From: Methanobrevibacter olleyae
GTDB taxonomy: Archaea; Methanobacteriota; Methanobacteria; Methanobacteriales; Methanobacteriaceae
Assembly (NCBI GenBank): GCA_015063035.1
Contig: SUTG01000007.1
Location: 1-61,091 of the forward strand
DNA length: 61,091 bases
Direction of reading: 5' to 3'
The notes under the pieces were generated by a model that was given only the letters and a program-made list of their open reading frames with translations, ran no database searches and was not told the DNA's origin. The translations under genes and the position numbers were made by a program. How positions within the stretch are numbered: the stretch's first letter is position 1; each line of letters begins with the position of its first letter. Below, one piece after another: positions 1 through 61,091 of the stretch.

Positions 1-120
1 AAAAAACAAAAAAAAACAAAAAAAAAAAATTATCGAAGCAAAATAAAAAATTATAAAAAAATAGATAAAAAACCATTAAAAATAGAAAATATCGAAGAAA
101 TATAAAAAAATAGATAAAAA

Positions 121-150
121 AATAAAAAAAGAATAAGGCAAATTGCCTTA
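121..150 (-). terminator. Hairpin plus U-tract terminator of the beta-helix adhesin
   Basis: Read on the minus strand, the stop codon at 164 is followed by a perfect inverted repeat (TAAGGCA, 3-nt loop, TGCCTTA; plus-strand 134-150) and then a T-rich run. This resembles a bacterial intrinsic terminator. Archaeal terminators are usually U-tracts without a hairpin, so the hairpin is notable. The role is inferred from position. Confidence 0.6.
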
Positions 151-163
151 AAAATTAGTTAAA

Positions 164-3100
164 TTATTTTATGTCCCTTTTGGAACGTTTTATAAGTTCT
201 GCCGCACATGCAAGTATAAGCAATATCAATATTATAAGTACAGGAGCATTCATTCCACCTAATGACAATGAAAGAGTAGCTGCAGGATCCTCATCAACAT
301 CCAAGTTATATGCAGTAGCTGATTCAGTTACTGGAGCAGATGAAGAGGTACCTACTGTGTTTCCATCCATCACTGTTGAATTTGACTTGATTCCTGTTCC
401 ATCCACAGTGGAATAGCCACCGGAATTGTTTCCATTTCCGTTTCCATTGCCATTGCTGCCTGAATTGGAGCCTCCGGAATTTGATCCGTTTCCTGAATTG
501 CTTCCTCCGGAACCGGAACCGCTTCCGCCACTTGAACCTCCATCTGAATCCCTCACATTGTTGTTTTCAAATGTATTGTTCTTTCCTCCAATATCATCAA
601 ACAACTGGTTCTCTGGAGGGATTACATCTGGGTGGCTTGTAGGCTCATAGTCAAGCAAGTCCAAGATATTGTAATCAGTGCCGTTTTTCCTTACTATCAT
701 AGGGGAATTAGAGCTATTATAGATTATATCCTCTTCGGTGAATACCACTGGACTGTCCGGATACTTCAATTCCCATATCCTATTGATTTCCTTAACGATT
801 CTAGGAATGAGTGGCTTCAAGGAAGGCACGCTGTTGTTTGTAACTCTGTTGTTGTTGGAGTTGTATAATGCAACAGCTCTTACAACCAATGCCTTATCGC
901 CATAATCTATGTGATTGTCATAGATTCTGCTATTATCAGCATCGTATCCTTCAACCAAGTAATTGATTCTTGAATTGCATGACACATTGTTCTTATAGAA
1001 CTTTGTATCATCAGCACCTTCAAGTATTGCACCATAGGACACGTTATTTGACTGGCAATGAATCTTGTTTCTTGCCATTGTAGTGTTAATGGAATTGTAA
1101 CCTGCTATAATGCCTGCTGCATAATATGTTCCATTTACATTGATAAGATTGTCAGTGAAGCTGTTGTTTGCAGCCACTTGGTCTCTCTTACCTGTTTCAG
1201 CTCCTAAAACACCTAATCCGTAAAGATATGGGTCCTTAGCTGTAACATTGACATTGTTGTGATGAACCTTGTTGTTATTGCTTTCATAATACAAGTCGAT
1301 TCCTACAATGGAATTTGTGGATTCCTTTACAGCTGTGTAGTACTTGTCAACACCAGAAGTGGCGCTTACCTTATTGTATCCAATATCGTTTGAAGATGAA
1401 TAGAATAAAATAATGCCGTAAGTCTTATAGACCTCTGGAATGACCATACCTTCGGCTTCATAGTCATCAACGCTGATGGAACTGTCCACTTTTATGGTTG
1501 AATCATAGAGATGAGGCTTGCTGGTTCCGTTTACGAGAATATTGTTGTTCCTTAATGAATTATTGTTTGAATCATAAAGCATTATTCCAAATGTCAATGC
1601 ATTTGCCTTTGTCTTAACGCTATTGTTTAAGATATTGCAATTGGATGACTCAGATACGTAGATTCCATATCCGTTGTCGTAGCTTTCCAATTGAATATTG
1701 TTGTTTGTTACATTAACGTTCTTGACATTGTCCAACAATATTGCAAACCTATGGTTATCCGCTGCATTTCCTGGATTTGAATTGATTATATTGAATCCAT
1801 CAACGACTACATTATCAGATTCAATCTTGATAACGGAATCTAATAATTTCGCACCATCTGATTTCAAATAAACCTGACGATTCAAAATGATTCTCTTATC
1901 ATTGAAGCTGCCTTTGAAGATCAGTTCATAATCCTCATATTCTGATTTGAGATAACCATTGTCATCAAAGCATGTGTAGAAATTATCCTCAGTTACAATG
2001 AATTGGTTTCTTAAGACACTGATATTTGTTGAAACCTTGCATGGATTGTAAATGTCATCTCCTGCATAACTTATATTCATTGCATAATTGCCAATATTTG
2101 CATTTATCTGCAAGCTTGCTTTACCTTCTCCATCAGTGGTTTTCAGATAATTCATATTCAATAATGTGAATGTTATATTTGCTCCACTGATTGGATTTCC
2201 ATTCTTATCCTTTAGGAAAACAACAAGCTCATTACCCTTGATTATTGAAGTGTCCGCTACAGTGATTGTTGTATTGACTTTAGAGTCACTATAGGTTCCA
2301 TTGTCAATGTCTCCGCCTGTGCCATTGGTATCATTGCCGGTTCCATTGTCTGTATCGTTTCTTTCTATCTCTGAAGGGTCAGTCATGTTCACAACTTGAC
2401 CGTTGATGGTATTGTTGTATATTGCATTATGACTTGGAGTTATCGGATTCCTATTGGTGTATTTCAATACAGCAATGGCATCAGAGTCTCCAGAGATGCT
2501 TATCCTATTGTCACAGACCAATGTATAGCTGACATTTCCCCTTAGCACAATGGCGCTTTTATCGCTTTCAAAGTCGTTGTTTCTTATTGTTATGTTTTCT
2601 GCAAGCCTTGATGTGAATATCATGACACCTGTTGAATTGACTCCAACAATAGTGTTGTTTTCGATTTTCACATTGGATTTTGTGGTGTTTATGCCGTTTG
2701 CAGATTCTGTATAGATTGTATTGTTTGCAATTACTGCATTTTCACCTGTATTCAATATTGAATCTGAACCTACAGACCTTAATGTATTGTTTGCAATCAC
2801 ATTGTTCTTGCCTGTATTTTGAATGGCAACCACATTTCCATCATCATTCCAATCATGAACATCAGTATGTTCAGTGGATATGTTGTTTCCTGAAACGATG
2901 ATGTTGTTTCCGCTTGCAAGAACAGCTGCAGGACCTCCAATGCTTGATATTGTATTGTTGTATATCAAGGTGTTTGGAGCTTCAACAATGACTCCATAGA
3001 AAGCGTTTTCTATGGTGTTGTTTGCTATAACTGCACCATTTCCGCTTGCAGTTTGCATCAGATAGATTGCATAGCAATATGAATTGTATGTACCGTTTCG

Positions 3101-4003
3101 ACTTTTAAGGTAATTGTTTGCTATAATGTTTCCACTGCAGACTTCATCTTCAATCGGCATGAAATCTCCATTTCCATATGCTGATTGATAAACCATATTG
3201 GTATATTCAGATTCAAGGTAATTGTCTCTGATTTCATTGTATGATGAAGCTGTCATCGGAATTGTTGAGCTTAGGCCAGATATTATCGTATTGTTGATGA
3301 TCCTGTTGTAGCTTGCATTTGACATCATTATCGCAAAGCACTTATGGACACTCACATTGATGATTGAGTTCCTTATAGTGTTGTTTGATGAGTCAATTAT
3401 GCTTATTCCAGACAAATAATAATTTGAACCTGTAATCTTTTCCTTTGTATTTACAATCCTGAGATTATCCAATACAGAGCCTGAACTTCCCTTTACAAGG
3501 CGTATGAGACAATTGGATAAGGTCGCACCATCATCGCAAATGATGTTCAGTCTCTTATCGATTGTAAATATCCTATCAGAAATACTTTTGATTTTGATAG
3601 TGTCTCCATCTTTCAAGGTTCCGGACTTGATTTTTCCATTGGAATCAAAGTATTGTGAATAACTTGAACTATCTATTACGATAGGTTCAGCAGATAATGT
3701 ATCCGGCTCTTCGTTAGAGCTTCCAATCTTTTCTGATTCCTTTGAAGAAGCAATTTCATCATCCAAATCATTTGTATCAGTGATTAAGTCATTATCAGTG
3801 ATTTCATGATTGGAATCATCAAAACCGCTTGTTAAATCATTACTTGAATCTGGTATTGCTATAGTGTCATCAATTGCACTATCTGACGAGTTAGTCAAAT
3901 CAGTGATACAGTCCCCTACATCACTTGCACTAACTGCACTCAAAGATAAGAATAATATCACTATTAAAGCAAGAATAGAGGGCAATTTCATTTTATTCGT
4001 CAT
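164..4003 (-). CDS. Adhesin-like beta-helix surface protein with C-terminal membrane anchor
   Basis: A 1279-aa exported protein. It has an N-terminal signal segment, an acidic Ser/Asp-rich linker, and two long blocks of Asn-rich short repeats typical of right-handed parallel beta-helix (NosD/pectate-lyase-like) adhesins, at roughly residues 120-540 and 640-1110. An Ig-like (Big_1-type) domain separates the blocks at about 560-640. Near the end there is a Gly/Ser/Asn-rich linker, then one hydrophobic helix and a basic tail (KRSKRDIK), so the protein is probably anchored in the membrane and projects through the pseudomurein wall. The start is the ATG at 4003 because GGAGGTGA lies directly upstream; an in-frame TTG at 4018 sits before that site. 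It follows the ExbB-like gene on the same strand after about 210 nt. The ligand is unknown. Confidence 0.85.
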   Translation of the reverse strand: MTNKMKLPSILALIVILFLSLSAVSASDVGDCITDLTNSSDSAIDDTIAIPDSSNDLTSGFDDSNHEITDNDLITDTNDLDDEIASSKESEKIGSSNEEPDTLSAEPIVIDSSSYSQYFDSNGKIKSGTLKDGDTIKIKSISDRIFTIDKRLNIICDDGATLSNCLIRLVKGSSGSVLDNLRIVNTKEKITGSNYYLSGISIIDSSNNTIRNSIINVSVHKCFAIMMSNASYNRIINNTIISGLSSTIPMTASSYNEIRDNYLESEYTNMVYQSAYGNGDFMPIEDEVCSGNIIANNYLKSRNGTYNSYCYAIYLMQTASGNGAVIANNTIENAFYGVIVEAPNTLIYNNTISSIGGPAAVLASGNNIIVSGNNISTEHTDVHDWNDDGNVVAIQNTGKNNVIANNTLRSVGSDSILNTGENAVIANNTIYTESANGINTTKSNVKIENNTIVGVNSTGVMIFTSRLAENITIRNNDFESDKSAIVLRGNVSYTLVCDNRISISGDSDAIAVLKYTNRNPITPSHNAIYNNTINGQVVNMTDPSEIERNDTDNGTGNDTNGTGGDIDNGTYSDSKVNTTITVADTSIIKGNELVVFLKDKNGNPISGANITFTLLNMNYLKTTDGEGKASLQINANIGNYAMNISYAGDDIYNPCKVSTNISVLRNQFIVTEDNFYTCFDDNGYLKSEYEDYELIFKGSFNDKRIILNRQVYLKSDGAKLLDSVIKIESDNVVVDGFNIINSNPGNAADNHRFAILLDNVKNVNVTNNNIQLESYDNGYGIYVSESSNCNILNNSVKTKANALTFGIMLYDSNNNSLRNNNILVNGTSKPHLYDSTIKVDSSISVDDYEAEGMVIPEVYKTYGIILFYSSSNDIGYNKVSATSGVDKYYTAVKESTNSIVGIDLYYESNNNKVHHNNVNVTAKDPYLYGLGVLGAETGKRDQVAANNSFTDNLINVNGTYYAAGIIAGYNSINTTMARNKIHCQSNNVSYGAILEGADDTKFYKNNVSCNSRINYLVEGYDADNSRIYDNHIDYGDKALVVRAVALYNSNNNRVTNNSVPSLKPLIPRIVKEINRIWELKYPDSPVVFTEEDIIYNSSNSPMIVRKNGTDYNILDLLDYEPTSHPDVIPPENQLFDDIGGKNNTFENNNVRDSDGGSSGGSGSGSGGSNSGNGSNSGGSNSGSNGNGNGNGNNSGGYSTVDGTGIKSNSTVMDGNTVGTSSSAPVTESATAYNLDVDEDPAATLSLSLGGMNAPVLIILILLILACAAELIKRSKRDIK

Positions 4004-4213
4004 TTCACCTCCATTCAAATTCTTATGAGTTATGATTTATTGTACTTATTATATAAAACTATCCAAATTGATTGAAAAAAAGTAAAATATAGTTAATTTG
4101 ATTTGATTGAGAATTAAAATGGAATTTAAAAATAAGATAATGGGATGATAATAGAAAAGATAAAAAAAATATTTTTAAAAGAAAAAAGTAGAAAAAAGAA
4201 GATAAGAAATTTA

Positions 4214-4861
4214 CTAATGATTAGACATAAAGTCCAATACTGCATCAGACAATACATCCAGATTAGATAAATACTCTTCATACCATCTGTTTCTAAGCTT
4301 TGAAATAACGTAAGCCACTGCACCTGATCCAATACCTACAACAGTTGTATCGAATGCTACAATCAATGATTGTGATAAGGTGTTTACATCACCTGAACCA
4401 AGTGCTGCAAGACCTGTTCCAAGAGGAATCAAGGTACCCATCAAACCTAAAGTAGGTCCGATACGGGTAATGACATCAGTTACCTCAAGAGACTTGTCAG
4501 TTAGGTTTTCCTCGTTTTCAATCAATTTGCGAGCAAATGCCTCTCTTGAAGCATCAGTCAAGTTTTCTGTGCTTGCTATCTTTACCAAAAGATTCTTTTG
4601 AGACTGTGGAAGTGAAGAGCCATTGATTTTTGCCTTCAATGAATCTATAGAATCTGAAGCGGACATGTCAAGAATCAGATTGGAGACCTCATCTACAGAA
4701 ACCCTTGTTCTTGAGGTGTATTCATAGATCAGTCCACCTAATGAAACCACTACAACCACTACAAAAACCAATAGTATGATAACTACCGGTATCAAAAGAC
4801 TTTGTGAAATCAAGTTAAGTCCAGTGGTTAAGAAGTCACCACCGGGAATTGCCATTGCCAT
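4214..4861 (-). CDS. MotA/TolQ/ExbB-type proton channel protein
   Basis: A 215-aa membrane protein of the MotA/TolQ/ExbB family, the stator part of ion-driven motors. It has an N-terminal helix, a cytoplasmic middle region rich in short helices, and a C-terminal helix pair with the family signature: GPTLGLMGTLIPLGTGL, then AFDTTVVGIGSGAVAY. The threonines in these two segments match the positions that line the channel in ExbB/TolQ. The start is the ATG at 4861, preceded by AGGTGA; an upstream TTG is in frame but has no such site. Upstream on the same strand are a seven-helix protein and an ExbD-like protein, so the three probably form one energised complex. Family assignment is firm; the partner being driven is unknown. 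Confidence 0.85.
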   Translation of the reverse strand: MAMAIPGGDFLTTGLNLISQSLLIPVVIILLVFVVVVVVSLGGLIYEYTSRTRVSVDEVSNLILDMSASDSIDSLKAKINGSSLPQSQKNLLVKIASTENLTDASREAFARKLIENEENLTDKSLEVTDVITRIGPTLGLMGTLIPLGTGLAALGSGDVNTLSQSLIVAFDTTVVGIGSGAVAYVISKLRNRWYEEYLSNLDVLSDAVLDFMSNH

Positions 4862-4951
4862 TAAATCACCTGTAATAAATATCAATAATTATAATTGTTT
4901 TTTGAAAAATTTTGAATAAATAAACATTTAAAACTGGATTAAAATATCTCT

Positions 4952-5072
4952 CTATTTTAAGCTATTATTTCTCTTTTCAAAAATTAAAACTGTTTAAACT
5001 ATTTTAACCTATTGTTTCTCTTTTCAAAAATTAAAACTGTTTAAACTATTTTAACCTATTGTTTCTCTTTTT
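4952..5072. repeat. 47-bp tandem repeat, three copies, overlapping a gene end
   Basis: Copies start at 4952, 4999 and 5046. The 5046 copy includes the last codons and the TAG stop of the seven-helix membrane gene. The other two copies lie in the spacer towards the ExbB gene. The arrangement suggests that the gene end was duplicated to make the spacer. Confidence 0.85.
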
Positions 5073-5777
5073 AAATAATGCTCCAATGCCAAGACAAATA
5101 GCCAATAGGACTATAAGAGCTATTCCTGCATTAACTGGCATTAAAGTCAATTGTGTAGATGGATACTCAAGCACCTGGCTTATTGTAGGCACAAAGAATC
5201 CAAATACAATGAATATGAATGCAAAGATCACCATCATGCTTCCATAAATGATTGGATAATGGGTAACACGGTAATCTTCAATGAAATCTGAAAATCTATA
5301 AGCTATAATGCTTATTATCATCAATAAAACCGCTATGATGATAGCCAAACGAACTGTTGAGATAGTCATTGAGATATTGGCTGTGTCAAAGACAAAGCTT
5401 GGGGACAATGCTGCAGATGACATTACAAGCAATCCATAGGATACTGGCATGAAATCAAAGTACAGCAATAGCTTTAAAAGATTGTCGTATTGCTTATTAT
5501 TTTCCCAATAATAAAAAGTGAATATTCCTAAAACCAATGCAATTATTGCCATGAATATATAGAAGAAGAAATTATTCACTGTCAATCCTATTAAGCTTTC
5601 ATTAAATGGGCTTAATGCAATTATTATTAAAGCAATTGCTATGGAAATGATCAATGAAATTATCATATGTTCCCTTAAGTCATTGCTAAAGAAATTGGAT
5701 AATAATCCAGTCCCGATTCCCAGCAATAAGATAGCAGCTAAAATAATTGTGCCAAATAGACTAACCAACAGATTCAT
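5046..5777 (-). CDS. Seven-helix membrane protein of the ExbB/ExbD-like locus (possibly DUF2162)
   Basis: A 243-aa, almost entirely hydrophobic protein with about seven predicted membrane helices (near residues 3-22, 33-53, 66-86, 99-120, 131-159, 171-195 and 213-235) and a short basic tail (KKRNNRLK). No catalytic motif is visible. It sits between the ExbD-like and ExbB-like genes on the same strand, 83 nt after the former, so co-transcription is likely. Methanogens carry a family of predicted transporters (DUF2162) of this size beside DUF2149 and ExbB genes, and that is the best guess from memory. The start is the ATG at 5777 with a weak GTGAT upstream. Confidence 0.6.
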   Translation of the reverse strand: MNLLVSLFGTIILAAILLLGIGTGLLSNFFSNDLREHMIISLIISIAIALIIIALSPFNESLIGLTVNNFFFYIFMAIIALVLGIFTFYYWENNKQYDNLLKLLLYFDFMPVSYGLLVMSSAALSPSFVFDTANISMTISTVRLAIIIAVLLMIISIIAYRFSDFIEDYRVTHYPIIYGSMMVIFAFIFIVFGFFVPTISQVLEYPSTQLTLMPVNAGIALIVLLAICLGIGALFKKRNNRLK

Positions 5778-5854
5778 TCTATCACAATTAACGATTTTAT
5801 AAAGTTCTTAATTAGTTTTTATAAATTATCAATTCAAAAACAATGAAAATGATA

Positions 5855-5868
5855 AGGGAATCATCCCT
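5855..5868 (-). terminator. Small hairpin spanning the stop codon of the ExbD-like gene
   Basis: AGGGA and TCCCT flank a 4-nt loop that contains part of the TGA stop (5861-5863). On the minus strand a moderately U-rich stretch follows. It may attenuate or terminate transcription, or protect the mRNA 3' end. It resembles two other stop-codon hairpins in the window. Confidence 0.35.
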
Positions 5869-6193
5869 CTACCATAATCAGATTACCCGTTTTCGAATCC
5901 TTATAAACCTTACCCTGTTCTACATAACCTTCTCCAGAGCTGTTTGAAGTGTCTGGAGTTTCATTCAATTTTTCACCTTGTGTTACATTAGTGATGTCCT
6001 TGATTGACTCCATTGTAGCCTGCCGCTCCTCTGGAGACATGTCACTAAAGATAACGCTTTGCAAGTTCCAGCCTATAACGGCAAAAATCAGGAATCCAAG
6101 AGCAAGAACAAGCATAGCATCAACAAGGTTTGTTGTACCAGCCATAGGATCCTCTTCCTGTCGTTTTCGGCGTCTAGATTTTTTTCTAACCAT
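5861..6193 (-). CDS. ExbD-like protein (DUF2149 family)
   Basis: A 110-aa protein with a very basic N-terminus (RKKSRRRKRQ), one membrane helix at about residues 23-45, and a polar extracytoplasmic part ending in a conserved-looking GNLIMVEG. The helix begins with LVDAMLVL, which closely resembles the LVDVMLVL of ExbD/TolR and places an Asp at residue 25, the position of the protonatable Asp in ExbD. This supports a proton-coupled stator role with the ExbB-like protein. DUF2149 is my recollection of the methanogen family name. The start is ATG 6193, which has GAAGG upstream; a longer frame from 6268 would add an unlikely hydrophobic leader. First gene of a probable four-gene unit. Confidence 0.75.
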   Translation of the reverse strand: MVRKKSRRRKRQEEDPMAGTTNLVDAMLVLALGFLIFAVIGWNLQSVIFSDMSPEERQATMESIKDITNVTQGEKLNETPDTSNSSGEGYVEQGKVYKDSKTGNLIMVEG

Positions 6194-6372
6194 TAGAAAA
6201 CCTTCTTTAAGTAATAAAAGAATAATTATGAAAAATTTTTTTAATAAACTCGAATTAAAAATTTTCACTATACTATAATATATAAAAAAAGATTAATAAG
6301 TTTATCTAACCAGTTTGAGAAAATATAAAATGAAATTTAATGAAAAATAGCTTTTAAAATTAGAAAAATTGT

Positions 6373-7497
6373 CTAGTCTTCTAAAATATAATCTAAAATA
6401 AGCTTAGATGAATTTGGCTTAAATTCACCGAACTGCAATTTCAAGAACTCTTCCATCTTTTCCAATCTGAAGTCCTCTTCCTTGATTGCTTCTATCAATT
6501 CATCAATATTGTAAACTATCTTTCCTGGAACCATTTCCTCATAATCGAAGTAGAATCCACGTTCCTTGTAAAGATAATCATCTAAGTCATAATCAAATAG
6601 TATAGCAGGCTTTTTCAAGATAGTGTAATCCACCATGATTGAAGAATAGTCAGCCACTAAAATGTCAGCCAAAAGCAGAAGCTTCTGTTCATCCTTAAAT
6701 CCTGTAAAGTTGATTATATCATACTTGCTTGTTAATTCATCCAAATCAATTGTGTGCTCTTCATCACAGAATCTTTTATAATTAGGATGCAAGCGAATAG
6801 CTAAGGCATATTCATCACCTAATTCATCAAGGAACTTTTCTATATCAAAGTATTCAAAGACAGCATTGTTTTTAGGGTCTTCCCTAAATGTAGGTGCATA
6901 TAGAACCAGTTTTTTGCCCTTAAGCTGCGGATAATCCTTTTCAAATGATTCCCTTAAGTTGGACAAATAAGCATCAGACAAGTGTTCCTCATTATAGAAG
7001 TCATTTCTAGGAACTCCAAATGGCTTGACCTTTGACTTGTCAACATAGAAGTTGTGGGCATAGATATCCGCTACATTTTCACTGCTTACAGACACCAAGT
7101 CAATCTTAGGAGCAAACATTTCCATGACCTTCTTGTCCTCATCATTTAAGAGGTCATAGCCGAATTTCTTGAAGAGCCCTGTTCCATGCCATAACTGCAC
7201 CCATTTCATGCCTTCGACATTCATGAATGCAAGCGGGAAGAAATTATCAACCAAAAAGACGTATTTTGAACTTGCAAAGTCATGGATATTGCTAAATGAT
7301 AATGAATCCTTAGGAATGAACTTGTATTCATAATTCTTTCCAGAATTATTCCTATTGTCAAGTTCCTTTGCAATATACTCTAAATTAGCTTCAAATGAGT
7401 GGTTCTTGTTTGTTAAAAGAGTTATCTTATTGTTCTTTTGTGGAAATTTCCTAAGAATATTGAATATTGCTGCATATATCTTATGTTTTGCATACAC
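6373..7497 (-). CDS. CDP-glycerol glycerophosphotransferase family protein
   Basis: A 374-aa protein of the TagB/TagF family, which in Gram-positive bacteria transfers glycerol phosphate from CDP-glycerol when building teichoic acids. Visible motifs are QLWHGTGLFKKFG (about residues 100-112), a YAPTFRED segment, a conserved RLHPN, and ADYSSIMVDY followed by KKPAILFDYD. The order is that of the C-terminal nucleotide-binding half of the family. The start is GTG 7497 with TGAGGT upstream. In an archaeon with a pseudomurein wall it may modify a surface polymer or glycan; the substrate is not known. It is transcribed divergently from pyrF. Confidence 0.8.
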   Translation of the reverse strand: MYAKHKIYAAIFNILRKFPQKNNKITLLTNKNHSFEANLEYIAKELDNRNNSGKNYEYKFIPKDSLSFSNIHDFASSKYVFLVDNFFPLAFMNVEGMKWVQLWHGTGLFKKFGYDLLNDEDKKVMEMFAPKIDLVSVSSENVADIYAHNFYVDKSKVKPFGVPRNDFYNEEHLSDAYLSNLRESFEKDYPQLKGKKLVLYAPTFREDPKNNAVFEYFDIEKFLDELGDEYALAIRLHPNYKRFCDEEHTIDLDELTSKYDIINFTGFKDEQKLLLLADILVADYSSIMVDYTILKKPAILFDYDLDDYLYKERGFYFDYEEMVPGKIVYNIDELIEAIKEEDFRLEKMEEFLKLQFGEFKPNSSKLILDYILED

Positions 7498-7530
7498 TTT
7501 AAAAACCTCATTGAAGCAATTATAAAAATA

Positions 7531-7600
7531 AATAATAATTTATAAAATTAGTTTAACTATAATTAATCCTATTTAATAATAATTTATAAAATTAGTTTAA
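7531..7600. repeat. Direct repeat, 44-bp spacing, in the divergent promoter region
   Basis: A block of about 25 nt (AATAATAATTTATAAAATTA and a few more bases) occurs at 7531 and again at 7575. It lies between the glycerophosphotransferase gene and pyrF. Confidence 0.6.
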
Positions 7601-7667
7601 TATACTTTTATATTTTTTTAATTTCAATAAAAAACATTAAAACAAATTAAATACAAAATAGTAATAG

Positions 7668-8345
<678 letters not shown>

Positions 8346-8418
8346 TTAATAAATTATAAATTAAATTAATTAATAAATTAATAATTCTATTTCATATTTC
8401 AGTTAAAAAGGTGTAAAT

Positions 8419-8958
8419 TTGTTTAATATTAGTTTAGCTTTATCCTATTTCTTTTCTGGCTTCTTTATGAAGCTTTCAGATGATGAATATGATGAAAAGT
8501 CAAATAAGGCAATAGCTATTGCTCTTGGAATAGTCTGTGGACTCTTTACTGCTTATGCATGCTCAATCGATTTGGATGCAGCCTGCATCTTCATAGCAAT
8601 TCTTATCGGAAACATCTTGGCTTTAAAGGTTGATGGAATTCATCATATCGCTACAATGGCTTCATTCATAATAGCATTCCTATTTCTTGGATTGCAATCT
8701 TTCACATATCTTTCCATTATCACAATTATAATATGCATGATTGGAGCAATTATCGACGAGATAGGAAATGACAATGAGAAAATCTATTCAAAAAGCAAGT
8801 TTCTAGAGTATTTCTTCGATTATAGGTTCGCATTAAAAGTAGTGATTCTATTGCTTGTTTTAATTGGCTTATTGAACATTTGGAGCTTTATTTATTTCTT
8901 ATGCTTTGAAATTGCCTATGAAATAGCAAGAGTATTCTTTGAAAAATACATCTTATAA
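8419..8958 (+). CDS. Multi-pass membrane protein, unknown function
   Basis: A 179-aa protein with five to six predicted membrane helices, short acidic loops near residues 20-30 and 115-125, and no catalytic motif that I can see. The start is TTG 8419 (MFNISLALSYFF) with AAAGGTG placed 5 nt upstream, and no ATG fits as well. It follows pyrF on the same strand after about 70 nt of AT-only sequence, so co-transcription is possible. I do not recognise the family. Confidence 0.75.
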   Translation: MFNISLALSYFFSGFFMKLSDDEYDEKSNKAIAIALGIVCGLFTAYACSIDLDAACIFIAILIGNILALKVDGIHHIATMASFIIAFLFLGLQSFTYLSIITIIICMIGAIIDEIGNDNEKIYSKSKFLEYFFDYRFALKVVILLLVLIGLLNIWSFIYFLCFEIAYEIARVFFEKYIL

Positions 8959-9034
8959 AAATAGAAAAACAAAAAATTAAATAATAATCAAATTAATAAA
9001 AAGAGAAAAAAGAGATTAAGTTTTCACCATAAAC

Positions 9035-9970
9035 CTAATCGATTCTATTCAATGCATCAGCCACTATCAATGGGAAAATGATAGTCACATCACCAATCAC
9101 AGTAACTAGATTGGACCCATGCTTTGCCTTTGACCATGATTTTGCCTCTTCTAAAGGTGCACCGCTTAGACTGCCGGTTTCAGGCCTGTCCATAGTTATT
9201 TGAAGACCTGCATCTATACCTCCCTTTAAGAGATTTGAAGCAAGAGTGTAATGCTTTGGAAGACCTCCACCTAACATTACAGCACCTATCTTTTCAGATT
9301 CAAATACAAGGTCTGACAAGTAATGCATGTCTCCAACTGCATCAACTACGAGAGTGTGGTCCTGTGTGAACATCCATAACTGAAGACCGAACATGCTGTC
9401 AATGAGTCCTGGGGCAAAGATTGAAACATCATTCAATGCTGCTTGTCTTAAAATGGAGTTTTCATCATCAATCAAGAGTCCTACTTCCTTTAGAAGCCTT
9501 TGAATGGAAATGATTCCCTTATCTTCATCATTATCCAATTTTTGGCTTATGGTTTCAAATATCTTGGTTATCTCACTTTCAAAGACTTCAAAGTCTTCCC
9601 CTTGAGTGTAGACATCAGCAATTCTGCCTATTCCAGCATCATTAAGCTCTTCATCATTGGTTCCGAGATCCCTGTAATGTCTGCCTCCAAAGGCTTCAAG
9701 AAGATCGTGAGTGATGTTGGCTCCGCTTGTAATCAATACTTTGATTCTTTTTTCCCTGATTAAATCAGCTACAATATTACGCATTCCACCAGGAACCAAT
9801 GGACCTCCTAAACTCATGAAGATGTCCATATCATCATCATTAATCATGTCAACAAGCAAATTAGAAGCTCTTGCAACTCTTCCAGCCCCTAAAACACCTG
9901 ATTTGCCAAACTGTTCAATCAGTTCGCTAACAGTCATGTCTTTTTTTAATTCTAATTGATTGACCTTCAT
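9035..9970 (-). CDS. dys: Deoxyhypusine synthase
   Basis: A 311-aa cytosolic enzyme that transfers the aminobutyl group of spermidine to a lysine of archaeal translation factor aIF5A, the first step of hypusine formation. The Rossmann-like core shows SLGGPLVPGGMR and ITSGANITHD near the N-terminus, and MLGGGLPKHY in the middle. The active-site lysine segment is EEAKSWSK near the C-terminus, matching EAVSWGK in the eukaryotic enzyme. Length fits archaeal homologues. The start is ATG 9970, with GTGGATT just upstream. Confidence 0.93.
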   Translation of the reverse strand: MKVNQLELKKDMTVSELIEQFGKSGVLGAGRVARASNLLVDMINDDDMDIFMSLGGPLVPGGMRNIVADLIREKRIKVLITSGANITHDLLEAFGGRHYRDLGTNDEELNDAGIGRIADVYTQGEDFEVFESEITKIFETISQKLDNDEDKGIISIQRLLKEVGLLIDDENSILRQAALNDVSIFAPGLIDSMFGLQLWMFTQDHTLVVDAVGDMHYLSDLVFESEKIGAVMLGGGLPKHYTLASNLLKGGIDAGLQITMDRPETGSLSGAPLEEAKSWSKAKHGSNLVTVIGDVTIIFPLIVADALNRID

Positions 9971-10086
9971 ATAATCCACACTTAAAAATTAAAATAAAAT
10001 AAAATAATATTAAAAAATCTTTAAAAATAAAAATTAATAGAAGAAATGAAAAATAGTATGAAAATTCTTCTAATTGATACTAAATA

Positions 10087-11010
10087 TTAAATTTCATCTT
10101 CCAAATCGTTATCATTCAACAATGGGAAATTGTTTAGATTGGTGATCTTTTCAATCAAGTCAGTACGGGTAACAACACCGATTGGAGTGTAGTCATCATC
10201 CACTACAATCAATCTGCTTATGCCAAACTTATACATCTTGTAAACTGCAGTGGCTATCTTTGTATCCTTATCGATGAAGAACAAACGCTTGGACATAATA
10301 TCCCTAACGTCCTCATTTTCCTTTCCTTCAGCCAATGCCTTTACAATATCAACCAATGAAACCATACCAATAGCTACACCTTCAGTTATTACAGGTGCTC
10401 CATCGATATTGTTTTTTGAAAGAAGGCAAGCGGCATCCTTAATTGAATCTCCAGGCTTTAAATAGATCAAATCCAATGTAGCAATTTCATAAACGGAGTT
10501 TTTAGGAATGCTTCTTATAGTGCTGATATCCAATAGCAGGATATTATCCATATCGTCTCTTCCTACGATTTCACCAATAACACCAAGATTATTGACAGGG
10601 GTAGGCCCTACACGGATAACATCCCCTACATGCAAATCCTTAATGCTTCCTAAAACCTTAATAACAGCTTCACATTCACCAGGGTGCGGTACGCTTGTAA
10701 ACTCAATCTTAGCTACTGAAACATCCTCTAATTTTTTGTTTTCCTTATAGACAGGAACTTTAGCATTGCTGTCTGAAACTGAAATGTTTAAGGTATGGTA
10801 TGCTTCAATAGTAGGTTTATAACCACCACGAGGCCCTGGAACACCTTTTACAAGACTTAAGCTTCTAAGAGATTGCATCTGATTCCTGATGGTTCCAGGG
10901 TTTCTGTTCATAACTTCAGCAATGTCTTCACCCTTAATGGACTTGCCATCGGAATTTTGATACAAATTAATTAAAGTCTGTAAAATTTCCTTTTGTACAG
11001 AAGTCAACAT
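10087..11010 (-). CDS. wHTH-CBS domain transcriptional regulator
   Basis: A 307-aa protein with an N-terminal winged helix-turn-helix (about residues 1-75), including NRNPGTIRNQMQSL as the recognition region and a wing with GPRGGYKPT. A beta-rich middle domain (about 90-170) follows, then a pair of CBS domains (about 185-295) of the kind that bind adenine nucleotides. Methanogens have a family of such HTH-CBS regulators. The start is ATG 11010; the GTG at 11019 lies inside the AGGTG ribosome binding site. Its targets cannot be read from this window. Confidence 0.85.
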   Translation of the reverse strand: MLTSVQKEILQTLINLYQNSDGKSIKGEDIAEVMNRNPGTIRNQMQSLRSLSLVKGVPGPRGGYKPTIEAYHTLNISVSDSNAKVPVYKENKKLEDVSVAKIEFTSVPHPGECEAVIKVLGSIKDLHVGDVIRVGPTPVNNLGVIGEIVGRDDMDNILLLDISTIRSIPKNSVYEIATLDLIYLKPGDSIKDAACLLSKNNIDGAPVITEGVAIGMVSLVDIVKALAEGKENEDVRDIMSKRLFFIDKDTKIATAVYKMYKFGISRLIVVDDDYTPIGVVTRTDLIEKITNLNNFPLLNDNDLEDEI

Positions 11011-11557
11011 TTTAGACACCTAAATGTAAAAATATAAGCATTTTGCAATTAAAACACTTAACCAAATTAAATTAACAGTCCGATTTAGAAAATATCATTA
11101 TAAATTAAGAATCATAATGATAAATTCAAATAAATTATAATGATTTATCATAATTTATCAGTATTATAAAGTGATTTATACATCATCATATAAAAAGATA
11201 TTGTTTTTTTATTAAAAATCATTATAAATTAAATATAATTATCATGCTTTTAATCCATAATTCTTAATTAATAATGAATAATTAATGTGGTTAAGTGAAA
11301 AAATAACTTTTAAGACTATAAAAAACTAAAAGAAGGAAGAATGAAATTTAAAATTAAAAAATTAGTAAAGGAATGATAAGAAAAAGTATAAAAATTAAAA
11401 AAAATTAGTAAAAAAATGATTAGAAAAAGTATAAAAATTAAAAAAAATTAGTAAAGGAATGATAAGAAAAAGTATAAAAATTAAAAAAAATTAGTAAAAA
11501 AATAAAGAATAAAATTTAAAATTAAAAAAAAGAAATCTGGAAATTAATCCAAATAAA
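11011..11557. other. AT-rich spacer between the CBS regulator and hisG
   Basis: About 550 nt without a credible gene. The part nearest 11011-11290 probably holds the promoter of the CBS regulator and contains several AT-rich near-repeats such as ATCATAAT/ATTATAAT. The rest holds the 43-bp tandem repeat and the A-rich (minus-strand U-rich) tail downstream of hisG. Confidence 0.7.
11361..11510. repeat. 43-bp tandem repeat, about 3.4 copies
   Basis: The unit begins ATTAGTAAAGGAATGATAAG and continues through AAAAGTATAAAAATTAAAAA. Copies start at 11361, 11404, 11447 and 11490, an exact 43-bp step; the second copy has AAAAAATGATT in place of AAGGAATGATA. Confidence 0.9.
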
Positions 11558-12544
11558 TTAAATTACATACTGCTTTACATCACTTCTTATAATGGAAGAA
11601 GCACCTAATGCTCTTATTCCATCCAACATTTCAGGAAAATGCTCTTTTGGAATCAAAACATTGATCTGTGAAAAGCTTGTCCCTTGATTGACAGTCGGCT
11701 CCGCACTGCAGAACTTGTTTTCAACCAAATAGTTAGAAACCTCTTCAATTGATTCGTTTGCAATATTGAATTTTACATCAAAGTATTTCCTTGCAGTTAC
11801 AGCACCTAATAACTGTTCATAGATCATTTTAGCCTTTGCCATCTTCTCTTCATCACAGCTGATGCCAGCGTATAGTCCTGCTGAAGAGTGCAAGATGGTT
11901 TCAAGCTCTTTAAGGCCTGCCTTTCTTAAGCTGCTGCCTGTTTGAGTGTTGTCTACAATCAAGTCTGCTCCTTTAGCAATGTAAACTTCAGTGGCTCCAT
12001 CGGAATTTATGACTTGAACCTTCTTATTGTCTCCATCCCTTAGTCCTCTGACTTGCACATATGGGCTTGCATCACCATAGATTTCCTGATATGCCTCATT
12101 TTCCATGATATGCTTTCTGGTTAAGTTAGGATATTCTGTAAAGCATAGGATTGGAGTGTCCCTATCCTTGTTTGCTCTGAAGAATTGAGAGAGATCATCA
12201 TAAGGAGATTCCTTAGGAACAGCCACTATCAAACGGGTTTGACCATAATTCAAGTCTCCAATCTTCACTATGTCATTGTCACTTAAAACAGACTCTTCCA
12301 AAACCCAGTCCTCTCCAACAATAGCTATATCAACCATACCCCTATTCAATTCAACTGGAGTACTTTGAGGACGAGTCAAAAAGGCACTGATCTCTTCATC
12401 ATTAAGAATATCAATTTCATAAGATTCATTTCCAGGATCATACCCCCTCACTTCGTAACCTGCATCTACAAATAATTGATGGGTATTTCCCCTATTTACA
12501 TTATTTAAACTGCCTTTAGGCAATCCAATTGTTATTTCTACCAT
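11558..12544 (-). CDS. hisG: ATP phosphoribosyltransferase (HisG)
   Basis: A 328-aa cytosolic enzyme of histidine biosynthesis that condenses ATP and PRPP. It starts [13 protein letters not shown], the HisG N-terminus. [10 protein letters not shown] and a periplasmic-binding-protein-like fold follow, and the PRPP-binding region is [23 protein letters not shown]. The C-terminal part (about residues 250-328) resembles the long-form regulatory domain, so the enzyme probably does not need HisZ. The start chosen is ATG 12544; an upstream start at 12577 would add a hydrophobic stretch with no family counterpart. It is not clustered with hisD, which lies near 56 kb. Confidence 0.87.
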
Positions 12545-12658
12545 AATATCAACTAAAAGAATTAATAATATTTGCAATAAGTTTTTTAAAATAATAAACT
12601 TAAATCAAAGATTTCAATTATACTCTATTAGTAAGAATATATAAACCTATTTAAAAAA

Positions 12659-13114
12659 TCATTCCTCTTCCTGATAGGAACCGTTATACTCACCGGAACC
12701 TTCAACTGGATAAACAACAGCTTGAGCTATCCTGTCCCCTGATTTGACCTCATATTCGAATTCACCATGATTGTAAATCATGAACATCAAGGTTCCATAG
12801 AATCCAGGGTCACCTACAGCTGTCTGAACAGAAACAAAAGACCGAAGCAAGGTAGACCTTGGCAAGTAAAGCATGGTATACCCCTTAGGGATCTTCACCT
12901 TCCGCTTAATTGAAGCCAAATAAGCGGTATGAGGTTTTAATGTATAAACAGGCCCTTCTAAAGCCTCAATCTCAGGGAGATTTTTCTCGTTGTCAATCAA
13001 TGAGCCCCCAGATTTCTGAACGAATATCTCATCAAGTTCCAAGTCAATTCCAGAAGGCTGGACCAAATCCTCAAAGTCTGGAAAGAGTTTTTTAAGTTCG
13101 ATTTCACCAAGCAT
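12659..13114 (-). CDS. dUTPase/dCTP deaminase family protein, probably dUTPase only
   Basis: A 151-aa protein of the Dcd/Dut trimer family. Visible motifs are QPSGIDL (residues 19-25), PRSTLLR (85-91) with the conserved Ser and Arg, VGDPGFYG (100-107) and the glycine-rich end GDRIAQAVVYP. In E. coli Dcd the catalytic Glu for deamination lies ten residues after the Asp of DPG; here that position is Met112. Asp102, needed for triphosphate chemistry in the bifunctional archaeal enzyme, is kept. The protein therefore probably hydrolyses dUTP but does not deaminate dCTP. The start is ATG 13114 with GTGATAAG upstream. It precedes hisG on the same strand. Confidence 0.85.
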   Translation of the reverse strand: MLGEIELKKLFPDFEDLVQPSGIDLELDEIFVQKSGGSLIDNEKNLPEIEALEGPVYTLKPHTAYLASIKRKVKIPKGYTMLYLPRSTLLRSFVSVQTAVGDPGFYGTLMFMIYNHGEFEYEVKSGDRIAQAVVYPVEGSGEYNGSYQEEE

Positions 13115-13198
13115 CTTATCACATCAAAATATAAAAAATAAATATTAAAAAATTTTATCTGTCAAAATTAACAAAAAACAAAGATCACTATTCAAATA

Positions 13199-14296
13199 TT
13201 AATCTGTAGTGTTTAAAGTATTGTTACCTAATTTAAATGTCAATTCACCTGTACCGTCATCATTCACTTTCAAATCGTCACAATGTGGATTCAAGACATT
13301 TATTAAGGCCTTACCAGATTCAGCATCCATAAAGTGTGGCAAATAGTTAGAGAGATATGTTGGGTAAAGGGTTACTGTACAATTATCCTCATGCAAAGCC
13401 AAATTCAAGAAATATGATGTGTGAGTAGATGGATTTGATTGGTCAAATATGAAGTTTCCTAAATTATAGAAAATAGGCTTTCCATTGTACATCTCAACAC
13501 CTTGGGTTACATGAGTATGTGAACCGATTACAATGTCTGCACCATCATTGATGAGCTCATGGGATATCTTTATCTGGTTTTCATTAGGGCTTCTGCTGTA
13601 CTCGTTTCCATAGTGAAGATAAGCGATTACGATGCTTGAACCATTATCACGAGCTTCCTGAACTTGCCTTTGGGCAAGCTCTGAATCATATGCAGAGTAT
13701 CCTGAGCTGTTAGCTGTTGCAGGATCCATAACTCCACGATATTCCCTAAAGTTATCTGCATCCATATAGTTCAATATTGTGACCTTTCTATCACCACAAT
13801 CAATGCTTACAGGTGCTGTCGCCTCAGAAACATTATTTCCTGCACCGATTACATAAATGCCGGCATCTTTTAGGTTCTTTATGCTTTCATTCAAACCCTC
13901 TTCACCATAATCCAACGCATGGTTGTTTGCCTGTGATGCCACAACCTTATCATTTGCATTTGCCAAAAGGTAAGTGTATTTAGGGTTTGCCTTTAATGGA
14001 ACATCCCCTTTCACTGCATAGGATGAAGTTGTAACAGGGTTTTCAAAGTTTACAAGCAAAACGTCTGCATTCTTTGTTACATTCTCTACAAATCTGAATG
14101 GGCTTTCCCCAGAGTCTAAAACAGCAGGCATCTTACGGCCAAACATGACATCTCCGGTAACTGCAATCGAAACGTCATCATGGCCCAAATCATATGAATT
14201 GCTGGAGTCCATAAAAAATGTTCCAAAGATAGATATCGCTAAAAGAATAGCTATAATTAGAATTAACATCAAAAAAAACCTTGTTTTCCTCATCAT
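13199..14296 (-). CDS. CapA-family putative metallophosphatase, membrane anchored
   Basis: A 365-aa protein with one N-terminal membrane helix (about residues 7-28) and an outward-facing calcineurin-like domain of the CapA (poly-gamma-glutamate biosynthesis) family. Motifs in order are VTGDVMFGR, NFENPVT, SQANNHALDYG, YLHYGNEY, and IGSHTHVTQGVE with GNFIFDQ. In bacteria CapA is tied to capsule export; in pseudomurein-walled archaea the substrate is unknown. Either ATG 14296 or 14293 may be the start, with GTGTGAT just before. Confidence 0.83.
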   Translation of the reverse strand: MMRKTRFFLMLILIIAILLAISIFGTFFMDSSNSYDLGHDDVSIAVTGDVMFGRKMPAVLDSGESPFRFVENVTKNADVLLVNFENPVTTSSYAVKGDVPLKANPKYTYLLANANDKVVASQANNHALDYGEEGLNESIKNLKDAGIYVIGAGNNVSEATAPVSIDCGDRKVTILNYMDADNFREYRGVMDPATANSSGYSAYDSELAQRQVQEARDNGSSIVIAYLHYGNEYSRSPNENQIKISHELINDGADIVIGSHTHVTQGVEMYNGKPIFYNLGNFIFDQSNPSTHTSYFLNLALHEDNCTVTLYPTYLSNYLPHFMDAESGKALINVLNPHCDDLKVNDDGTGELTFKLGNNTLNTTD

Positions 14297-14465
14297 ATCA
14301 CACAGAATAAATGTTTTTAATTAAATTTTACTTTGTAATTAGTATTAAATAAACATTATTATAGGAATTAGAAAATTATTTGAATATATTAAATAACCAA
14401 GAAAAGAAAAATAATATCTATAATAAAAAGAATAGAATTAATTAACTAAAAAAGGATGTGAAATA

Positions 14466-14654
14466 ATGCCTGTAGTAACAATCGTTGGAAACCCAAACAT
14501 AAGTGTAGAAAATAAAAGAGAAATGGTAAAAAAAGTTAGTGAAACTGTAGCGGAAGCATACAATTTACCGATTGAAGCAATCACTGTTTTAGTGGAAGCT
14601 TTACCACCTGAAAGCATTGGTGTTGCAGGTGAATTATTAAGTGATAGAAAATAA
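14466..14654 (+). CDS. 4-oxalocrotonate tautomerase family protein
   Basis: A 62-aa protein starting MPVVTIVG, which leaves the catalytic N-terminal proline after removal of Met. Length and pattern are those of the 4-OT family of small tautomerases, which form hexamers. The physiological substrate in methanogens is unknown. GGATGTGA lies 5-10 nt before the ATG. The gene stands alone between minus-strand genes, and its stop codon is inside a terminator-like hairpin. Confidence 0.9.
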   Translation: MPVVTIVGNPNISVENKREMVKKVSETVAEAYNLPIEAITVLVEALPPESIGVAGELLSDRK

Positions 14655-14680
14655 TCAATTTCTATCATAATTTCTTTTTT
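14642..14680 (+). terminator. Stop-codon hairpin with U-tract after the tautomerase gene
   Basis: TGATAGAAA (14642-14650) and TTTCTATCA (14659-14667) form a perfect 9-bp stem. The TAA stop (14652-14654) lies in the 8-nt loop, and a run ending in six Ts follows at 14671-14680. This has the form of an intrinsic terminator. Confidence 0.65.
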
Positions 14681-14803
14681 TAAAATATTTTTTTCAATCT
14701 CATTTTCAAATAAATTTTTAAAAATATCTATTTTAACTCATTTTCAAATAAAAATAAAAAAAATAGTTTTTATTTTACAATTATTTTAATAACTAAAAAA
14801 TAA

Positions 14804-15457
14804 TTAAATTAAATTTTCTAAAAACTCCTTTTCAAAATCCAAATATTCATTCAATAGATCCTTGAATTTTTCATTCTCATCACTATCAACCATATCCAAT
14901 GAAATTACATTTTTCAAGCTATCAATGTTTGATTGGATTGGAACCTTGTATTGATTCAATACCATACCTGGCAAGTGACCTCGATTTTCACCAATCCATT
15001 GAATGAAAATATTTTTTGAGTCTACAAATTTTTCATCATGAATCAAATTTTCAAATTTTTCAAGGTATTCTTTTTCAAAAATGTCAGAGAATGAACTATT
15101 TGAACTGTGAGATATGTATTCCATTATGCTAATATTTATGTTTTCTTCGTAAGTTTCATTATATTGATTAGTCAGTTCATAATTTAGATACTTAGCAATG
15201 CAACAATTAATTTTATTCTTAGTTTGTCTTAACATTTCATTTGATTCAACAAACTCTTCCTGAGAGACTTTTTCAGTGGTAATTATTTCATCTTGAGACA
15301 ATTTTTCAACTTCAATATTTTCATCTTGAGAAGACTTTTCATCATCTGACTTTACATACTTTCCAACTAAAAATTCAAAATTGCATTTTTTGCAAAATTG
15401 ACTTCCATCTTCTCTTTGTGTTCCACACATTGGACAATACTTAAAATTAGACATCAT
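14804..15457 (-). CDS. Zinc-ribbon protein, partner of the HEPN/AP2-like gene
   Basis: A 217-aa protein. Its N-terminus holds a zinc ribbon, CPMCGTQREDGSQFCKKC, followed by an acidic linker with three imperfect SQDE/SQEE-type repeats (about residues 40-75). The remaining 130 residues are mostly helical and acidic, with no recognised domain. The start is ATG 15457 because AGGAGAT lies about 9 nt upstream; the ATG at 15466 overlaps that site. It begins 16 nt after the stop of the HEPN/AP2-like gene, so the two are almost certainly one operon. Confidence 0.75.
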   Translation of the reverse strand: MMSNFKYCPMCGTQREDGSQFCKKCNFEFLVGKYVKSDDEKSSQDENIEVEKLSQDEIITTEKVSQEEFVESNEMLRQTKNKINCCIAKYLNYELTNQYNETYEENINISIMEYISHSSNSSFSDIFEKEYLEKFENLIHDEKFVDSKNIFIQWIGENRGHLPGMVLNQYKVPIQSNIDSLKNVISLDMVDSDENEKFKDLLNEYLDFEKEFLENLI

Positions 15458-15473
15458 GTTTTTCATCTCCTAA

Positions 15474-17096
15474 TCAAGATCTGTTTTTAATGTATTCTGC
15501 TCTTTTTTCATGAGCTTCCTCTTCAGTTGGGAATAAACCTAAATGCTTGCCATCAACTTCAGCACTCCACATGAATAAACCTTCCTCATAATAAACACCT
15601 TCATACTTAGAGGATTTTTTCTGACTTAATGTTGAGTCTGACTTTTTGGACTTGGATTTGGAAACCTTAGCTCCACCGCTAACCTTAACTTTCTTTTTAG
15701 CTTTTTCTTTTTGGACCTTATTTCCACCTTCAACCTTAACTTTGTTTTTATCAGCATCTTTTTTAAATTCTTTAGCATAATCCAATTTAGATTTCTTATT
15801 GGAATCTTTGCTTTTAGCCATTTCCTTCTTAATGCTTGACTTTGAATCAATTGACTTGATTGGTTTTGAACTTTTGGTCTTTTTAGCATTCTCTTTTGCT
15901 TTAGCCCTTAACTTATCCCTTTCCTCAAGGGTGATGGTTTTGTATCCGCCTTTGACCTTTACATCAACCAAACCGTTTTCCTTCAAGTAATCCTTTCTTG
16001 CCTTGATTGCCTCATTCTCGCTTGAGTGGTAAGATATTATTTGTCCCTTAACGCTTACAGACCATAATTTCTGTATTTTGCTAAAGGAGATTCCTCTTGC
16101 TTTGGAATATGCTCCACCTATCTTTCTAGGCATTGGAATTGAATGGATATAAATTTCCCTTGCTTCAAAAGCCTCTTTAGATGATTGGTATAATCCCAAT
16201 TCCTTATCTCCATGCTCTGCTTTCCACATGAAAAGATTATCGTCATAGGAAATTCCCAAGCATTGTGAATATGGAACATCAGGTTGTCTGATCTTTATTT
16301 TCTGATTATTAATTCCATAAACAAGATTTTCATCCTTTTCCTCTTTTGCCTTAGGAATGTACAATTCATTCAATATCTGAATGATTTCATTGTTGGGACT
16401 GGATTGCCTAAGCCTAATGAAGTCCTTGCCATCATTAATGGCTGACTTGAGCCTAATCAAGAAGTCGGCATCCTGAGTTCTTCTGCTAAGCTTATATTTA
16501 GGCCTTATGAAGTCCTTATCTCCAGAATAGTTTACATAAAACCAGACACAGATATTGAAGATGATCTTATGGGCTTCACTTGCAGCCTGCAGCTCTCCGC
16601 TCATATCATTTGAAGGGTTTTTAGATAAAAGTGGATTAGTGGATTGATTTGCAGACTCATCACGGAAATCATCATTGCTAAGTGAAGAATCGCTTTTAAC
16701 TTCATTAAAACCAGTTTTATAATCCCTTAAACCGCCATTTTGAACATAAGGCTTATTTGTTTGTTGTGATGGCCTGAATCCACCAGTTCCATCACTGTTT
16801 AATGTATTGTGATAAACATCATTTCTTAATCTTCTAAGCTTTGAAAAATCATTTTTAATGTTGTTAGGCAAGATATTGGCCTTATTCAACTTTTCAATCC
16901 TTTTATATTGGCTGTTTTCATCATCCTTGATTCCTTCATAAGCGAAAATTGCCTTGGTGATCTTTTCAGCTATTCTTCCAGCAATCAGAATAGCTTCAAC
17001 TCCATCTCCCTCAATGAGATTCTTATCCATCCTGGCACAGTCTAAGTATATGTCTCTAAACTGATTTTCCAAGAAACTAAAACAAAATTCACTCAT
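15474..17096 (-). CDS. HEPN/DUF4145-like protein with three AP2-like repeats
   Basis: A 540-aa protein with an unusual layout. Residues 1-100 and about 165-195 look like a split DUF4145/HEPN helical domain; RNDVYH (91-96) fits the R-x4-H motif of HEPN ribonucleases, and a low-complexity insert separates the halves. Three repeats follow at about 275-318, 329-373 and 495-537. Each has a GI/GV-x-Y/F start, a W in the middle strand, and LGL(Y/F)xxxxEA near the end, resembling AP2/integrase-type DNA-binding domains. A Lys/Ser-rich linker (about 395-495) precedes the last repeat. A nucleic-acid-binding role is likely. Whether it acts in defence, repair or regulation cannot be decided here. Confidence 0.7.
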   Translation of the reverse strand: MSEFCFSFLENQFRDIYLDCARMDKNLIEGDGVEAILIAGRIAEKITKAIFAYEGIKDDENSQYKRIEKLNKANILPNNIKNDFSKLRRLRNDVYHNTLNSDGTGGFRPSQQTNKPYVQNGGLRDYKTGFNEVKSDSSLSNDDFRDESANQSTNPLLSKNPSNDMSGELQAASEAHKIIFNICVWFYVNYSGDKDFIRPKYKLSRRTQDADFLIRLKSAINDGKDFIRLRQSSPNNEIIQILNELYIPKAKEEKDENLVYGINNQKIKIRQPDVPYSQCLGISYDDNLFMWKAEHGDKELGLYQSSKEAFEAREIYIHSIPMPRKIGGAYSKARGISFSKIQKLWSVSVKGQIISYHSSENEAIKARKDYLKENGLVDVKVKGGYKTITLEERDKLRAKAKENAKKTKSSKPIKSIDSKSSIKKEMAKSKDSNKKSKLDYAKEFKKDADKNKVKVEGGNKVQKEKAKKKVKVSGGAKVSKSKSKKSDSTLSQKKSSKYEGVYYEEGLFMWSAEVDGKHLGLFPTEEEAHEKRAEYIKNRS

Positions 17097-17172
17097 AAAA
17101 ACAACTCGTTAAAAATAATAAATTAAATGATTTGTAAATAAAATTTGTAAATAAAATATAATTCTACACTAT

Positions 17173-18666
17173 TTAATGTCCTAAAATATCTTTCAATACC
17201 TCTGATGCTGGATCCATGCCTTGCGCACCAATCAATAATACAACATCATCTTTGTCTGCAGTTTCCATAATGTATCCTAAAGCATCATAGAGCTTTTCAA
17301 AATGATTATACTTGATATGCTTCTCATCCAATTTGGCAAAGAAGATGTCCTTTTCAAAGTCTTCCACAAAATTCAAATGGTCAACCAAATCAACGCTTGA
17401 GGATAGTGTTAAGTAAATCTTTCTTTTCTTAGCGCTTGGATCTTTTTCAATCAAGTCATCATTTCTATGGCGCAATTCCTTAATCACTTCTGCTAAAGCC
17501 TCTGAATTGAGGCCATTCAAGGTCTCTCCACGGGAACCTCTGATTGCACATGCAACATATAAGTCATTCTTATCCAACTGTTCTGCCAAGTCATAGCTTG
17601 CCCTAACTGTATTCCTTATCCCATCAGGATTATGTGCAAAATCATCAATGACAATAGGCTCATCGTAAAGCCTTGTAAACCTTCTGCTTAAAGGCCCATA
17701 TGTTTTAACGCCATCTACAATATCCTCAATTGGAATCTCCAATGAGATGCATGCAGAAATTGCAGAAAGGATATTGCGAATAAAATGCTCACCAGTGAAT
17801 GGAAGCTCTTCAAAGCTTAAGATAGACTCTCCATTATATTTTATTTTCTTTTCCTCTCTGTCAAAATAGACTTTCTTATCACGGTTTGCATAATAATCTT
17901 CGATTAGCTCCTTTTCCATTGAAGTGAAGTAAGCGTTAACGCCATCATTTAAAAACTGCTTCATGTTCAAGACATTCTCATCATCAAAATTAAGGACAAC
18001 TCCTCCTTTGCTTGTAGCCTTAACTACACCAGATGTCTCTTCAAATACATCTTCAATAGAGTTTACAAGGCCAATATGGTCCATTGCAACATTGGTAACC
18101 ACTCCAACATCAGGATTGATTGCTGAAGACATGATCAATGCATGGTTCTTCATCAAATCTGTTCCCCAACCCTGCACTTCTGAAACTTCAATGACCAGAT
18201 AATCGAATACCTCCTTGTTAGGGATGTCACATATGAAATTGAATAATCTTGGATCCACTCCCTGATTTGCCAAAACCTCTTCTGAAATCAATTTTGCAAC
18301 CATAGGGTCAATCAATGTGTTGAACTCAGATTTAGCGTCAGTGTTTGTGAATACATTAAATCCTGCATGGGAGAGGATATGATAAATCATATGGGAGCTT
18401 GTGGATTTGCCGTTTGTTCCACTTATCACCACTCTTTTACAGTCAGGAACCAAATTGTCAATTGTCCATTTGATTGCAAATGCATTTGCAAATTCAATCC
18501 TATCCACCACTATCACGGGAAACTGGATCTTTTCTGCCATTTCCAATGCATCTTCCTTAGGAGTCAAAGTGATTAGGCAAGCCACATTCTTATCATTTGC
18601 TATTTCAACGCCCTTTCCGTTAATCCAATGCCTTATTACAATATCTCCCTCTTGAGCTTCATTCAA
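17173..18666 (-). CDS. MurE-like Mur ligase for pseudomurein peptide synthesis
   Basis: A 497-aa ATP-dependent amide ligase of the Mur family. The ATP loop is GTNGKSTSSH, the central domain has NPDVGVVTNVAMDHIG, and the C-terminal domain has IDDFAHNPDGIRNTV. Methanobacteriales use such ligases to build the peptide of pseudomurein, and the next gene upstream is MraY-like. The only usable start in this frame is TTG 18666, but the reading frame remains open and family-like upstream to about 18790, so the true protein is longer and the N-terminus appears frameshifted (see the 18667-18818 entry). The amino acid it adds is unknown. Confidence 0.82.
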   Translation of the reverse strand: MNEAQEGDIVIRHWINGKGVEIANDKNVACLITLTPKEDALEMAEKIQFPVIVVDRIEFANAFAIKWTIDNLVPDCKRVVISGTNGKSTSSHMIYHILSHAGFNVFTNTDAKSEFNTLIDPMVAKLISEEVLANQGVDPRLFNFICDIPNKEVFDYLVIEVSEVQGWGTDLMKNHALIMSSAINPDVGVVTNVAMDHIGLVNSIEDVFEETSGVVKATSKGGVVLNFDDENVLNMKQFLNDGVNAYFTSMEKELIEDYYANRDKKVYFDREEKKIKYNGESILSFEELPFTGEHFIRNILSAISACISLEIPIEDIVDGVKTYGPLSRRFTRLYDEPIVIDDFAHNPDGIRNTVRASYDLAEQLDKNDLYVACAIRGSRGETLNGLNSEALAEVIKELRHRNDDLIEKDPSAKKRKIYLTLSSSVDLVDHLNFVEDFEKDIFFAKLDEKHIKYNHFEKLYDALGYIMETADKDDVVLLIGAQGMDPASEVLKDILGH

Positions 18667-18818
18667 TGTTTCAAAGATTCCTGTAAATCCATTTGAAGCC
18701 TTATAGCTATTGGAACCGTAAATCCTGCCTCCAATGGAATCTGCAAGCTGGTCGATAGAAAAAGTGTTTAAAGAAGATACGGAACTGCTAATTCATTTAA
18801 AAAATATGCTTTTGACAT
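18667..18818 (-). other. N-terminal coding segment of the MurE-like gene with apparent frameshift
   Basis: On the minus strand AAGGGATT precedes ATG 18818, which opens MSKAYFLNELAVPYLL and stops at TAA 18770-18768. The ligase frame is open from TGA 18795-18793 onward and encodes LNTFSIDQLADSIGGRIYG and onward, a typical Mur N-terminal domain. The frames overlap between 18793 and 18768, so one added base there would join them. This may be a sequencing error, a recent mutation, or a start from an unusual codon. Confidence 0.6.
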
Positions 18819-18950
18819 TTCAATCCCTTGATGTGTTTATAAGAATAAAAATAATAGAATAAAAATAATTGGTAATGATTAGATAAATTAATTGATTATG
18901 AATTGATAAATTAATTGATAAATAATTGTTTTTAAGTTTAAATTGAAATC

Positions 18951-20024
18951 TTATGAAAAGAGGTAAAGCTTTCCTAAAATTCCAATTGCACATACCGCTA
19001 CAGTAAGTAGCCAATAGCTTAAAACAATCTTGATTTCAGAAATTCCCTTGTAATTCAAGGTATGATGCAAAGGCTCTACAGGCAATGTTATTATATGGGC
19101 TCTGTGCATTAGGCTTATGATTGTTGATACAATTGGAACCGCCAATGCAAGCACTCCAAAGTAAGGCATGTCAGTTAGGAACACTGCTGCTGCATAACCT
19201 GTACCTAAGATAAATGAACCTGTGTCTCCCATGAATATTGAAGCAGGATACTTATTGAATACCAAGAACCCAAGACAGATTGCAGTCAATAGCCCAAATG
19301 GATAAAGGGCTGTTGGATTTCCAAACATGTATCCGTAAATGCAGCATGCAAATGATGCAATAGCTATTATTCCAGCAGCTAAACCGTCCATACCATCAAT
19401 AAGGTTCACTGCATTGATTGCGCCTAATACACCTATGATTAAAACTGGATATGCCAAAAGTCCTAAGTTGAATCCACCGCAAGTCGCTACAGCACCAGTA
19501 AATGCCAAGAATAAACCAGGCAATAGCTGTACAATGATTTTTACTCCTTCGCTAGGCTCATATTTGATTGGAATTTCAGCAACAACTTCAAGCTTGCCTT
19601 CATCAACCAATGCACCTACTTGCTCTTTAGCCTTATCAGTGGTGATTCTTGCCTCTTCACCAAGCCCTAAATCAAGCAGGCCTATAGGAACAATAGAATC
19701 GCTAATGTTTTTAACAACCTTTTGATATTCCTTTACTCTAAGACCTAATAGGTCATCAAGCAATCCCATTACTCCACCAGTAAGCATGATAAATGAAATG
19801 ATCAGGATATCAGTGTTTTCATAATATAATGAAAGAATAAGCAAAATAGCAAATAGGAAAGCTATTCCTCCCATTGTAGGGGTTCCTGCCTTATGTCTAT
19901 GTTCACTTACTATAGGATTGTCAGACAAGTCTGCATCCCTTAATGTTTTCCTTACAAACCAAGTGAATATCACTGTTGCAAAGAAAGTTATTAAAAACAT
20001 CATCATTACATTTGTCAAATCCAT
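18951..20024 (-). CDS. MraY-like phospho-sugar transferase of pseudomurein synthesis
   Basis: A 357-aa multi-pass membrane enzyme of the MraY/WecA family that transfers a phospho-sugar (peptide) to a polyprenyl phosphate. Motifs are KAGTPTMGG (46-53), GLLDD (87-91), NAVNLIDGMDGLA (204-216), FMGDTGSF (264-271) and EPLHHTL (317-323), which include the metal-binding aspartates. A polar insert of about 60 residues lies between the DD motif and the next helix. The start is ATG 20024, with GTGTGATG upstream; a GTG at 20033 belongs to that site. The gene lies upstream of the MurE-like ligase on the same strand. Confidence 0.88.
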   Translation of the reverse strand: MDLTNVMMMFLITFFATVIFTWFVRKTLRDADLSDNPIVSEHRHKAGTPTMGGIAFLFAILLILSLYYENTDILIISFIMLTGGVMGLLDDLLGLRVKEYQKVVKNISDSIVPIGLLDLGLGEEARITTDKAKEQVGALVDEGKLEVVAEIPIKYEPSEGVKIIVQLLPGLFLAFTGAVATCGGFNLGLLAYPVLIIGVLGAINAVNLIDGMDGLAAGIIAIASFACCIYGYMFGNPTALYPFGLLTAICLGFLVFNKYPASIFMGDTGSFILGTGYAAAVFLTDMPYFGVLALAVPIVSTIISLMHRAHIITLPVEPLHHTLNYKGISEIKIVLSYWLLTVAVCAIGILGKLYLFS

Positions 20025-20577
20025 TTTCATCACACTAATTTATCACACTAAATTCTAAAAAAAATATTAAAAAATTCATATTAAATATAATATTTTATAG
20101 TTAACCTAATATTTATATTTTTATTTATATATAAGGAAATGATATTACAATGATATTATCATTACAAAGTGATAATATCAAAAGAACCTCAAAAAAATGT
20201 ATTTGAATGAAAAGAAGATTTAAAAAGAGAATTGAGAATAAAATAAATTAATAAAAAAAAGAATTTGATAATTAAATAAATTAATAAAAAAGAATTTAAG
20301 AATTGAATTAATTATTAAAAAAAAGGAAATATTTAAAAAAATTAAAAAAATAGAATAGTTAAAAAAAAATAAAAAATGAGAGAAAAGATAATTAAAAAAA
20401 GAAAATAGTTAAAAAAAATAAAAAAAAGAGAGAAAAGATAATTAAAAAAATAGAATACTAAAAAAAATAAAAAAAAGAGAGAAAAGATAATTAAAAAAAG
20501 AAAATAGTTAAAAAAAATAAAAAAAAGAGAGAAAAGATAATTAAAAAATAATAGTATTGAAAAATGAATAGTCTTAT
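20025..20577. other. Spacer upstream of the MraY-like gene
   Basis: About 550 nt without a gene. The half nearest 20025 is likely promoter DNA (for example TTATATATAAG around 20124). The 20340-20545 half is A-rich and made of the 49/50-bp tandem repeat, lying just downstream of the ATP-grasp gene. Confidence 0.65.
20350..20545. repeat. 49/50-bp tandem repeat, four copies
   Basis: The marker GAGAGAAAAGATAATT begins at 20378, 20428, 20477 and 20527, joined by A-rich segments containing AGTTAAAAAAAATAAAAAA. The copies differ only in A-run length and a few bases. Confidence 0.85.
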
Positions 20578-21717
20578 CTAAAAACTATAATCGTTTCCAG
20601 TTAATTCCTTAGCTATTTCAAAGGTTTCTTCACGTGTATTTCCCCTAATTGTTATCCTCTGATATCCTTTAGGACCATGAACAATGAAATTGCCGTTTAT
20701 GTATTCCTTTACAGGTTCCTGAGGAGCGGGCCCTTCATAATCTCCAATTGGAATCTCTAAAGTGCAATAGCTCTTCATTTCCTCTTCAAGCTCTGAAACA
20801 TCGAATTTGCCGATAGCAATGTCTACAAGCAAGTTCAATGGATTCAAGTCTGTGCAGGCAAATGAAAGGTATCTTGTACCACTTGGACGGGTGTTTATTT
20901 CAATAGCATAAACCTTGTTTTCCTTTTTTGAATAAATCAAGTCCATATCGATTGTTCCTTCTGATTTAAGATTTTTTGCAATTTGTTTTGCTATTTTTCT
21001 AAACTCCTCGTTATCCATTTCATCAAAGTCGCAAGGACCATACCTGAGTCTTTTGATTGGATGAATTCCTTCCAGATTGGTTTCCCCCTTGTAAACTGGA
21101 ACCAAAGGCAAGTATTCGCCATTCCATCCAATAACTTCAATGGAAACTTCAGATCCTTCAATGAATTTCTCAATCAATGCTTGTTCAAAATTCTCAAAGT
21201 ATTCTAAAACATCCTTAAATTCATTTGTTATGCAAATGTCCTTACCGCCTTGGCCTTCTCCTTGTTTTAGCACTATAGGGAAATTGAAACCTAATTTTTC
21301 AATAAATTCCTCCTCAATTTCAAAGTCATTTCTATTCAAGACCTTTGCAGGAGGAACATTGAGATTGATTGATTTAAAGAATTCCTTTGTCTTTATCTTA
21401 TCAGATGCAATGGATACAGCATTCACATTGGAGGAGATGACTGGAATATTATGCTCTTTCTCTATTTCCTCTTTCATGAGAGCTACGCTCATCAATGGAG
21501 GGTCAATTCCTAATAGGGGAACGATTGCATCAACTTCCTCTTCAATGGCTATTTCCATTGGCTTGTCCATTCCTCTTGGAACGATATAGTATTTGCCAGC
21601 CAAATCCAAATTAGGAGCTTCCTCGTTTGATTCTGTTATTATGCTTTCCACTCCCAATTTATCAACGTGATAAGCCACATCATCGTATAATCTTGATCCA
21701 ATAAACAATACCTTCAT
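20578..21717 (-). CDS. ATP-grasp ligase (carbamoyl-phosphate-synthase-like), probably wall synthesis
   Basis: A 379-aa cytosolic ATP-grasp protein. A Rossmann-like N-terminal domain (1-105) begins MKVLFIGS. The ATP-grasp core has FPIVLKQGEGQGGKD for nucleotide binding, EKFIEGSEVSIEV, and the metal site EINTRPSGT. It resembles the CarB-like ATP-grasp proteins found near MurE-like and MraY-like genes in pseudomurein-walled methanogens, and it lies upstream of both here. The substrate is unknown; an amino-acid or peptide ligation is the simplest guess. The start is ATG 21717 with GTGATTTT upstream. Confidence 0.75.
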   Translation of the reverse strand: MKVLFIGSRLYDDVAYHVDKLGVESIITESNEEAPNLDLAGKYYIVPRGMDKPMEIAIEEEVDAIVPLLGIDPPLMSVALMKEEIEKEHNIPVISSNVNAVSIASDKIKTKEFFKSINLNVPPAKVLNRNDFEIEEEFIEKLGFNFPIVLKQGEGQGGKDICITNEFKDVLEYFENFEQALIEKFIEGSEVSIEVIGWNGEYLPLVPVYKGETNLEGIHPIKRLRYGPCDFDEMDNEEFRKIAKQIAKNLKSEGTIDMDLIYSKKENKVYAIEINTRPSGTRYLSFACTDLNPLNLLVDIAIGKFDVSELEEEMKSYCTLEIPIGDYEGPAPQEPVKEYINGNFIVHGPKGYQRITIRGNTREETFEIAKELTGNDYSF

Positions 21718-21874
21718 AAAATCACATTAGAATTCTTTAATCTATTATTATATATAAAATCGTATTAAATAAAATTTACTAAAAAAAGAAAAAGTATTAA
21801 AGAGAATTTACTAAAAAAAGAAAAGGGACCCATACTATTTTTAAAATTTATTATAAAAGAAGCTTTTAAGTCAT

Positions 21875-22570
21875 TTAATATGCTAAAATCTTATCGAACA
21901 GCAATTTAACAAGCATGTCTGATGACTCTTTAACATTATCAGACAATTCAAATGATAAGTCCATGATTTCAGGTTCAATTCCAATGAAGAGAATCTCATA
22001 TTCCTTTTCCAACTGCAAGTATTTAATCAAGTATGCTAATGACATTGAGTGTGTTGAAATGCTGATATCATCTATATTATCCTTATCCACTATATTTATC
22101 TCACCAGCTTGCATTTTCATCAAGCTTGCATCTATCAATATTATATGTGACGGGTCGAGTTTCTTTATAAGACCTGTAAAGTTTTCCGGTACAGATCCGC
22201 CATTTATTAAATATGTTTTCTCCAAGCTTTCAATCAATGACTCATTTACATCAACATTTAATTCGTTTATGTACGAACCAAGACACTCATTTAGAGGTGT
22301 ATTTCCAGTGTTAATATCATTTACATTATCAAAAAACTCAAATTCATTATCTTGATTTTCAAGTTCATTATTCCTGATTTTTTGACTTATATCATTTAAA
22401 TTTGAATTATTCAAGACATAATCTTTTAAAATAGATAATTGACTAATTACATATGGCCCTAAACCATCATCACCACGAATATCATTTCCTATACCCAAAA
22501 CAAGAAGGCTATCGCAGTTTTCTAAAAACAAATCAATATCTGAACTTATTTTATCAAAATTATTTAACAT
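21875..22570 (-). CDS. HycI-type hydrogenase maturation protease with inserted segment
   Basis: A 231-aa member of the nickel-dependent endopeptidase family that trims the C-terminus of [NiFe]-hydrogenase large subunits. GIGNDIRGDDGLGPYV (26-41) and INGGSVPEN (122-130) match the family, and Asp34/35, Asp147 and His174 are the likely nickel ligands. Usual members have about 155 residues. The excess comes from an Asn/Asp/Glu-rich insert at about 50-118, between the first helix and the second strand. The start is ATG 22570 with AGTGAT just before. The nickel regulator nikR lies two genes upstream. Confidence 0.85.
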   Translation of the reverse strand: MLNNFDKISSDIDLFLENCDSLLVLGIGNDIRGDDGLGPYVISQLSILKDYVLNNSNLNDISQKIRNNELENQDNEFEFFDNVNDINTGNTPLNECLGSYINELNVDVNESLIESLEKTYLINGGSVPENFTGLIKKLDPSHIILIDASLMKMQAGEINIVDKDNIDDISISTHSMSLAYLIKYLQLEKEYEILFIGIEPEIMDLSFELSDNVKESSDMLVKLLFDKILAY

Positions 22571-22703
22571 TTTATCACTAAAAAATACATTTGAAAAACA
22601 TGGAAATTTTTACACTTGAAATGCAACTAAAAAAGTATACATTCAACATAATTCGTATCTGTTGAACATCATATAGATTAATCATAAAATATTGAATATT
22701 CAC

Positions 22704-23630
22704 TTAATCATTATGAACAATTTCTAAAATCTCTGTCTTGATGGTTTCCACTCCACCACCCATAACATATTCCAATCTTATTCTTACCGAATCACCGAAT
22801 CTCACTTCAGTCTCTTCCATTGGAATCAACATGACCGGATTTAGCATTGGAGTGGGTCCACAGATAAGATCATCATTCAATTTGGTAAAGCTTGTTAGTT
22901 TAATCCCATTAATCTTTAATTTATCTTCTTCAATATTAAAATTTTCTTTAAAATTGAATTTTGCATACTTTTCCTGACTTAGGTTCTCTTCAAAGCCAAA
23001 TTTATCCAAATCATCCCTATCAAATATTTTCAACTCCATTTCCGCAGAGAAGTCACAATCAATATCCTCCATGAAGTCAAATTCACTATAAACTACTGAT
23101 TCTCCTAAAGCAATGTAAATTGGACTGTATTCATCATCTTCATACTGTATGAAATGATTGTTCATGAATACCGCTTCGGCTGAATTGATCATTCCTTTTG
23201 GTATGATTTCACCATTGGCTTTCAGGAATTTCCTTGCACGATTCAATACTGGAACTTCCTCTTCATCTATCAATGCAGTATCCAACATCTCACATATAAT
23301 CAGGTCAGCCTTTTCATTTAATTTACTGAAATCAAAGATTAAAATATCATCATTGAAGACTTGAATGTTATCGAATTCTTTAAGGTTTTCTTTAGCTAAT
23401 TGATAGGTTGAATTATTTAATTCAATAGCGATAACCTTATCCATATATCTACTTGCAAAATAGCTTAAAACTCCAGAACCGCATCCCAAGTCAAATGCCA
23501 CTTTAGAATTTGAACCGTTGGAATCCTCACAATTCCTAATTGCATATTCATCAATGGCTTCCTTGAAAGCGCTAAGCCTTTCATAATCTCTTAAAAGCTT
23601 GAAATGGTAGGAATTTACTTTGAATTTCAT
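22704..23630 (-). CDS. Class I SAM methyltransferase, PRMT-like
   Basis: A 308-aa protein with the S-adenosylmethionine site FDLGCGSGVLSYFA (about residues 45-58), an acidic loop at IAIELN, and DLIICEMLDTALIDEEE, which sits where the double-glutamate loop lies in protein arginine methyltransferases. The C-terminal half is beta-rich as in that family. The substrate could be a protein or RNA and is not determined by these motifs. The start is ATG 23630; TTG 23642 is in frame but less likely. Confidence 0.75.
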   Translation of the reverse strand: MKFKVNSYHFKLLRDYERLSAFKEAIDEYAIRNCEDSNGSNSKVAFDLGCGSGVLSYFASRYMDKVIAIELNNSTYQLAKENLKEFDNIQVFNDDILIFDFSKLNEKADLIICEMLDTALIDEEEVPVLNRARKFLKANGEIIPKGMINSAEAVFMNNHFIQYEDDEYSPIYIALGESVVYSEFDFMEDIDCDFSAEMELKIFDRDDLDKFGFEENLSQEKYAKFNFKENFNIEEDKLKINGIKLTSFTKLNDDLICGPTPMLNPVMLIPMEETEVRFGDSVRIRLEYVMGGGVETIKTEILEIVHND

Positions 23631-23718
23631 AACAACACTCAATCAATAAGGATTAAAAAAAAAATAGAATAAATTGGTATTTTGATATAAAATATATTAA
23701 AATTATTTAAATAAAGAC

Positions 23719-23736
23719 CCATTAGAAAACTAATGG
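23719..23736 (-). terminator. Hairpin terminator after nikR
   Basis: CCATTAG and CTAATGG form a perfect 7-bp stem with a 4-nt loop, about 35 nt downstream of the nikR stop on the minus strand. A T-rich stretch follows (TCTTTATTTAAATAATTTT). Confidence 0.55.
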
Positions 23737-23771
23737 ACCTCCAATTAAAAGAATTTAGAAAAAGTTAATGA

Positions 23772-24218
23772 TTAATGATCATGGTCATGATCATGGCTAT
23801 GGTCATGGTCTAAAGACTCACCGTTTGCTGTAGAGGTAAGTTTTACATGCTCTACACCTTTAAGTCTCATCATTCTTTCGGTAAGGTCTCTGATTTGTGT
23901 AACATCCCCATTTACAACAATGACTTCCATGCAGTACTTGTGAGTCATGTGAATGTGCATGCTTGCATTGATTTCCTTTCTATAATCATGCTGGATGTCT
24001 GCTAAGCTTTCCATAACCCCTGTGAAATGATGATCATAGATGATGGTGATAACACCTACCCTTTGACCTTCCATTTCATTCATCCATTGATACCTTAGAA
24101 TATAATCGCTTAAAGCATCACGAATACCTTTTGAACGTGATTGGTAACCTCTATCTTTTAAAACTTCATCGAACTCAGCCAAAAGCTTTTTTGGCAAAGA
24201 CATACTTATTCTCATCAT
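23772..24218 (-). CDS. nikR: Nickel-responsive regulator NikR with His-rich tail
   Basis: A 148-aa ribbon-helix-helix regulator that binds DNA when loaded with nickel. The N-terminus (MRISMSLPKKLLAEFDEV) is the DNA-binding ribbon, followed by SRSKGIRDAL. The ACT-like C-terminal domain holds the high-affinity nickel ligands at His77, His88, His90 and Cys96, matching E. coli positions 76, 87, 89 and 95. The last dozen residues are a run of Asp-His pairs (DHDHSHDHDHDH), which could bind extra metal. The start is ATG 24218 with AGGTG 7 nt upstream. Likely targets are nickel transport genes and its own promoter. Confidence 0.95.
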   Translation of the reverse strand: MMRISMSLPKKLLAEFDEVLKDRGYQSRSKGIRDALSDYILRYQWMNEMEGQRVGVITIIYDHHFTGVMESLADIQHDYRKEINASMHIHMTHKYCMEVIVVNGDVTQIRDLTERMMRLKGVEHVKLTSTANGESLDHDHSHDHDHDH

Positions 24219-24310
24219 AATTAAACACCTAAAACTACAATATAACTATTTAATAATAAGCAATATTTATTACAAATATAATAAAAACCACAAAATTATT
24301 ATTAACTAAT

Positions 24311-24343
24311 TAATATTTATTACTTTCTATAATATAAATATTA
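24311..24343. promoter_or_regulatory. Candidate operator upstream of nikR
   Basis: TAATATTTAT (24311-24320) and ATAAATATTA (24334-24343) are perfect inverted arms with a 13-nt spacer. The size resembles a NikR operator, but the arms are A/T only and could occur by chance in this genome. Confidence 0.25.
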
Positions 24344-24534
24344 CTAAAATTATTACAAATTTTCATAAAAATATTAAATATGGTTAAGTGATGATTGTTT
24401 GAATTTTTTGATATTTTTCTTCCATTATTTATTATTCATCTATTTTTTATTCCACTATTTTTTATTAGCTATATTATTTTCCACTATATTATATTCCGCT
24501 ATTTTATATTCCTCTATTTTTTCTTAAATTTCCC

Positions 24535-24660
24535 ATATGCTTAAATATCTTTTTGGGTTAAAACTAAATCCATTTACATATGCTCAAATATCTTTTTGGG
24601 TTAAAACTAAATCCATTTACATATGCTCAAATATCTTTTTGGGTGAACACTTAATCCATT
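24535..24660. repeat. 43-bp tandem repeat, 2.9 copies
   Basis: AAATATCTTTTTGGGT starts at 24543, 24586 and 24629. The first two units are nearly identical; the third diverges after GGGT. It ends about 40 nt before the hydrolase start. Confidence 0.9.
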
Positions 24661-24702
24661 CAATAAAAAATATTATATTAAACTTATAATAAATGATTGA
24701 AT

Positions 24703-25491
24703 ATGACTAAAAAGACTATTGGCAATATTTGTATTAATTATGAACTTGAAGGGGAAGGAAAAAACATTGTTTTTGTTCATGGATTATCTGATAACTTGGC
24801 TTATTGGAAACCATTAAGTGAAAATCTAAAGAATGATTACCAAACACTGATTTATGACTTAAGAGGTCATGGAGAATCCTCTGATGATGATAGTGAGACT
24901 ACAATTGACTTATATCAAGAGGATTTATATCAATTGCTAAATTCATTGAATATTGAAAATGCTGTTTTTGTAGGGCTTTCATTAGGTGGAAATGTCATAT
25001 TGAATTTAGCCGTCAATCATCCTGAAATGGTTGAAGGACTCATTGTCATGTCAAGCTTTCCGGAACATGATGAAAAATTGAAAAGGATATTTGATGACTT
25101 TGACAATGCAATAGACCAAGGATTCGTTGAATTCTTCGACACAATCTTACCTTACACCTTAACTGATGATTTGCTTGAAGAGTATAAGGAACTCCTCGAA
25201 AGCGTTAAGCATGAAGCTGCAAAAACTGCAAATATCGAGGGAATAAAAAAAGGAATAAAGGCAGGATATGGATTCAATCTTACTGATAGGTTAAATGAAA
25301 TAAATGTTCCTACTCTCATAATTGCTGGAAAAGAGGACACTTTAACCAGTTTGGATATTCAAGAAAAAATACATGAGAATATTGAGAATTCAGAAATGAT
25401 CATAATTGAAAAGACCAAGCATAATATATTGACAGGTAGAAATATTGAAAATGTATTGAATATAATCACTGAATTCATGTCAAAAATCTAA
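24703..25491 (+). CDS. Alpha/beta hydrolase
   Basis: A 262-aa cytosolic hydrolase. FVHGLSDN gives the oxyanion-hole HG, GLSLGGN is the nucleophile elbow (G-x-S-x-G), IIAGKEDTL provides the acid Asp, and EKTKHNIL provides the His, so the triad is complete in the right order. A cap region lies at about 125-190. Length fits small esterases and related hydrolases; the substrate is unknown. The start is ATG 24703 (MTKKTIGN); a TTG 6 nt earlier is in frame. Its promoter region carries the 43-bp repeats. Confidence 0.85.
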   Translation: MTKKTIGNICINYELEGEGKNIVFVHGLSDNLAYWKPLSENLKNDYQTLIYDLRGHGESSDDDSETTIDLYQEDLYQLLNSLNIENAVFVGLSLGGNVILNLAVNHPEMVEGLIVMSSFPEHDEKLKRIFDDFDNAIDQGFVEFFDTILPYTLTDDLLEEYKELLESVKHEAAKTANIEGIKKGIKAGYGFNLTDRLNEINVPTLIIAGKEDTLTSLDIQEKIHENIENSEMIIIEKTKHNILTGRNIENVLNIITEFMSKI

Positions 25492-25516
25492 AAAAAGTAA
25501 AAAATTAATGGATATG

Positions 25517-25540
25517 ATTATTATAAGATCTTATAATAAT
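25517..25540. terminator. 24-bp perfect palindrome between convergent genes, spanning a stop codon
   Basis: The 24-bp sequence centred on AAGATCTT is its own reverse complement. It covers the TAA stop (25521-25523) of the minus-strand wHTH gene and lies 25 nt after the stop of the plus-strand hydrolase, so it could serve as a two-way terminator. The function is inferred. Confidence 0.45.
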
Positions 25541-25976
25541 CTCCATTTTTCCTATAAACTGCCTTGATTAGCCCCTTATTTTCTAAAGACAATAGGATAT
25601 GATACATTCTAAAGTCAGATAACTTCAAATCACCATATAAGAGATTTCCTTCAATTTCATATCTGGAAACAAATCCTTTTTGATCTGCTAATGACTTGAT
25701 TATTTCAAAGGATGCCTTTTCCTTTTGGTTCAATTCAGCATTAATCACATCTTCCTTTGAATCTACAGTGTTGATTTGAGCATCAACTTCCTTCAATTGA
25801 ACTGTAGAGCCCTTATAGAACACCAGCCCCTTGGACTTCAAGCTTTTCAAAAGATCATTGAGGTCATGCTCATACATGCCTAAATCATCCTTTATGAGAG
25901 AAACCTCTATTTTTTCTTCTTGATATGATTTAATCTGGTTTAAAACTTCTTCTTCCGCTTTGGTAATTGTAATCAT
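25521..25976 (-). CDS. Tandem winged-helix protein, unknown function
   Basis: A 151-aa protein that looks like two winged-helix domains (about residues 1-62 and 85-151). Each has a helical part followed by a leucine-rich recognition-like helix and a short wing (LLKSLKSKGLVFYKGSTVQL; LLSLENKGLIKAVYRKNGDY). No ligand domain is visible. It may bind DNA or mediate protein contacts. The start is ATG 25976. I do not recognise a named family. Confidence 0.7.
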   Translation of the reverse strand: MITITKAEEEVLNQIKSYQEEKIEVSLIKDDLGMYEHDLNDLLKSLKSKGLVFYKGSTVQLKEVDAQINTVDSKEDVINAELNQKEKASFEIIKSLADQKGFVSRYEIEGNLLYGDLKLSDFRMYHILLSLENKGLIKAVYRKNGDYYKIL

Positions 25977-26114
25977 AAGTAAAACCCTAATGTAAAAATT
26001 TTTTCTTCTTGATTTAATTATACTATGTTAAACATTATAAATAAACTTATAGACAGCAATTGAAAAGTAAAAATCAAAAAAGAATAGAAATATTATATTA
26101 TGAAAAAACATTAA

Positions 26115-26185
26115 AAAAAGGGAGATAAAATAAAAAAGAGTAAAAAAAGAAGTGAGATAAAATAAAAAAGAGTTAAAAAAGTAAA
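26115..26185. repeat. 32-bp imperfect duplication downstream of the HEAT gene
   Basis: GAGATAAAATAAAAAAGAGT occurs at 26122 and 26154 in A-rich sequence after the HEAT-repeat gene. An open frame here of 60 mostly Phe/Leu/Tyr codons is an artefact of the A/T runs. Confidence 0.6.
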
Positions 26186-26210
26186 AAAAAGGTAAAAATG
26201 AATAAATCAA

Positions 26211-26678
26211 TTATTCATCTTTTAATCTGTGGATTGCATCTTTTGCACCGTATTGGACAAAAGAGCTTTCATCATTTAATAATTCTTCGAGTTTTGGAAG
26301 AGCTTCCTTAGCGTCAAGCGCTCCTAAGATCCAGCAAGCTGCACCTCTGACTCTCCATTTAGGATTATCCAATTCCGCAATGACATGTTCAATAGCTTCA
26401 TCACCCATAGTGGTTAAAGCTGTGGAAGCTTCTCTTCTTACCAATTTGTTTCTGTCTCCTAAAGTCTTTACAAGTGCAGGAATAGCTCTTTTATCACCAA
26501 TAGCTGCTAAGATTTGAGCTGCACCGATTTTTATGTCCTTGTTTCTTTCATCTAAAGCTGCAATAAGAGGTTCTACTGCTTCTTCACCTTTAAGTTCAAG
26601 CATGCCTATTGCCTCTTCTTTTACAAAATCATCAGAATCCTTTAAATCTAATATAAGATCATCAATAGATTTTTCCAT
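26211..26678 (-). CDS. HEAT-repeat (PBS lyase-like) protein
   Basis: A 155-aa protein built almost entirely of about five 31-residue HEAT repeats. Repeating elements are A(V/L)xxLxxxLxD, with GDKRAIPALVKTL and DAKEALPKLEELL as clear examples. Such proteins are scaffolds or binding platforms in archaea, with no catalytic residues expected. The start is ATG 26678, with AGGATGGT upstream. It is transcribed divergently from the dehydrogenase gene at 27087. Confidence 0.87.
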   Translation of the reverse strand: MEKSIDDLILDLKDSDDFVKEEAIGMLELKGEEAVEPLIAALDERNKDIKIGAAQILAAIGDKRAIPALVKTLGDRNKLVRREASTALTTMGDEAIEHVIAELDNPKWRVRGAACWILGALDAKEALPKLEELLNDESSFVQYGAKDAIHRLKDE

Positions 26679-27086
26679 ATTATTACCATCCTAAAATAAT
26701 TATAAAAATTTAATTTAATTCACCAATCATCCAATCAAATGAATTGCCTTAATTTTATTATAGAGTTAAATGTACTTAATTATTATTATAATTTACAAGT
26801 ATATAAATATTTCGACTTTATACGAACAATATTAAAATATACAAACGAACAATAAATCCATAAAGGCAACAATGTACAAAAATATACATTAAGGATTAAA
26901 ATTGAAAAAGATTATAATATAAAAGAACATAAAATTATATATTAATATTTTAATAAAATTAAAAAATTAAATTTAAAAAATATTTAAAAAAAATAATTTA
27001 AAAAAAATTAGATTATAAAAATTAAATAAAAAATAATTTTTAAAATTCATATATGAATTTAATGAAAACTTAAGGATTATGCAATC
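26679..27086. other. Divergent promoter region, HEAT gene and dehydrogenase
   Basis: About 410 nt with no gene. It contains two direct copies of ACGAACAATA (26822-26831 and 26845-26854, 23 bp apart), an AATGTA/TACATT inverted pair (26871-26890), and TATA-like stretches such as TATATTAATATT near 26937. Confidence 0.55.
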
Positions 27087-28091
27087 ATGATAAAAATAGC
27101 AAGAATAGATGGGGACGGCATAGGAAAGGAAGTTACAGAAGCAGGAGTTGCTGTTCTGGAATCTTTGGATTTGAAGTTCGATTTCATCGAAGCTGAAGCT
27201 GGAAGGGAATGCTTTGACAAGAATGGGACAACAATTCCTGAAGAAACCATTAAGATAGCCAGAAATGCAAAAGCAACCCTTTTTGGTGCAATCACTTCAA
27301 CACCTGGTCAAAAAAGTCCAATAATCACACTTAGGCAAGAGCTTGACACTTATGCAAATCTAAGGCCTATCAAATCATTCAAGGGAATTAACTGCCTTTT
27401 CGATGACTTGGATTTTCTCATAGTTAGGGAAAACACTGAAGGCTTATACTCTGGAAATGAAACAATCGATGACGAAAAGGAGAAAGCAATAGCTCAAAGA
27501 GTAATCACCAAAAAGGCAAGTGAAAGGATATCAAGACTTGCATTTGAGCAAGCAATAAAACTCAAAAAGGAGTCTGTAACCTGTGTCCATAAGGCAAATG
27601 TATTGAAAAAGACCGATGGTGTCTTTAAGGAGTCCTTCTTTAAAGTGGCTAAGGACTACCCAAACATCCGGACCAATGACTATTATGTGGATGCAACAGC
27701 AATGTATCTTCTGACAAAGCCACAGGAATTTGATGTAATCGTTACAAGCAATCTATTTGGAGACATCTTATCAGATGCATCAGCAGGCCTTGTTGGAGGA
27801 TTGGGACTTGCTCCTTCTGGAAGCATTGGAGACAAGCATGGATTGTTCGAACCTGTTCATGGGTCTGCACCGGATATTGCAGGAAGAAACATTTCAAATC
27901 CAATAGCCATGATACTATCTGTTTCAATGATGCTTGAATACTTAAATGAGGATTATTGGGCAGAAAAAGTCAAAACAGCTTGTGAAAAAGTCTTGGAAAA
28001 AGGAAAAGTGAAAACACCTGATTTAGGCGGAACAGACAAGACAATGGATCTTGCAAATGAAGTTATTAAGGAAATAGAGAACTTAAGATAA
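27087..28091 (+). CDS. Isopropylmalate/homoisocitrate dehydrogenase family (LeuB- or AksF-type)
   Basis: A 334-aa NAD(P)-dependent beta-decarboxylating dehydrogenase. It has RIDGDGIGKEV at the N-terminus, the arginine-rich substrate site TLRQELDTYANLRP, VRENTEGLYSG, the Lys-containing KANVLKKTDG, the metal-binding NLFGDILSDASAG, and the cofactor loop EPVHGSAPDIAG. Methanogens have two such enzymes: LeuB for leucine and AksF for the 2-oxosuberate part of coenzyme B. GAITSTPGQKSPIIT looks more like AksF, while other stretches look like LeuB, so no symbol is given. The start is ATG 27087 with AAGGATT upstream. Its last codons are duplicated just after the gene. Confidence 0.87.
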   Translation: MIKIARIDGDGIGKEVTEAGVAVLESLDLKFDFIEAEAGRECFDKNGTTIPEETIKIARNAKATLFGAITSTPGQKSPIITLRQELDTYANLRPIKSFKGINCLFDDLDFLIVRENTEGLYSGNETIDDEKEKAIAQRVITKKASERISRLAFEQAIKLKKESVTCVHKANVLKKTDGVFKESFFKVAKDYPNIRTNDYYVDATAMYLLTKPQEFDVIVTSNLFGDILSDASAGLVGGLGLAPSGSIGDKHGLFEPVHGSAPDIAGRNISNPIAMILSVSMMLEYLNEDYWAEKVKTACEKVLEKGKVKTPDLGGTDKTMDLANEVIKEIENLR

Positions 28092-28167
28092 TTTGATGAT
28101 TACGATAAAAGTTATGAATGAAATAGAGAACTTAAGATAATTTGATGATTACGATAAAAGTTATGAA
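28071..28167. repeat. 48-bp tandem duplication of a gene end
   Basis: Positions 28071-28118 are repeated exactly at 28120-28167, a 49-bp step. The first copy holds the final codons and stop of the dehydrogenase gene. The second copy ends just before the ribosome binding site of the acyl-CoA synthetase gene. Confidence 0.95.
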
Positions 28168-28180
28168 GGAAATGAAAAAT

Positions 28181-29677
28181 ATGTTGAACATTACTACATT
28201 TATTGATGCTAATGCACGCAGATTGGATAAGGATGTCTATTACTGTCCAAGCAGAGACCTGAGATACAATTCAACTGAAGTGTTGGAAATCGTATCTGGA
28301 ATAGGCCAAAGCTTAAAGGATAAGGACATTGAAAAGGGAGATAGAGTCCTGATCTATTTGAATAACTCACCGGAATACCTATTTTCACTCCTTGCAATAT
28401 GGAGAATAGGAGCAATAGCCATTCCAACCAATAGAATACTTACATCATCAGAATTGAACTATATGATAAATGACTCTGATGCAAAATTGATAATCACTGA
28501 TGCTGATGCAAAAGAAACCGTAAAGGACCTGAATGTAGCATCTTATATCATAGAAGACTGTGAAAGCTTTAAGGGAAGTGATATTTTACCTGCTTGTGAA
28601 ACCGAATGGGATGACTTATGTCAATTGCAGTACACATCAGGAACAACCGGAAAGCCTAAGGGATCAATGCTAACCCATGGAAACTGGTTTACAGCTATTC
28701 ACAATGCCTGTGACGTATTGACCTATAAGGAAAACGACACATTCCTATGCATTTATCCAATGGCTCATGTAGGAATATTATGGGCAATCGCAGCACTTAG
28801 ATCTGGAGCATTGACCATCACTATGGACTTCTTTGAAATAAATGAATACCTTGAACTATGTAAAGATGAAGAGGTAAGCGTACTATCTGGAATGCCTCCT
28901 GTAATCCACACATTGACAAACCTTGAAGAGGAAAAAAGGGAAAACCTCTCAACAGTAAGGGAAATCATAAGCGGCGGAGGTCCACTCCATAGAAAGATAT
29001 GGAAAAAGTTCATGGCACAATACAATATTCCAATCATAAATGCATACGGCCTTTCTGAAACCATAGTAATAGGTACAGGAACTGTAATAAGGCCTGAAGA
29101 CTATGCTACAGCAGACAGATATGAAAGTGTAGGGCACCCTGTATGCTTCTCTGAACTTAAGATTGTTGATGAAAATGACCCAAGCATATCCTTAGGACAC
29201 TATGAACATGGAGAAATTGCCCTTAGAGGCCCAGCAATAGCTAAAGGATATTGGGGAATGGAAAAGGAAACAAAGGAATCATTCCTTGAGGATGGTTGGT
29301 TCCTAACTGGAGATATAGGTTACATCGATGAGGATGAGCGTTTGTTCATTACAGACAGAAAGAAGGACATGATTGTAATGAGCGGATGGAAAATATATCC
29401 TACTGAAGTTGAGGAAACATTGATCAAATATCCGAAAGTGGATGAGATTGCAATTTTCAGCATTGACGATATCCACAGGGGGGAGCTTCCTGTAGCTGCA
29501 GTTGTATGGAAAGAAGAAGAGGATCCAGATGGATTGGTGCAATACTCTAAGGAATATCTTGCAAGATACAAAGTCCCTAGAAAGATATTTACTATGGATG
29601 AGCTTCCAAGGGTAAACGGCTGGAAACTCCTTAGAAGAGAATTAAGGGAAATGTATTCAACTAAGCCGGAAGAATAA
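28181..29677 (+). CDS. Acyl-CoA synthetase (AMP-dependent synthetase family)
   Basis: A 498-aa adenylate-forming ligase that activates a carboxylic acid to acyl-AMP and then acyl-CoA. Motifs in order are YTSGTTGKPKGSMLTHGN for ATP binding, NAYGLSETIV, TGDIGYIDED with the ribose-binding Asp, and DRKKDMIVMSGWKIYPTEVEE. The C-terminal lysine lies in PRVNGWKLLRREL, where Trp replaces the usual Gly before Lys. The acid used is unknown; medium-chain or branched acids are plausible. The start is ATG 28181 with AAGGA about 10 nt upstream. The dehydrogenase gene lies directly upstream in the same direction. Confidence 0.87.
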   Translation: MLNITTFIDANARRLDKDVYYCPSRDLRYNSTEVLEIVSGIGQSLKDKDIEKGDRVLIYLNNSPEYLFSLLAIWRIGAIAIPTNRILTSSELNYMINDSDAKLIITDADAKETVKDLNVASYIIEDCESFKGSDILPACETEWDDLCQLQYTSGTTGKPKGSMLTHGNWFTAIHNACDVLTYKENDTFLCIYPMAHVGILWAIAALRSGALTITMDFFEINEYLELCKDEEVSVLSGMPPVIHTLTNLEEEKRENLSTVREIISGGGPLHRKIWKKFMAQYNIPIINAYGLSETIVIGTGTVIRPEDYATADRYESVGHPVCFSELKIVDENDPSISLGHYEHGEIALRGPAIAKGYWGMEKETKESFLEDGWFLTGDIGYIDEDERLFITDRKKDMIVMSGWKIYPTEVEETLIKYPKVDEIAIFSIDDIHRGELPVAAVVWKEEEDPDGLVQYSKEYLARYKVPRKIFTMDELPRVNGWKLLRRELREMYSTKPEE

Positions 29678-29683
29678 TTTCTC

Positions 29684-29700
29684 ATATTTTTCTTTTTTTT
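29684..29700 (+). terminator. U-tract terminator after the acyl-CoA synthetase
   Basis: A T-rich run ending in eight Ts lies 7-23 nt after the stop codon, without a hairpin. This is the usual archaeal form. Confidence 0.5.
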
Positions 29701-29831
29701 AATCTTAAATATTGGTTAATTCTTTTTTATCCAAAAATCCATTATTCTCTTTTTTTAATCTTAATATTGGTTAATTCCCTTTTAATCGAAAAATCCATTA
29801 TTTTCTTTTTTTTTTAATCTAAAATTCATAA

Positions 29832-29935
29832 CTTCTTTTTTAATCTGAAAATTAATACTTCTTTTTTAATCTGAAAATTAATACTTCTTTTTTAATCTGA
29901 AAATTAATACTTCTTTTTTTAATCTAAAAAATTAC
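29832..29935. repeat. 26-bp tandem repeat, four copies
   Basis: CTTCTTTTTTAATCTGAAAA begins at 29832, 29858, 29884 and 29910, an exact 26-bp step; the last copy has an extra T and diverges afterwards. Confidence 0.9.
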
Positions 29936-30196
29936 GATTTTCGCTTTCTATTCAAAGATTGTTTTTTCAATATTCCTATTTTGTAAAATATTTCATATTT
30001 TTTCTAAATGATTAGATAATAAAAAAATAATAAATTGAACAAAATATTAAAAAAATTAATTTTACTTAGTTAAATATTATATAAATATTAATAAACCTAA
30101 ACAAAATTCAGAAATATTTAAAAATATTTAAATATCTAATCCAATATAATATTAATCACAACATCATAATTTTTATGATTAAAGAAGGTGAAAAAA

Positions 30197-30940
30197 ATGG
30201 GCAAACTAGATGGAAAAGTAGCAATCGTAACTGGATCAACCTCCGGTATGGGCCGTTCTACAGCTAAATTATATGCTGAAGAAGGTGCAAAAGTTGTTGT
30301 AACTGGAAGAAACGAAGAAAGAGCACAAGCTGTAGTAGATGACATTGTAGCAGCTGGTGGAGAAGCATTTGCAGTTATTGCTGATATGGCTAATGTTGAC
30401 GACATCAAAAAGATCTTTGATGCAACCATGGAAAAATATGGTACTGTCGACATCTTATTCAACAATGCAGGTCTTTTAAGCGTAACCCCTCTTTTAGAAA
30501 TTACCAAAGAAGAATGGGACAAAGTATTTGCAGTTGATGTATACGCTCCATTATACTTAACCCAATTAGTAGCTCCTGTAATGAAAGAAAAAGGAAAAGG
30601 TGTTGTAATCAACACTTGTTCAGTAGCATCCTATGCTGCACACTTCGGATTTGTGGGTTACATCTCCTCTAAACACGCTATTGCTGGTCTTACCAAATCC
30701 ATGGCATTTGAACTTGGTCCTGAAATAAGATGTAACGGTATTGCTCCTGGTGCTATCCACACAGCTATGGTAGATAGTATCGGTGGAGTGGAAGCATTGC
30801 AAATGATGGTTGACGGAGCACCTATGAAAAGAGTAGGTCAAGGAGAAGATATTGCTGCATTGGCATTATTCCTTGCTTCTGACGAATCTGAATTCGTAGA
30901 CGGTCAAATCATCAGATGTGACGGCGGATTTGAGTGTTAA
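30197..30940 (+). CDS. Short-chain dehydrogenase/reductase (SDR)
   Basis: A 247-aa NAD(P)-dependent oxidoreductase of the classical SDR family. It has the cofactor motif GSTSGMG, NNAG in the middle, a catalytic serine in INTCSVASYA, and the Y-x-x-x-K pair in GYISSKHAIAG, ending with DGGFEC. It resembles bacterial FabG-like or glucose/bile-acid dehydrogenases; the substrate is unknown. The start is ATG 30197 behind a strong GAAGGTGA. It stands alone between long T-rich spacers and is uninterrupted, so acquisition by transfer is possible, but that is only an inference. Confidence 0.88.
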   Translation: MGKLDGKVAIVTGSTSGMGRSTAKLYAEEGAKVVVTGRNEERAQAVVDDIVAAGGEAFAVIADMANVDDIKKIFDATMEKYGTVDILFNNAGLLSVTPLLEITKEEWDKVFAVDVYAPLYLTQLVAPVMKEKGKGVVINTCSVASYAAHFGFVGYISSKHAIAGLTKSMAFELGPEIRCNGIAPGAIHTAMVDSIGGVEALQMMVDGAPMKRVGQGEDIAALALFLASDESEFVDGQIIRCDGGFEC

Positions 30941-31111
30941 GTTTTTTAAAGTAGTTGGATTTTTATCCTCTACTACTATTTTTATTTTTTAATTTCAATC
31001 CTAATTTTAACTATTTTTAAAAAAAGTTCATAATATTTTCTATTTTTTTAATTTCAATCCTAATATCAGCTATATAAAAAAAATAAGTAATATGAAAAAA
31101 ACTATTTTTAA

Positions 31112-34100
31112 CTATTTTATTCTAATAGTGTTCTTAATAGTTAATTTTCCATATGTTGAATAAATCACATATTTGCCTCTTTTCAATTTTTTAAGGCTTA
31201 ATGTAGCTATTCCTTTAGAATTGGTTTTTCTTTTGTATATTTTGGACTTGAACTTGAATTTAATGTATTTGTATTTCAAGATCTTTCCTTTTGAATTAAC
31301 TAGTTTAGCAGTAAACTTGATAGTTTTCGCTTTCTTTTTGGTAATGTTCTTTGTAATGACAGTGGATTTTACAGTAACATTATTCTTTACAACAAATCCT
31401 TTATAACTAGCGGAAATAGCGTATTTTTTAGGTTTTAGACTTATTTTCAAGTAAGCATATCCCTTATTGTCTGTTTTTCTGCTGTAGGTTTTTCCGTTTA
31501 TTGTGAACTTTACTGTAACATTCTTTGCAATTCTTCCATAGTCATCATAAACCCTAACCTTATAGCTGGAACCTGCTCCATAATACATTAGCAAATTCTT
31601 ATTTTCAGTAATTCTCTTGAGAACTTTGATAGTTTGGTTTTTCTCCTCTAATGTGACAGGATTCTTAATTGAAACCTTGTAAGTTCCAGGTTTAAGTGTG
31701 TTGTTTATGATGATTCTTCCATTGCTATCTGTATTTAAATTGTAAGTTTTGCCTGCAAAGACAATTGTTACAGTCTGATTAGCCAAAGGATTGGAATCCT
31801 TATCCAAGAGGCTTACGATATATTTTGATCCGTAAGTGTAATTGCTGGAAGGAAGATTAATGCTTGATTTTACATTGATAACCGCTGAATTTGATGAGTT
31901 TTTATAAACTTTCTCTCCAGCATATCTTATTTCAAAAGCATATGTACCTGCCGGTAAACTGATATTCAATAAAGCCTCACCATTTTCATCAGTGACAAGA
32001 GTATCACTGATATTGTTTAAAGTATAGACAAGCTCTCTTCCACAGATAGGATTTCCATCCTCATCAGTCAATCTAACCCTATACTCATAACCGCTATTAT
32101 AAACAGTATCTAAATCTGAACAAATGATATTTGTGCCTTTAGGCTCAATTGTAAAACTGTCAACAAATTCATTTGATTGGTAAACTGAATCATCAAGAAG
32201 AATCCTTATGTGATTTAATCCAAGTTTCAAGTCAGTGAAGTTAATGGATGCCTTACCGTCAACAGATTCTATAGATTTATTCATATCATCCAAAATAATC
32301 AATATTGTCTTATTAAGTGATTCATTAAGCTCAATATTCACCAAAACTGTATCCAAATTAACGGTGATATTTGCAGTTAATGTCACAGGTATTTTTTCTA
32401 CATTTATTGATTGATTAAATGATGAAGAACTGTAACCAATTGCATTAAATTGAGCGAATATTTCATTTAATCCACTTGTGAAATTATAAGTGACTTTTGC
32501 AACTCCATCAGATACATCAATAGGAACAATTTCCCCAGACAAGTTAAATACCACTTCACCACAATCAACAGGATTTCCAAATTGATCCAAAACATGAGCA
32601 GTAATATTCACAGGATTAGTGCGATCATAAACAATATCCAAAGTAGTTGTAGTGTTAATGGCTAAAACATTAATTGTCTGATTTTTCTCCTCTAAAGTAA
32701 CAGGGTTTACAATTGTAACATCATAAGTTCCAGGAACTAAAACAAGACCCACATCAGCAATTCCATTACCATCAGTCAATACATTATATGCTTCACCTGC
32801 AATAACAATGATTACTTCTTGATTTGCCAAAGAATCAGATGATTTATTCAACAATTTCACACTATAAGAAGATCCATATAAATAATTCTCTTCTAAAGGC
32901 CATATGCTTGTATTTACAGTAATCAAAGCAGAATTAGATGAGTTTACATATGCATTTTTTCCCTTGAATTTTATTTCAAAAGTATAAACTCCAGTTTCTA
33001 AACTGACATTCAATGAAACTTCACCATTCTCATCAGTTATAAGAATATCAGTAACATTGTTTAAGGTATATTCAAGTTCTCTCCCACCAAGAGGATTTCC
33101 TTCCTCATCAGTTAACCTAACTTTATACTCACAACCGCTATTATAAATGGTTTCTAAGTCTGCAAGAGAGATATTTGTGGCTATAGGCTCAATTGTGAAG
33201 TTATCAAGTACCTCATTAGACTCATAAACTGCATCATAAAGAATAATTCTAATATTGTTTAAACCAATATGATAATCACTCAAATTAATGGATGCCTTAC
33301 CATCAATGGATTTTGTTGTGTAGTTTACATTATCTAAAATTAAAATAATTGTTTCATTGATTGGTTTTGTAAGGTTAATATTCACTAAAACAGCGTTTAA
33401 ATCAACTACAATGTCTGCAGTCATATTAACATCTATCTTTTTAATATTTACACTTGAATTATTAGATGAAGAAGCATAACCGCAAGCTATAAACTCTGCA
33501 AATATTGCATTAAAACCTTTTTTAAAGACATAACTTAATTTTGCCACACCATTTGAAACATTTACTGATACAATCTCGCCAGATATATTGAATATCACTT
33601 TTCCACAGTTGACAGGATTTCCATATTGATTTGTAACATAAGCAATAATGTTTACAGGATTGAAACCTTCATGGTCTGAAACGTTAAATGGATTTACACC
33701 CTCATAAACTACATTTAAGGAAGTTATTGTGCTAATTACATCAAATACAGTAAACGCTTTTATGCAAGCCACCTGTGAATTGTAACTATGGCCGCTATAG
33801 CCTTTCCATTCCAATTCATAAAGGTCTTCCCAATTTTCACCATCATAGCTGACGAATGAGATTGCTTCCTTATAGAATACATTGTTAAGACTTACCTTTT
33901 CAGAAATAGGGAATCCTGCATCTCCAGTTACATTTATCTTAAAGACAACTTCAAATATGTCTCCCACATTGAGTGGAACATGCTCGAAAAGGTCAATTGT
34001 CCAGTATCCTGGAGTGGAAAATCCTGATTTAGTGGATTTCAAAACATCATTTACATAAACTGATAATTCCCAATCAGTCTCTTTTTGGAAGTAAGTTGAC

Positions 34101-36067
34101 ACTGCAGCCAAATATTCATTTTGAGTGGCATTGAATACATTCTTATACCAAACAGTATCAGTCTCATTGAGGAAGTAATCAGTTAGAGCCAAGTCATATT
34201 GATAGTTCTTATCGTATTTGATAGTGGTATTTAAAACAAATACAAATGCACCGCCATATGACCCAGGCTTAAAAGAGCTTACATCATAATATGATAAGTA
34301 GAAATAACCTTTATTTCCACTATTATTTCCCCAACTGTTTTTAGCTATCCAAGCGCCTTTTCCAGGGGCATTAGGGATGTTTATATAATCATCCCATCCC
34401 ACAATAGCTACAGCGTGATTGCATGAAGCATCTGCATCATTATAAACATATGTGCCAATGCTTGCATCGGAATTTGAACGCATCTTCAATGAAGCATAGG
34501 CAGCACCATAATCCATAATTGCTTTTTTAATCATGTCATTATCAGTATAATTATTCCTATTCAAATAGAATACATTCTGAACATGCATTATGCTGCTTAA
34601 GACAGGGGATAAGACACTACTTCCAGTATATCTATCATCCACATCATATACCGGACCTAACCAACTTGCAAGATAGCCAATAGCTAACCTATCATTTCCA
34701 CCATCATTGGTTGTCCAATCCCAACCATAAGGGGAATATAAAGCAGCAAGGTTTTTCATATTCTCTTCTGAAATGTCTATTAAAGAAGTTAGATTTTCAG
34801 GATCATTCAATAATGCCAAAATATCTGCATATTCATCATAATCATTTAGCAACCCTGAACTGTTCATATTGTAAATAGCTTTAATAATAGCTGATTCAAG
34901 ACTTGCAATTGTTGCAAAAGCCCAGCAATTACCTCCATCTCTTTGATTTTTAACTGTAGTTACCATTCCGTACTCTGAAAGATTGTAATAAGATGGAATT
35001 TCATCAATTTCATCAGTTAAATTAAGTCTAAAGAAAGTGTAATTGTCTGAAAGGACTATTAAATCTGATTTTTCATATAAATCGTTATAGTTAACTGCAG
35101 AGTTGTTTTCATAAAGATTATTGGAAATTGTATAGTTTTGATTATAGAAAGTGTAAACAGCACCTGCGGAACTATTTGCAATGTTATTGGTGAAGTTATT
35201 GCTTTCAATCAAGAATCCATTTTTGCTGAATATGAATACTGCTCCACCATCATTTGCATTGTTCTTATCAAAAGCAGATGAAGTGAGACTTAAATTACCG
35301 TAAAGCTGATAAATAGCCCCACCATAATATTTTCCAGTATTATTTATAAAATTACAATTGCTTATGCTTACATTGCCTCCATTGGAGAATATGGCTCCAC
35401 CATAAAGAGCATAATTATTATAGAAGCTGCAATTGTTTAAAATAACGGAATTATCGTTTCCAAAGCAATAGATTGCTCCACCACATGAGGTTCCAGAGTT
35501 ATCTAGCTCTAAGGCAGTGCTGTTGTAGAAATTAACATTTGAAGCATTTAAAAGGCTTCCCATACCCACAAACTGGATATTGACAAAACTAATGTTTTCA
35601 ATATTAAATGTCTCATAGTAATCAAACCTATGATAATCATCAATTCCGTTGATGAATGTATTGGATGAATTCTGCCCATAAATAGAAACATTAAACAAAT
35701 TAGTTGAATAAGGAGTGTAATTGTAAATACCGCTAGCAAAGTGCAAAATGGAATTATCCATTATCCTATCATCTGAGAATGTCTTATATGGATTATCAAT
35801 GGAGCCGTTTCCATTATCATCCCAAGCAGTGGAGTCAAAGTATATGTCCATTTTTGGCTCTTCCTCAGGATCATCCTCGCCTTCACCAGCAAATAGATCA
35901 CTATCTGCACTATCACTAATCAAAACATCATCAATTGAATCATCAATCATGAGATTATCATCTATTGAAGCCACATTATCATCTGCAGCAAAACTGGCAG
36001 GAATGATGAGCAATAATGACAGGATTATTGATAATATAATGATTGAATTATATTTTTTCTTTAACAA
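31112..36067 (-). CDS. Adhesin-like protein with papain-family peptidase and Ig-like repeats
   Basis: A 1651-aa exported protein. In order: signal peptide (1-28), acidic linker, a beta-helix of GGAI(Y/F) repeats (about 100-330), a C1A papain-type peptidase (about 360-600), a lectin-like domain that follows this peptidase in related proteins (about 615-790), several Ig-like domains, and a Lys-rich C-terminal Ig-type domain. The catalytic set is present: Gln375, Cys381 in GGNCWAFA, His551 in NHAVAIVGWDD, and Asn577 in KNSWG. The start is TTG 36067 with AGGGTGA 5 nt upstream. It lies 33 nt after its paralogue on the same strand and so is probably co-transcribed. It may cut wall-associated or partner-cell proteins. 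Confidence 0.87.
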   Translation of the reverse strand: MLKKKYNSIIILSIILSLLLIIPASFAADDNVASIDDNLMIDDSIDDVLISDSADSDLFAGEGEDDPEEEPKMDIYFDSTAWDDNGNGSIDNPYKTFSDDRIMDNSILHFASGIYNYTPYSTNLFNVSIYGQNSSNTFINGIDDYHRFDYYETFNIENISFVNIQFVGMGSLLNASNVNFYNSTALELDNSGTSCGGAIYCFGNDNSVILNNCSFYNNYALYGGAIFSNGGNVSISNCNFINNTGKYYGGAIYQLYGNLSLTSSAFDKNNANDGGAVFIFSKNGFLIESNNFTNNIANSSAGAVYTFYNQNYTISNNLYENNSAVNYNDLYEKSDLIVLSDNYTFFRLNLTDEIDEIPSYYNLSEYGMVTTVKNQRDGGNCWAFATIASLESAIIKAIYNMNSSGLLNDYDEYADILALLNDPENLTSLIDISEENMKNLAALYSPYGWDWTTNDGGNDRLAIGYLASWLGPVYDVDDRYTGSSVLSPVLSSIMHVQNVFYLNRNNYTDNDMIKKAIMDYGAAYASLKMRSNSDASIGTYVYNDADASCNHAVAIVGWDDYINIPNAPGKGAWIAKNSWGNNSGNKGYFYLSYYDVSSFKPGSYGGAFVFVLNTTIKYDKNYQYDLALTDYFLNETDTVWYKNVFNATQNEYLAAVSTYFQKETDWELSVYVNDVLKSTKSGFSTPGYWTIDLFEHVPLNVGDIFEVVFKINVTGDAGFPISEKVSLNNVFYKEAISFVSYDGENWEDLYELEWKGYSGHSYNSQVACIKAFTVFDVISTITSLNVVYEGVNPFNVSDHEGFNPVNIIAYVTNQYGNPVNCGKVIFNISGEIVSVNVSNGVAKLSYVFKKGFNAIFAEFIACGYASSSNNSSVNIKKIDVNMTADIVVDLNAVLVNINLTKPINETIILILDNVNYTTKSIDGKASINLSDYHIGLNNIRIILYDAVYESNEVLDNFTIEPIATNISLADLETIYNSGCEYKVRLTDEEGNPLGGRELEYTLNNVTDILITDENGEVSLNVSLETGVYTFEIKFKGKNAYVNSSNSALITVNTSIWPLEENYLYGSSYSVKLLNKSSDSLANQEVIIVIAGEAYNVLTDGNGIADVGLVLVPGTYDVTIVNPVTLEEKNQTINVLAINTTTTLDIVYDRTNPVNITAHVLDQFGNPVDCGEVVFNLSGEIVPIDVSDGVAKVTYNFTSGLNEIFAQFNAIGYSSSSFNQSINVEKIPVTLTANITVNLDTVLVNIELNESLNKTILIILDDMNKSIESVDGKASINFTDLKLGLNHIRILLDDSVYQSNEFVDSFTIEPKGTNIICSDLDTVYNSGYEYRVRLTDEDGNPICGRELVYTLNNISDTLVTDENGEALLNISLPAGTYAFEIRYAGEKVYKNSSNSAVINVKSSINLPSSNYTYGSKYIVSLLDKDSNPLANQTVTIVFAGKTYNLNTDSNGRIIINNTLKPGTYKVSIKNPVTLEEKNQTIKVLKRITENKNLLMYYGAGSSYKVRVYDDYGRIAKNVTVKFTINGKTYSRKTDNKGYAYLKISLKPKKYAISASYKGFVVKNNVTVKSTVITKNITKKKAKTIKFTAKLVNSKGKILKYKYIKFKFKSKIYKRKTNSKGIATLSLKKLKRGKYVIYSTYGKLTIKNTIRIK

Positions 36068-36100
36068 TTTTTCACCCTATTATAATATTAAATTTTCTAT

Positions 36101-39100
36101 CTATATAATTTTAATTATATTTTTAACCGTCAATTTTCCATAAGTTGAATAAATGTAATATTTTCCTTTTTTCAAGTTTTTAAGGTTTACAGTGGCTATT
36201 CCTTTAGAATTGGTCTTTCTTTTATATTTGACAGCCCCTAATTTAAATGTAATGATTTTATTCCTTAGGATTTTGCCTTTGGAATTGACCAATTTGGCTG
36301 TGAATTTAATTGTTTTGGCTTTCTTACTTGAAATGTCTTTTGTAATGAGAGGAATGACCTTTATTTTATTCTTGACTGTAAATCCTTTATAAGTTGCTGA
36401 AACAGTATAGGTTTTAGGCTTCAAGCTAATCTTAAGGCTTGCAATTCCTTTGCTGTTAGTCTTTTTATAATATGTTTTGCCATTTAGTGTGAATTTAACT
36501 GTAACCTTTTTGGCAATTCTTCCATAATTGTCCAAGACTCTAACCTTATAGTATTTGCCTGCACCATAATACATGGTCATGTTCTTGTTTTTATCAATTC
36601 TGGCCAATACCTTAATCTTATGGGTCTTAACTTCAGAAGTCTTTGGATTCTTGACCTTTATAGTATAGCTTCCTGGCTTTAGATGATTAGTGATCTTGAC
36701 TATTCCATTAGCATCTGTCTTTAGCTTATAAGTTTTTCCTCCAAATACGATTGTCACGTATGTGTTCTTTAAAGGATTTGGCTTTTTATCCCGGAATTTC
36801 ACACTGTATTTGGAGTTATAAGTGAAATTGGAATACTTTGGAAGCACAACAGTTGTCTTGATATTGACTTTAGCGGAATTGGAGGATTTCATATAGAGCT
36901 TTTCTCCCTTAAAGGTCACAACCATCTTATAATTGCCCGCCTTTATATTGGTTAATGTTATCTCACCGTTCTTATCTGTTGTGCCGGTATAAGTCTTATC
37001 CAAGACATATTCAATCTTTCTTCCAGCAAGAGGATTTCCGTTCTCATCAATGAGCTTGATCTTATACTTATAGGCATTGCCGTATATTGTTTCAAGATTG
37101 CTTAGAATGATTTGTGTATCATATGTGTCAACGTTGAAAGTGTATGAGTCATTATTGCAATCATATATTGCAGGATAAAGCTCTATTATAAGATTATTAA
37201 GGCCCACTTTCAAGTCTGTTAAGTTGATTGAAGCATTTCCATTGATTGTTTTGGTTGTAAAGTTCCTATATCCGAATAAGAAGAAAATGGTTTCGTTAAC
37301 TGTGTCATTAAGGCTTATGTTTACAAATGCACTATCGAAATAATATGAAATGTTTGTATCCATTGCAAGGTCATATTTGGTAATATTTACAGATGAAGTA
37401 TGTGGAAGAAGAGGTTTATAAGCACAGGATACGAATTCTGCAGATATGTTATGGAATCCTCTCTTAAATATGTAACTAAGTTTTGCAACACCACTGTGAA
37501 CATCCACATAAACAACATCATCCGGTGAGCCTTCATTAGTGAAAATAAATTTAACTTTACCACAATTTACAGGCCTTCCATATTGATTTGTAACATTAAC
37601 TGTGAAATTTACAGGATTGAAGCTTTTTCCATCAACAGTGAGGAAATCCATACTCCATGTACTTGTAGCAGATATATTATTCAATATTGTAAATGCCTTT
37701 ATGCAAGCCACTTGAGACTTGTAAAAGTGATCAGGATAATCATTCCATTCCAATTCATATAAATCTGTCCAGGTTTTACCGTTATAGCTGATGAATGAAA
37801 TGTTTTTCCTATAAAACTGATTGTTTAAGCTTTGTGATTCTGAAATAGGAACTCCTACATCTCCTTTAACCATTATCTTAAAGACAACTTCAAATATGTC
37901 CCCAACATTAAGTTGGATAGGTTCTCTCAAATCTATAGTCCAATATCCTGGATTACTGAATGCAGATTGAACCAATTTCAATGTATTGTTCACATAAATG
38001 GATAATGTATAATTGGTTTCCTTTTCAAAGTAAGTTGAAACTGCAGTCAAATACTCCTCATCAGTTGCAGTGAAGATATTCTTGTACCATATTGTATTTG
38101 TGGTATTGTAGAAGAAATCTGTTTTAGCAATGTCATATTGATAGTTCTTATCAAACTTGATTGTATCATTTAGAATGAATGTAAAGGCATCCCCCCATTT
38201 TCCTAATTCTATAGATGATTTATCATAATATGAAAGATAGTAGTAACCATTGTTACCGTTGCTAGTTCCCCAACTGTTTTTAATAATCCAAGCACCTTTT
38301 CCAGGGGCACCAGGTATTTCTATAGTATCATTCCATCCAACTATTGAAACCGCATGGTTACGGAATGTAACATTATTATAAATATAATACCCAATAGTGC
38401 TATCATATGGCATTGAGATGGATTTTGTATAAACTGGAGTGAAAACAGCCCCATAATCCATAATAGCTCGTTTAATCATATCATTATCAGTATAGCTATC
38501 TCTTTTTAGGTATAATACATTCTGAACATGCATTACGCTAGATAAGACTGGAGATAAAACACTTGCATAATTATACTTGTCATCAGAATCATAAACTGGG
38601 CCTAACCAACTTAAAAGGTATCCTAAAGCCATATCAGGATATCCCCCCTCATTGGTTTCCGCATCCCAGCCGTAAACCGAATAAAGCTCAGCAATGTTTT
38701 TCATGTTTTCTTCTGACAAGTCAAGCTGATCTGCAGGAATGCCAGATGCTTTTAGGATACAGGATTCCAAAGTGGAAATTGTAGCAAAGGCCCAACAATT
38801 ACCCCCTCCCTCTTGTTTCTTTATAGAAGTTACATAACCATTGGATAGGGAACTGTAACTGCTTGGCAAACTTCCATTGCTTAAATTATAAGCATACATT
38901 GTATAGTTATTGTCTTGGATGACGAAATCAAAATTGGAAGTGTTATAGAGATTATTATAATCAGAATCTGAAGCAGTGTTGTTTTCATAGAAATTGTCTA
39001 AACTGCTTTTATTGTTGAAGATATAATATACTGCTCCAGCATATCCAATTGCAGAATTGTTGATAAATGTATTGTTAGTTATTGAAAGGGTTTTAGTGCC

Positions 39101-40081
39101 AGCTACAGAAATACCTGCTCCGTTTTTAGCATGATTAGATAAGAAAGTGGATTTGGAAACATTTAGATTTCCATACATCTGATAAATCACACCACCATCA
39201 TTGCTTGCAGTGTTGTTGATTCCAGTCAAATTGATTATTTTAGAACCGGAATTCAATAATGTTAAAGCACCACCAATACTTGCATTATTATCAATAAATT
39301 CACAATTGGTGATTTCCAGATTGTTTCCAATTGCATAAATGGCTCCACCAATACTTGCAGAATTATTAAAGAATCTGCAATTTGTTATTTTTATTGTGCT
39401 GGAACTAGAATAGATTGCTCCACCATATCTTGCGGAATTCTTATAGAAACTGCAATTATTCAAATAAACTGAATAGGAATTTCCTTTGGAATAAATAGAT
39501 CCACCACATTGATCCCTACCTAGACCTACTTGTCCATCTCCATTAGTGAAAATTACATTTGAAGCGTTTAATTTGCCGTAATTATAAATTTCAGCACCAT
39601 CTAAAGTGACATTTATAAGAGTAAAAGTTCCATATACCTTAAAAGCATCCCTCGTCAAATTCTTAAGGATTGTCTGGCTAGCATCTTGCCCAATAATCTT
39701 AACATTATTGAAACTCTGAGACAAATTAACATTATAAACTCCATTTGCTAAATGAATCACAGAATCATTTTTTATTATTAATCTATCAGAGGCATTTAAA
39801 CTATTAAAATAATAATCCGCAGAAAGAATGTCATTATCTGATACGCTGCTATCAAGAATATCCTCTTCATCATTCGCAGAATCTAGTGAGATATCATCAT
39901 CTATAGAATCCAATGAATCCTCTTTATCTTCTACAGATTCTGCAAGATTCAAGGAATTGTCTGAGAAAATACTCTCATCCATTGAATATGCATCAGCATC
40001 TGCTGCAAATGATGTTGGAATAACGATTAAAGAAAGGAAAATCATCAAACAAACAAGAAGTTTATAATGAGTTTTATGCAT
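36101..40081 (-). CDS. Adhesin-like protein with papain-family peptidase (paralogue)
   Basis: A 1326-aa paralogue of the downstream gene, with the same domain order but fewer Ig-like repeats. Signal peptide 1-27, beta-helix GGAIY repeats (about 110-370), papain-type peptidase (about 410-625) with Gln423, Cys429, His576 and Asn602, a lectin-like domain (about 640-810), then Ig-like domains and a Lys-rich end. The central peptidase and lectin blocks are clearly alike between the two, so they arose by tandem duplication. The start is ATG 40081 with GGAGAATAAAA upstream. Confidence 0.87.
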   Translation of the reverse strand: MHKTHYKLLVCLMIFLSLIVIPTSFAADADAYSMDESIFSDNSLNLAESVEDKEDSLDSIDDDISLDSANDEEDILDSSVSDNDILSADYYFNSLNASDRLIIKNDSVIHLANGVYNVNLSQSFNNVKIIGQDASQTILKNLTRDAFKVYGTFTLINVTLDGAEIYNYGKLNASNVIFTNGDGQVGLGRDQCGGSIYSKGNSYSVYLNNCSFYKNSARYGGAIYSSSSTIKITNCRFFNNSASIGGAIYAIGNNLEITNCEFIDNNASIGGALTLLNSGSKIINLTGINNTASNDGGVIYQMYGNLNVSKSTFLSNHAKNGAGISVAGTKTLSITNNTFINNSAIGYAGAVYYIFNNKSSLDNFYENNTASDSDYNNLYNTSNFDFVIQDNNYTMYAYNLSNGSLPSSYSSLSNGYVTSIKKQEGGGNCWAFATISTLESCILKASGIPADQLDLSEENMKNIAELYSVYGWDAETNEGGYPDMALGYLLSWLGPVYDSDDKYNYASVLSPVLSSVMHVQNVLYLKRDSYTDNDMIKRAIMDYGAVFTPVYTKSISMPYDSTIGYYIYNNVTFRNHAVSIVGWNDTIEIPGAPGKGAWIIKNSWGTSNGNNGYYYLSYYDKSSIELGKWGDAFTFILNDTIKFDKNYQYDIAKTDFFYNTTNTIWYKNIFTATDEEYLTAVSTYFEKETNYTLSIYVNNTLKLVQSAFSNPGYWTIDLREPIQLNVGDIFEVVFKIMVKGDVGVPISESQSLNNQFYRKNISFISYNGKTWTDLYELEWNDYPDHFYKSQVACIKAFTILNNISATSTWSMDFLTVDGKSFNPVNFTVNVTNQYGRPVNCGKVKFIFTNEGSPDDVVYVDVHSGVAKLSYIFKRGFHNISAEFVSCAYKPLLPHTSSVNITKYDLAMDTNISYYFDSAFVNISLNDTVNETIFFLFGYRNFTTKTINGNASINLTDLKVGLNNLIIELYPAIYDCNNDSYTFNVDTYDTQIILSNLETIYGNAYKYKIKLIDENGNPLAGRKIEYVLDKTYTGTTDKNGEITLTNIKAGNYKMVVTFKGEKLYMKSSNSAKVNIKTTVVLPKYSNFTYNSKYSVKFRDKKPNPLKNTYVTIVFGGKTYKLKTDANGIVKITNHLKPGSYTIKVKNPKTSEVKTHKIKVLARIDKNKNMTMYYGAGKYYKVRVLDNYGRIAKKVTVKFTLNGKTYYKKTNSKGIASLKISLKPKTYTVSATYKGFTVKNKIKVIPLITKDISSKKAKTIKFTAKLVNSKGKILRNKIITFKLGAVKYKRKTNSKGIATVNLKNLKKGKYYIYSTYGKLTVKNIIKII

Positions 40082-40259
40082 TTTTATTCTCCAATAATTT
40101 ATTATATTAATACTATATTTTTTATTATATAAATAATAAATAGAAAAAAATTGAAAAAATATGCTAAAAAAATGAACAAAAATTACTAAAAAAATTGAAA
40201 AAGAAGATAAAAAAAGAAGATAAAAGAAGTAATAAAAAATAAAAAAAGAATTTTAAGGA

Positions 40260-40625
40260 TTAACCTATCCTTGTTTCATTGATAGGACCATTTGAAGACC
40301 AGTAAGCTTCATATATTCCAGGATCATACTGACCTCCAGATGTGGAAAATACTGAACGGTAAATAGGGTCTCCATACTCATCATACAAACCGGTTTCATA
40401 ATCCTTTTGCCAATCGTCATAATGCTTAGCTGGTTTGGAATCAGAATCCATATATGCCTTTTTTATCTGGGAGCTGTTGTCCTCGCTTACATCAGACAAG
40501 TTCAAATCGCTATTATCAGACATGGCTTTTGAATTATTGGAGTTCATAATGTAAAATGCTCCAAGAAAAATGCCTAAAACGACTATTACAGTTAAACATA
40601 TTATTAAAACTTTCTTAGTTTCCAT
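40260..40625 (-). CDS. Small membrane-anchored protein, unknown function
   Basis: A 121-aa protein with one N-terminal membrane helix (about residues 4-27) and an acidic, Tyr-rich outward domain with DEYGDPIY and GGQYDPGIYEAYW-type segments. No known domain. The start is ATG 40625 because GGGTGATTTTG lies directly before it. It lies upstream of the papain-type adhesin pair on the same strand and may belong to the same surface group. Confidence 0.72.
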   Translation of the reverse strand: METKKVLIICLTVIVVLGIFLGAFYIMNSNNSKAMSDNSDLNLSDVSEDNSSQIKKAYMDSDSKPAKHYDDWQKDYETGLYDEYGDPIYRSVFSTSGGQYDPGIYEAYWSSNGPINETRIG

Positions 40626-40732
40626 CAAAATCACCCGCCTTTAAAGATGAAATTCAATTTAAAAATAAAATAATAAAAATAAGAAAAAAATAAAAAAAGT
40701 AAAAAAGTTAAGAAACAAGCGAATAGAATTAT

Positions 40733-41611
40733 TTACTTGTAAATCATAGTTCCGATACCCTCTTTTGTAAAGATTTCAAGAAGCAAAGTATGTTTGATTC
40801 TTCCATCCAATATGTGTGCTGATTTGACTCCATTGTTTAAGGCCTCAACACAGGTTTCAATCTTAGGAATCATTCCTCCAGATATTATTCCCTCTTCTAC
40901 AAGAGCAGGAATCTCATCCACATGAATTCTTTGAATTAAGGTTGAAGGATCGCTTGGGTCTCTTAAGACACCTGGAACGTCAGTTAAAATGATTAGCTTT
41001 TCTGCATCCATTTCACCAGCTATTGCACCAGCTACAGTGTCTGCATTAAGGTTCAATGTAGTTCCGTCTTCAGCGATTCCAATAGGGGAAACAACAGGAA
41101 TGAAGTCATTTTCAGTGTACATTTCAAGTATTTCAGGATTGATTCTTTTGATTTCACCAACCAAACCTAAATCAATCTCCTCGATTTCACCGGTTTCCTC
41201 ATCCTTTATCTTATGAATCTTTTTGCATGCTTCAATAAGCTTATTGTCCTTACCAGACAATCCAGCGCCTTTACCGTCATGCAAGCAGATTTGGGATACG
41301 ATATCTGTGTTGATGTTACCTACAAGAACCATTTTCACAATGCTCATGGTTTCCTCATCAGTTACCCTTAATCCCTTGATGAATTTAGGTTCCTTTCCTA
41401 ATTTCTTCATGGATCTGGTAATTTCAGGACCTCCTCCATGAACGACTATAGGTTTCATTCCAACATATTTCAATAATACAGTATCTCGTGCTGTAGAAGC
41501 CATTGCCTCATCATCCACCATGGCATGGCCTCCGTACTTAATCATGACCTTTTTATTGTAAAACTGTTTAATGTAAGGTAGCGCCTCTACCAAAATATTT
41601 ACTCTTTCCAT
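40733..41611 (-). CDS. argB: Acetylglutamate kinase
   Basis: A 292-aa cytosolic enzyme that phosphorylates N-acetylglutamate, the second step of arginine synthesis. It has MIKYGGHAM at the nucleotide end, VVHGGGPEI for substrate binding, [13 protein letters not shown], and DVPGVL with the catalytic region [10 protein letters not shown]. Length and motifs fit ArgB of methanogens. The start is ATG 41611 with GTGATTG upstream; a GTG at 41620 is part of that site. argJ, the previous step in the same pathway, lies at 49.9-51.1 kb. Confidence 0.94.
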
Positions 41612-42130
41612 TTCAATCACATAAATAAATCAATAAACATAAGTTTTTTTAAAAGCTTTTAAGAATTATCTTAATTTATTTTAAAATTTTTCTAAAAATA
41701 AATTCTTAATTAAATATCAATTGTTAAGTTTGTTTATAATACTATATAAAAATTTCAATTGAATAAGAAGATTAGAATAACCGAATTATAATCATTTCAT
41801 AAATTATTAAATCATTATAAAATTGATATGACTTCGTAAATTTCAATTTAAAGACCATATTATAATTAAAATTAAAAAATAAACTTGAATAATGCTTAAA
41901 TTTAAATATATCCTATTTTAAATTAAAAATTAACTTAGTATTAAAAGGAAATCAGTTTATATTAGAAATAAACTATTTATAACAAATAGTTTACAAAATA
42001 AAAAGATTTATAATTAGTTTACCATATTTGAATAATATTTTTCTAATTTGAATCAATTTGCTTTTCAAATCACTGATTTCACTTTAAATCCATTTTCTAA
42101 AGCTAAGTTAAAAAAAATAGGAGAAAAACA
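41612..42130. other. Divergent spacer between argB and the C39-like peptidase
   Basis: About 520 nt of AT-rich DNA with no gene. TATA-like TATAATACTATATAAAA (about 41737-41753) and TAACAAATAG repeats near 41979-41995 are visible. No clear operator was found. Confidence 0.5.
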
Positions 42131-43069
42131 ATGTTGAAAATAAACAGAAGCATTTTAATCATATGCATTGTATCCTTATTTTTAATAATCGGTCAAATAT
42201 CTGCAAGCGATACCGATTCAATGGAAATTAATGATACAATCAATACGGATTTAAGTTTAGAACAATTGAATGATTCAAATATTGACAATTTTGAATCTGA
42301 GGAATTAGAAAAGACAAAGACTGAAGGAGAATCTATAGATGAAACAGTTGAAGAAAAGCAGAAGGACACAACAGGAGTTGTTATGGCAAATGACAATTAC
42401 AGCTGCGGACCTGCATCTCTTGCCACTGCATTAAACAGATATGGGCTTGATCTCAACTTAAATGAAGTGTCCAAACATACAAACACCAGCTTGAACGGAA
42501 CAAGCATGCAATCATTGATCGATGCTGCAAAATTCTATGGCTTCAGCGCTTATGGAGTTGAAGTCGATGCCAAAGGCCTTAAGGAAAACAACATAGTTCA
42601 CTTAAACGTCAATGGATGTGAGCATTGGACTGTAATCAGCAAAGTTACAGACACACATATATTTTTAGCTGATTCAACGGAAGGAAACATTAATTTCACT
42701 ATTGAAGAGTTCAATTCATACTTTTCCAATAAATCCATAATTTTATCCAACAATAGTCAAAATGACTTGAAAAATGGCTTGATTTCTAATCAAATCACCA
42801 TCTTAAACAAAGACCAATGCTTGAAAATTTCTGGAAAAGGTTTGAAGAAGAAGCTGGTTGGTTATAGAATAGTTTGGAAATACGGTTGGAGGCAAAAGTA
42901 CGGTTGGGTTTTAAGGCCTAAAGTTGTTGGAGGCCATGTATCATTTTCTCAATGGGAATATGTTAAGGCATATCATGCCGTTTGGGGAAAATACAAAGTC
43001 AAAGAGCCTATTTACAAGTATTATTATGTATCTGATGAAAGATTGACAAGCGCTAAAATCAAAAAGTAA
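42131..43069 (+). CDS. Secreted C39-like cysteine peptidase domain protein
   Basis: A 312-aa protein with a signal peptide (about 1-26), an acidic linker (30-80) and a C39-like peptidase domain (about 83-200). The catalytic residues are visible: Cys92 in NYSCGPASLA, His165 in GCEHWTVI, and Asp181 in LADSTEG. The basic, Tyr/Trp-rich tail (about 225-312) could bind the wall. C39 peptidases in bacteria trim leaders of exported peptides; here it probably works outside the cell on wall or adhesin proteins. GGAGAAAAACA precedes the ATG. A small membrane protein follows after about 40 nt. Confidence 0.8.
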   Translation: MLKINRSILIICIVSLFLIIGQISASDTDSMEINDTINTDLSLEQLNDSNIDNFESEELEKTKTEGESIDETVEEKQKDTTGVVMANDNYSCGPASLATALNRYGLDLNLNEVSKHTNTSLNGTSMQSLIDAAKFYGFSAYGVEVDAKGLKENNIVHLNVNGCEHWTVISKVTDTHIFLADSTEGNINFTIEEFNSYFSNKSIILSNNSQNDLKNGLISNQITILNKDQCLKISGKGLKKKLVGYRIVWKYGWRQKYGWVLRPKVVGGHVSFSQWEYVKAYHAVWGKYKVKEPIYKYYYVSDERLTSAKIKK

Positions 43070-43110
43070 ATTTATTAAAAAAACAATAAAGAATATTAAG
43101 GAGATTAATC

Positions 43111-43494
43111 ATGGATAAGAAAATTACAGTAATCATGATTGCAATAATCGTTGCGGTACTTGCCATTGGAGCATTTTTTGCACTTTCCAACACTTTCATT
43201 CCAGAAAGTTCAAGATTTACCGATTTGTTTGATTATTCCATAGAACCGACAACAAGCTGGAATTCCGAGAAGAATGAGTTTTCATTCAGTCAAATCATAA
43301 AGTCCGTTAATGGAAAGGACTATAAAGACATTGACATCAAGGTAAATTTCTATAAGGGAAATGATCCTTTAGGCAGTTATGACTCTAAAATAGACAGCAC
43401 TAAATATGGCAAATTCAAGCTTAATTTCACAAAAGAACTTTCTGAGGAGCCTGATGCATTTTATTATGATGTGGTGAGTGCAACTGAAGTCTGA
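43111..43494 (+). CDS. Small membrane-anchored protein, unknown function
   Basis: A 127-aa protein with one N-terminal helix (about residues 5-26) and a beta-rich outward domain (about 45-127) that looks like a short Ig-like or FxLYD-type domain. AAGGAGATTAATC lies before the ATG. It follows the C39-like peptidase by about 40 nt and is probably in the same operon. No function is assigned. Confidence 0.7.
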   Translation: MDKKITVIMIAIIVAVLAIGAFFALSNTFIPESSRFTDLFDYSIEPTTSWNSEKNEFSFSQIIKSVNGKDYKDIDIKVNFYKGNDPLGSYDSKIDSTKYGKFKLNFTKELSEEPDAFYYDVVSATEV

Positions 43495-43904
43495 ATCTAA
43501 TTTAATCAATTACTATTTTTAAAAATAAATGGAATAAACTAATTTTGATTTATTCTATTTATTACTATTTTTTCTTTTTTTATAAAATATTAATTAGAAT
43601 ATGTAATGGAAGAATACATCAAATGAAAAATAATGATTAGATACCATTTAATTAAAGTAACCTTCTTTTAAATTAATAAAGATTAATAATACTTATCAAA
43701 TAATTAATTGTCTATTTAATTAAATTGAATGAAATTTATTAGCAAAATTTTCTATAAAAAAATAAAGTAACATAAAATAGTAAAAAAATGATCTTTAAAA
43801 ATAGTTAAAAATAGTACAAAAAAGAATTAAAGAATAAAAAATAAAAAAAGATAATTTAAAAAAAATAAAAAAGTAGAAGAAATAAATTCTTCTAAATAAA
43901 ATTT
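43495..43904. other. Convergent spacer, small membrane protein and 912-aa adhesin
   Basis: About 410 nt without a gene. A plus-strand T-rich terminator-like tract lies at 43545-43582 (ATTACTATTTTTTCTTTTTT and on), and an A-rich stretch at 43820-43870 would be U-rich in the adhesin transcript. Confidence 0.55.
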
Positions 43905-46643
43905 CTATTTTTTACGTCCGAAAGAGACAGTTGAAACTAAGCTTAATAAAGCAACAACTACTAAAGCAATTGGGTTACCAGCTGCAGGAGTTACAGGAAC
44001 AGTTTTTTCAGCTGCAGGAGTAGAAGGTTCTTCTTCAGGCTCATCTACAGGTTCCTCAGGTTCCTCAGGTTGGGTTACAGTAATCTGAATAGTAGTACTG
44101 GATGGATTATAATATTCATTTCCTAAATAATCAATAGTAGCTTCAGTACTTTCATCAGGCAATTCCACATCTTTGAATTTAGCTTTACCGTCTTTTACTT
44201 CAGCAGTGTATTCTTTACCATTTACTTTCAATACTGCAGTACCGTTTTTAACTGGGTTACCGTTTTGATCAACGATATCAGCGGTAATGTCCATTTTGTC
44301 ACCTGGTTGACCTGAAACATCCTGACTTTCAGTAGTGGTGTCTAATGGCATTACAACTACATCAGATTCATTTTCTGCTTCATTGTAATAATCAGTACCA
44401 CTGTATTCTGCTTTAGAAGGATATGTTCCTGGTTCACCAAGAGTGATTCCGCTAAAGGTAGCTTTAGCGTCATGAACTTCTTCAGTGAGAGTTTGAGCAG
44501 TAGCCATCAATTTATCGGAAAGCTTAGTACCCCAATCAATGGTTAAAGTAATAGTCCCTTCATTTACCAATTCACCAAACTCATCAACCACTTCAACAAC
44601 AATATCAACCACAGCACCTGTGTAATTAATTACTTCAGGAAGAGTAACAATTACATCTACTTTCTGAACAGTTAAATTAAGTTGTCCAACAGATGGGTTG
44701 TAATAGTCATTACCCTCATAATTCACATCATAAGTGTAATTACCAGGATTTGGTAAAATAATATCAAAAGTAACTTTACCATCTTTTACTTCATCAGTGT
44801 AAGTAGTACCATCAACAGTAACAGTCAAAGTACCATTTTGAACAGGGTTATTGTTCTGATCGGTAACAGTAAATTCAACAGTGACTTTATCACCAGGTTT
44901 ACCAGTCTCAGATGCATTAGAAACGGTAGTATTTAATGCTAAAATATGTAATTTTGATTCAGCACTGGAAGGAAGATAATCATTGATACCTTCTTCATGT
45001 TTGTTATAACTGTATCTTGAATATTCTACTTTATAAGTGAAATCACCAGGATTTTCAAGTTTAACATCCTTAAATACAGCTTTACCATTTTCTACATCAA
45101 CAGTCTGAGTATAAGTGTTGCCATCACCATAAACAATAGTTAAAGTAGCAGTACCACCATTTGGATCATCTACTATAAATACTTCTGATTTAATGTTAGC
45201 AGTTATGTCAATGACTTCCTCAACATAATCGGTAATCTCTTCAAGCTCAACACTGGTTTCAATGTCATAAACAGCATTTACATAAACCACTACAGTTTTA
45301 CCTGCAAAGTCAGCATAGACCACACTAAACTCATCATCTGGGTTAAATTTTTCTAGAGTATCCTCCATTTCCCAGTATAAGAATTTAGCTCCATTAGGAT
45401 AATCTGCAGGTTCCTTGAAAGTATGTGTAAAATCGACACCATAGTTATTTGTACTGTTCCAACTACCAGAACCATGACCAAATTCATCATTATAGATTAA
45501 TGTGAAATTACCTATAACCTCTTCATTATATACTGCAGTATAAACTACATCATAATCGGTTCCATTAGGTTTTAAAGTTCTTTCATAACTTTCTGGATCA
45601 GTAATTGGTACACCTTCAGGGTCTAAAAGATGTTTAAATGTGTAATGGACCCCATTAGCATCATATGTCTTATATCTGTCTATATCATCTTCAAACATAG
45701 CGTAACGAATAATCCATGTAACACCAGGGTCAATTTTGTTAGTTAATTCAGAATTGACATCATTACCATTTACATCTTTTAAACCAACTACTTTAACAGC
45801 GATATTAGATGGATTTCCTTTAGCCTTATAGATTGCCTTATAAGTTACAGTGTAATTCTCTCCAGTATATCCATGGTTATAACTTTTAGTGGAATCTACC
45901 ACATTACCGTCACCATCTTCCCAATGATCTAAGTAATACTCATAACCATCAAGAGTGTATCCCTTATATGTTTTATTCAGATTGGTAAAATTATTTTTAG
46001 ATACAAATACTTCATAAAAAGAACCAGGGTATGGTATATTATAGGTTTCAGTTATATTTACATCATCACCAGAACTGTCTTTAACGATATAAGAAATATT
46101 TACAAAAGTATCATCATAAGTTTCATACTGAGCAGTTAATACAACTGTATAATTATATCCAGTAGCTAAAAATACCTGATCACAGCCTCTAGCTTGTTTA
46201 AAAATTTCACCAGTAACACTATTTTCCCAGTATGTAGTGAAATTATAATTCAAACCATTATATTGGAATCTATTAGCCGGAGGTTTATTATTTAAAAGAT
46301 TGGAATAAGAGATTGTTAAATTTCTATTAGCAGCAACCTTTTTTGATAATGATTGATTGACCACTTCCACTGGACCGTCTTCAGTAATATATGAAAACTT
46401 AACAGTAATATAACTGCTTCCATCAGGATTTTGAGCAGGTTCATCCTCTGTTAAAATATCTGTTTCCTGAGCGCTTTCAACTTGAGCGCTTTCAACATCA
46501 CTGACTGTCTCTTCGGATAAATCAATATCCTCTTGTTCTGCACTGACTACATCATCAACATCTGCAGCTGCAACAGTACTTACAGACACTAATGCTAAAA
46601 TAATCAATGCGACAAATAAAACACGAGTTTTCAACTTATCCAT
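43905..46643 (-). CDS. Adhesin-like protein with Ig-like repeats and C-terminal anchor
   Basis: A 912-aa exported protein with a signal peptide (1-28), an acidic linker, four related blocks of about 90 residues at about 70-450 that read like InlB/Flg_new-type repeats, then four Ig-like domains (about 460-870) containing the recurring phrases DQNGNPVKNGT and EVKDGKAKF. The end is a Pro/Glu linker and PVTPAAGNPIALVVVALL followed by SFGRKK: a hydrophobic helix and a basic tail, like a sorting or anchoring signal. The start is ATG 46643 with GGTGAATTAAAT upstream. Its partner is unknown. Confidence 0.82.
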   Translation of the reverse strand: MDKLKTRVLFVALIILALVSVSTVAAADVDDVVSAEQEDIDLSEETVSDVESAQVESAQETDILTEDEPAQNPDGSSYITVKFSYITEDGPVEVVNQSLSKKVAANRNLTISYSNLLNNKPPANRFQYNGLNYNFTTYWENSVTGEIFKQARGCDQVFLATGYNYTVVLTAQYETYDDTFVNISYIVKDSSGDDVNITETYNIPYPGSFYEVFVSKNNFTNLNKTYKGYTLDGYEYYLDHWEDGDGNVVDSTKSYNHGYTGENYTVTYKAIYKAKGNPSNIAVKVVGLKDVNGNDVNSELTNKIDPGVTWIIRYAMFEDDIDRYKTYDANGVHYTFKHLLDPEGVPITDPESYERTLKPNGTDYDVVYTAVYNEEVIGNFTLIYNDEFGHGSGSWNSTNNYGVDFTHTFKEPADYPNGAKFLYWEMEDTLEKFNPDDEFSVVYADFAGKTVVVYVNAVYDIETSVELEEITDYVEEVIDITANIKSEVFIVDDPNGGTATLTIVYGDGNTYTQTVDVENGKAVFKDVKLENPGDFTYKVEYSRYSYNKHEEGINDYLPSSAESKLHILALNTTVSNASETGKPGDKVTVEFTVTDQNNNPVQNGTLTVTVDGTTYTDEVKDGKVTFDIILPNPGNYTYDVNYEGNDYYNPSVGQLNLTVQKVDVIVTLPEVINYTGAVVDIVVEVVDEFGELVNEGTITLTIDWGTKLSDKLMATAQTLTEEVHDAKATFSGITLGEPGTYPSKAEYSGTDYYNEAENESDVVVMPLDTTTESQDVSGQPGDKMDITADIVDQNGNPVKNGTAVLKVNGKEYTAEVKDGKAKFKDVELPDESTEATIDYLGNEYYNPSSTTIQITVTQPEEPEEPVDEPEEEPSTPAAEKTVPVTPAAGNPIALVVVALLSLVSTVSFGRKK

Positions 46644-47039
46644 ATTTAATTCACCATAATTTTTTCACTATGAAATATCTTCCATAAAAATAAATTAAGT
46701 TACAATTTATTTAGATGAAAAACACCCCAAAAATTTCATCATATGTAACTTTTAGAGAAAAAATATGCTCATCTTAATCTAAAAAAATCAAATATCAGGA
46801 TTTTTAGATAAAATGAATCACATCTTTAAATCATAATAAAAATTTATTAGAAATTTGTTATATTCCAATAACATAAAAAAAAGCTTAACCTTCACTAGAT
46901 TAAACCCCGTTACATATAATATATATTTAGTAAATAAGTTATATATAAAAGTTATGAAAAAATCAAATAAATTAAGTATACTATTACTATTAAACAATGC
47001 CAAAAAGTTTGAAAAATTAATAAAATAAAAATAAGAAAG
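46644..47039. other. Spacer upstream of the 912-aa adhesin
   Basis: About 395 nt. The adhesin promoter must lie here; AATATATATTTAG (around 46918) is a TATA-like candidate, though far from the start. An open frame of 61 residues at 46818-47003 has no ribosome binding site and is not counted. Confidence 0.5.
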
Positions 47040-47867
47040 TTATAAAATCAATTTATCCACAACATGAATAAACTGATTCGCTTCTGTTTCCAAACTATGG
47101 TCTGGGTTTCCACGCATTTCAAATACAATAGCTGGAACTCCTCCATCATCTATAGGAATTGTAGAGTAAGGTGGACTTGAATAGCTTGCAGGCTCATAGT
47201 AAATCACATAAGTTAAGGCCTTTGTCACATTATTCGCTGCATCATAAGCTACAGTGTCATTTGAACGTGGCGCGAATATATAAGGATCCTGCACATACCC
47301 TCCATTTGAAGCGTGGATGTCAATGGCTAAGCTGTAATTGTTTTTAATCACATCACTGACTACATAATCCTGTGCAAGCAACTGTCCGTTCATTCTACTT
47401 TCTTCAAAATCATCGCTTTCAGCAGTTACGTTAATCCTATAAACGTAATATGAATAGTTCAAGTGGTCTGAATTGTTCATAAGACTGTCATAAATAGCAT
47501 CATGTGCATTTGATTCACGTGGGTGCTGACCTAAAATGTATGCAACCTTAACAGATGAATTTGCATTCCCATAAGGCCCTTCTACAGTTACGGTTCCTAT
47601 GCTGTTCTTACCTATTTCCTTAATTGGCTTGTCTGCAGAACCTTCTGTGAATGAACTGAACAAGTCAGTTGGAATATACTTCAAAACGCTATCCAAAATA
47701 GGATAATCTTCTGAAAGCTCCTTTAGGAAACTGTCTTCATTTGTTGCATAATCATAGCAAAGAACGAAACCCTCAGCTAATATGACAATGAGAATGATTA
47801 AAAAATAGAGTAATTTTTTAGAAGGTTTTCTAGATTTTTTCCTTTGTGCATTGTCTTCATCAGCCAT
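47040..47867 (-). CDS. Membrane-anchored M14-like metallopeptidase
   Basis: A 275-aa protein with a short basic cytosolic tail, one helix (about residues 19-38) and an outward domain with M14 zinc-carboxypeptidase features: His115-x-x-Glu118 in GQHPRES, a third zinc ligand at His185 in IDIHAS, and a candidate catalytic Glu250 in VFEMRG. It could trim pseudomurein peptides or surface proteins. The start is ATG 47867 with GGTGTTT upstream. The whole M14 fold cannot be checked by eye, so the assignment rests on the motif order. Confidence 0.68.
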   Translation of the reverse strand: MADEDNAQRKKSRKPSKKLLYFLIILIVILAEGFVLCYDYATNEDSFLKELSEDYPILDSVLKYIPTDLFSSFTEGSADKPIKEIGKNSIGTVTVEGPYGNANSSVKVAYILGQHPRESNAHDAIYDSLMNNSDHLNYSYYVYRINVTAESDDFEESRMNGQLLAQDYVVSDVIKNNYSLAIDIHASNGGYVQDPYIFAPRSNDTVAYDAANNVTKALTYVIYYEPASYSSPPYSTIPIDDGGVPAIVFEMRGNPDHSLETEANQFIHVVDKLIL

Positions 47868-47919
47868 ATAAACACCAAAAATAATTATTTCACTAAAATC
47901 CTAAAACCTTATAAAAACA

Positions 47920-47943
47920 TTAAAAGGAATGATTCCCTTTTTT
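47920..47943 (-). terminator. Hairpin terminator candidate after the small basic gene
   Basis: On the minus strand GGGAATCATTCC forms a short palindrome flanked by AAA and TTT runs, followed by TTTTAATGTTTTT. It lies about 100 nt after the stop of the 34-aa gene. Confidence 0.35.
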
Positions 47944-48032
47944 AGAAATAAACTTTGCAAATAAAATTTGATATTTTAATAAAAATTGTTATGATTATAA
48001 AAATTAAAAGCTAGAAAAAGCAAGTTGGAAAA

Positions 48033-48137
48033 TTATTTTTTCCAAGTTTGTCTTACTCCTCTACCTTTTTTACTACCAGGCTTTTTGTAAGATCTTTTAG
48101 GTCTGGTTCTTTTGTTGGTACCTTTTACTTTTGCCAT
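48033..48137 (-). CDS. 34-aa basic protein, unknown function
   Basis: A very short gene: MAKVKGTNKRTRPKRSY, then KKPGSKKGRGVRQTWKK, then TAA. More than a third of its residues are Lys or Arg. GGAGGATTATT just before the ATG is one of the best ribosome binding sites in the window, which supports real translation. Such proteins in archaea are often ribosome- or nucleic-acid-associated, but I do not recognise the family. Confidence 0.75.
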   Translation of the reverse strand: MAKVKGTNKRTRPKRSYKKPGSKKGRGVRQTWKK

Positions 48138-48449
48138 AATAATCCTCCTTTAATTTTTGATGATAATATTCATAAGATTAATTTATGAAATAAAATAAAT
48201 AGAAATCACCATATTTAAGCAAATATGATTAAAATCTTTATAAAAATAGCTTTAATAATAAAACCTAATAAAATGTTTATTTTCAATACATATAAACTTT
48301 TTCCCTTAATCATTCTCTAATGAGCTTGAAATCAAAATTAATAATCTACTAAAATTTAACAAAATCATTTATTAATTAATAAACTCTTAAAATTTAACTA
48401 AATCATTTATTATTAATAAACTCTTAAAATTTAACAGATTCTTTCTTTT
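48138..48449. other. Spacer between the small basic gene and the MFS transporter
   Basis: About 310 nt. It holds the promoter of the small basic gene and, nearer 48350-48440, a twofold near-repeat of AATTTAACxAAATCATTTATTA and AATAAACTCTTAAAATTTAAC type (about 55-bp step). No gene seen. Confidence 0.55.
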
Positions 48450-49832
48450 TTAAGCATTAAGAGTGAAATCCCCCTCTAGCTTCATTCCATATAATGAACA
48501 GACCACCGCAATTATGCATGCCAATGCACAGACAGCGCAAATTATTCCAGAAGCTTGAGTGATCATTCCTGCATGTTCGGTGGCTAATATCAAATTGCCC
48601 ATGATCCATGAGAATACCAATGTCATAAGACCGAGACTCATAGTCTGACCGATTGCCCTTATAGTAAGCTGTGCAGCAGAGGCATGGGGAGCATACTCTT
48701 GAGGAACCGCACTTACAATCGCATTCATGTTTGGACTGGAGAACAATCCCATTCCCAAAGCCTGCAGGGCCATTGCAATTACAATAACGTAAATAGGAGT
48801 GTTTGGATCCAAAAATACCAATATCAAAAGTGCAACTGCAGTTATAACCATTCCAATAGATGCGATCTTTTGAGGATGAATCCTGTCTGAAAGCCTTCCT
48901 GCATTAGGTGCAGTGATTGACATGATGATAGGGCTGACAAGCAATATCAAACCTGTAAGCTGAGGATCCCATCCCTTGACATATTGGAAATAGTAATTGA
49001 ATATTGTAGATAATGCCATCACAGAGAAAAAGCCACATAATCCTGCAATGTTATACAATGAGAAACTCTTGTTTTTCAATAAGCCGACCTTAAAGACAGG
49101 GGTCATTTGCCTTAACTCGTAAACTCCGAATAAGATAAGAAGTATGGTTCCTATGACTACAAATATTTTTCCAATGAAACTTATCAAATCTGTGAATCCA
49201 TAAATGAAGAAGAATATTCCGCAGACATATAAAATTGCTCCGATTATATCAATCCTATCGTTCTTGCTTGTTTTCCATTCTCCCTCAATTTTGAACATCA
49301 TTAGAAGTATGCAAATTACCATAAATGGTATGGAAAAATAGAAAATTGATCTCCATCCAAGGTTTTGAACTAAAAATCCGCATATTACTGGGGATAATGA
49401 TGTTCCTAAATAAACCCCTGCAACAATGATTCCTAAAGCTTTTCCACGGTTTTCCTTGCTGATTGCCAATACCAAAATAGTCATTTCAGCCACATTTGAT
49501 AATCCTACACCTAAACCTTGAACAATCCTTGAAAACAAGAAGGTTTCGGATGAAAACGCTATGCATGAAATGAAAAAACCTAAAACAAGCAATATATTAC
49601 CTATAATATATGATTTCTTTGATCCGAATTTGCTTGATATCTGCCCTGAAGGAAGTGTGGCCATAGTCACAACAAAAACAAACAAGGTGGGAATCCAATT
49701 CTGAACAACATTGTTCATACCAAACTCAGCTCCAATGCTTGGAACTGCAATGATTATCCCATTCAAGACAAATACGCCGAAAAAAGAAGTGATGAATGAA
49801 ATCACTACCAATATCCTTTCGAAATTTTCCAT
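48450..49832 (-). CDS. MFS exporter, EmrB/QacA-like
   Basis: A 460-aa major facilitator with about 14 membrane helices, the number of the DHA2 (EmrB/QacA) drug-proton antiporters. GQISSKFGSKK (loop 2-3) is the family's cytosolic motif, and SRIVQGLGVGLSNVAE and GWRSIFYFSIPF match conserved segments. The cargo is unknown. AAAGGTAG lies before ATG 49832. It is downstream of argJ on the same strand after about 50 nt and may be co-transcribed, though no functional link is evident. Confidence 0.88.
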   Translation of the reverse strand: MENFERILVVISFITSFFGVFVLNGIIIAVPSIGAEFGMNNVVQNWIPTLFVFVVTMATLPSGQISSKFGSKKSYIIGNILLVLGFFISCIAFSSETFLFSRIVQGLGVGLSNVAEMTILVLAISKENRGKALGIIVAGVYLGTSLSPVICGFLVQNLGWRSIFYFSIPFMVICILLMMFKIEGEWKTSKNDRIDIIGAILYVCGIFFFIYGFTDLISFIGKIFVVIGTILLILFGVYELRQMTPVFKVGLLKNKSFSLYNIAGLCGFFSVMALSTIFNYYFQYVKGWDPQLTGLILLVSPIIMSITAPNAGRLSDRIHPQKIASIGMVITAVALLILVFLDPNTPIYVIVIAMALQALGMGLFSSPNMNAIVSAVPQEYAPHASAAQLTIRAIGQTMSLGLMTLVFSWIMGNLILATEHAGMITQASGIICAVCALACIIAVVCSLYGMKLEGDFTLNA

Positions 49833-49884
49833 GAAAAACTACCTTTCCCAAAATAGCATTATCTCATTAAAGCATTCATTATGC

Positions 49885-51108
49885 CTAAGTTGTATATTCC
49901 GCATTGATCTTTACATAATCATAAGTGAGGTCGCAACCCCAAGCGGTTGCACTTGCATCCCCTTGATACAAATCAACAACTATGTTTACTGTCTTTTCCT
50001 GCATGATGCGTTCTGCAGAATTGAGCTCATCTGTCCCATCAAATGCAAGGATTTTACCTTTATCAACTAAAATGGCTTCCTTTCCATCATCTGAATTAAC
50101 AGAAACTGAAATCATGTCCTGATTCATTTCACAACCTGAATATCCTACAGCAGCCACTATTCTTCCCCAGTTAGGGTCTCCACCAAAAATAGCTGATTTT
50201 ACAAGTGAAGAGCTGATTACAGATTTGGAAGCCAATATTGCATCATTTTCATCCTTGGCGCCATTGACCTTGCATTCAATGAATTTGCTTGCCCCTTCAC
50301 CGTCACGAGCCATCATCTTAGCTAAGCTTATGCAAAGGAAATCCAAAGCTTCCTGAAAGTCCTCATTGATTTTGCCATCCTTAGCCACTTCAACACCAGA
50401 CTTTCCATTAGCCATCAAGATTGCAGTGTCATTGGTGCTTTGGTCTCCGTCAACGACAATCATGTTGAAGCTTCTATTTACAGCAGATTTCAATGCCTTA
50501 TTAATCATTCCAGAGGACATTACAGCATCAGTTGCCAAGAAACATAGCATGGTTCCCATATTAGGTGCAATCATTCCCACACCTTTTGTGATACCTCCAA
50601 TGGTAACCTTTTCACCATCGATTTCAGTTTCCACTGCAAATTCCTTATGGTAAGTGTCTGTTGTCATTAATGACTTGGCAGCATCGGTTGAGCTTTCTGC
50701 ACTGTGTTCCAATTTGGAAATTGACTCTTCAACCAAAGGCAAGATAATGTCCATAGGCATCTTTCTGCCGATTACGCCAGTTGATGCAGTGGCTATTTCA
50801 CTTGATGGAATATTGGTAATTCCAGATGCGAATTCAATTGTCTTGTCACAATCATCTATTCCATCTTGACCTGTGAAGCAGTTTGCATTTCCACTGTTTG
50901 CAACAACCAATGATATTTTTCCTCCTTTGATCATTTCCTTAGTGTGAATGATAGGTGCAGCCACAACCTTGTTTGATGTGAAAACTGCTGAAGCTGCGCT
51001 ATCTAAAGATTCAATGACAGTAAGACCGTATTTGCCTTCACGGCTTCCTGCTGCCCTAACACCTTCGACAGCACAAATTCCTCCTTCAATAACCTTAATC
51101 CTAGACAT
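49885..51108 (-). CDS. argJ: Glutamate N-acetyltransferase / ornithine acetyltransferase
   Basis: A 407-aa enzyme that moves the acetyl group from N-acetylornithine to glutamate in arginine synthesis. It is made as a precursor that cuts itself; the nucleophile is Thr186 in APNMGTMLCF, where most relatives have ATML. GVIGRKMP and GDPNWGRIVAAVGYSG are further family segments. The start is ATG 51108 behind AAAGGAGAT. argB lies about 8 kb away on the same strand. Confidence 0.94.
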   Translation of the reverse strand: MSRIKVIEGGICAVEGVRAAGSREGKYGLTVIESLDSAASAVFTSNKVVAAPIIHTKEMIKGGKISLVVANSGNANCFTGQDGIDDCDKTIEFASGITNIPSSEIATASTGVIGRKMPMDIILPLVEESISKLEHSAESSTDAAKSLMTTDTYHKEFAVETEIDGEKVTIGGITKGVGMIAPNMGTMLCFLATDAVMSSGMINKALKSAVNRSFNMIVVDGDQSTNDTAILMANGKSGVEVAKDGKINEDFQEALDFLCISLAKMMARDGEGASKFIECKVNGAKDENDAILASKSVISSSLVKSAIFGGDPNWGRIVAAVGYSGCEMNQDMISVSVNSDDGKEAILVDKGKILAFDGTDELNSAERIMQEKTVNIVVDLYQGDASATAWGCDLTYDYVKINAEYTT

Positions 51109-51198
51109 GATATCTCCTTTTAAATTATAATAAAAATAAATTGTGAATTAAAAAAAACTTAAAGAAAAATTAGAAAAAATAGAGAAAGATTTCTCCAA

Positions 51199-51657
51199 TC
51201 AATAGATGTCAGCACTATTCGAAGCATTGAATGCAGTGATTTCCTGACCTTCGGTAACGTTCTCATGAAAATCATAATAGGATATTTGAGTGCCGTTTTC
51301 ATCATGCAAGTCATAACTGCTGTTTTCATAAGCAGTTATATTGTCAGTTACATTCATATATTGCACTTCTCCAGAACTTGGTTCACTTCCAATGCCTGTA
51401 ATCATTGAAATGCCTAAGGCCAAACCGCAAATGAAGGCAATTAGGATAATTATCATTAGAAGTACTTGTCTAGGGCTTCTAGGCTTTTTTTGAACAGAAC
51501 TCTTAGACCAAATGGAACTTAATGAGCCATTAGGTTTTTTAGTTCTGCCAGACTGTCTGGAAGCTCTGGAGTTTTTAGAATTAGTGGGGTTTCTAGTTAT
51601 TAAAACATTCTTGTTTTGCTGATTTCTAGAATTCCTAGATCTTCTGCCGATTGCCAT
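51199..51657 (-). CDS. Membrane-anchored protein with basic cytosolic tail
   Basis: A 152-aa protein. About 60 N-terminal residues are Arg/Lys/Ser/Asn-rich, followed by one helix (about residues 62-85) and an acidic outward tail with several N-glycosylation-type sites (NVT, NIT, NSS, NGT). No domain recognised. The start is ATG 51657; GGTGAAATT before it is the ribosome binding site, and an upstream GTG overlaps it. It lies upstream of argJ on the same strand. Confidence 0.7.
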   Translation of the reverse strand: MAIGRRSRNSRNQQNKNVLITRNPTNSKNSRASRQSGRTKKPNGSLSSIWSKSSVQKKPRSPRQVLLMIIILIAFICGLALGISMITGIGSEPSSGEVQYMNVTDNITAYENSSYDLHDENGTQISYYDFHENVTEGQEITAFNASNSADIY

Positions 51658-51739
51658 TTTTAATTTCACCACAAATTTACATCTTTTAAGTCTTAAAGAC
51701 TATAATTGAATTAAAATTAATTAATATTTTTTATCTAAT

Positions 51740-52942
51740 TTATCTAAATGTATAATAAGCAACGAGCAATAAAACTATTAAAAGTCCATAAATGCCCATT
51801 CCCATTACAGCAAGCAAATATGATGCAACAAACATTACAATGAATGCAGTTATTAACTTGCCTTTCTTATTGGTTAGGAATTCGCATAGGGTTCTTGTAA
51901 AGTCTGATGGAATGAAATATCCATACAAACCATTAGCCAAATCGAATACCACTAAAGACAATGCGCCGAAACCATGAATGCTCTCTGCAATGTTTGCTCG
52001 TTCACCTGCTTCTCTTCTGCTTCTTCCGATTCCAATCTTGACTTTAGCCCCGTTGTTCAATATGAACCATGCACAGTCAAGACCTGCACGGATAGCTACA
52101 TCCTTACTTGGGAATTTTGCAATCAAGTCATCTCCACCTTCACGGTATCCCTCTATTTGACCTTCGCAATCTTCCATGAACTCCTTAACGCTTGTCATCA
52201 ATTCAACAAGCTTGTTTCTTCCATACTTGGAAATGAAATTTGTTGAGTCCACAATATCAATGAAGAGGTATTGCTGGAACTCTGGAGGTTCGGATTCCGC
52301 CAATTTGAATGGAGTGTCCAATACAAGTGCATATTCGCCACCTAATTTAGTGAATGCAACACCTGGAGAATCTCCAACTTCCTTATTGAACTTAATGGAT
52401 CTTTCAATAGCTGCAGCACCAGTCATACCAGCAGCAGCCCTTACTCTAATTCCATTATCCAAACCAATGCCCACCAATCTTATGGCCACTCTGATTGCAT
52501 CGTTTTTGGACATCAATCGTGAAACGATTTCAGTTTCGCTTCTTTCGATAATTTCTCCATTTTCCCTTAAAATAATGTCAGTGAAAAGATTAATAATATA
52601 GGAAGGTTCAGAAAGCTCCACATACATGTAACGGTCACTACCCATAATTATATTGCTTACAAGAGCATATTCCTCAACCTTATCTTGAGCAGGAAGTAAT
52701 TCATAAAAGCTATGATTTTCTGGAATGTTTTCACGGCCAACATCTCTAACCAAGTTGGTAAAAATACTTTCTGTTGTGATATGTGCCTTGTCAATCTCCA
52801 TTAGCATGGTTTGAGTGTAATTGAACATGTCCACATATTCTGTTTCCAGTGGAGTTGTAGGGAAGTATTTAGTACCTATGCTTATGATTTCATGTTTTGT
52901 AACTAATGAAACAAGCTTTCTTATAATACTGTGTTCAGCCAT
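51740..52942 (-). CDS. Membrane-anchored palm-domain protein (GTP cyclohydrolase III/cyclase-like)
   Basis: A 400-aa protein. Residues 1-215 form an unrecognised mixed domain. Residues about 222-340 form a nucleotidyl-cyclase-type palm domain: YLFIDIVDST with Asp229/Asp232 as first metal site, GYREGGDDLIAKF with Asp271/Asp272 as second, and VKIGIGRSRREAGERAN, which resembles the GIGRTAEDA region of archaeal GTP cyclohydrolase III. Two C-terminal helices (about 363-397) anchor it to the membrane. It may cyclise or open GTP or make a signalling nucleotide. GGAGGTAAAAT lies before ATG 52942. A 47-bp repeat lies in its promoter region. Confidence 0.7.
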   Translation of the reverse strand: MAEHSIIRKLVSLVTKHEIISIGTKYFPTTPLETEYVDMFNYTQTMLMEIDKAHITTESIFTNLVRDVGRENIPENHSFYELLPAQDKVEEYALVSNIIMGSDRYMYVELSEPSYIINLFTDIILRENGEIIERSETEIVSRLMSKNDAIRVAIRLVGIGLDNGIRVRAAAGMTGAAAIERSIKFNKEVGDSPGVAFTKLGGEYALVLDTPFKLAESEPPEFQQYLFIDIVDSTNFISKYGRNKLVELMTSVKEFMEDCEGQIEGYREGGDDLIAKFPSKDVAIRAGLDCAWFILNNGAKVKIGIGRSRREAGERANIAESIHGFGALSLVVFDLANGLYGYFIPSDFTRTLCEFLTNKKGKLITAFIVMFVASYLLAVMGMGIYGLLIVLLLVAYYTFR

Positions 52943-52976
52943 ATTTTACCTCCTATTAGTTTTTTAAATATCAATA

Positions 52977-53090
52977 AATTGTTAAGAATGAATTGTTAAA
53001 ATCCATTTTATAAATAACTAAATAATTGTTAAGCATGAATCGTTAAAATCCATTTTATAAATAACTAAATAATTGTTAAGCATGAATCGT
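52977..53090. repeat. 47-bp tandem repeat, about 2.4 copies
   Basis: AATTGTTAAGAATGAATTG-type units begin at 52977, 53024 and 53071 (later copies have AAGCATGAATCG). The array starts 35 nt upstream of the palm-domain gene and fills most of its promoter region. Confidence 0.9.
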
Positions 53091-53164
53091 AAATATCATA
53101 ACCAAATTGCAATAACCCATCAGATAGAATTTTGCAAAAAATATAAATTGAAAGATTAGGTTAT

Positions 53165-54205
53165 TTAATCCTTATCTTTCTTTTTCTTGGAATTCTTTTC
53201 CAAATAGATTTCAAATTCACCTGGTTTTTCAAGAATCATGTTAGGCTTGACTGAAACGAATGGGAACTTCCATGAACCTAATCTGCCTGCAATTGTACTT
53301 GCAATGTTTCTTGAATTCTTCTTAATGAAGACTTCGTCATAGGTGTTTGTTTGAATTTCAATGTTGTATGGAGGATTGTCTTCCACCTCATCAGTCAAGA
53401 CTATGTTCAATCCGAAGTAGCCTGGCTTGATGAACAAGTCATTTCTAACTGCGATAAGTGGCTTGTGAACCAGTCTCAATCTATCTGCTACAGTTACTGA
53501 AATGTTACCCGCATCCTTGACTGCAGCCTTATAGTCTTTTGGATGAACAAGAACAAAGATCACATAGGGAACTGATGTTTCAACATCATCCACCATTTCC
53601 ATAACCTTGTCAAACATTGGCAATTTGGAGAATATTCCCTCTATTTTTGAGGAAACGTTATCTTGTTCAGACTCATCAAGCAAGAGAATAGCTTGCTTTG
53701 CAACATTCAATGGAGTGAATTTGGTTGTTTCCTTTCCTTTGTAGACAACCCAACGTTTTCTTTCAAGCTCATTCAATGTTTCATCACAGATGTTCTGCAA
53801 GAGATTCTTGACCTTTTTAGGCTTTTTGGCCTTACCCATTACCAATTCATTGTCCTGAATTGAAAATGGAATCCTTATGCTGTTGATGTCTGGGAATTCA
53901 GACATGAAATCCCTGAACTTGTCATTGGACAATACCTTTGCATCCTCTTCATAAGCCAAGTCAAGAATGTAATGGTCTGCAATGGTTCCTACAGGAACCT
54001 CATCAATGATTCCATCATTAACCAATCTGACAAAAGTCTCCTTATCATCTATATTATGACGCAAGGAAGCGTCCGCTATGATTAAAAAGTCATGACCTTC
54101 TTCTTCCAATGCCTTTACAGCTAAGGTGATGTTTTTTAATTTAGCCTTTGAGCCTTCCTCTTTATGAAAATGTGCAACGTTTGCAGCATCAATAATAACT
54201 TTCAA
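53165..54205 (-). CDS. NYN-domain ribonuclease-like protein (Zc3h12a type)
   Basis: A 346-aa protein with an N-terminal NYN/PIN nuclease domain (about 1-120) like that of Zc3h12a/Regnase. Acidic metal-site residues appear in VIIDAANVAHF, LIIADAS, ADHYILDLA and VLSNDKFRDF, in the right order. The remaining 220 residues are not recognised; they have a basic, Lys-rich end (KKKKDKD). It probably cuts RNA. The start is TTG 54205 with AGGGTGAT close upstream; an earlier in-frame TTG at 54220 precedes that site. Confidence 0.8.
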   Translation of the reverse strand: MKVIIDAANVAHFHKEEGSKAKLKNITLAVKALEEEGHDFLIIADASLRHNIDDKETFVRLVNDGIIDEVPVGTIADHYILDLAYEEDAKVLSNDKFRDFMSEFPDINSIRIPFSIQDNELVMGKAKKPKKVKNLLQNICDETLNELERKRWVVYKGKETTKFTPLNVAKQAILLLDESEQDNVSSKIEGIFSKLPMFDKVMEMVDDVETSVPYVIFVLVHPKDYKAAVKDAGNISVTVADRLRLVHKPLIAVRNDLFIKPGYFGLNIVLTDEVEDNPPYNIEIQTNTYDEVFIKKNSRNIASTIAGRLGSWKFPFVSVKPNMILEKPGEFEIYLEKNSKKKKDKD

Positions 54206-54432
54206 GATATCACCCTTCAAAAGTTTATTTAATTATAATTTTTTTAATGAATGATTTAATTCTCGTTTTAATTCTTGTTTATCAATCTAAATACAAAAAT
54301 ACTAAAAATATCCTTATAAATATTTTCTTATTTAATATTATCTTATTTAATTTTTTTGTATTATTATTTATACTATAAATATATATTAGTAATAAAATAT
54401 TTAAATCTTTTCGACTCATAGAAAAATAATTT

Positions 54433-54559
54433 AAAAAATGCTTTTAGAAAAGATAGATAGTTTAAAATCGTAGAAACTAGAAAAAACAATAAAAAAATGC
54501 TTTTAGAAAAGATAGATAGTTTAAAATCGTAGAAACTAGAAAAAACAATAAAAAAATGC
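54433..54559. repeat. 59-bp tandem repeat, 2.1 copies
   Basis: AAAAAATGCTTTTAGAAAAG begins at 54433 and 54492, and AAAAAATGC again at 54551. The two full units are virtually identical. A 62-residue open frame across them is an artefact. Confidence 0.92.
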
Positions 54560-54619
54560 AAGTCTAAACTGTTAAAAAAAGAAAATTAAAACTATAAAAA
54601 TAAAAAAATAAGAAAAGAA

Positions 54620-54925
54620 TTATTTGGATTGAGCAGCTTCAGCTGCCTTTAATTCTTTTTTGGATCTTCTTACAAGATCTCTTAAAGCGTTTGAAACATT
54701 TGGAGGAACAGATCCTTCTTCCTTGTTTAAAATCACTTCAGAAATAATGTTAGAAAGAACGAAAATCGCATGTTTGTGCTCTGCCTTTGTCCTGTGAATA
54801 TGATGAGGACTTATGTTTAACGCAAGGTAATCGTCAAAGAACTCATGAGCAGAGTTATCAGTGTCTAAATATTTTAAAACATATACTAAAAATTGATGTA
54901 ATTGAATCATTTCATCCTTATACAT
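54620..54925 (-). CDS. UPF0058 family protein
   Basis: A 101-aa, mostly helical archaeal protein. It starts MYKDEMIQLHQFLVYVLKYL and has SPHHIHRTKAEHKHAIFVL, which is the family pattern as I recall it. It is found widely in euryarchaea and has no known function. The start is ATG 54925 with AAAGGTATT upstream. Confidence 0.87.
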   Translation of the reverse strand: MYKDEMIQLHQFLVYVLKYLDTDNSAHEFFDDYLALNISPHHIHRTKAEHKHAIFVLSNIISEVILNKEEGSVPPNVSNALRDLVRRSKKELKAAEAAQSK

Positions 54926-55663
54926 ATAATACCTTTCCTATATTTTAAAATTGTAAAAATAAATAATCTGTCTAAAGTCAAATATGATCATTTAACTTGA
55001 ATCATTAAACACATAACAAACGTAAAAATAAGCCGTAATCTCTGATTCATCTAAATACCAAGAGATTCATATCACCATTAGGATTTAAATGACTGACAAC
55101 AAAATCCCCATATAAACCTCAATAATGAACTACCTAAATTACATACTCAAATTTATTTTGTTAATAGTATTTTAAACACGATTATATTTAAAATTTATGT
55201 TTAACTATTTAAATTTTTATATTTAATTCTTTGTATCAAAAATATATAAATCTTTGTGTTGAATTGGATTTGAAAGCACGATTATTCAATAAAATTTAGA
55301 TTATTCCCTATAAAATATTGTAAAAAATAGACAAACTAATACTTAACTAAATTAAATAAGTAAGCTTTTTAAACAGTTGAAATTATTGGAAAAATCCACA
55401 TCTTGTGAAAAATCTATAGATTTAACAAAAGATAATGGAAAATTTTGTAAACCCCATATCCACAAATCTCCAAATCATAGAAAAAATAATGTAATTTAAT
55501 AATATTATTAATAATGTATATAAAATATAAAAAATATATTTAATTATGTTATAAATTATGCATCAATAATTCATGAAATATGATGCATAAAACAACAAAA
55601 CAAATGAAAAGAAATTATAATTATATTAATTTTAGTTTATTTTTATTTAGCAAGAGTGGTAGA
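54926..55663. other. Long divergent spacer between the UPF0058 gene and hisD
   Basis: About 740 nt. A patch at 55020-55150 is less A/T-biased than the rest and has an inverted pair AATCTCT (55037-55043) and AGAGATT (55061-55067), with GATTCAT repeated at 55044 and 55064; it might be a small RNA or gene remnant. TATATAAAATAT (about 55517-55528) is a TATA candidate for hisD, followed by the inverted repeat at 55556-55590. Confidence 0.6.
55556..55590 (+). promoter_or_regulatory. Perfect 10-bp inverted repeat upstream of hisD
   Basis: TTATGCATCA (55556-55565) and TGATGCATAA (55581-55590) are exact inverted arms with a 15-nt spacer. They lie about 30 nt after a TATA-like element and about 75 nt before the hisD start. 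It is most likely an operator near the transcription start, or a hairpin in the leader. Confidence 0.55.
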
Positions 55664-56941
55664 ATGGAAATTCTAAAATATGATAAGGAAACTGCAAATG
55701 ATTTAATCAAAAGGTCACAGGCAGATATCAGTGAAGTCTTGAATATAGTTTCAGACATCTTAAAAGATGTTAAGGAAAACAAGGATGAAGCTGTAAAAAG
55801 ATACACCGCAAAGTTTGATAAGGCAGAATTGGATGATTTGCAGGTTTCAAAAGATGAAATCAAAGACGCTTACGATAATTTGGATAAGAATCTTATTGAA
55901 GCGCTTAAAAGAGCATCTGCAAACATTGAAAAATTCCATAAGGCTCAAATTCCAGAAGAATGGTTTATGGAAGTGAACACTGGAATCACTGCTGGACAAA
56001 TCATCAGGCCAATCAACAGTGTTGGCTGTTACATTCCAGGAGGAAGAGCTGCTTACCCTTCATCTATTTTAATGGAAGTAATTCCTGCAAAAATAGCTGG
56101 AGTGGAAAGAATCATCTGTTGCACACCTCCAGGGCCAGACGGCAAGATAATGGATGCAATCCTTGTTGCTGCAGACTTGGCTGGAGCTGATGAAATCTAC
56201 AAATGCGGTGGATCTCAAGCTATTGCTGCAATGGCTTATGGAACTGAGTCAATTGAAAAGGTCGAAAAGATTGTAGGCCCTGGAAACGTATTCGTTACCG
56301 GAGCAAAAAAACTTGTTTACGGTGATGTGGATATCGAATTCCCTGCAGGGCCATCAGAAGTGTTGATCTTATGTGACAGCACTGCAATTCCAGAGTATCT
56401 TGCTCATGACTTCCTATCTCAGGCAGAGCATGACCCTGAAGCATCATGCTTCTTGGTGACTGACGATGAGAAAATAGCTAATGCTTCAAAAGATTTGATT
56501 GAAGAATTTGCTAAAGATGCTGAAAGACGTGAAATAATCGAAGAGTCTTTAGAAAAGCACGGACATATTATCCTATGTGAAAATATGGAAGATGCTATTG
56601 ACTTTACAAATACATATGCTCCTGAACATTTAATCATATGCACTGAAGATGATGCATCTGTTCTTGACAGAATTAAAAATGCAGGTTCCATTTTCTTAGG
56701 CAAGTATTCTCCAGTTGCTGCTGGTGACTACGGTTCCGGAACAAACCATGTTTTGCCAACAGGAGGCGGAGCTAAAATGTATTCCGGTCTTTCAACTGAA
56801 GCATTCCTTAAGAAACCTACTGTTCAGACCCTAACAAGGGAAGGAATCGAGGAACTTTCCAAAACAGTGATTCCAATAGCTGAATATGAAGGATTCTATG
56901 CACATGCAAATTCAGTGAAAGTGAGATTGGATAAAAATTAA
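55664..56941 (+). CDS. hisD: Histidinol dehydrogenase
   Basis: A 425-aa zinc enzyme that oxidises L-histidinol to histidine in two NAD-dependent steps. Conserved segments are [58 protein letters not shown] with the metal-binding Gln and His, and the end ANSVKVRL. The start is ATG 55664 (MEILKYDKE) with GAGTGGTAG upstream; a longer frame from 55580 would add 28 residues with no family counterpart and would overlap the inverted repeat. Confidence 0.95.
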
Positions 56942-57136
56942 TGCTAAAAAAACTAAGTTTAAATAAATTAAAGAAATAATATAATTATTATAAATAAACA
57001 GATTAATTAAATTAATTAAAGTTTAAATTAATAAAAATAATTTTTAATGTTCATTATTAATTCAAATGATTATTAATATAATATTATTAATTAAAAATTA
57101 ACAAAATTAATTTTAAATATAATCGAGGCGATTAAC

Positions 57137-58459
57137 GTGGATTATTTATTAGGAGACTTAAGAAGAACTCATTATTCAAAAGACATAAACCCAGATATCA
57201 GTGGGGAAGAAGTCCTTATCATGGGTTGGGTACATGAAATAAGAGATTTAGGTGGAATCATCTTTGTAATCATCAGAGACAGAGATGGATTAGTGCAAAT
57301 CACTGCACCAAGTAAAAAGGTAGATGCAAGCATCTTAGATGATTTAAGAGCACTCAGAAAAGAATCTGTAGTGGCTATTAAAGGTACTGTGCAAGATGCA
57401 GGAAAAGCACCAAACGGTGTTGAAATCATTCCAGCTGAAGTAATTATCCTTAACCCTGCTAAACAGCCATTGCCAATGGACCCTACCGAAAAGGTAAAGG
57501 CTGAAATCGATACAAGATTAAACTCAAGATTCTTGGATTTAAGAAAAGCAAACGTAAGCTCTATCTTCAAGATAAAAGCTAACATGTTCAAAACCGTTCG
57601 TGACTACTTCTATGAACAAGGCATGATTGAAATCAACACTCCTAAGCTTGTAGCATCCGCTACTGAAGGAGGAACTGAACTTTTCCCAATCACTTACTTT
57701 GAAAAGGAAGCATTCCTCGGTCAATCTCCACAATTATACAAGCAGATGATGATGGGTGCTGGATTTGACAAGGTATTTGAAATCGGCCAAATCTTCAGAG
57801 CTGAAGAGCACGACACCTTAAGACACTTGAACGAAGCGGTTTCCATTGACTGTGAAATCTCATTTGCAGATGATGTTGATGTGATGAAAGTATTGGATGG
57901 AATGATCACTGCAGTTCTCAAATCAACTAAGGAAAACTGCGCTAAAGAATTGGAAATTTTAGAATATGATTTAAGTGCTATTCCTGAAGGACCATTCCCA
58001 GAAGTGAAATACGATGATGCAGTAGACATTATCAATTCCAAAGGAATCGATATGGAATGGGGAGAAGACTTATCCAGAGAAGCTGAAAAAGCTTTAGGAG
58101 ACACTCAAGAAGGTTTCTACTTCTTAACCGATTGGCCATCAGCTATCAAGCCATTCTATGCAATGCCTTACGAAGACACTCCAGAAATCAGCCATGCTTT
58201 CGACTTGATGTACAAAAACCTCGAAATCTCATCAGGTTCCACTAGGGTTCACCAATACGACCTTTTAGTTAAGCAAATGGTTGAAAGAGACTTGAACCCA
58301 GATGGATTCGGAAGCTACTTGAAAGCATTCGAATACGGTATGGCTCCTCACGCTGGTTGGGGTGTAGGTGCTGACAGATTGGCTATGGTATTGACCGGTG
58401 TTGAAAACATTAGGGAAACTGTACTCTTCCCAAGAGACAGACACAGATTAACTCCATAA
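57137..58459 (+). CDS. aspS: Aspartyl-tRNA synthetase, archaeal type
   Basis: A 440-aa class II synthetase. The N-terminal OB-fold binds the anticodon ([20 protein letters not shown]). The catalytic domain has motif 2 [18 protein letters not shown] and motif 3 [15 protein letters not shown]. Length and lack of the bacterial insertion fit archaeal AspRS, which in many archaea also charges tRNA-Asn. The start is GTG 57137 with GAGGCGATT upstream; no better ATG is near. Confidence 0.96.
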
Positions 58460-58511
58460 GTTGATTAAAAAACTAATTAATTAAGATGAATAAAGATTAA
58501 TTCTTTATTTA

Positions 58512-58526
58512 TTCTCTCTTTTTTTA
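58512..58526 (+). terminator. U-tract terminator after aspS
   Basis: TTCTCTCTTTTTTT lies about 55 nt after the aspS stop, without a hairpin. Confidence 0.45.
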
Positions 58527-58598
58527 AATCCAAAAATAAAAAAACATTTAATAAATTTTCACTTTTTTATAAAACTCAAATTAATTCAAGGTAATAAC

Positions 58599-59921
58599 AT
58601 GCAGGAATATAAAGTGGCAATCATAGGCGGAGGGCCAGCAGGGATGATGGCTGCAATCAAGGCGGCACAGGAATTAGGTCCGAAAACCGTATGCATAATG
58701 GAAAAGAATGATGGCTTAGGCAAAAAGCTTCTCATGACAGGGGGAGGACGCTGCAACATTGCAAACAGCACTCCAATACATGACCAATTGAACTATTACA
58801 ACAAGAACAGGAACTTCCTTAAGCATGCATTATACACCTTGCCTCAAGAAAAACTGCTTGAAATGTTTGAAGAGAAAGACCTTGAATTCCACATTGAGGA
58901 CAAGAAGAGAATCTTCCCAGACAGTGAAGATGCTCAGGATATCTTAGATGTTTTGGAAGAATATCTTGAAGAACTTGAAGTTGATATACATACCGATTGT
59001 CCAATAGCTGCAAATGATATAGAGCATGAGTTAAATGAAAGGATGGAACCAGTATTCTTAATAGAAAATGATAATATATCATTAAATGCATCAAAGATTA
59101 TAGTATCTACAGGAGGCATCACATACCCATCTACAGGCTCTACTGGAGATGGATATAGAATAGCTTCAAGGATGAATCATACCATTACAGACATCAAGCC
59201 TGGACTTGTTTCATTCAATGTGGATGACTTCCTCCTTAGAAGCCTAAGCGGACTCACTTTAAGTGATGTTGAACTTTCATTCAAGGACAAAAAGAAGAAG
59301 ATTTCCGTTAGGGGAGATGCATTGGTCAGTCATTTTGGCTTAACAGGCCCTGCAGTGATTGATCTAAGCAATCTGTTGATTGAAAAATCCAAGTTTACAA
59401 TTTTAGATGATGCATTAATCCAAAAAAGTGATGAAGAAATTGAAGAGCTTGAATTGTTTACAGATAGAATAAATATTGATTTCACTCCAGACTTGACTGA
59501 GGAAGAGATAAAGGAACAAATCACCAAAGATACTCCAGAAAACGGTAAGATGTCCATTAAGAACTACTTGAAAAGCTTCCTTCCATCTAATTTCATTGAT
59601 TATTTCCTCATGAAGATCAATATCAGCCCAAGCAAGACAATGGCTAACATCACAAAAAAGGACAAGAACAAGATAGCTGAAAACCTTAAGAGACATCCAA
59701 TTGAAATAGAGTCATTGGAAATGGATCTTGCTAAGGTCACCATTGGTGGAGTCAAGTCAAAAGAGATTGATTCCAAAACACTTCAATCAAGATTTGTAGA
59801 AGGGCTCTACTTTGCAGGAGAGGTACTTGAAATGGCCGGACCAACTGGAGGATATAACCTGCAGATAGCATTTGCAACTGGTTACTTGGCAGGTCAAGAG
59901 GCTGCAAACAGTTTAAAATAA
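58599..59921 (+). CDS. BaiN/HI0933-type FAD flavoprotein
   Basis: A 440-aa flavoprotein. It has the dinucleotide motif IIGGGPAGMMAAIKAA at the N-terminus, MEKNDGLGKKLLMTGGGRCNIAN next, STGGITYPSTGSTGDGYR in the middle, and the FAD end FAGEVLEMAGPTGGYNLQIA. This is the order in HI0933/BaiN proteins, some of which reduce bile acids in gut bacteria. In methanogens the substrate is unknown. AAGGTAAT lies before ATG 58599. Confidence 0.88.
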   Translation: MQEYKVAIIGGGPAGMMAAIKAAQELGPKTVCIMEKNDGLGKKLLMTGGGRCNIANSTPIHDQLNYYNKNRNFLKHALYTLPQEKLLEMFEEKDLEFHIEDKKRIFPDSEDAQDILDVLEEYLEELEVDIHTDCPIAANDIEHELNERMEPVFLIENDNISLNASKIIVSTGGITYPSTGSTGDGYRIASRMNHTITDIKPGLVSFNVDDFLLRSLSGLTLSDVELSFKDKKKKISVRGDALVSHFGLTGPAVIDLSNLLIEKSKFTILDDALIQKSDEEIEELELFTDRINIDFTPDLTEEEIKEQITKDTPENGKMSIKNYLKSFLPSNFIDYFLMKINISPSKTMANITKKDKNKIAENLKRHPIEIESLEMDLAKVTIGGVKSKEIDSKTLQSRFVEGLYFAGEVLEMAGPTGGYNLQIAFATGYLAGQEAANSLK

Positions 59922-60271
59922 AACATATTTTATTTTTAAAAAAGAACTTTCATATTTTTTATTTTAAAAAAAATCTTAAATTTTTATTTTTATTTTAAAA
60001 AAAGAACTTTCCTATTTTTTATTTTAAAAAAAATCTTAAATTTTTATTTTTATTTTAAAAAAAGAACTATTATAAATTTTATTTTAAAAAAATCTTATAT
60101 TTTTAATCTTATTTTTTTAAAAAGAGTTTTTCTATTTTTATTTATTTTTATTTATTTTAATTTTTATTTTTATTTTAAATAATAGACATATAAAATTAAA
60201 AAAAAGGTAATATAACAATTGTTAAAAATGAAAAAAATTTAAAAAAATATAATTGTATAAATTATTAAAAT
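59922..60271. other. Repeat-filled spacer after the flavoprotein gene
   Basis: About 350 nt between convergent genes, made mostly of the 60-bp T/A-rich repeat. The T-runs could serve as plus-strand terminators and the A-runs at 60225-60250 as minus-strand ones. Confidence 0.6.
59941..60120. repeat. 60-bp tandem repeat, about three copies
   Basis: AAAGAACTTT begins at 59941 and 60001, and AAAGAACTAT at 60061, an exact 60-bp step. The first two units differ at about one base; the third has drifted. Confidence 0.9.
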
Positions 60272-60991
60272 TTATACAATACTTTCAAATCCTTTTGTAG
60301 CGAGTAAACGTGCAAAGGAACCTTTTGGAGTCATAACAATATTTCCTTTGTTATACTCATCCATAGCTGCTTTCACCATTGTTTGCTTTTTATCTGGATC
60401 TTTTGCAGCATTGGAAAGTGCCTTAACCAATACCATTACCGCATCAGCCCTATTCATAGAACCGGTATGGATATTTTGCCTGCCTTTGTATCCTGCATAA
60501 TTGTCGTTTTCACGGATAATGTCAGTAGCACTGAGAGTGGTTACCTCACCATCAACTTCAAGAGGCCTTACTGAATCTATGATATTGTCCAATCCCTCAT
60601 CATATATGAGAACAACAGCATCTATATGTGTTCCATTACGATACTCTACAATTTCTTTTGCATATTGCATACCCTGTTCAACACCATTCCATAGACAATC
60701 GTGGAACCGCATATTTCCTTTCAGATTTCCAGGAGCAGGTTGTGTTGGGTGCACCATTCCACCAGGATAGAATGGATCATAGCTCTTTAAGTGTCCATTT
60801 TCTAAACGAACAATGAATGCCATATCACATCCACCATTTGGCTGCTCGTACTTGTCAGCTGCTAAAACTAAAATAGTCTTGTTTTCTGCAGCTAAATCAG
60901 GACCTCCTATGAAAAAGGTCCCTATAACTATTAATAACCAAATAAGAATAATAGAAAGAATTGCTATAATTAGTTTTTGTTTTCGCCTCAT
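60272..60991 (-). CDS. DUF4012-like membrane-anchored protein
   Basis: A 239-aa protein with one N-terminal helix (about residues 7-28) and an outward domain. The stretch ILVLAADKYEQPNGGCDMAF and GHLKSYDPFYPGG resembles the start of DUF4012, a relative of the LytR-CpsA-Psr family that attaches polymers to the bacterial wall. The length is shorter than most such proteins. The start is ATG 60991 with AAGGAAGGAATATT upstream. Assignment is tentative. Confidence 0.65.
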   Translation of the reverse strand: MRRKQKLIIAILSIILIWLLIVIGTFFIGGPDLAAENKTILVLAADKYEQPNGGCDMAFIVRLENGHLKSYDPFYPGGMVHPTQPAPGNLKGNMRFHDCLWNGVEQGMQYAKEIVEYRNGTHIDAVVLIYDEGLDNIIDSVRPLEVDGEVTTLSATDIIRENDNYAGYKGRQNIHTGSMNRADAVMVLVKALSNAAKDPDKKQTMVKAAMDEYNKGNIVMTPKGSFARLLATKGFESIV

Positions 60992-61091
60992 AATATTCCT
61001 TCCTTAAAAAAATAATTATAATTTTTTATATCATTATAATATTTAGAGTTTTATATTTATAAATGTATTTATAATATAATAATTTTAAGAA

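Follow-up and report, generated by a model that had tools for sequence, protein, structure and literature searches.

A DUF2149/ExbB-like motor cassette beside a membrane-anchored surface protein in Methanobrevibacter olleyae, and its possible part in nutrient uptake

Introduction

What could an ExbB/ExbD-like energy module drive in a pseudomurein-walled archaeon that has no outer membrane? The question is raised by one end of a 61,091-nucleotide stretch of the M. olleyae genome (contig SUTG01000007.1; hereafter the window). A preliminary description of the DNA had placed such a module there, with a seven-helix protein between its two components and a membrane-anchored beta-helix protein next on the same strand, and had named the seven-helix protein, the wall and the adhesin as candidates for the driven partner.

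Related genes are known from the hmuYRSTUV operon of Bacteroidota, which encodes the dechelatase HmuS, HmuT, the ExbB-like HmuU and the DUF2149 protein HmuV (PMC10434189, PMC13227078); HmuT is termed a putative permease (PMC13227078). The paper on HmuS calls it unclear what use archaea make of their many HmuS/CobN homologues (PMC12583661).

Results

A conserved four-gene locus

The locus reads along the minus strand (type A denotes the window's type of motor and surface protein).

6373..7497, minus strand: Glyphos_transf gene, for a TarF/TarL/TarB-like polymerase (PF04464, E 2e-61)
5861..6193, minus strand: DUF2149 protein gene, 110 aa, ATG at 6193 (PF09919, E 1.6e-19)
5046..5777, minus strand: DUF2162 protein gene, 243 aa (PF09930, E 6.7e-23)
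4214..4861, minus strand: MotA/TolQ/ExbB-family gene, 215 aa (PF01618, E 7.2e-11)
4047..4058, minus strand: TATA-like TTTTATATAATA, read from the sequence, with the start of the surface protein about 44 bp further on
164..4003, minus strand: surface-protein gene, 1279 aa from the ATG at 4003 (Beta_helix, E 1e-16; NosD, E 2e-12)
290..313, minus strand: putative tail box equivalent of the surface protein, AYNLDVDE, conserved in 8 type-A relatives
191..247, minus strand: C-terminal membrane helix of the surface protein; basic KRSKRDIK comes next
1..163, minus strand: contig edge; the ECF importer genes of the same genome are on contig C76

The four genes from DUF2149 through the surface protein are real, and are separated by gaps of 83, 184 and 210 bp. 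The three families DUF2162, ExbB and DUF2149 stand together, adjacent and on the same strand, as in an HmuTUV-type cassette. When gene order was compared across genomes, as the preliminary description had proposed, the four-gene order was found to be kept by about ten species within the genus. The lack of conservation that would have refuted the proposal was not observed, and a chance neighbourhood of the genes is rejected. The TATA-like TTTTATATAATA is a possible separate promoter for the surface-protein gene. Together with the gaps it does not support one four-gene transcript, which may count against the explanation that we favor below.

An Asp-bearing helix without an ExbD domain

The 110-aa protein has a basic cytoplasmic N-terminus, a single membrane helix and a short ectodomain with a conserved terminal beta-hairpin. 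The membrane-helix segment reads N22-L-V-D25-A-M-L-V-L; the Asp at residue 25 had been recognised before and, like N22, is invariant in an alignment of 25 divergent DUF2149 proteins. The earlier comparison of LVDAMLVL with ExbD/TolR holds for the membrane helix, which has the essential Asp in the D-x-M/L-L-V-L context, but is limited to it: hhalign aligned 22 columns (probability 55), all of them within the helix. A Pfam search of the protein returned DUF2149 only, with no match to ExbD/TolR (PF02472). The AlphaFold2 model, which is of low confidence (mean pLDDT 65), consists of a helix (18-50) and a hairpin (95-108) and is missing the ExbD periplasmic domain; a PDB fold search with this model gave no ExbD among its matches, and the DUF2149 profile matched solely a designed membrane protein among PDB sequences (E 0.09). 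Membership of DUF2149 in the ExbD/TolR family was thus ruled out, since the two have the Asp helix in common but the ExbD periplasmic domain is absent.

The ExbB-like protein scores 42.4 bits against PF01618 (curated cut-off 22.9) and has the GLMGT and DTT segments previously read from it; among 24 divergent ExbB-like proteins G-L-x-G-T does not vary and the DTT threonine hardly does. A profile of the archaeal ExbB-like proteins matches the solved MotA 9luc (E 8.8e-5). The proposal of an ExbB/ExbD-like energy module in a pseudomurein-walled archaeon without an outer membrane is borne out. The DUF2162 protein between the two indeed has seven membrane helices (AlphaFold2 model, pLDDT 82), and a PDB fold search with it found unspecific helical bundles only. 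No bacterial DUF2162 relatives were found in a plasmid collection, and the best 80 hits of a contig scan were from Methanobacteriales only, two of the records (L243 and L261) bearing bacterial MAG labels.

A C-terminal element common to motor-linked surface proteins

The surface protein, as anticipated, is a membrane-anchored beta-helix protein: a signal peptide is followed by two beta-helix/NosD-like blocks, a Ser/Gly/Asn-rich linker and the C-terminal membrane helix. Its orthologues, adjoining the motor or elsewhere, occur in 12 of the 13 genus genomes having this motor type; of the 14 genus genomes with either a type-A motor or a type-A surface protein, 12 have both, adjacency not being required.

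Unrelated large motor-linked surface proteins across Methanobacteriales (CobN, FmdE-domain and beta-helix proteins) have a common C-terminal element, in which a Ser-rich linker leads to a [K/N][A/S]YE[V/I/L] box and then to a membrane helix ending in G-Y, with the box about 33 residues ahead of the G-Y. The element is present on secreted CobN and absent from cytosolic CobN, and Methanosarcina-type CobN has a related tail, VEGYEM...GFRRR. With a profile made from CobN tails only, motor-linked FmdE and beta-helix proteins rank highest, reaching 46 bits, far above anchored proteins whose tails are of other kinds. Counting against a general link of motor and client, an anchored client within 6 kb was lacking at 41 of 147 motors, some of which are truncated by contig ends.

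The window's own tail, AYNLDVDE...ACAAELIKRSKR, does not show this box and spacing, which relatives elsewhere do; against a leave-out profile its score is -0.9 bits, in the range of shuffles, and against the CobN-only profile it also scores like shuffled sequence. Because the profiles miss it, its putative docking element is placed by position, family conservation and linkage, and we take the tail to be a divergent version of the C-terminal element in which AYNLDVDE would be the positional equivalent of the box. The divergent tail, the loss of the DUF2162 cysteine motif described below and the absence of CobN (PF02514 has no match in this genome, which is 95.6% complete and has five motors) could also mean that the hmu-like motor copies of this clade have no load and are drifting as relict or decoupled cassettes. 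This seems highly improbable, as the type-A module is present with intact motor residues in 13 of 19 genus genomes and the tail of type-A surface proteins is conserved at least as well as the remainder of the protein.

Possible coupling of the tail to DUF2149

Among clients with unrelated ectodomains, similarity of the box tracks that of the DUF2149 ectodomain (partial r 0.36, 0/1000 permutations) and similarity of the tail helix tracks that of the DUF2149 helix (r 0.21, p 0.004), in an exploratory test with many comparisons and related sequences. Neither tracks ExbB in the same comparison. At the level of sequence, this coupling is compatible with direct contact between the client tail and DUF2149.

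The motor might instead energise the seven-helix DUF2162 as a transporter, the surface protein being an unrelated adhesin that happens to be adjacent. DUF2162 is part of the cassette at most loci, its putative counterpart HmuT has the permease label cited above, and a P-C-P-C-C motif that the window's DUF2162 lacks follows CobN clients closely (53/53, vs 3/44 for beta-helix clients; Fisher p 3e-24). On independent pairs, of which there are 3-4, the last correlation is not significant (p 0.125), and it is therefore used as a hint only. Moreover, many motors without DUF2162 still have an anchored surface protein alongside (23 beta-helix loci), and a DUF2162 transporter would leave no role for the common C-terminal element or its coupling to DUF2149. 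We regard this alternative as quite unlikely.

Flanking genes: a polymerase and an ECF importer

The preliminary description had missed both the known CobN/hmuSTUV cassette and the larger locus, with the polymerase gene upstream and, past the edge of the window, an ECF importer on the downstream side. Genes for an EcfT-like protein, an ECF ATPase and an S-component come after the window-type surface protein in 9/9 relatives, in each of which the S-component, paired ECF ATPases and T component are adjacent. In the M. olleyae genome itself the ECF T gene is on contig C76, which abuts the window start; the end of C76 and the start of the window map to the same spot on a relative. The S-component, whose Pfam family is filed under riboflavin, has as its best match the distant 6fnp_A (E 5e-9), from the vitamin B12 transporter ECF-CbrT (PMC5997447). 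The T component is barely recognisable, being assigned from its position and a weak match to CbiQ (E 0.005). Homologues of all three ECF genes directly adjoin a motor in another genus, and FmdE-type loci nearly always have CbiM.

The upstream gene invites a different explanation, in which the Glyphos_transf product would make a teichoic-acid-like phosphopolymer and the motor and the beta-helix protein would move it or attach it, with the importer a mere neighbour. Polysaccharide binding is frequent among beta-helix folds, and the TarF/TarL-like gene lies directly upstream of DUF2149 in all 12 of the type-A loci having upstream sequence. The walls of Methanobrevibacter ruminantium, in addition, are reported to have teichoic-acid-like phosphate amounts (PMC2812497). 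Against this, other motor types are without the upstream gene, the other Glyphos_transf genes in type-A genomes sit away from motors, and the ECF importer remains with the surface protein even where both have left motor and polymerase. A wall-polymer machine is in our judgment unlikely.

The surface protein could also be a true adhesin that the motor extends, turns or retracts, regulating contact with partner microbes and involving no nutrient. Methanobrevibacter beta-helix proteins are treated as adhesin-like (PMC11532034, PMC2812497), 14 C-terminally anchored members being noted in M. ruminantium M1 (PMC2812497), and like the window's protein such NosD/adhesin-like proteins have a right-handed beta-helix ectodomain; surface movement is, moreover, driven by relatives of the motor of the MotAB and Agl types. 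Our literature search on these proteins did not find the motor linkage and tail element described. An adhesion device is nonetheless very unlikely, as most adhesin-like proteins encoded by M. olleyae lack a motor and end differently at the C-terminus, the linked genes encode importers, and the homologous loads are chelatases. Of the three partners first proposed, the surface protein is the best supported. The preliminary observation as a whole is confirmed; its interpretation is partly supported.

Discussion

The trio at this locus is a known one: the same motor cassette occurs in the hmuSTUV heme operon of bacteria and in CobN-chelatase clusters of archaea, and here a beta-helix protein takes the place of the chelatase. 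Like the window, the hmu operon combines a multi-helix permease-like protein, an ExbB-family protein and a DUF2149 protein with a large secreted partner bearing a C-terminal membrane helix (HmuS of the Bacteroidota operons has membrane helices at both its N- and C-terminus). The window locus differs in its putative beta-helix/NosD-like load, the lack of a CobN in the genome, the lack of an outer membrane and the linked ECF importer. Other Methanobacteriales and Methanosarcina-type archaea have the same trio next to CobN; these clusters (Methanothermobacter and Methanosarcina type) also have an anchored surface protein with the C-terminal element, but their load is a CobN-type chelatase. The system is likewise not a Ton system, although it resembles one in its ExbB-type channel residues, its Asp-bearing single helix (D25 in both) and its proposed force-accepting partner with one membrane helix, which in TonB also has a nearby peptide box. 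ExbD takes hold of this D-box by way of a beta-strand (PMC10907165). Unlike ExbD, DUF2149 has no ExbD domain, and the docking helix is C-terminal and on the load itself; the locus has no TonB-type transducer, inspection of the window's listed ORFs revealed neither TonB nor TonB-dependent receptors, and there is no outer membrane. ECF-CbrT distantly resembles, in its S-component, the importer that follows the surface protein in relatives, but has no motor or surface protein.

The explanation that we favor, and consider on balance probable, is that an ion-driven motor works a tail-docked surface protein, which hands a nutrient to the linked ECF importer. The ExbB-like protein and DUF2149 would form the motor in the cytoplasmic membrane, ExbB assembling as the ring through which ions flow and DUF2149, with its Asp25 helix, serving as the moving part. 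From below, DUF2149 may grip the C-terminal membrane helix of the client and the short box just outside. This would invert the TonB idea, with the docking helix sitting on the load itself, so that a separate TonB and an outer membrane would be unnecessary. Since the trio is the cassette of CobN-type chelatase clusters, the ancestral type of load was presumably a membrane-anchored CobN-type (HmuS-like) dechelatase, swapped in this clade for the beta-helix/NosD-like protein. In the pseudomurein wall or beyond it, the latter could capture a large nutrient in short supply (probably a corrinoid, tetrapyrrole or vitamin), and strokes of the motor would exert a force on it that releases the nutrient to the importer encoded alongside.

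In genomes of the Methanothermobacter type a single motor stands beside about 7-13 tailed surface proteins; Methanothermobacter thermautotrophicus has one motor and about 11-13 such proteins. A real, if tentative, possibility is a general TonB-like system of single-membrane methanogens in which clients are swapped: one or a few ExbB-DUF2149 motors would serve many tailed clients, among them dechelatases, FmdE-domain proteins and beta-helix proteins, each bearing its own docking helix and box and paired with a micronutrient importer, the copy in the window feeding a B12-type ECF importer. This suggests a testable answer to the question of the archaeal HmuS/CobN homologues, namely that they are exchangeable motor loads recognised by their C-terminal element.

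The locus suggests a way in which single-membrane archaea could draw scarce nutrients through their wall at the expense of membrane energy. If this is true, an outer membrane is not required for TonB-like energy transduction, and the pseudomurein wall may create the same supply problem as an outer membrane. A function would also be found for some of the large rumen-methanogen surface proteins considered as targets for methane mitigation, together with a means to predict which of these proteins are nutrient receptors and which are adhesins.

Gene content of the window locus

The window is contig C18 complete, from a 2.28-Mb Methanobrevibacter-type genome, and the named relatives are rumen and gut Methanobrevibacter. 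Five genes follow one another in this order of transcription:

6373-7497, minus strand: TarF/TarL-like Glyphos_transf (PF04464)
5861-6193, minus strand: DUF2149
5046-5777, minus strand: DUF2162
4214-4861, minus strand: MotA/TolQ/ExbB-family gene
164-4003, minus strand: beta-helix/NosD-like surface protein, 1279 aa

The genes and their order bear out the ExbB/ExbD-like module and surface-protein gene of the preliminary description. DUF2149 has a single membrane helix bearing Asp25, with N22 and D25 invariant in an alignment of 25 divergent relatives; the ExbB-like protein has a GLxGT segment that is invariant and a DTT that is almost invariant among aligned relatives, and the predicted structure of DUF2162 has seven helices, so that the earlier observation is confirmed. 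A 47-bp unit repeated 2.6 times with 96% matches (4952-5075) covers the end of the DUF2162 gene, final codons included, and the gap before exbB.

The proposed likeness of DUF2149 to ExbD/TolR holds in the membrane helix (22 aligned columns, probability 55) and fails in the ectodomain, about 60 residues predicted to form a short helix and a conserved C-terminal hairpin: no ExbD fold was found among structural matches of the DUF2149 model, and a Ton-system identity was rejected on these grounds. The trio of DUF2149, DUF2162 and ExbB-like genes is the cassette that accompanies CobN-type chelatases. Bacteroidota carry this cassette within hmuYRSTUV, which encodes an ExbB-like protein (HmuU), a protein annotated DUF2149 (HmuV), a putative permease (HmuT) and, as partner, the heme dechelatase HmuS, which resembles CobN and has a membrane helix at the N- and the C-terminus (PMC10434189, PMC12583661, PMC13227078); in the window the partner is a beta-helix protein. 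Secreted CobN adjoins the trio in other Methanobacteriales, and CobN does so in Methanosarcina-type genomes too, which show a 4-bp overlap between exbB and DUF2149.

Exchange of partners and a shared C-terminal element

Several types of motor (ExbB-like protein plus DUF2149) occur in the genus, each with a different large neighbour, or client: CobN, FmdE-domain or beta-helix proteins. The window's genome encodes DUF2149 five times, and a search of it for CobN found none; some beta-helix-type motors lack DUF2162. A tree of 93 ExbB proteins groups the window's type (type A) as a single, fully supported clade and shows at least 11 changes of client identity. Another type, C (L071, L072, L076, L077, L079, L113), has the beta-helix tail KTLSVDDETFRV...LYYRED and, downstream, a gene for a formate/nitrite transporter (matching PF01226 in L072 and in L113); within the genus, molybdopterin and FrhB/FdhB-type genes follow it too (formate dehydrogenase-like; typed in L072).

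Client ectodomains are unrelated, and the final ~50 residues are similar across clients: a Ser-rich linker, a [K/N][A/S]YE[V/I/L] box, and a membrane helix ending G-Y, mostly 33 residues from the box. The top scorers of a profile built from CobN tails only were motor-linked FmdE proteins (up to 46 bits) and beta-helix proteins (up to 34 bits). Secreted CobN carries the element (VEGYEM(T/E)...GFRRR in the Methanosarcina type); in the cytosolic CobN checked, signal peptide, C-terminal helix and element are all absent. Motor-distant anchored beta-helix proteins of the window's genome have a different tail, ...GNP[IF][AL]L...helix...R[N/K]K, found on surface proteins without a nearby motor (window 43905-46643; L215 and L216, contigs C22 and C68) and possibly a separate sorting signal. 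A tandem pair of large surface proteins with beta-helix and Ig-like repeats (31112-36067 and 36101-40081) has no C-terminal membrane helix; by eye, a papain-like cysteine-protease stretch (GGNCWAFA...) lies inside the repeats.

Tailed proteins of this genome adjoin motors, or lie at contig ends that correspond to motor sites in relatives, with one unlinked exception, a 1464-aa beta-helix protein (L192:2690-7084, contig C32; tail KAYMIYKN...ILGYYRES; general tail profile score 20.8 bits). With no motor nearby, it may be the second client of a motor located elsewhere. Methanothermobacter-type genomes have one DUF2149 and ~7-13 tailed proteins, a single motor for many clients. In G060-G071 (L194-L199), among them G070, which we take to be M. 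thermautotrophicus Delta H, the tail element is carried by each of several surface proteins with an FmdE domain, ~900-970 aa long, and by each of the many secreted CobN proteins.

Co-variation was compared solely between module pairs with clients from different families. Similarity of the client box part tracks that of the DUF2149 ectodomain (rho 0.29; partial r 0.36 with ExbB and the DUF2149 N-terminus and helix removed; 0/1000 permutations), and the client tail helix tracks the DUF2149 helix (partial r 0.21, p 0.004), in a test that was exploratory, several measures having been tried on related, hence not independent, sequences. Neither signal changed sign on dropping any ExbB cluster, and no comparable co-variation with ExbB or the cytoplasmic part of DUF2149 was seen in these pairs. 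This looks like the pattern expected for box-ectodomain and helix-helix contact; the former would resemble the meeting of the TonB D-box with ExbD (PMC10907165).

The window's surface protein and its neighbours

The tail of the window's surface protein is AYNLDVDEDPAATLSLSLGGMNAPVLIILILLILACAAELIKRSKRDIK. Its score exceeded that of shuffled sequence with neither the CobN-only nor the leave-out profiles, and the case for its coupling to the motor rests on position, conservation and linkage. Within type A, conservation is 0.87 in the tail versus 0.77 in the linker. Across genomes of the genus, type-A motor and surface protein are both present in 12, the motor alone in 1, the surface protein alone in 1 (at a contig edge) and neither in 5, most of these incomplete (Fisher p 0.003). 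G012, presumably M. ruminantium M1, has both, 200 kb apart.

Downstream of the type-A surface protein, and on its strand, 9/9 genomes examined encode an EcfT-like protein with six helices, a fused ECF ATPase pair and an ECF S-component (in L309 another large gene intervenes), and these genes stay with the surface protein even where the motor is elsewhere. The window's genome has the EcfT-like gene on contig C76 (96% identical); the end of C76 and the start of the window map onto overlapping bases of a relative, G009, and the locus extends beyond the window. At L102, from another genus, a motor without an adjacent surface-protein gene has homologues of the EcfT-like, ATPase and S-component genes directly beside it. 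The best solved relative of the S-component is 6fnp_A (E 5e-9), the vitamin B12 transporter ECF-CbrT (PMC5997447), and CbiM, a cobalt-type ECF S-component, is found in nearly all FmdE-type loci.

Glyphos_transf lies directly upstream of DUF2149 in 12/12 type-A loci (the window, L055-L062, L064-L066), which suggests that pseudomurein archaea have a teichoic-acid-like wall polymer. Further PF04464 copies occur elsewhere in the genus. Because of this polymerase gene and the high phosphate reported for the M. ruminantium wall (PMC2812497), a wall-polymer role for motor and surface protein is the main rival to a role in micronutrient import.

Proposed mechanism

Neither the cassette nor its bacterial hmu relatives are new, and the archaeal role of HmuS/CobN homologues has been stated as unclear (PMC12583661). 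In the open-access literature searched we found neither partner exchange with a retained C-terminal docking element, nor co-variation of that element with DUF2149, nor a beta-helix version travelling with an ECF importer. From the parts, gene order, common tail element and linked importers we infer a motor acting in micronutrient import, in which an ExbB ring would enclose the DUF2149 helices, and DUF2149, moved by ion flow through Asp25, would hold the client's tail helix and box. The motor stroke could then cause the extracytoplasmic protein to let go of, or strip, the micronutrient that it has bound, which the importer would take up. Where the client is CobN, this work may be taking metal out of a tetrapyrrole; FmdE clients may hand cobalt or nickel to CbiM, and what a client of the window's type passes to the ECF importer may be a corrinoid, tetrapyrrole or vitamin.
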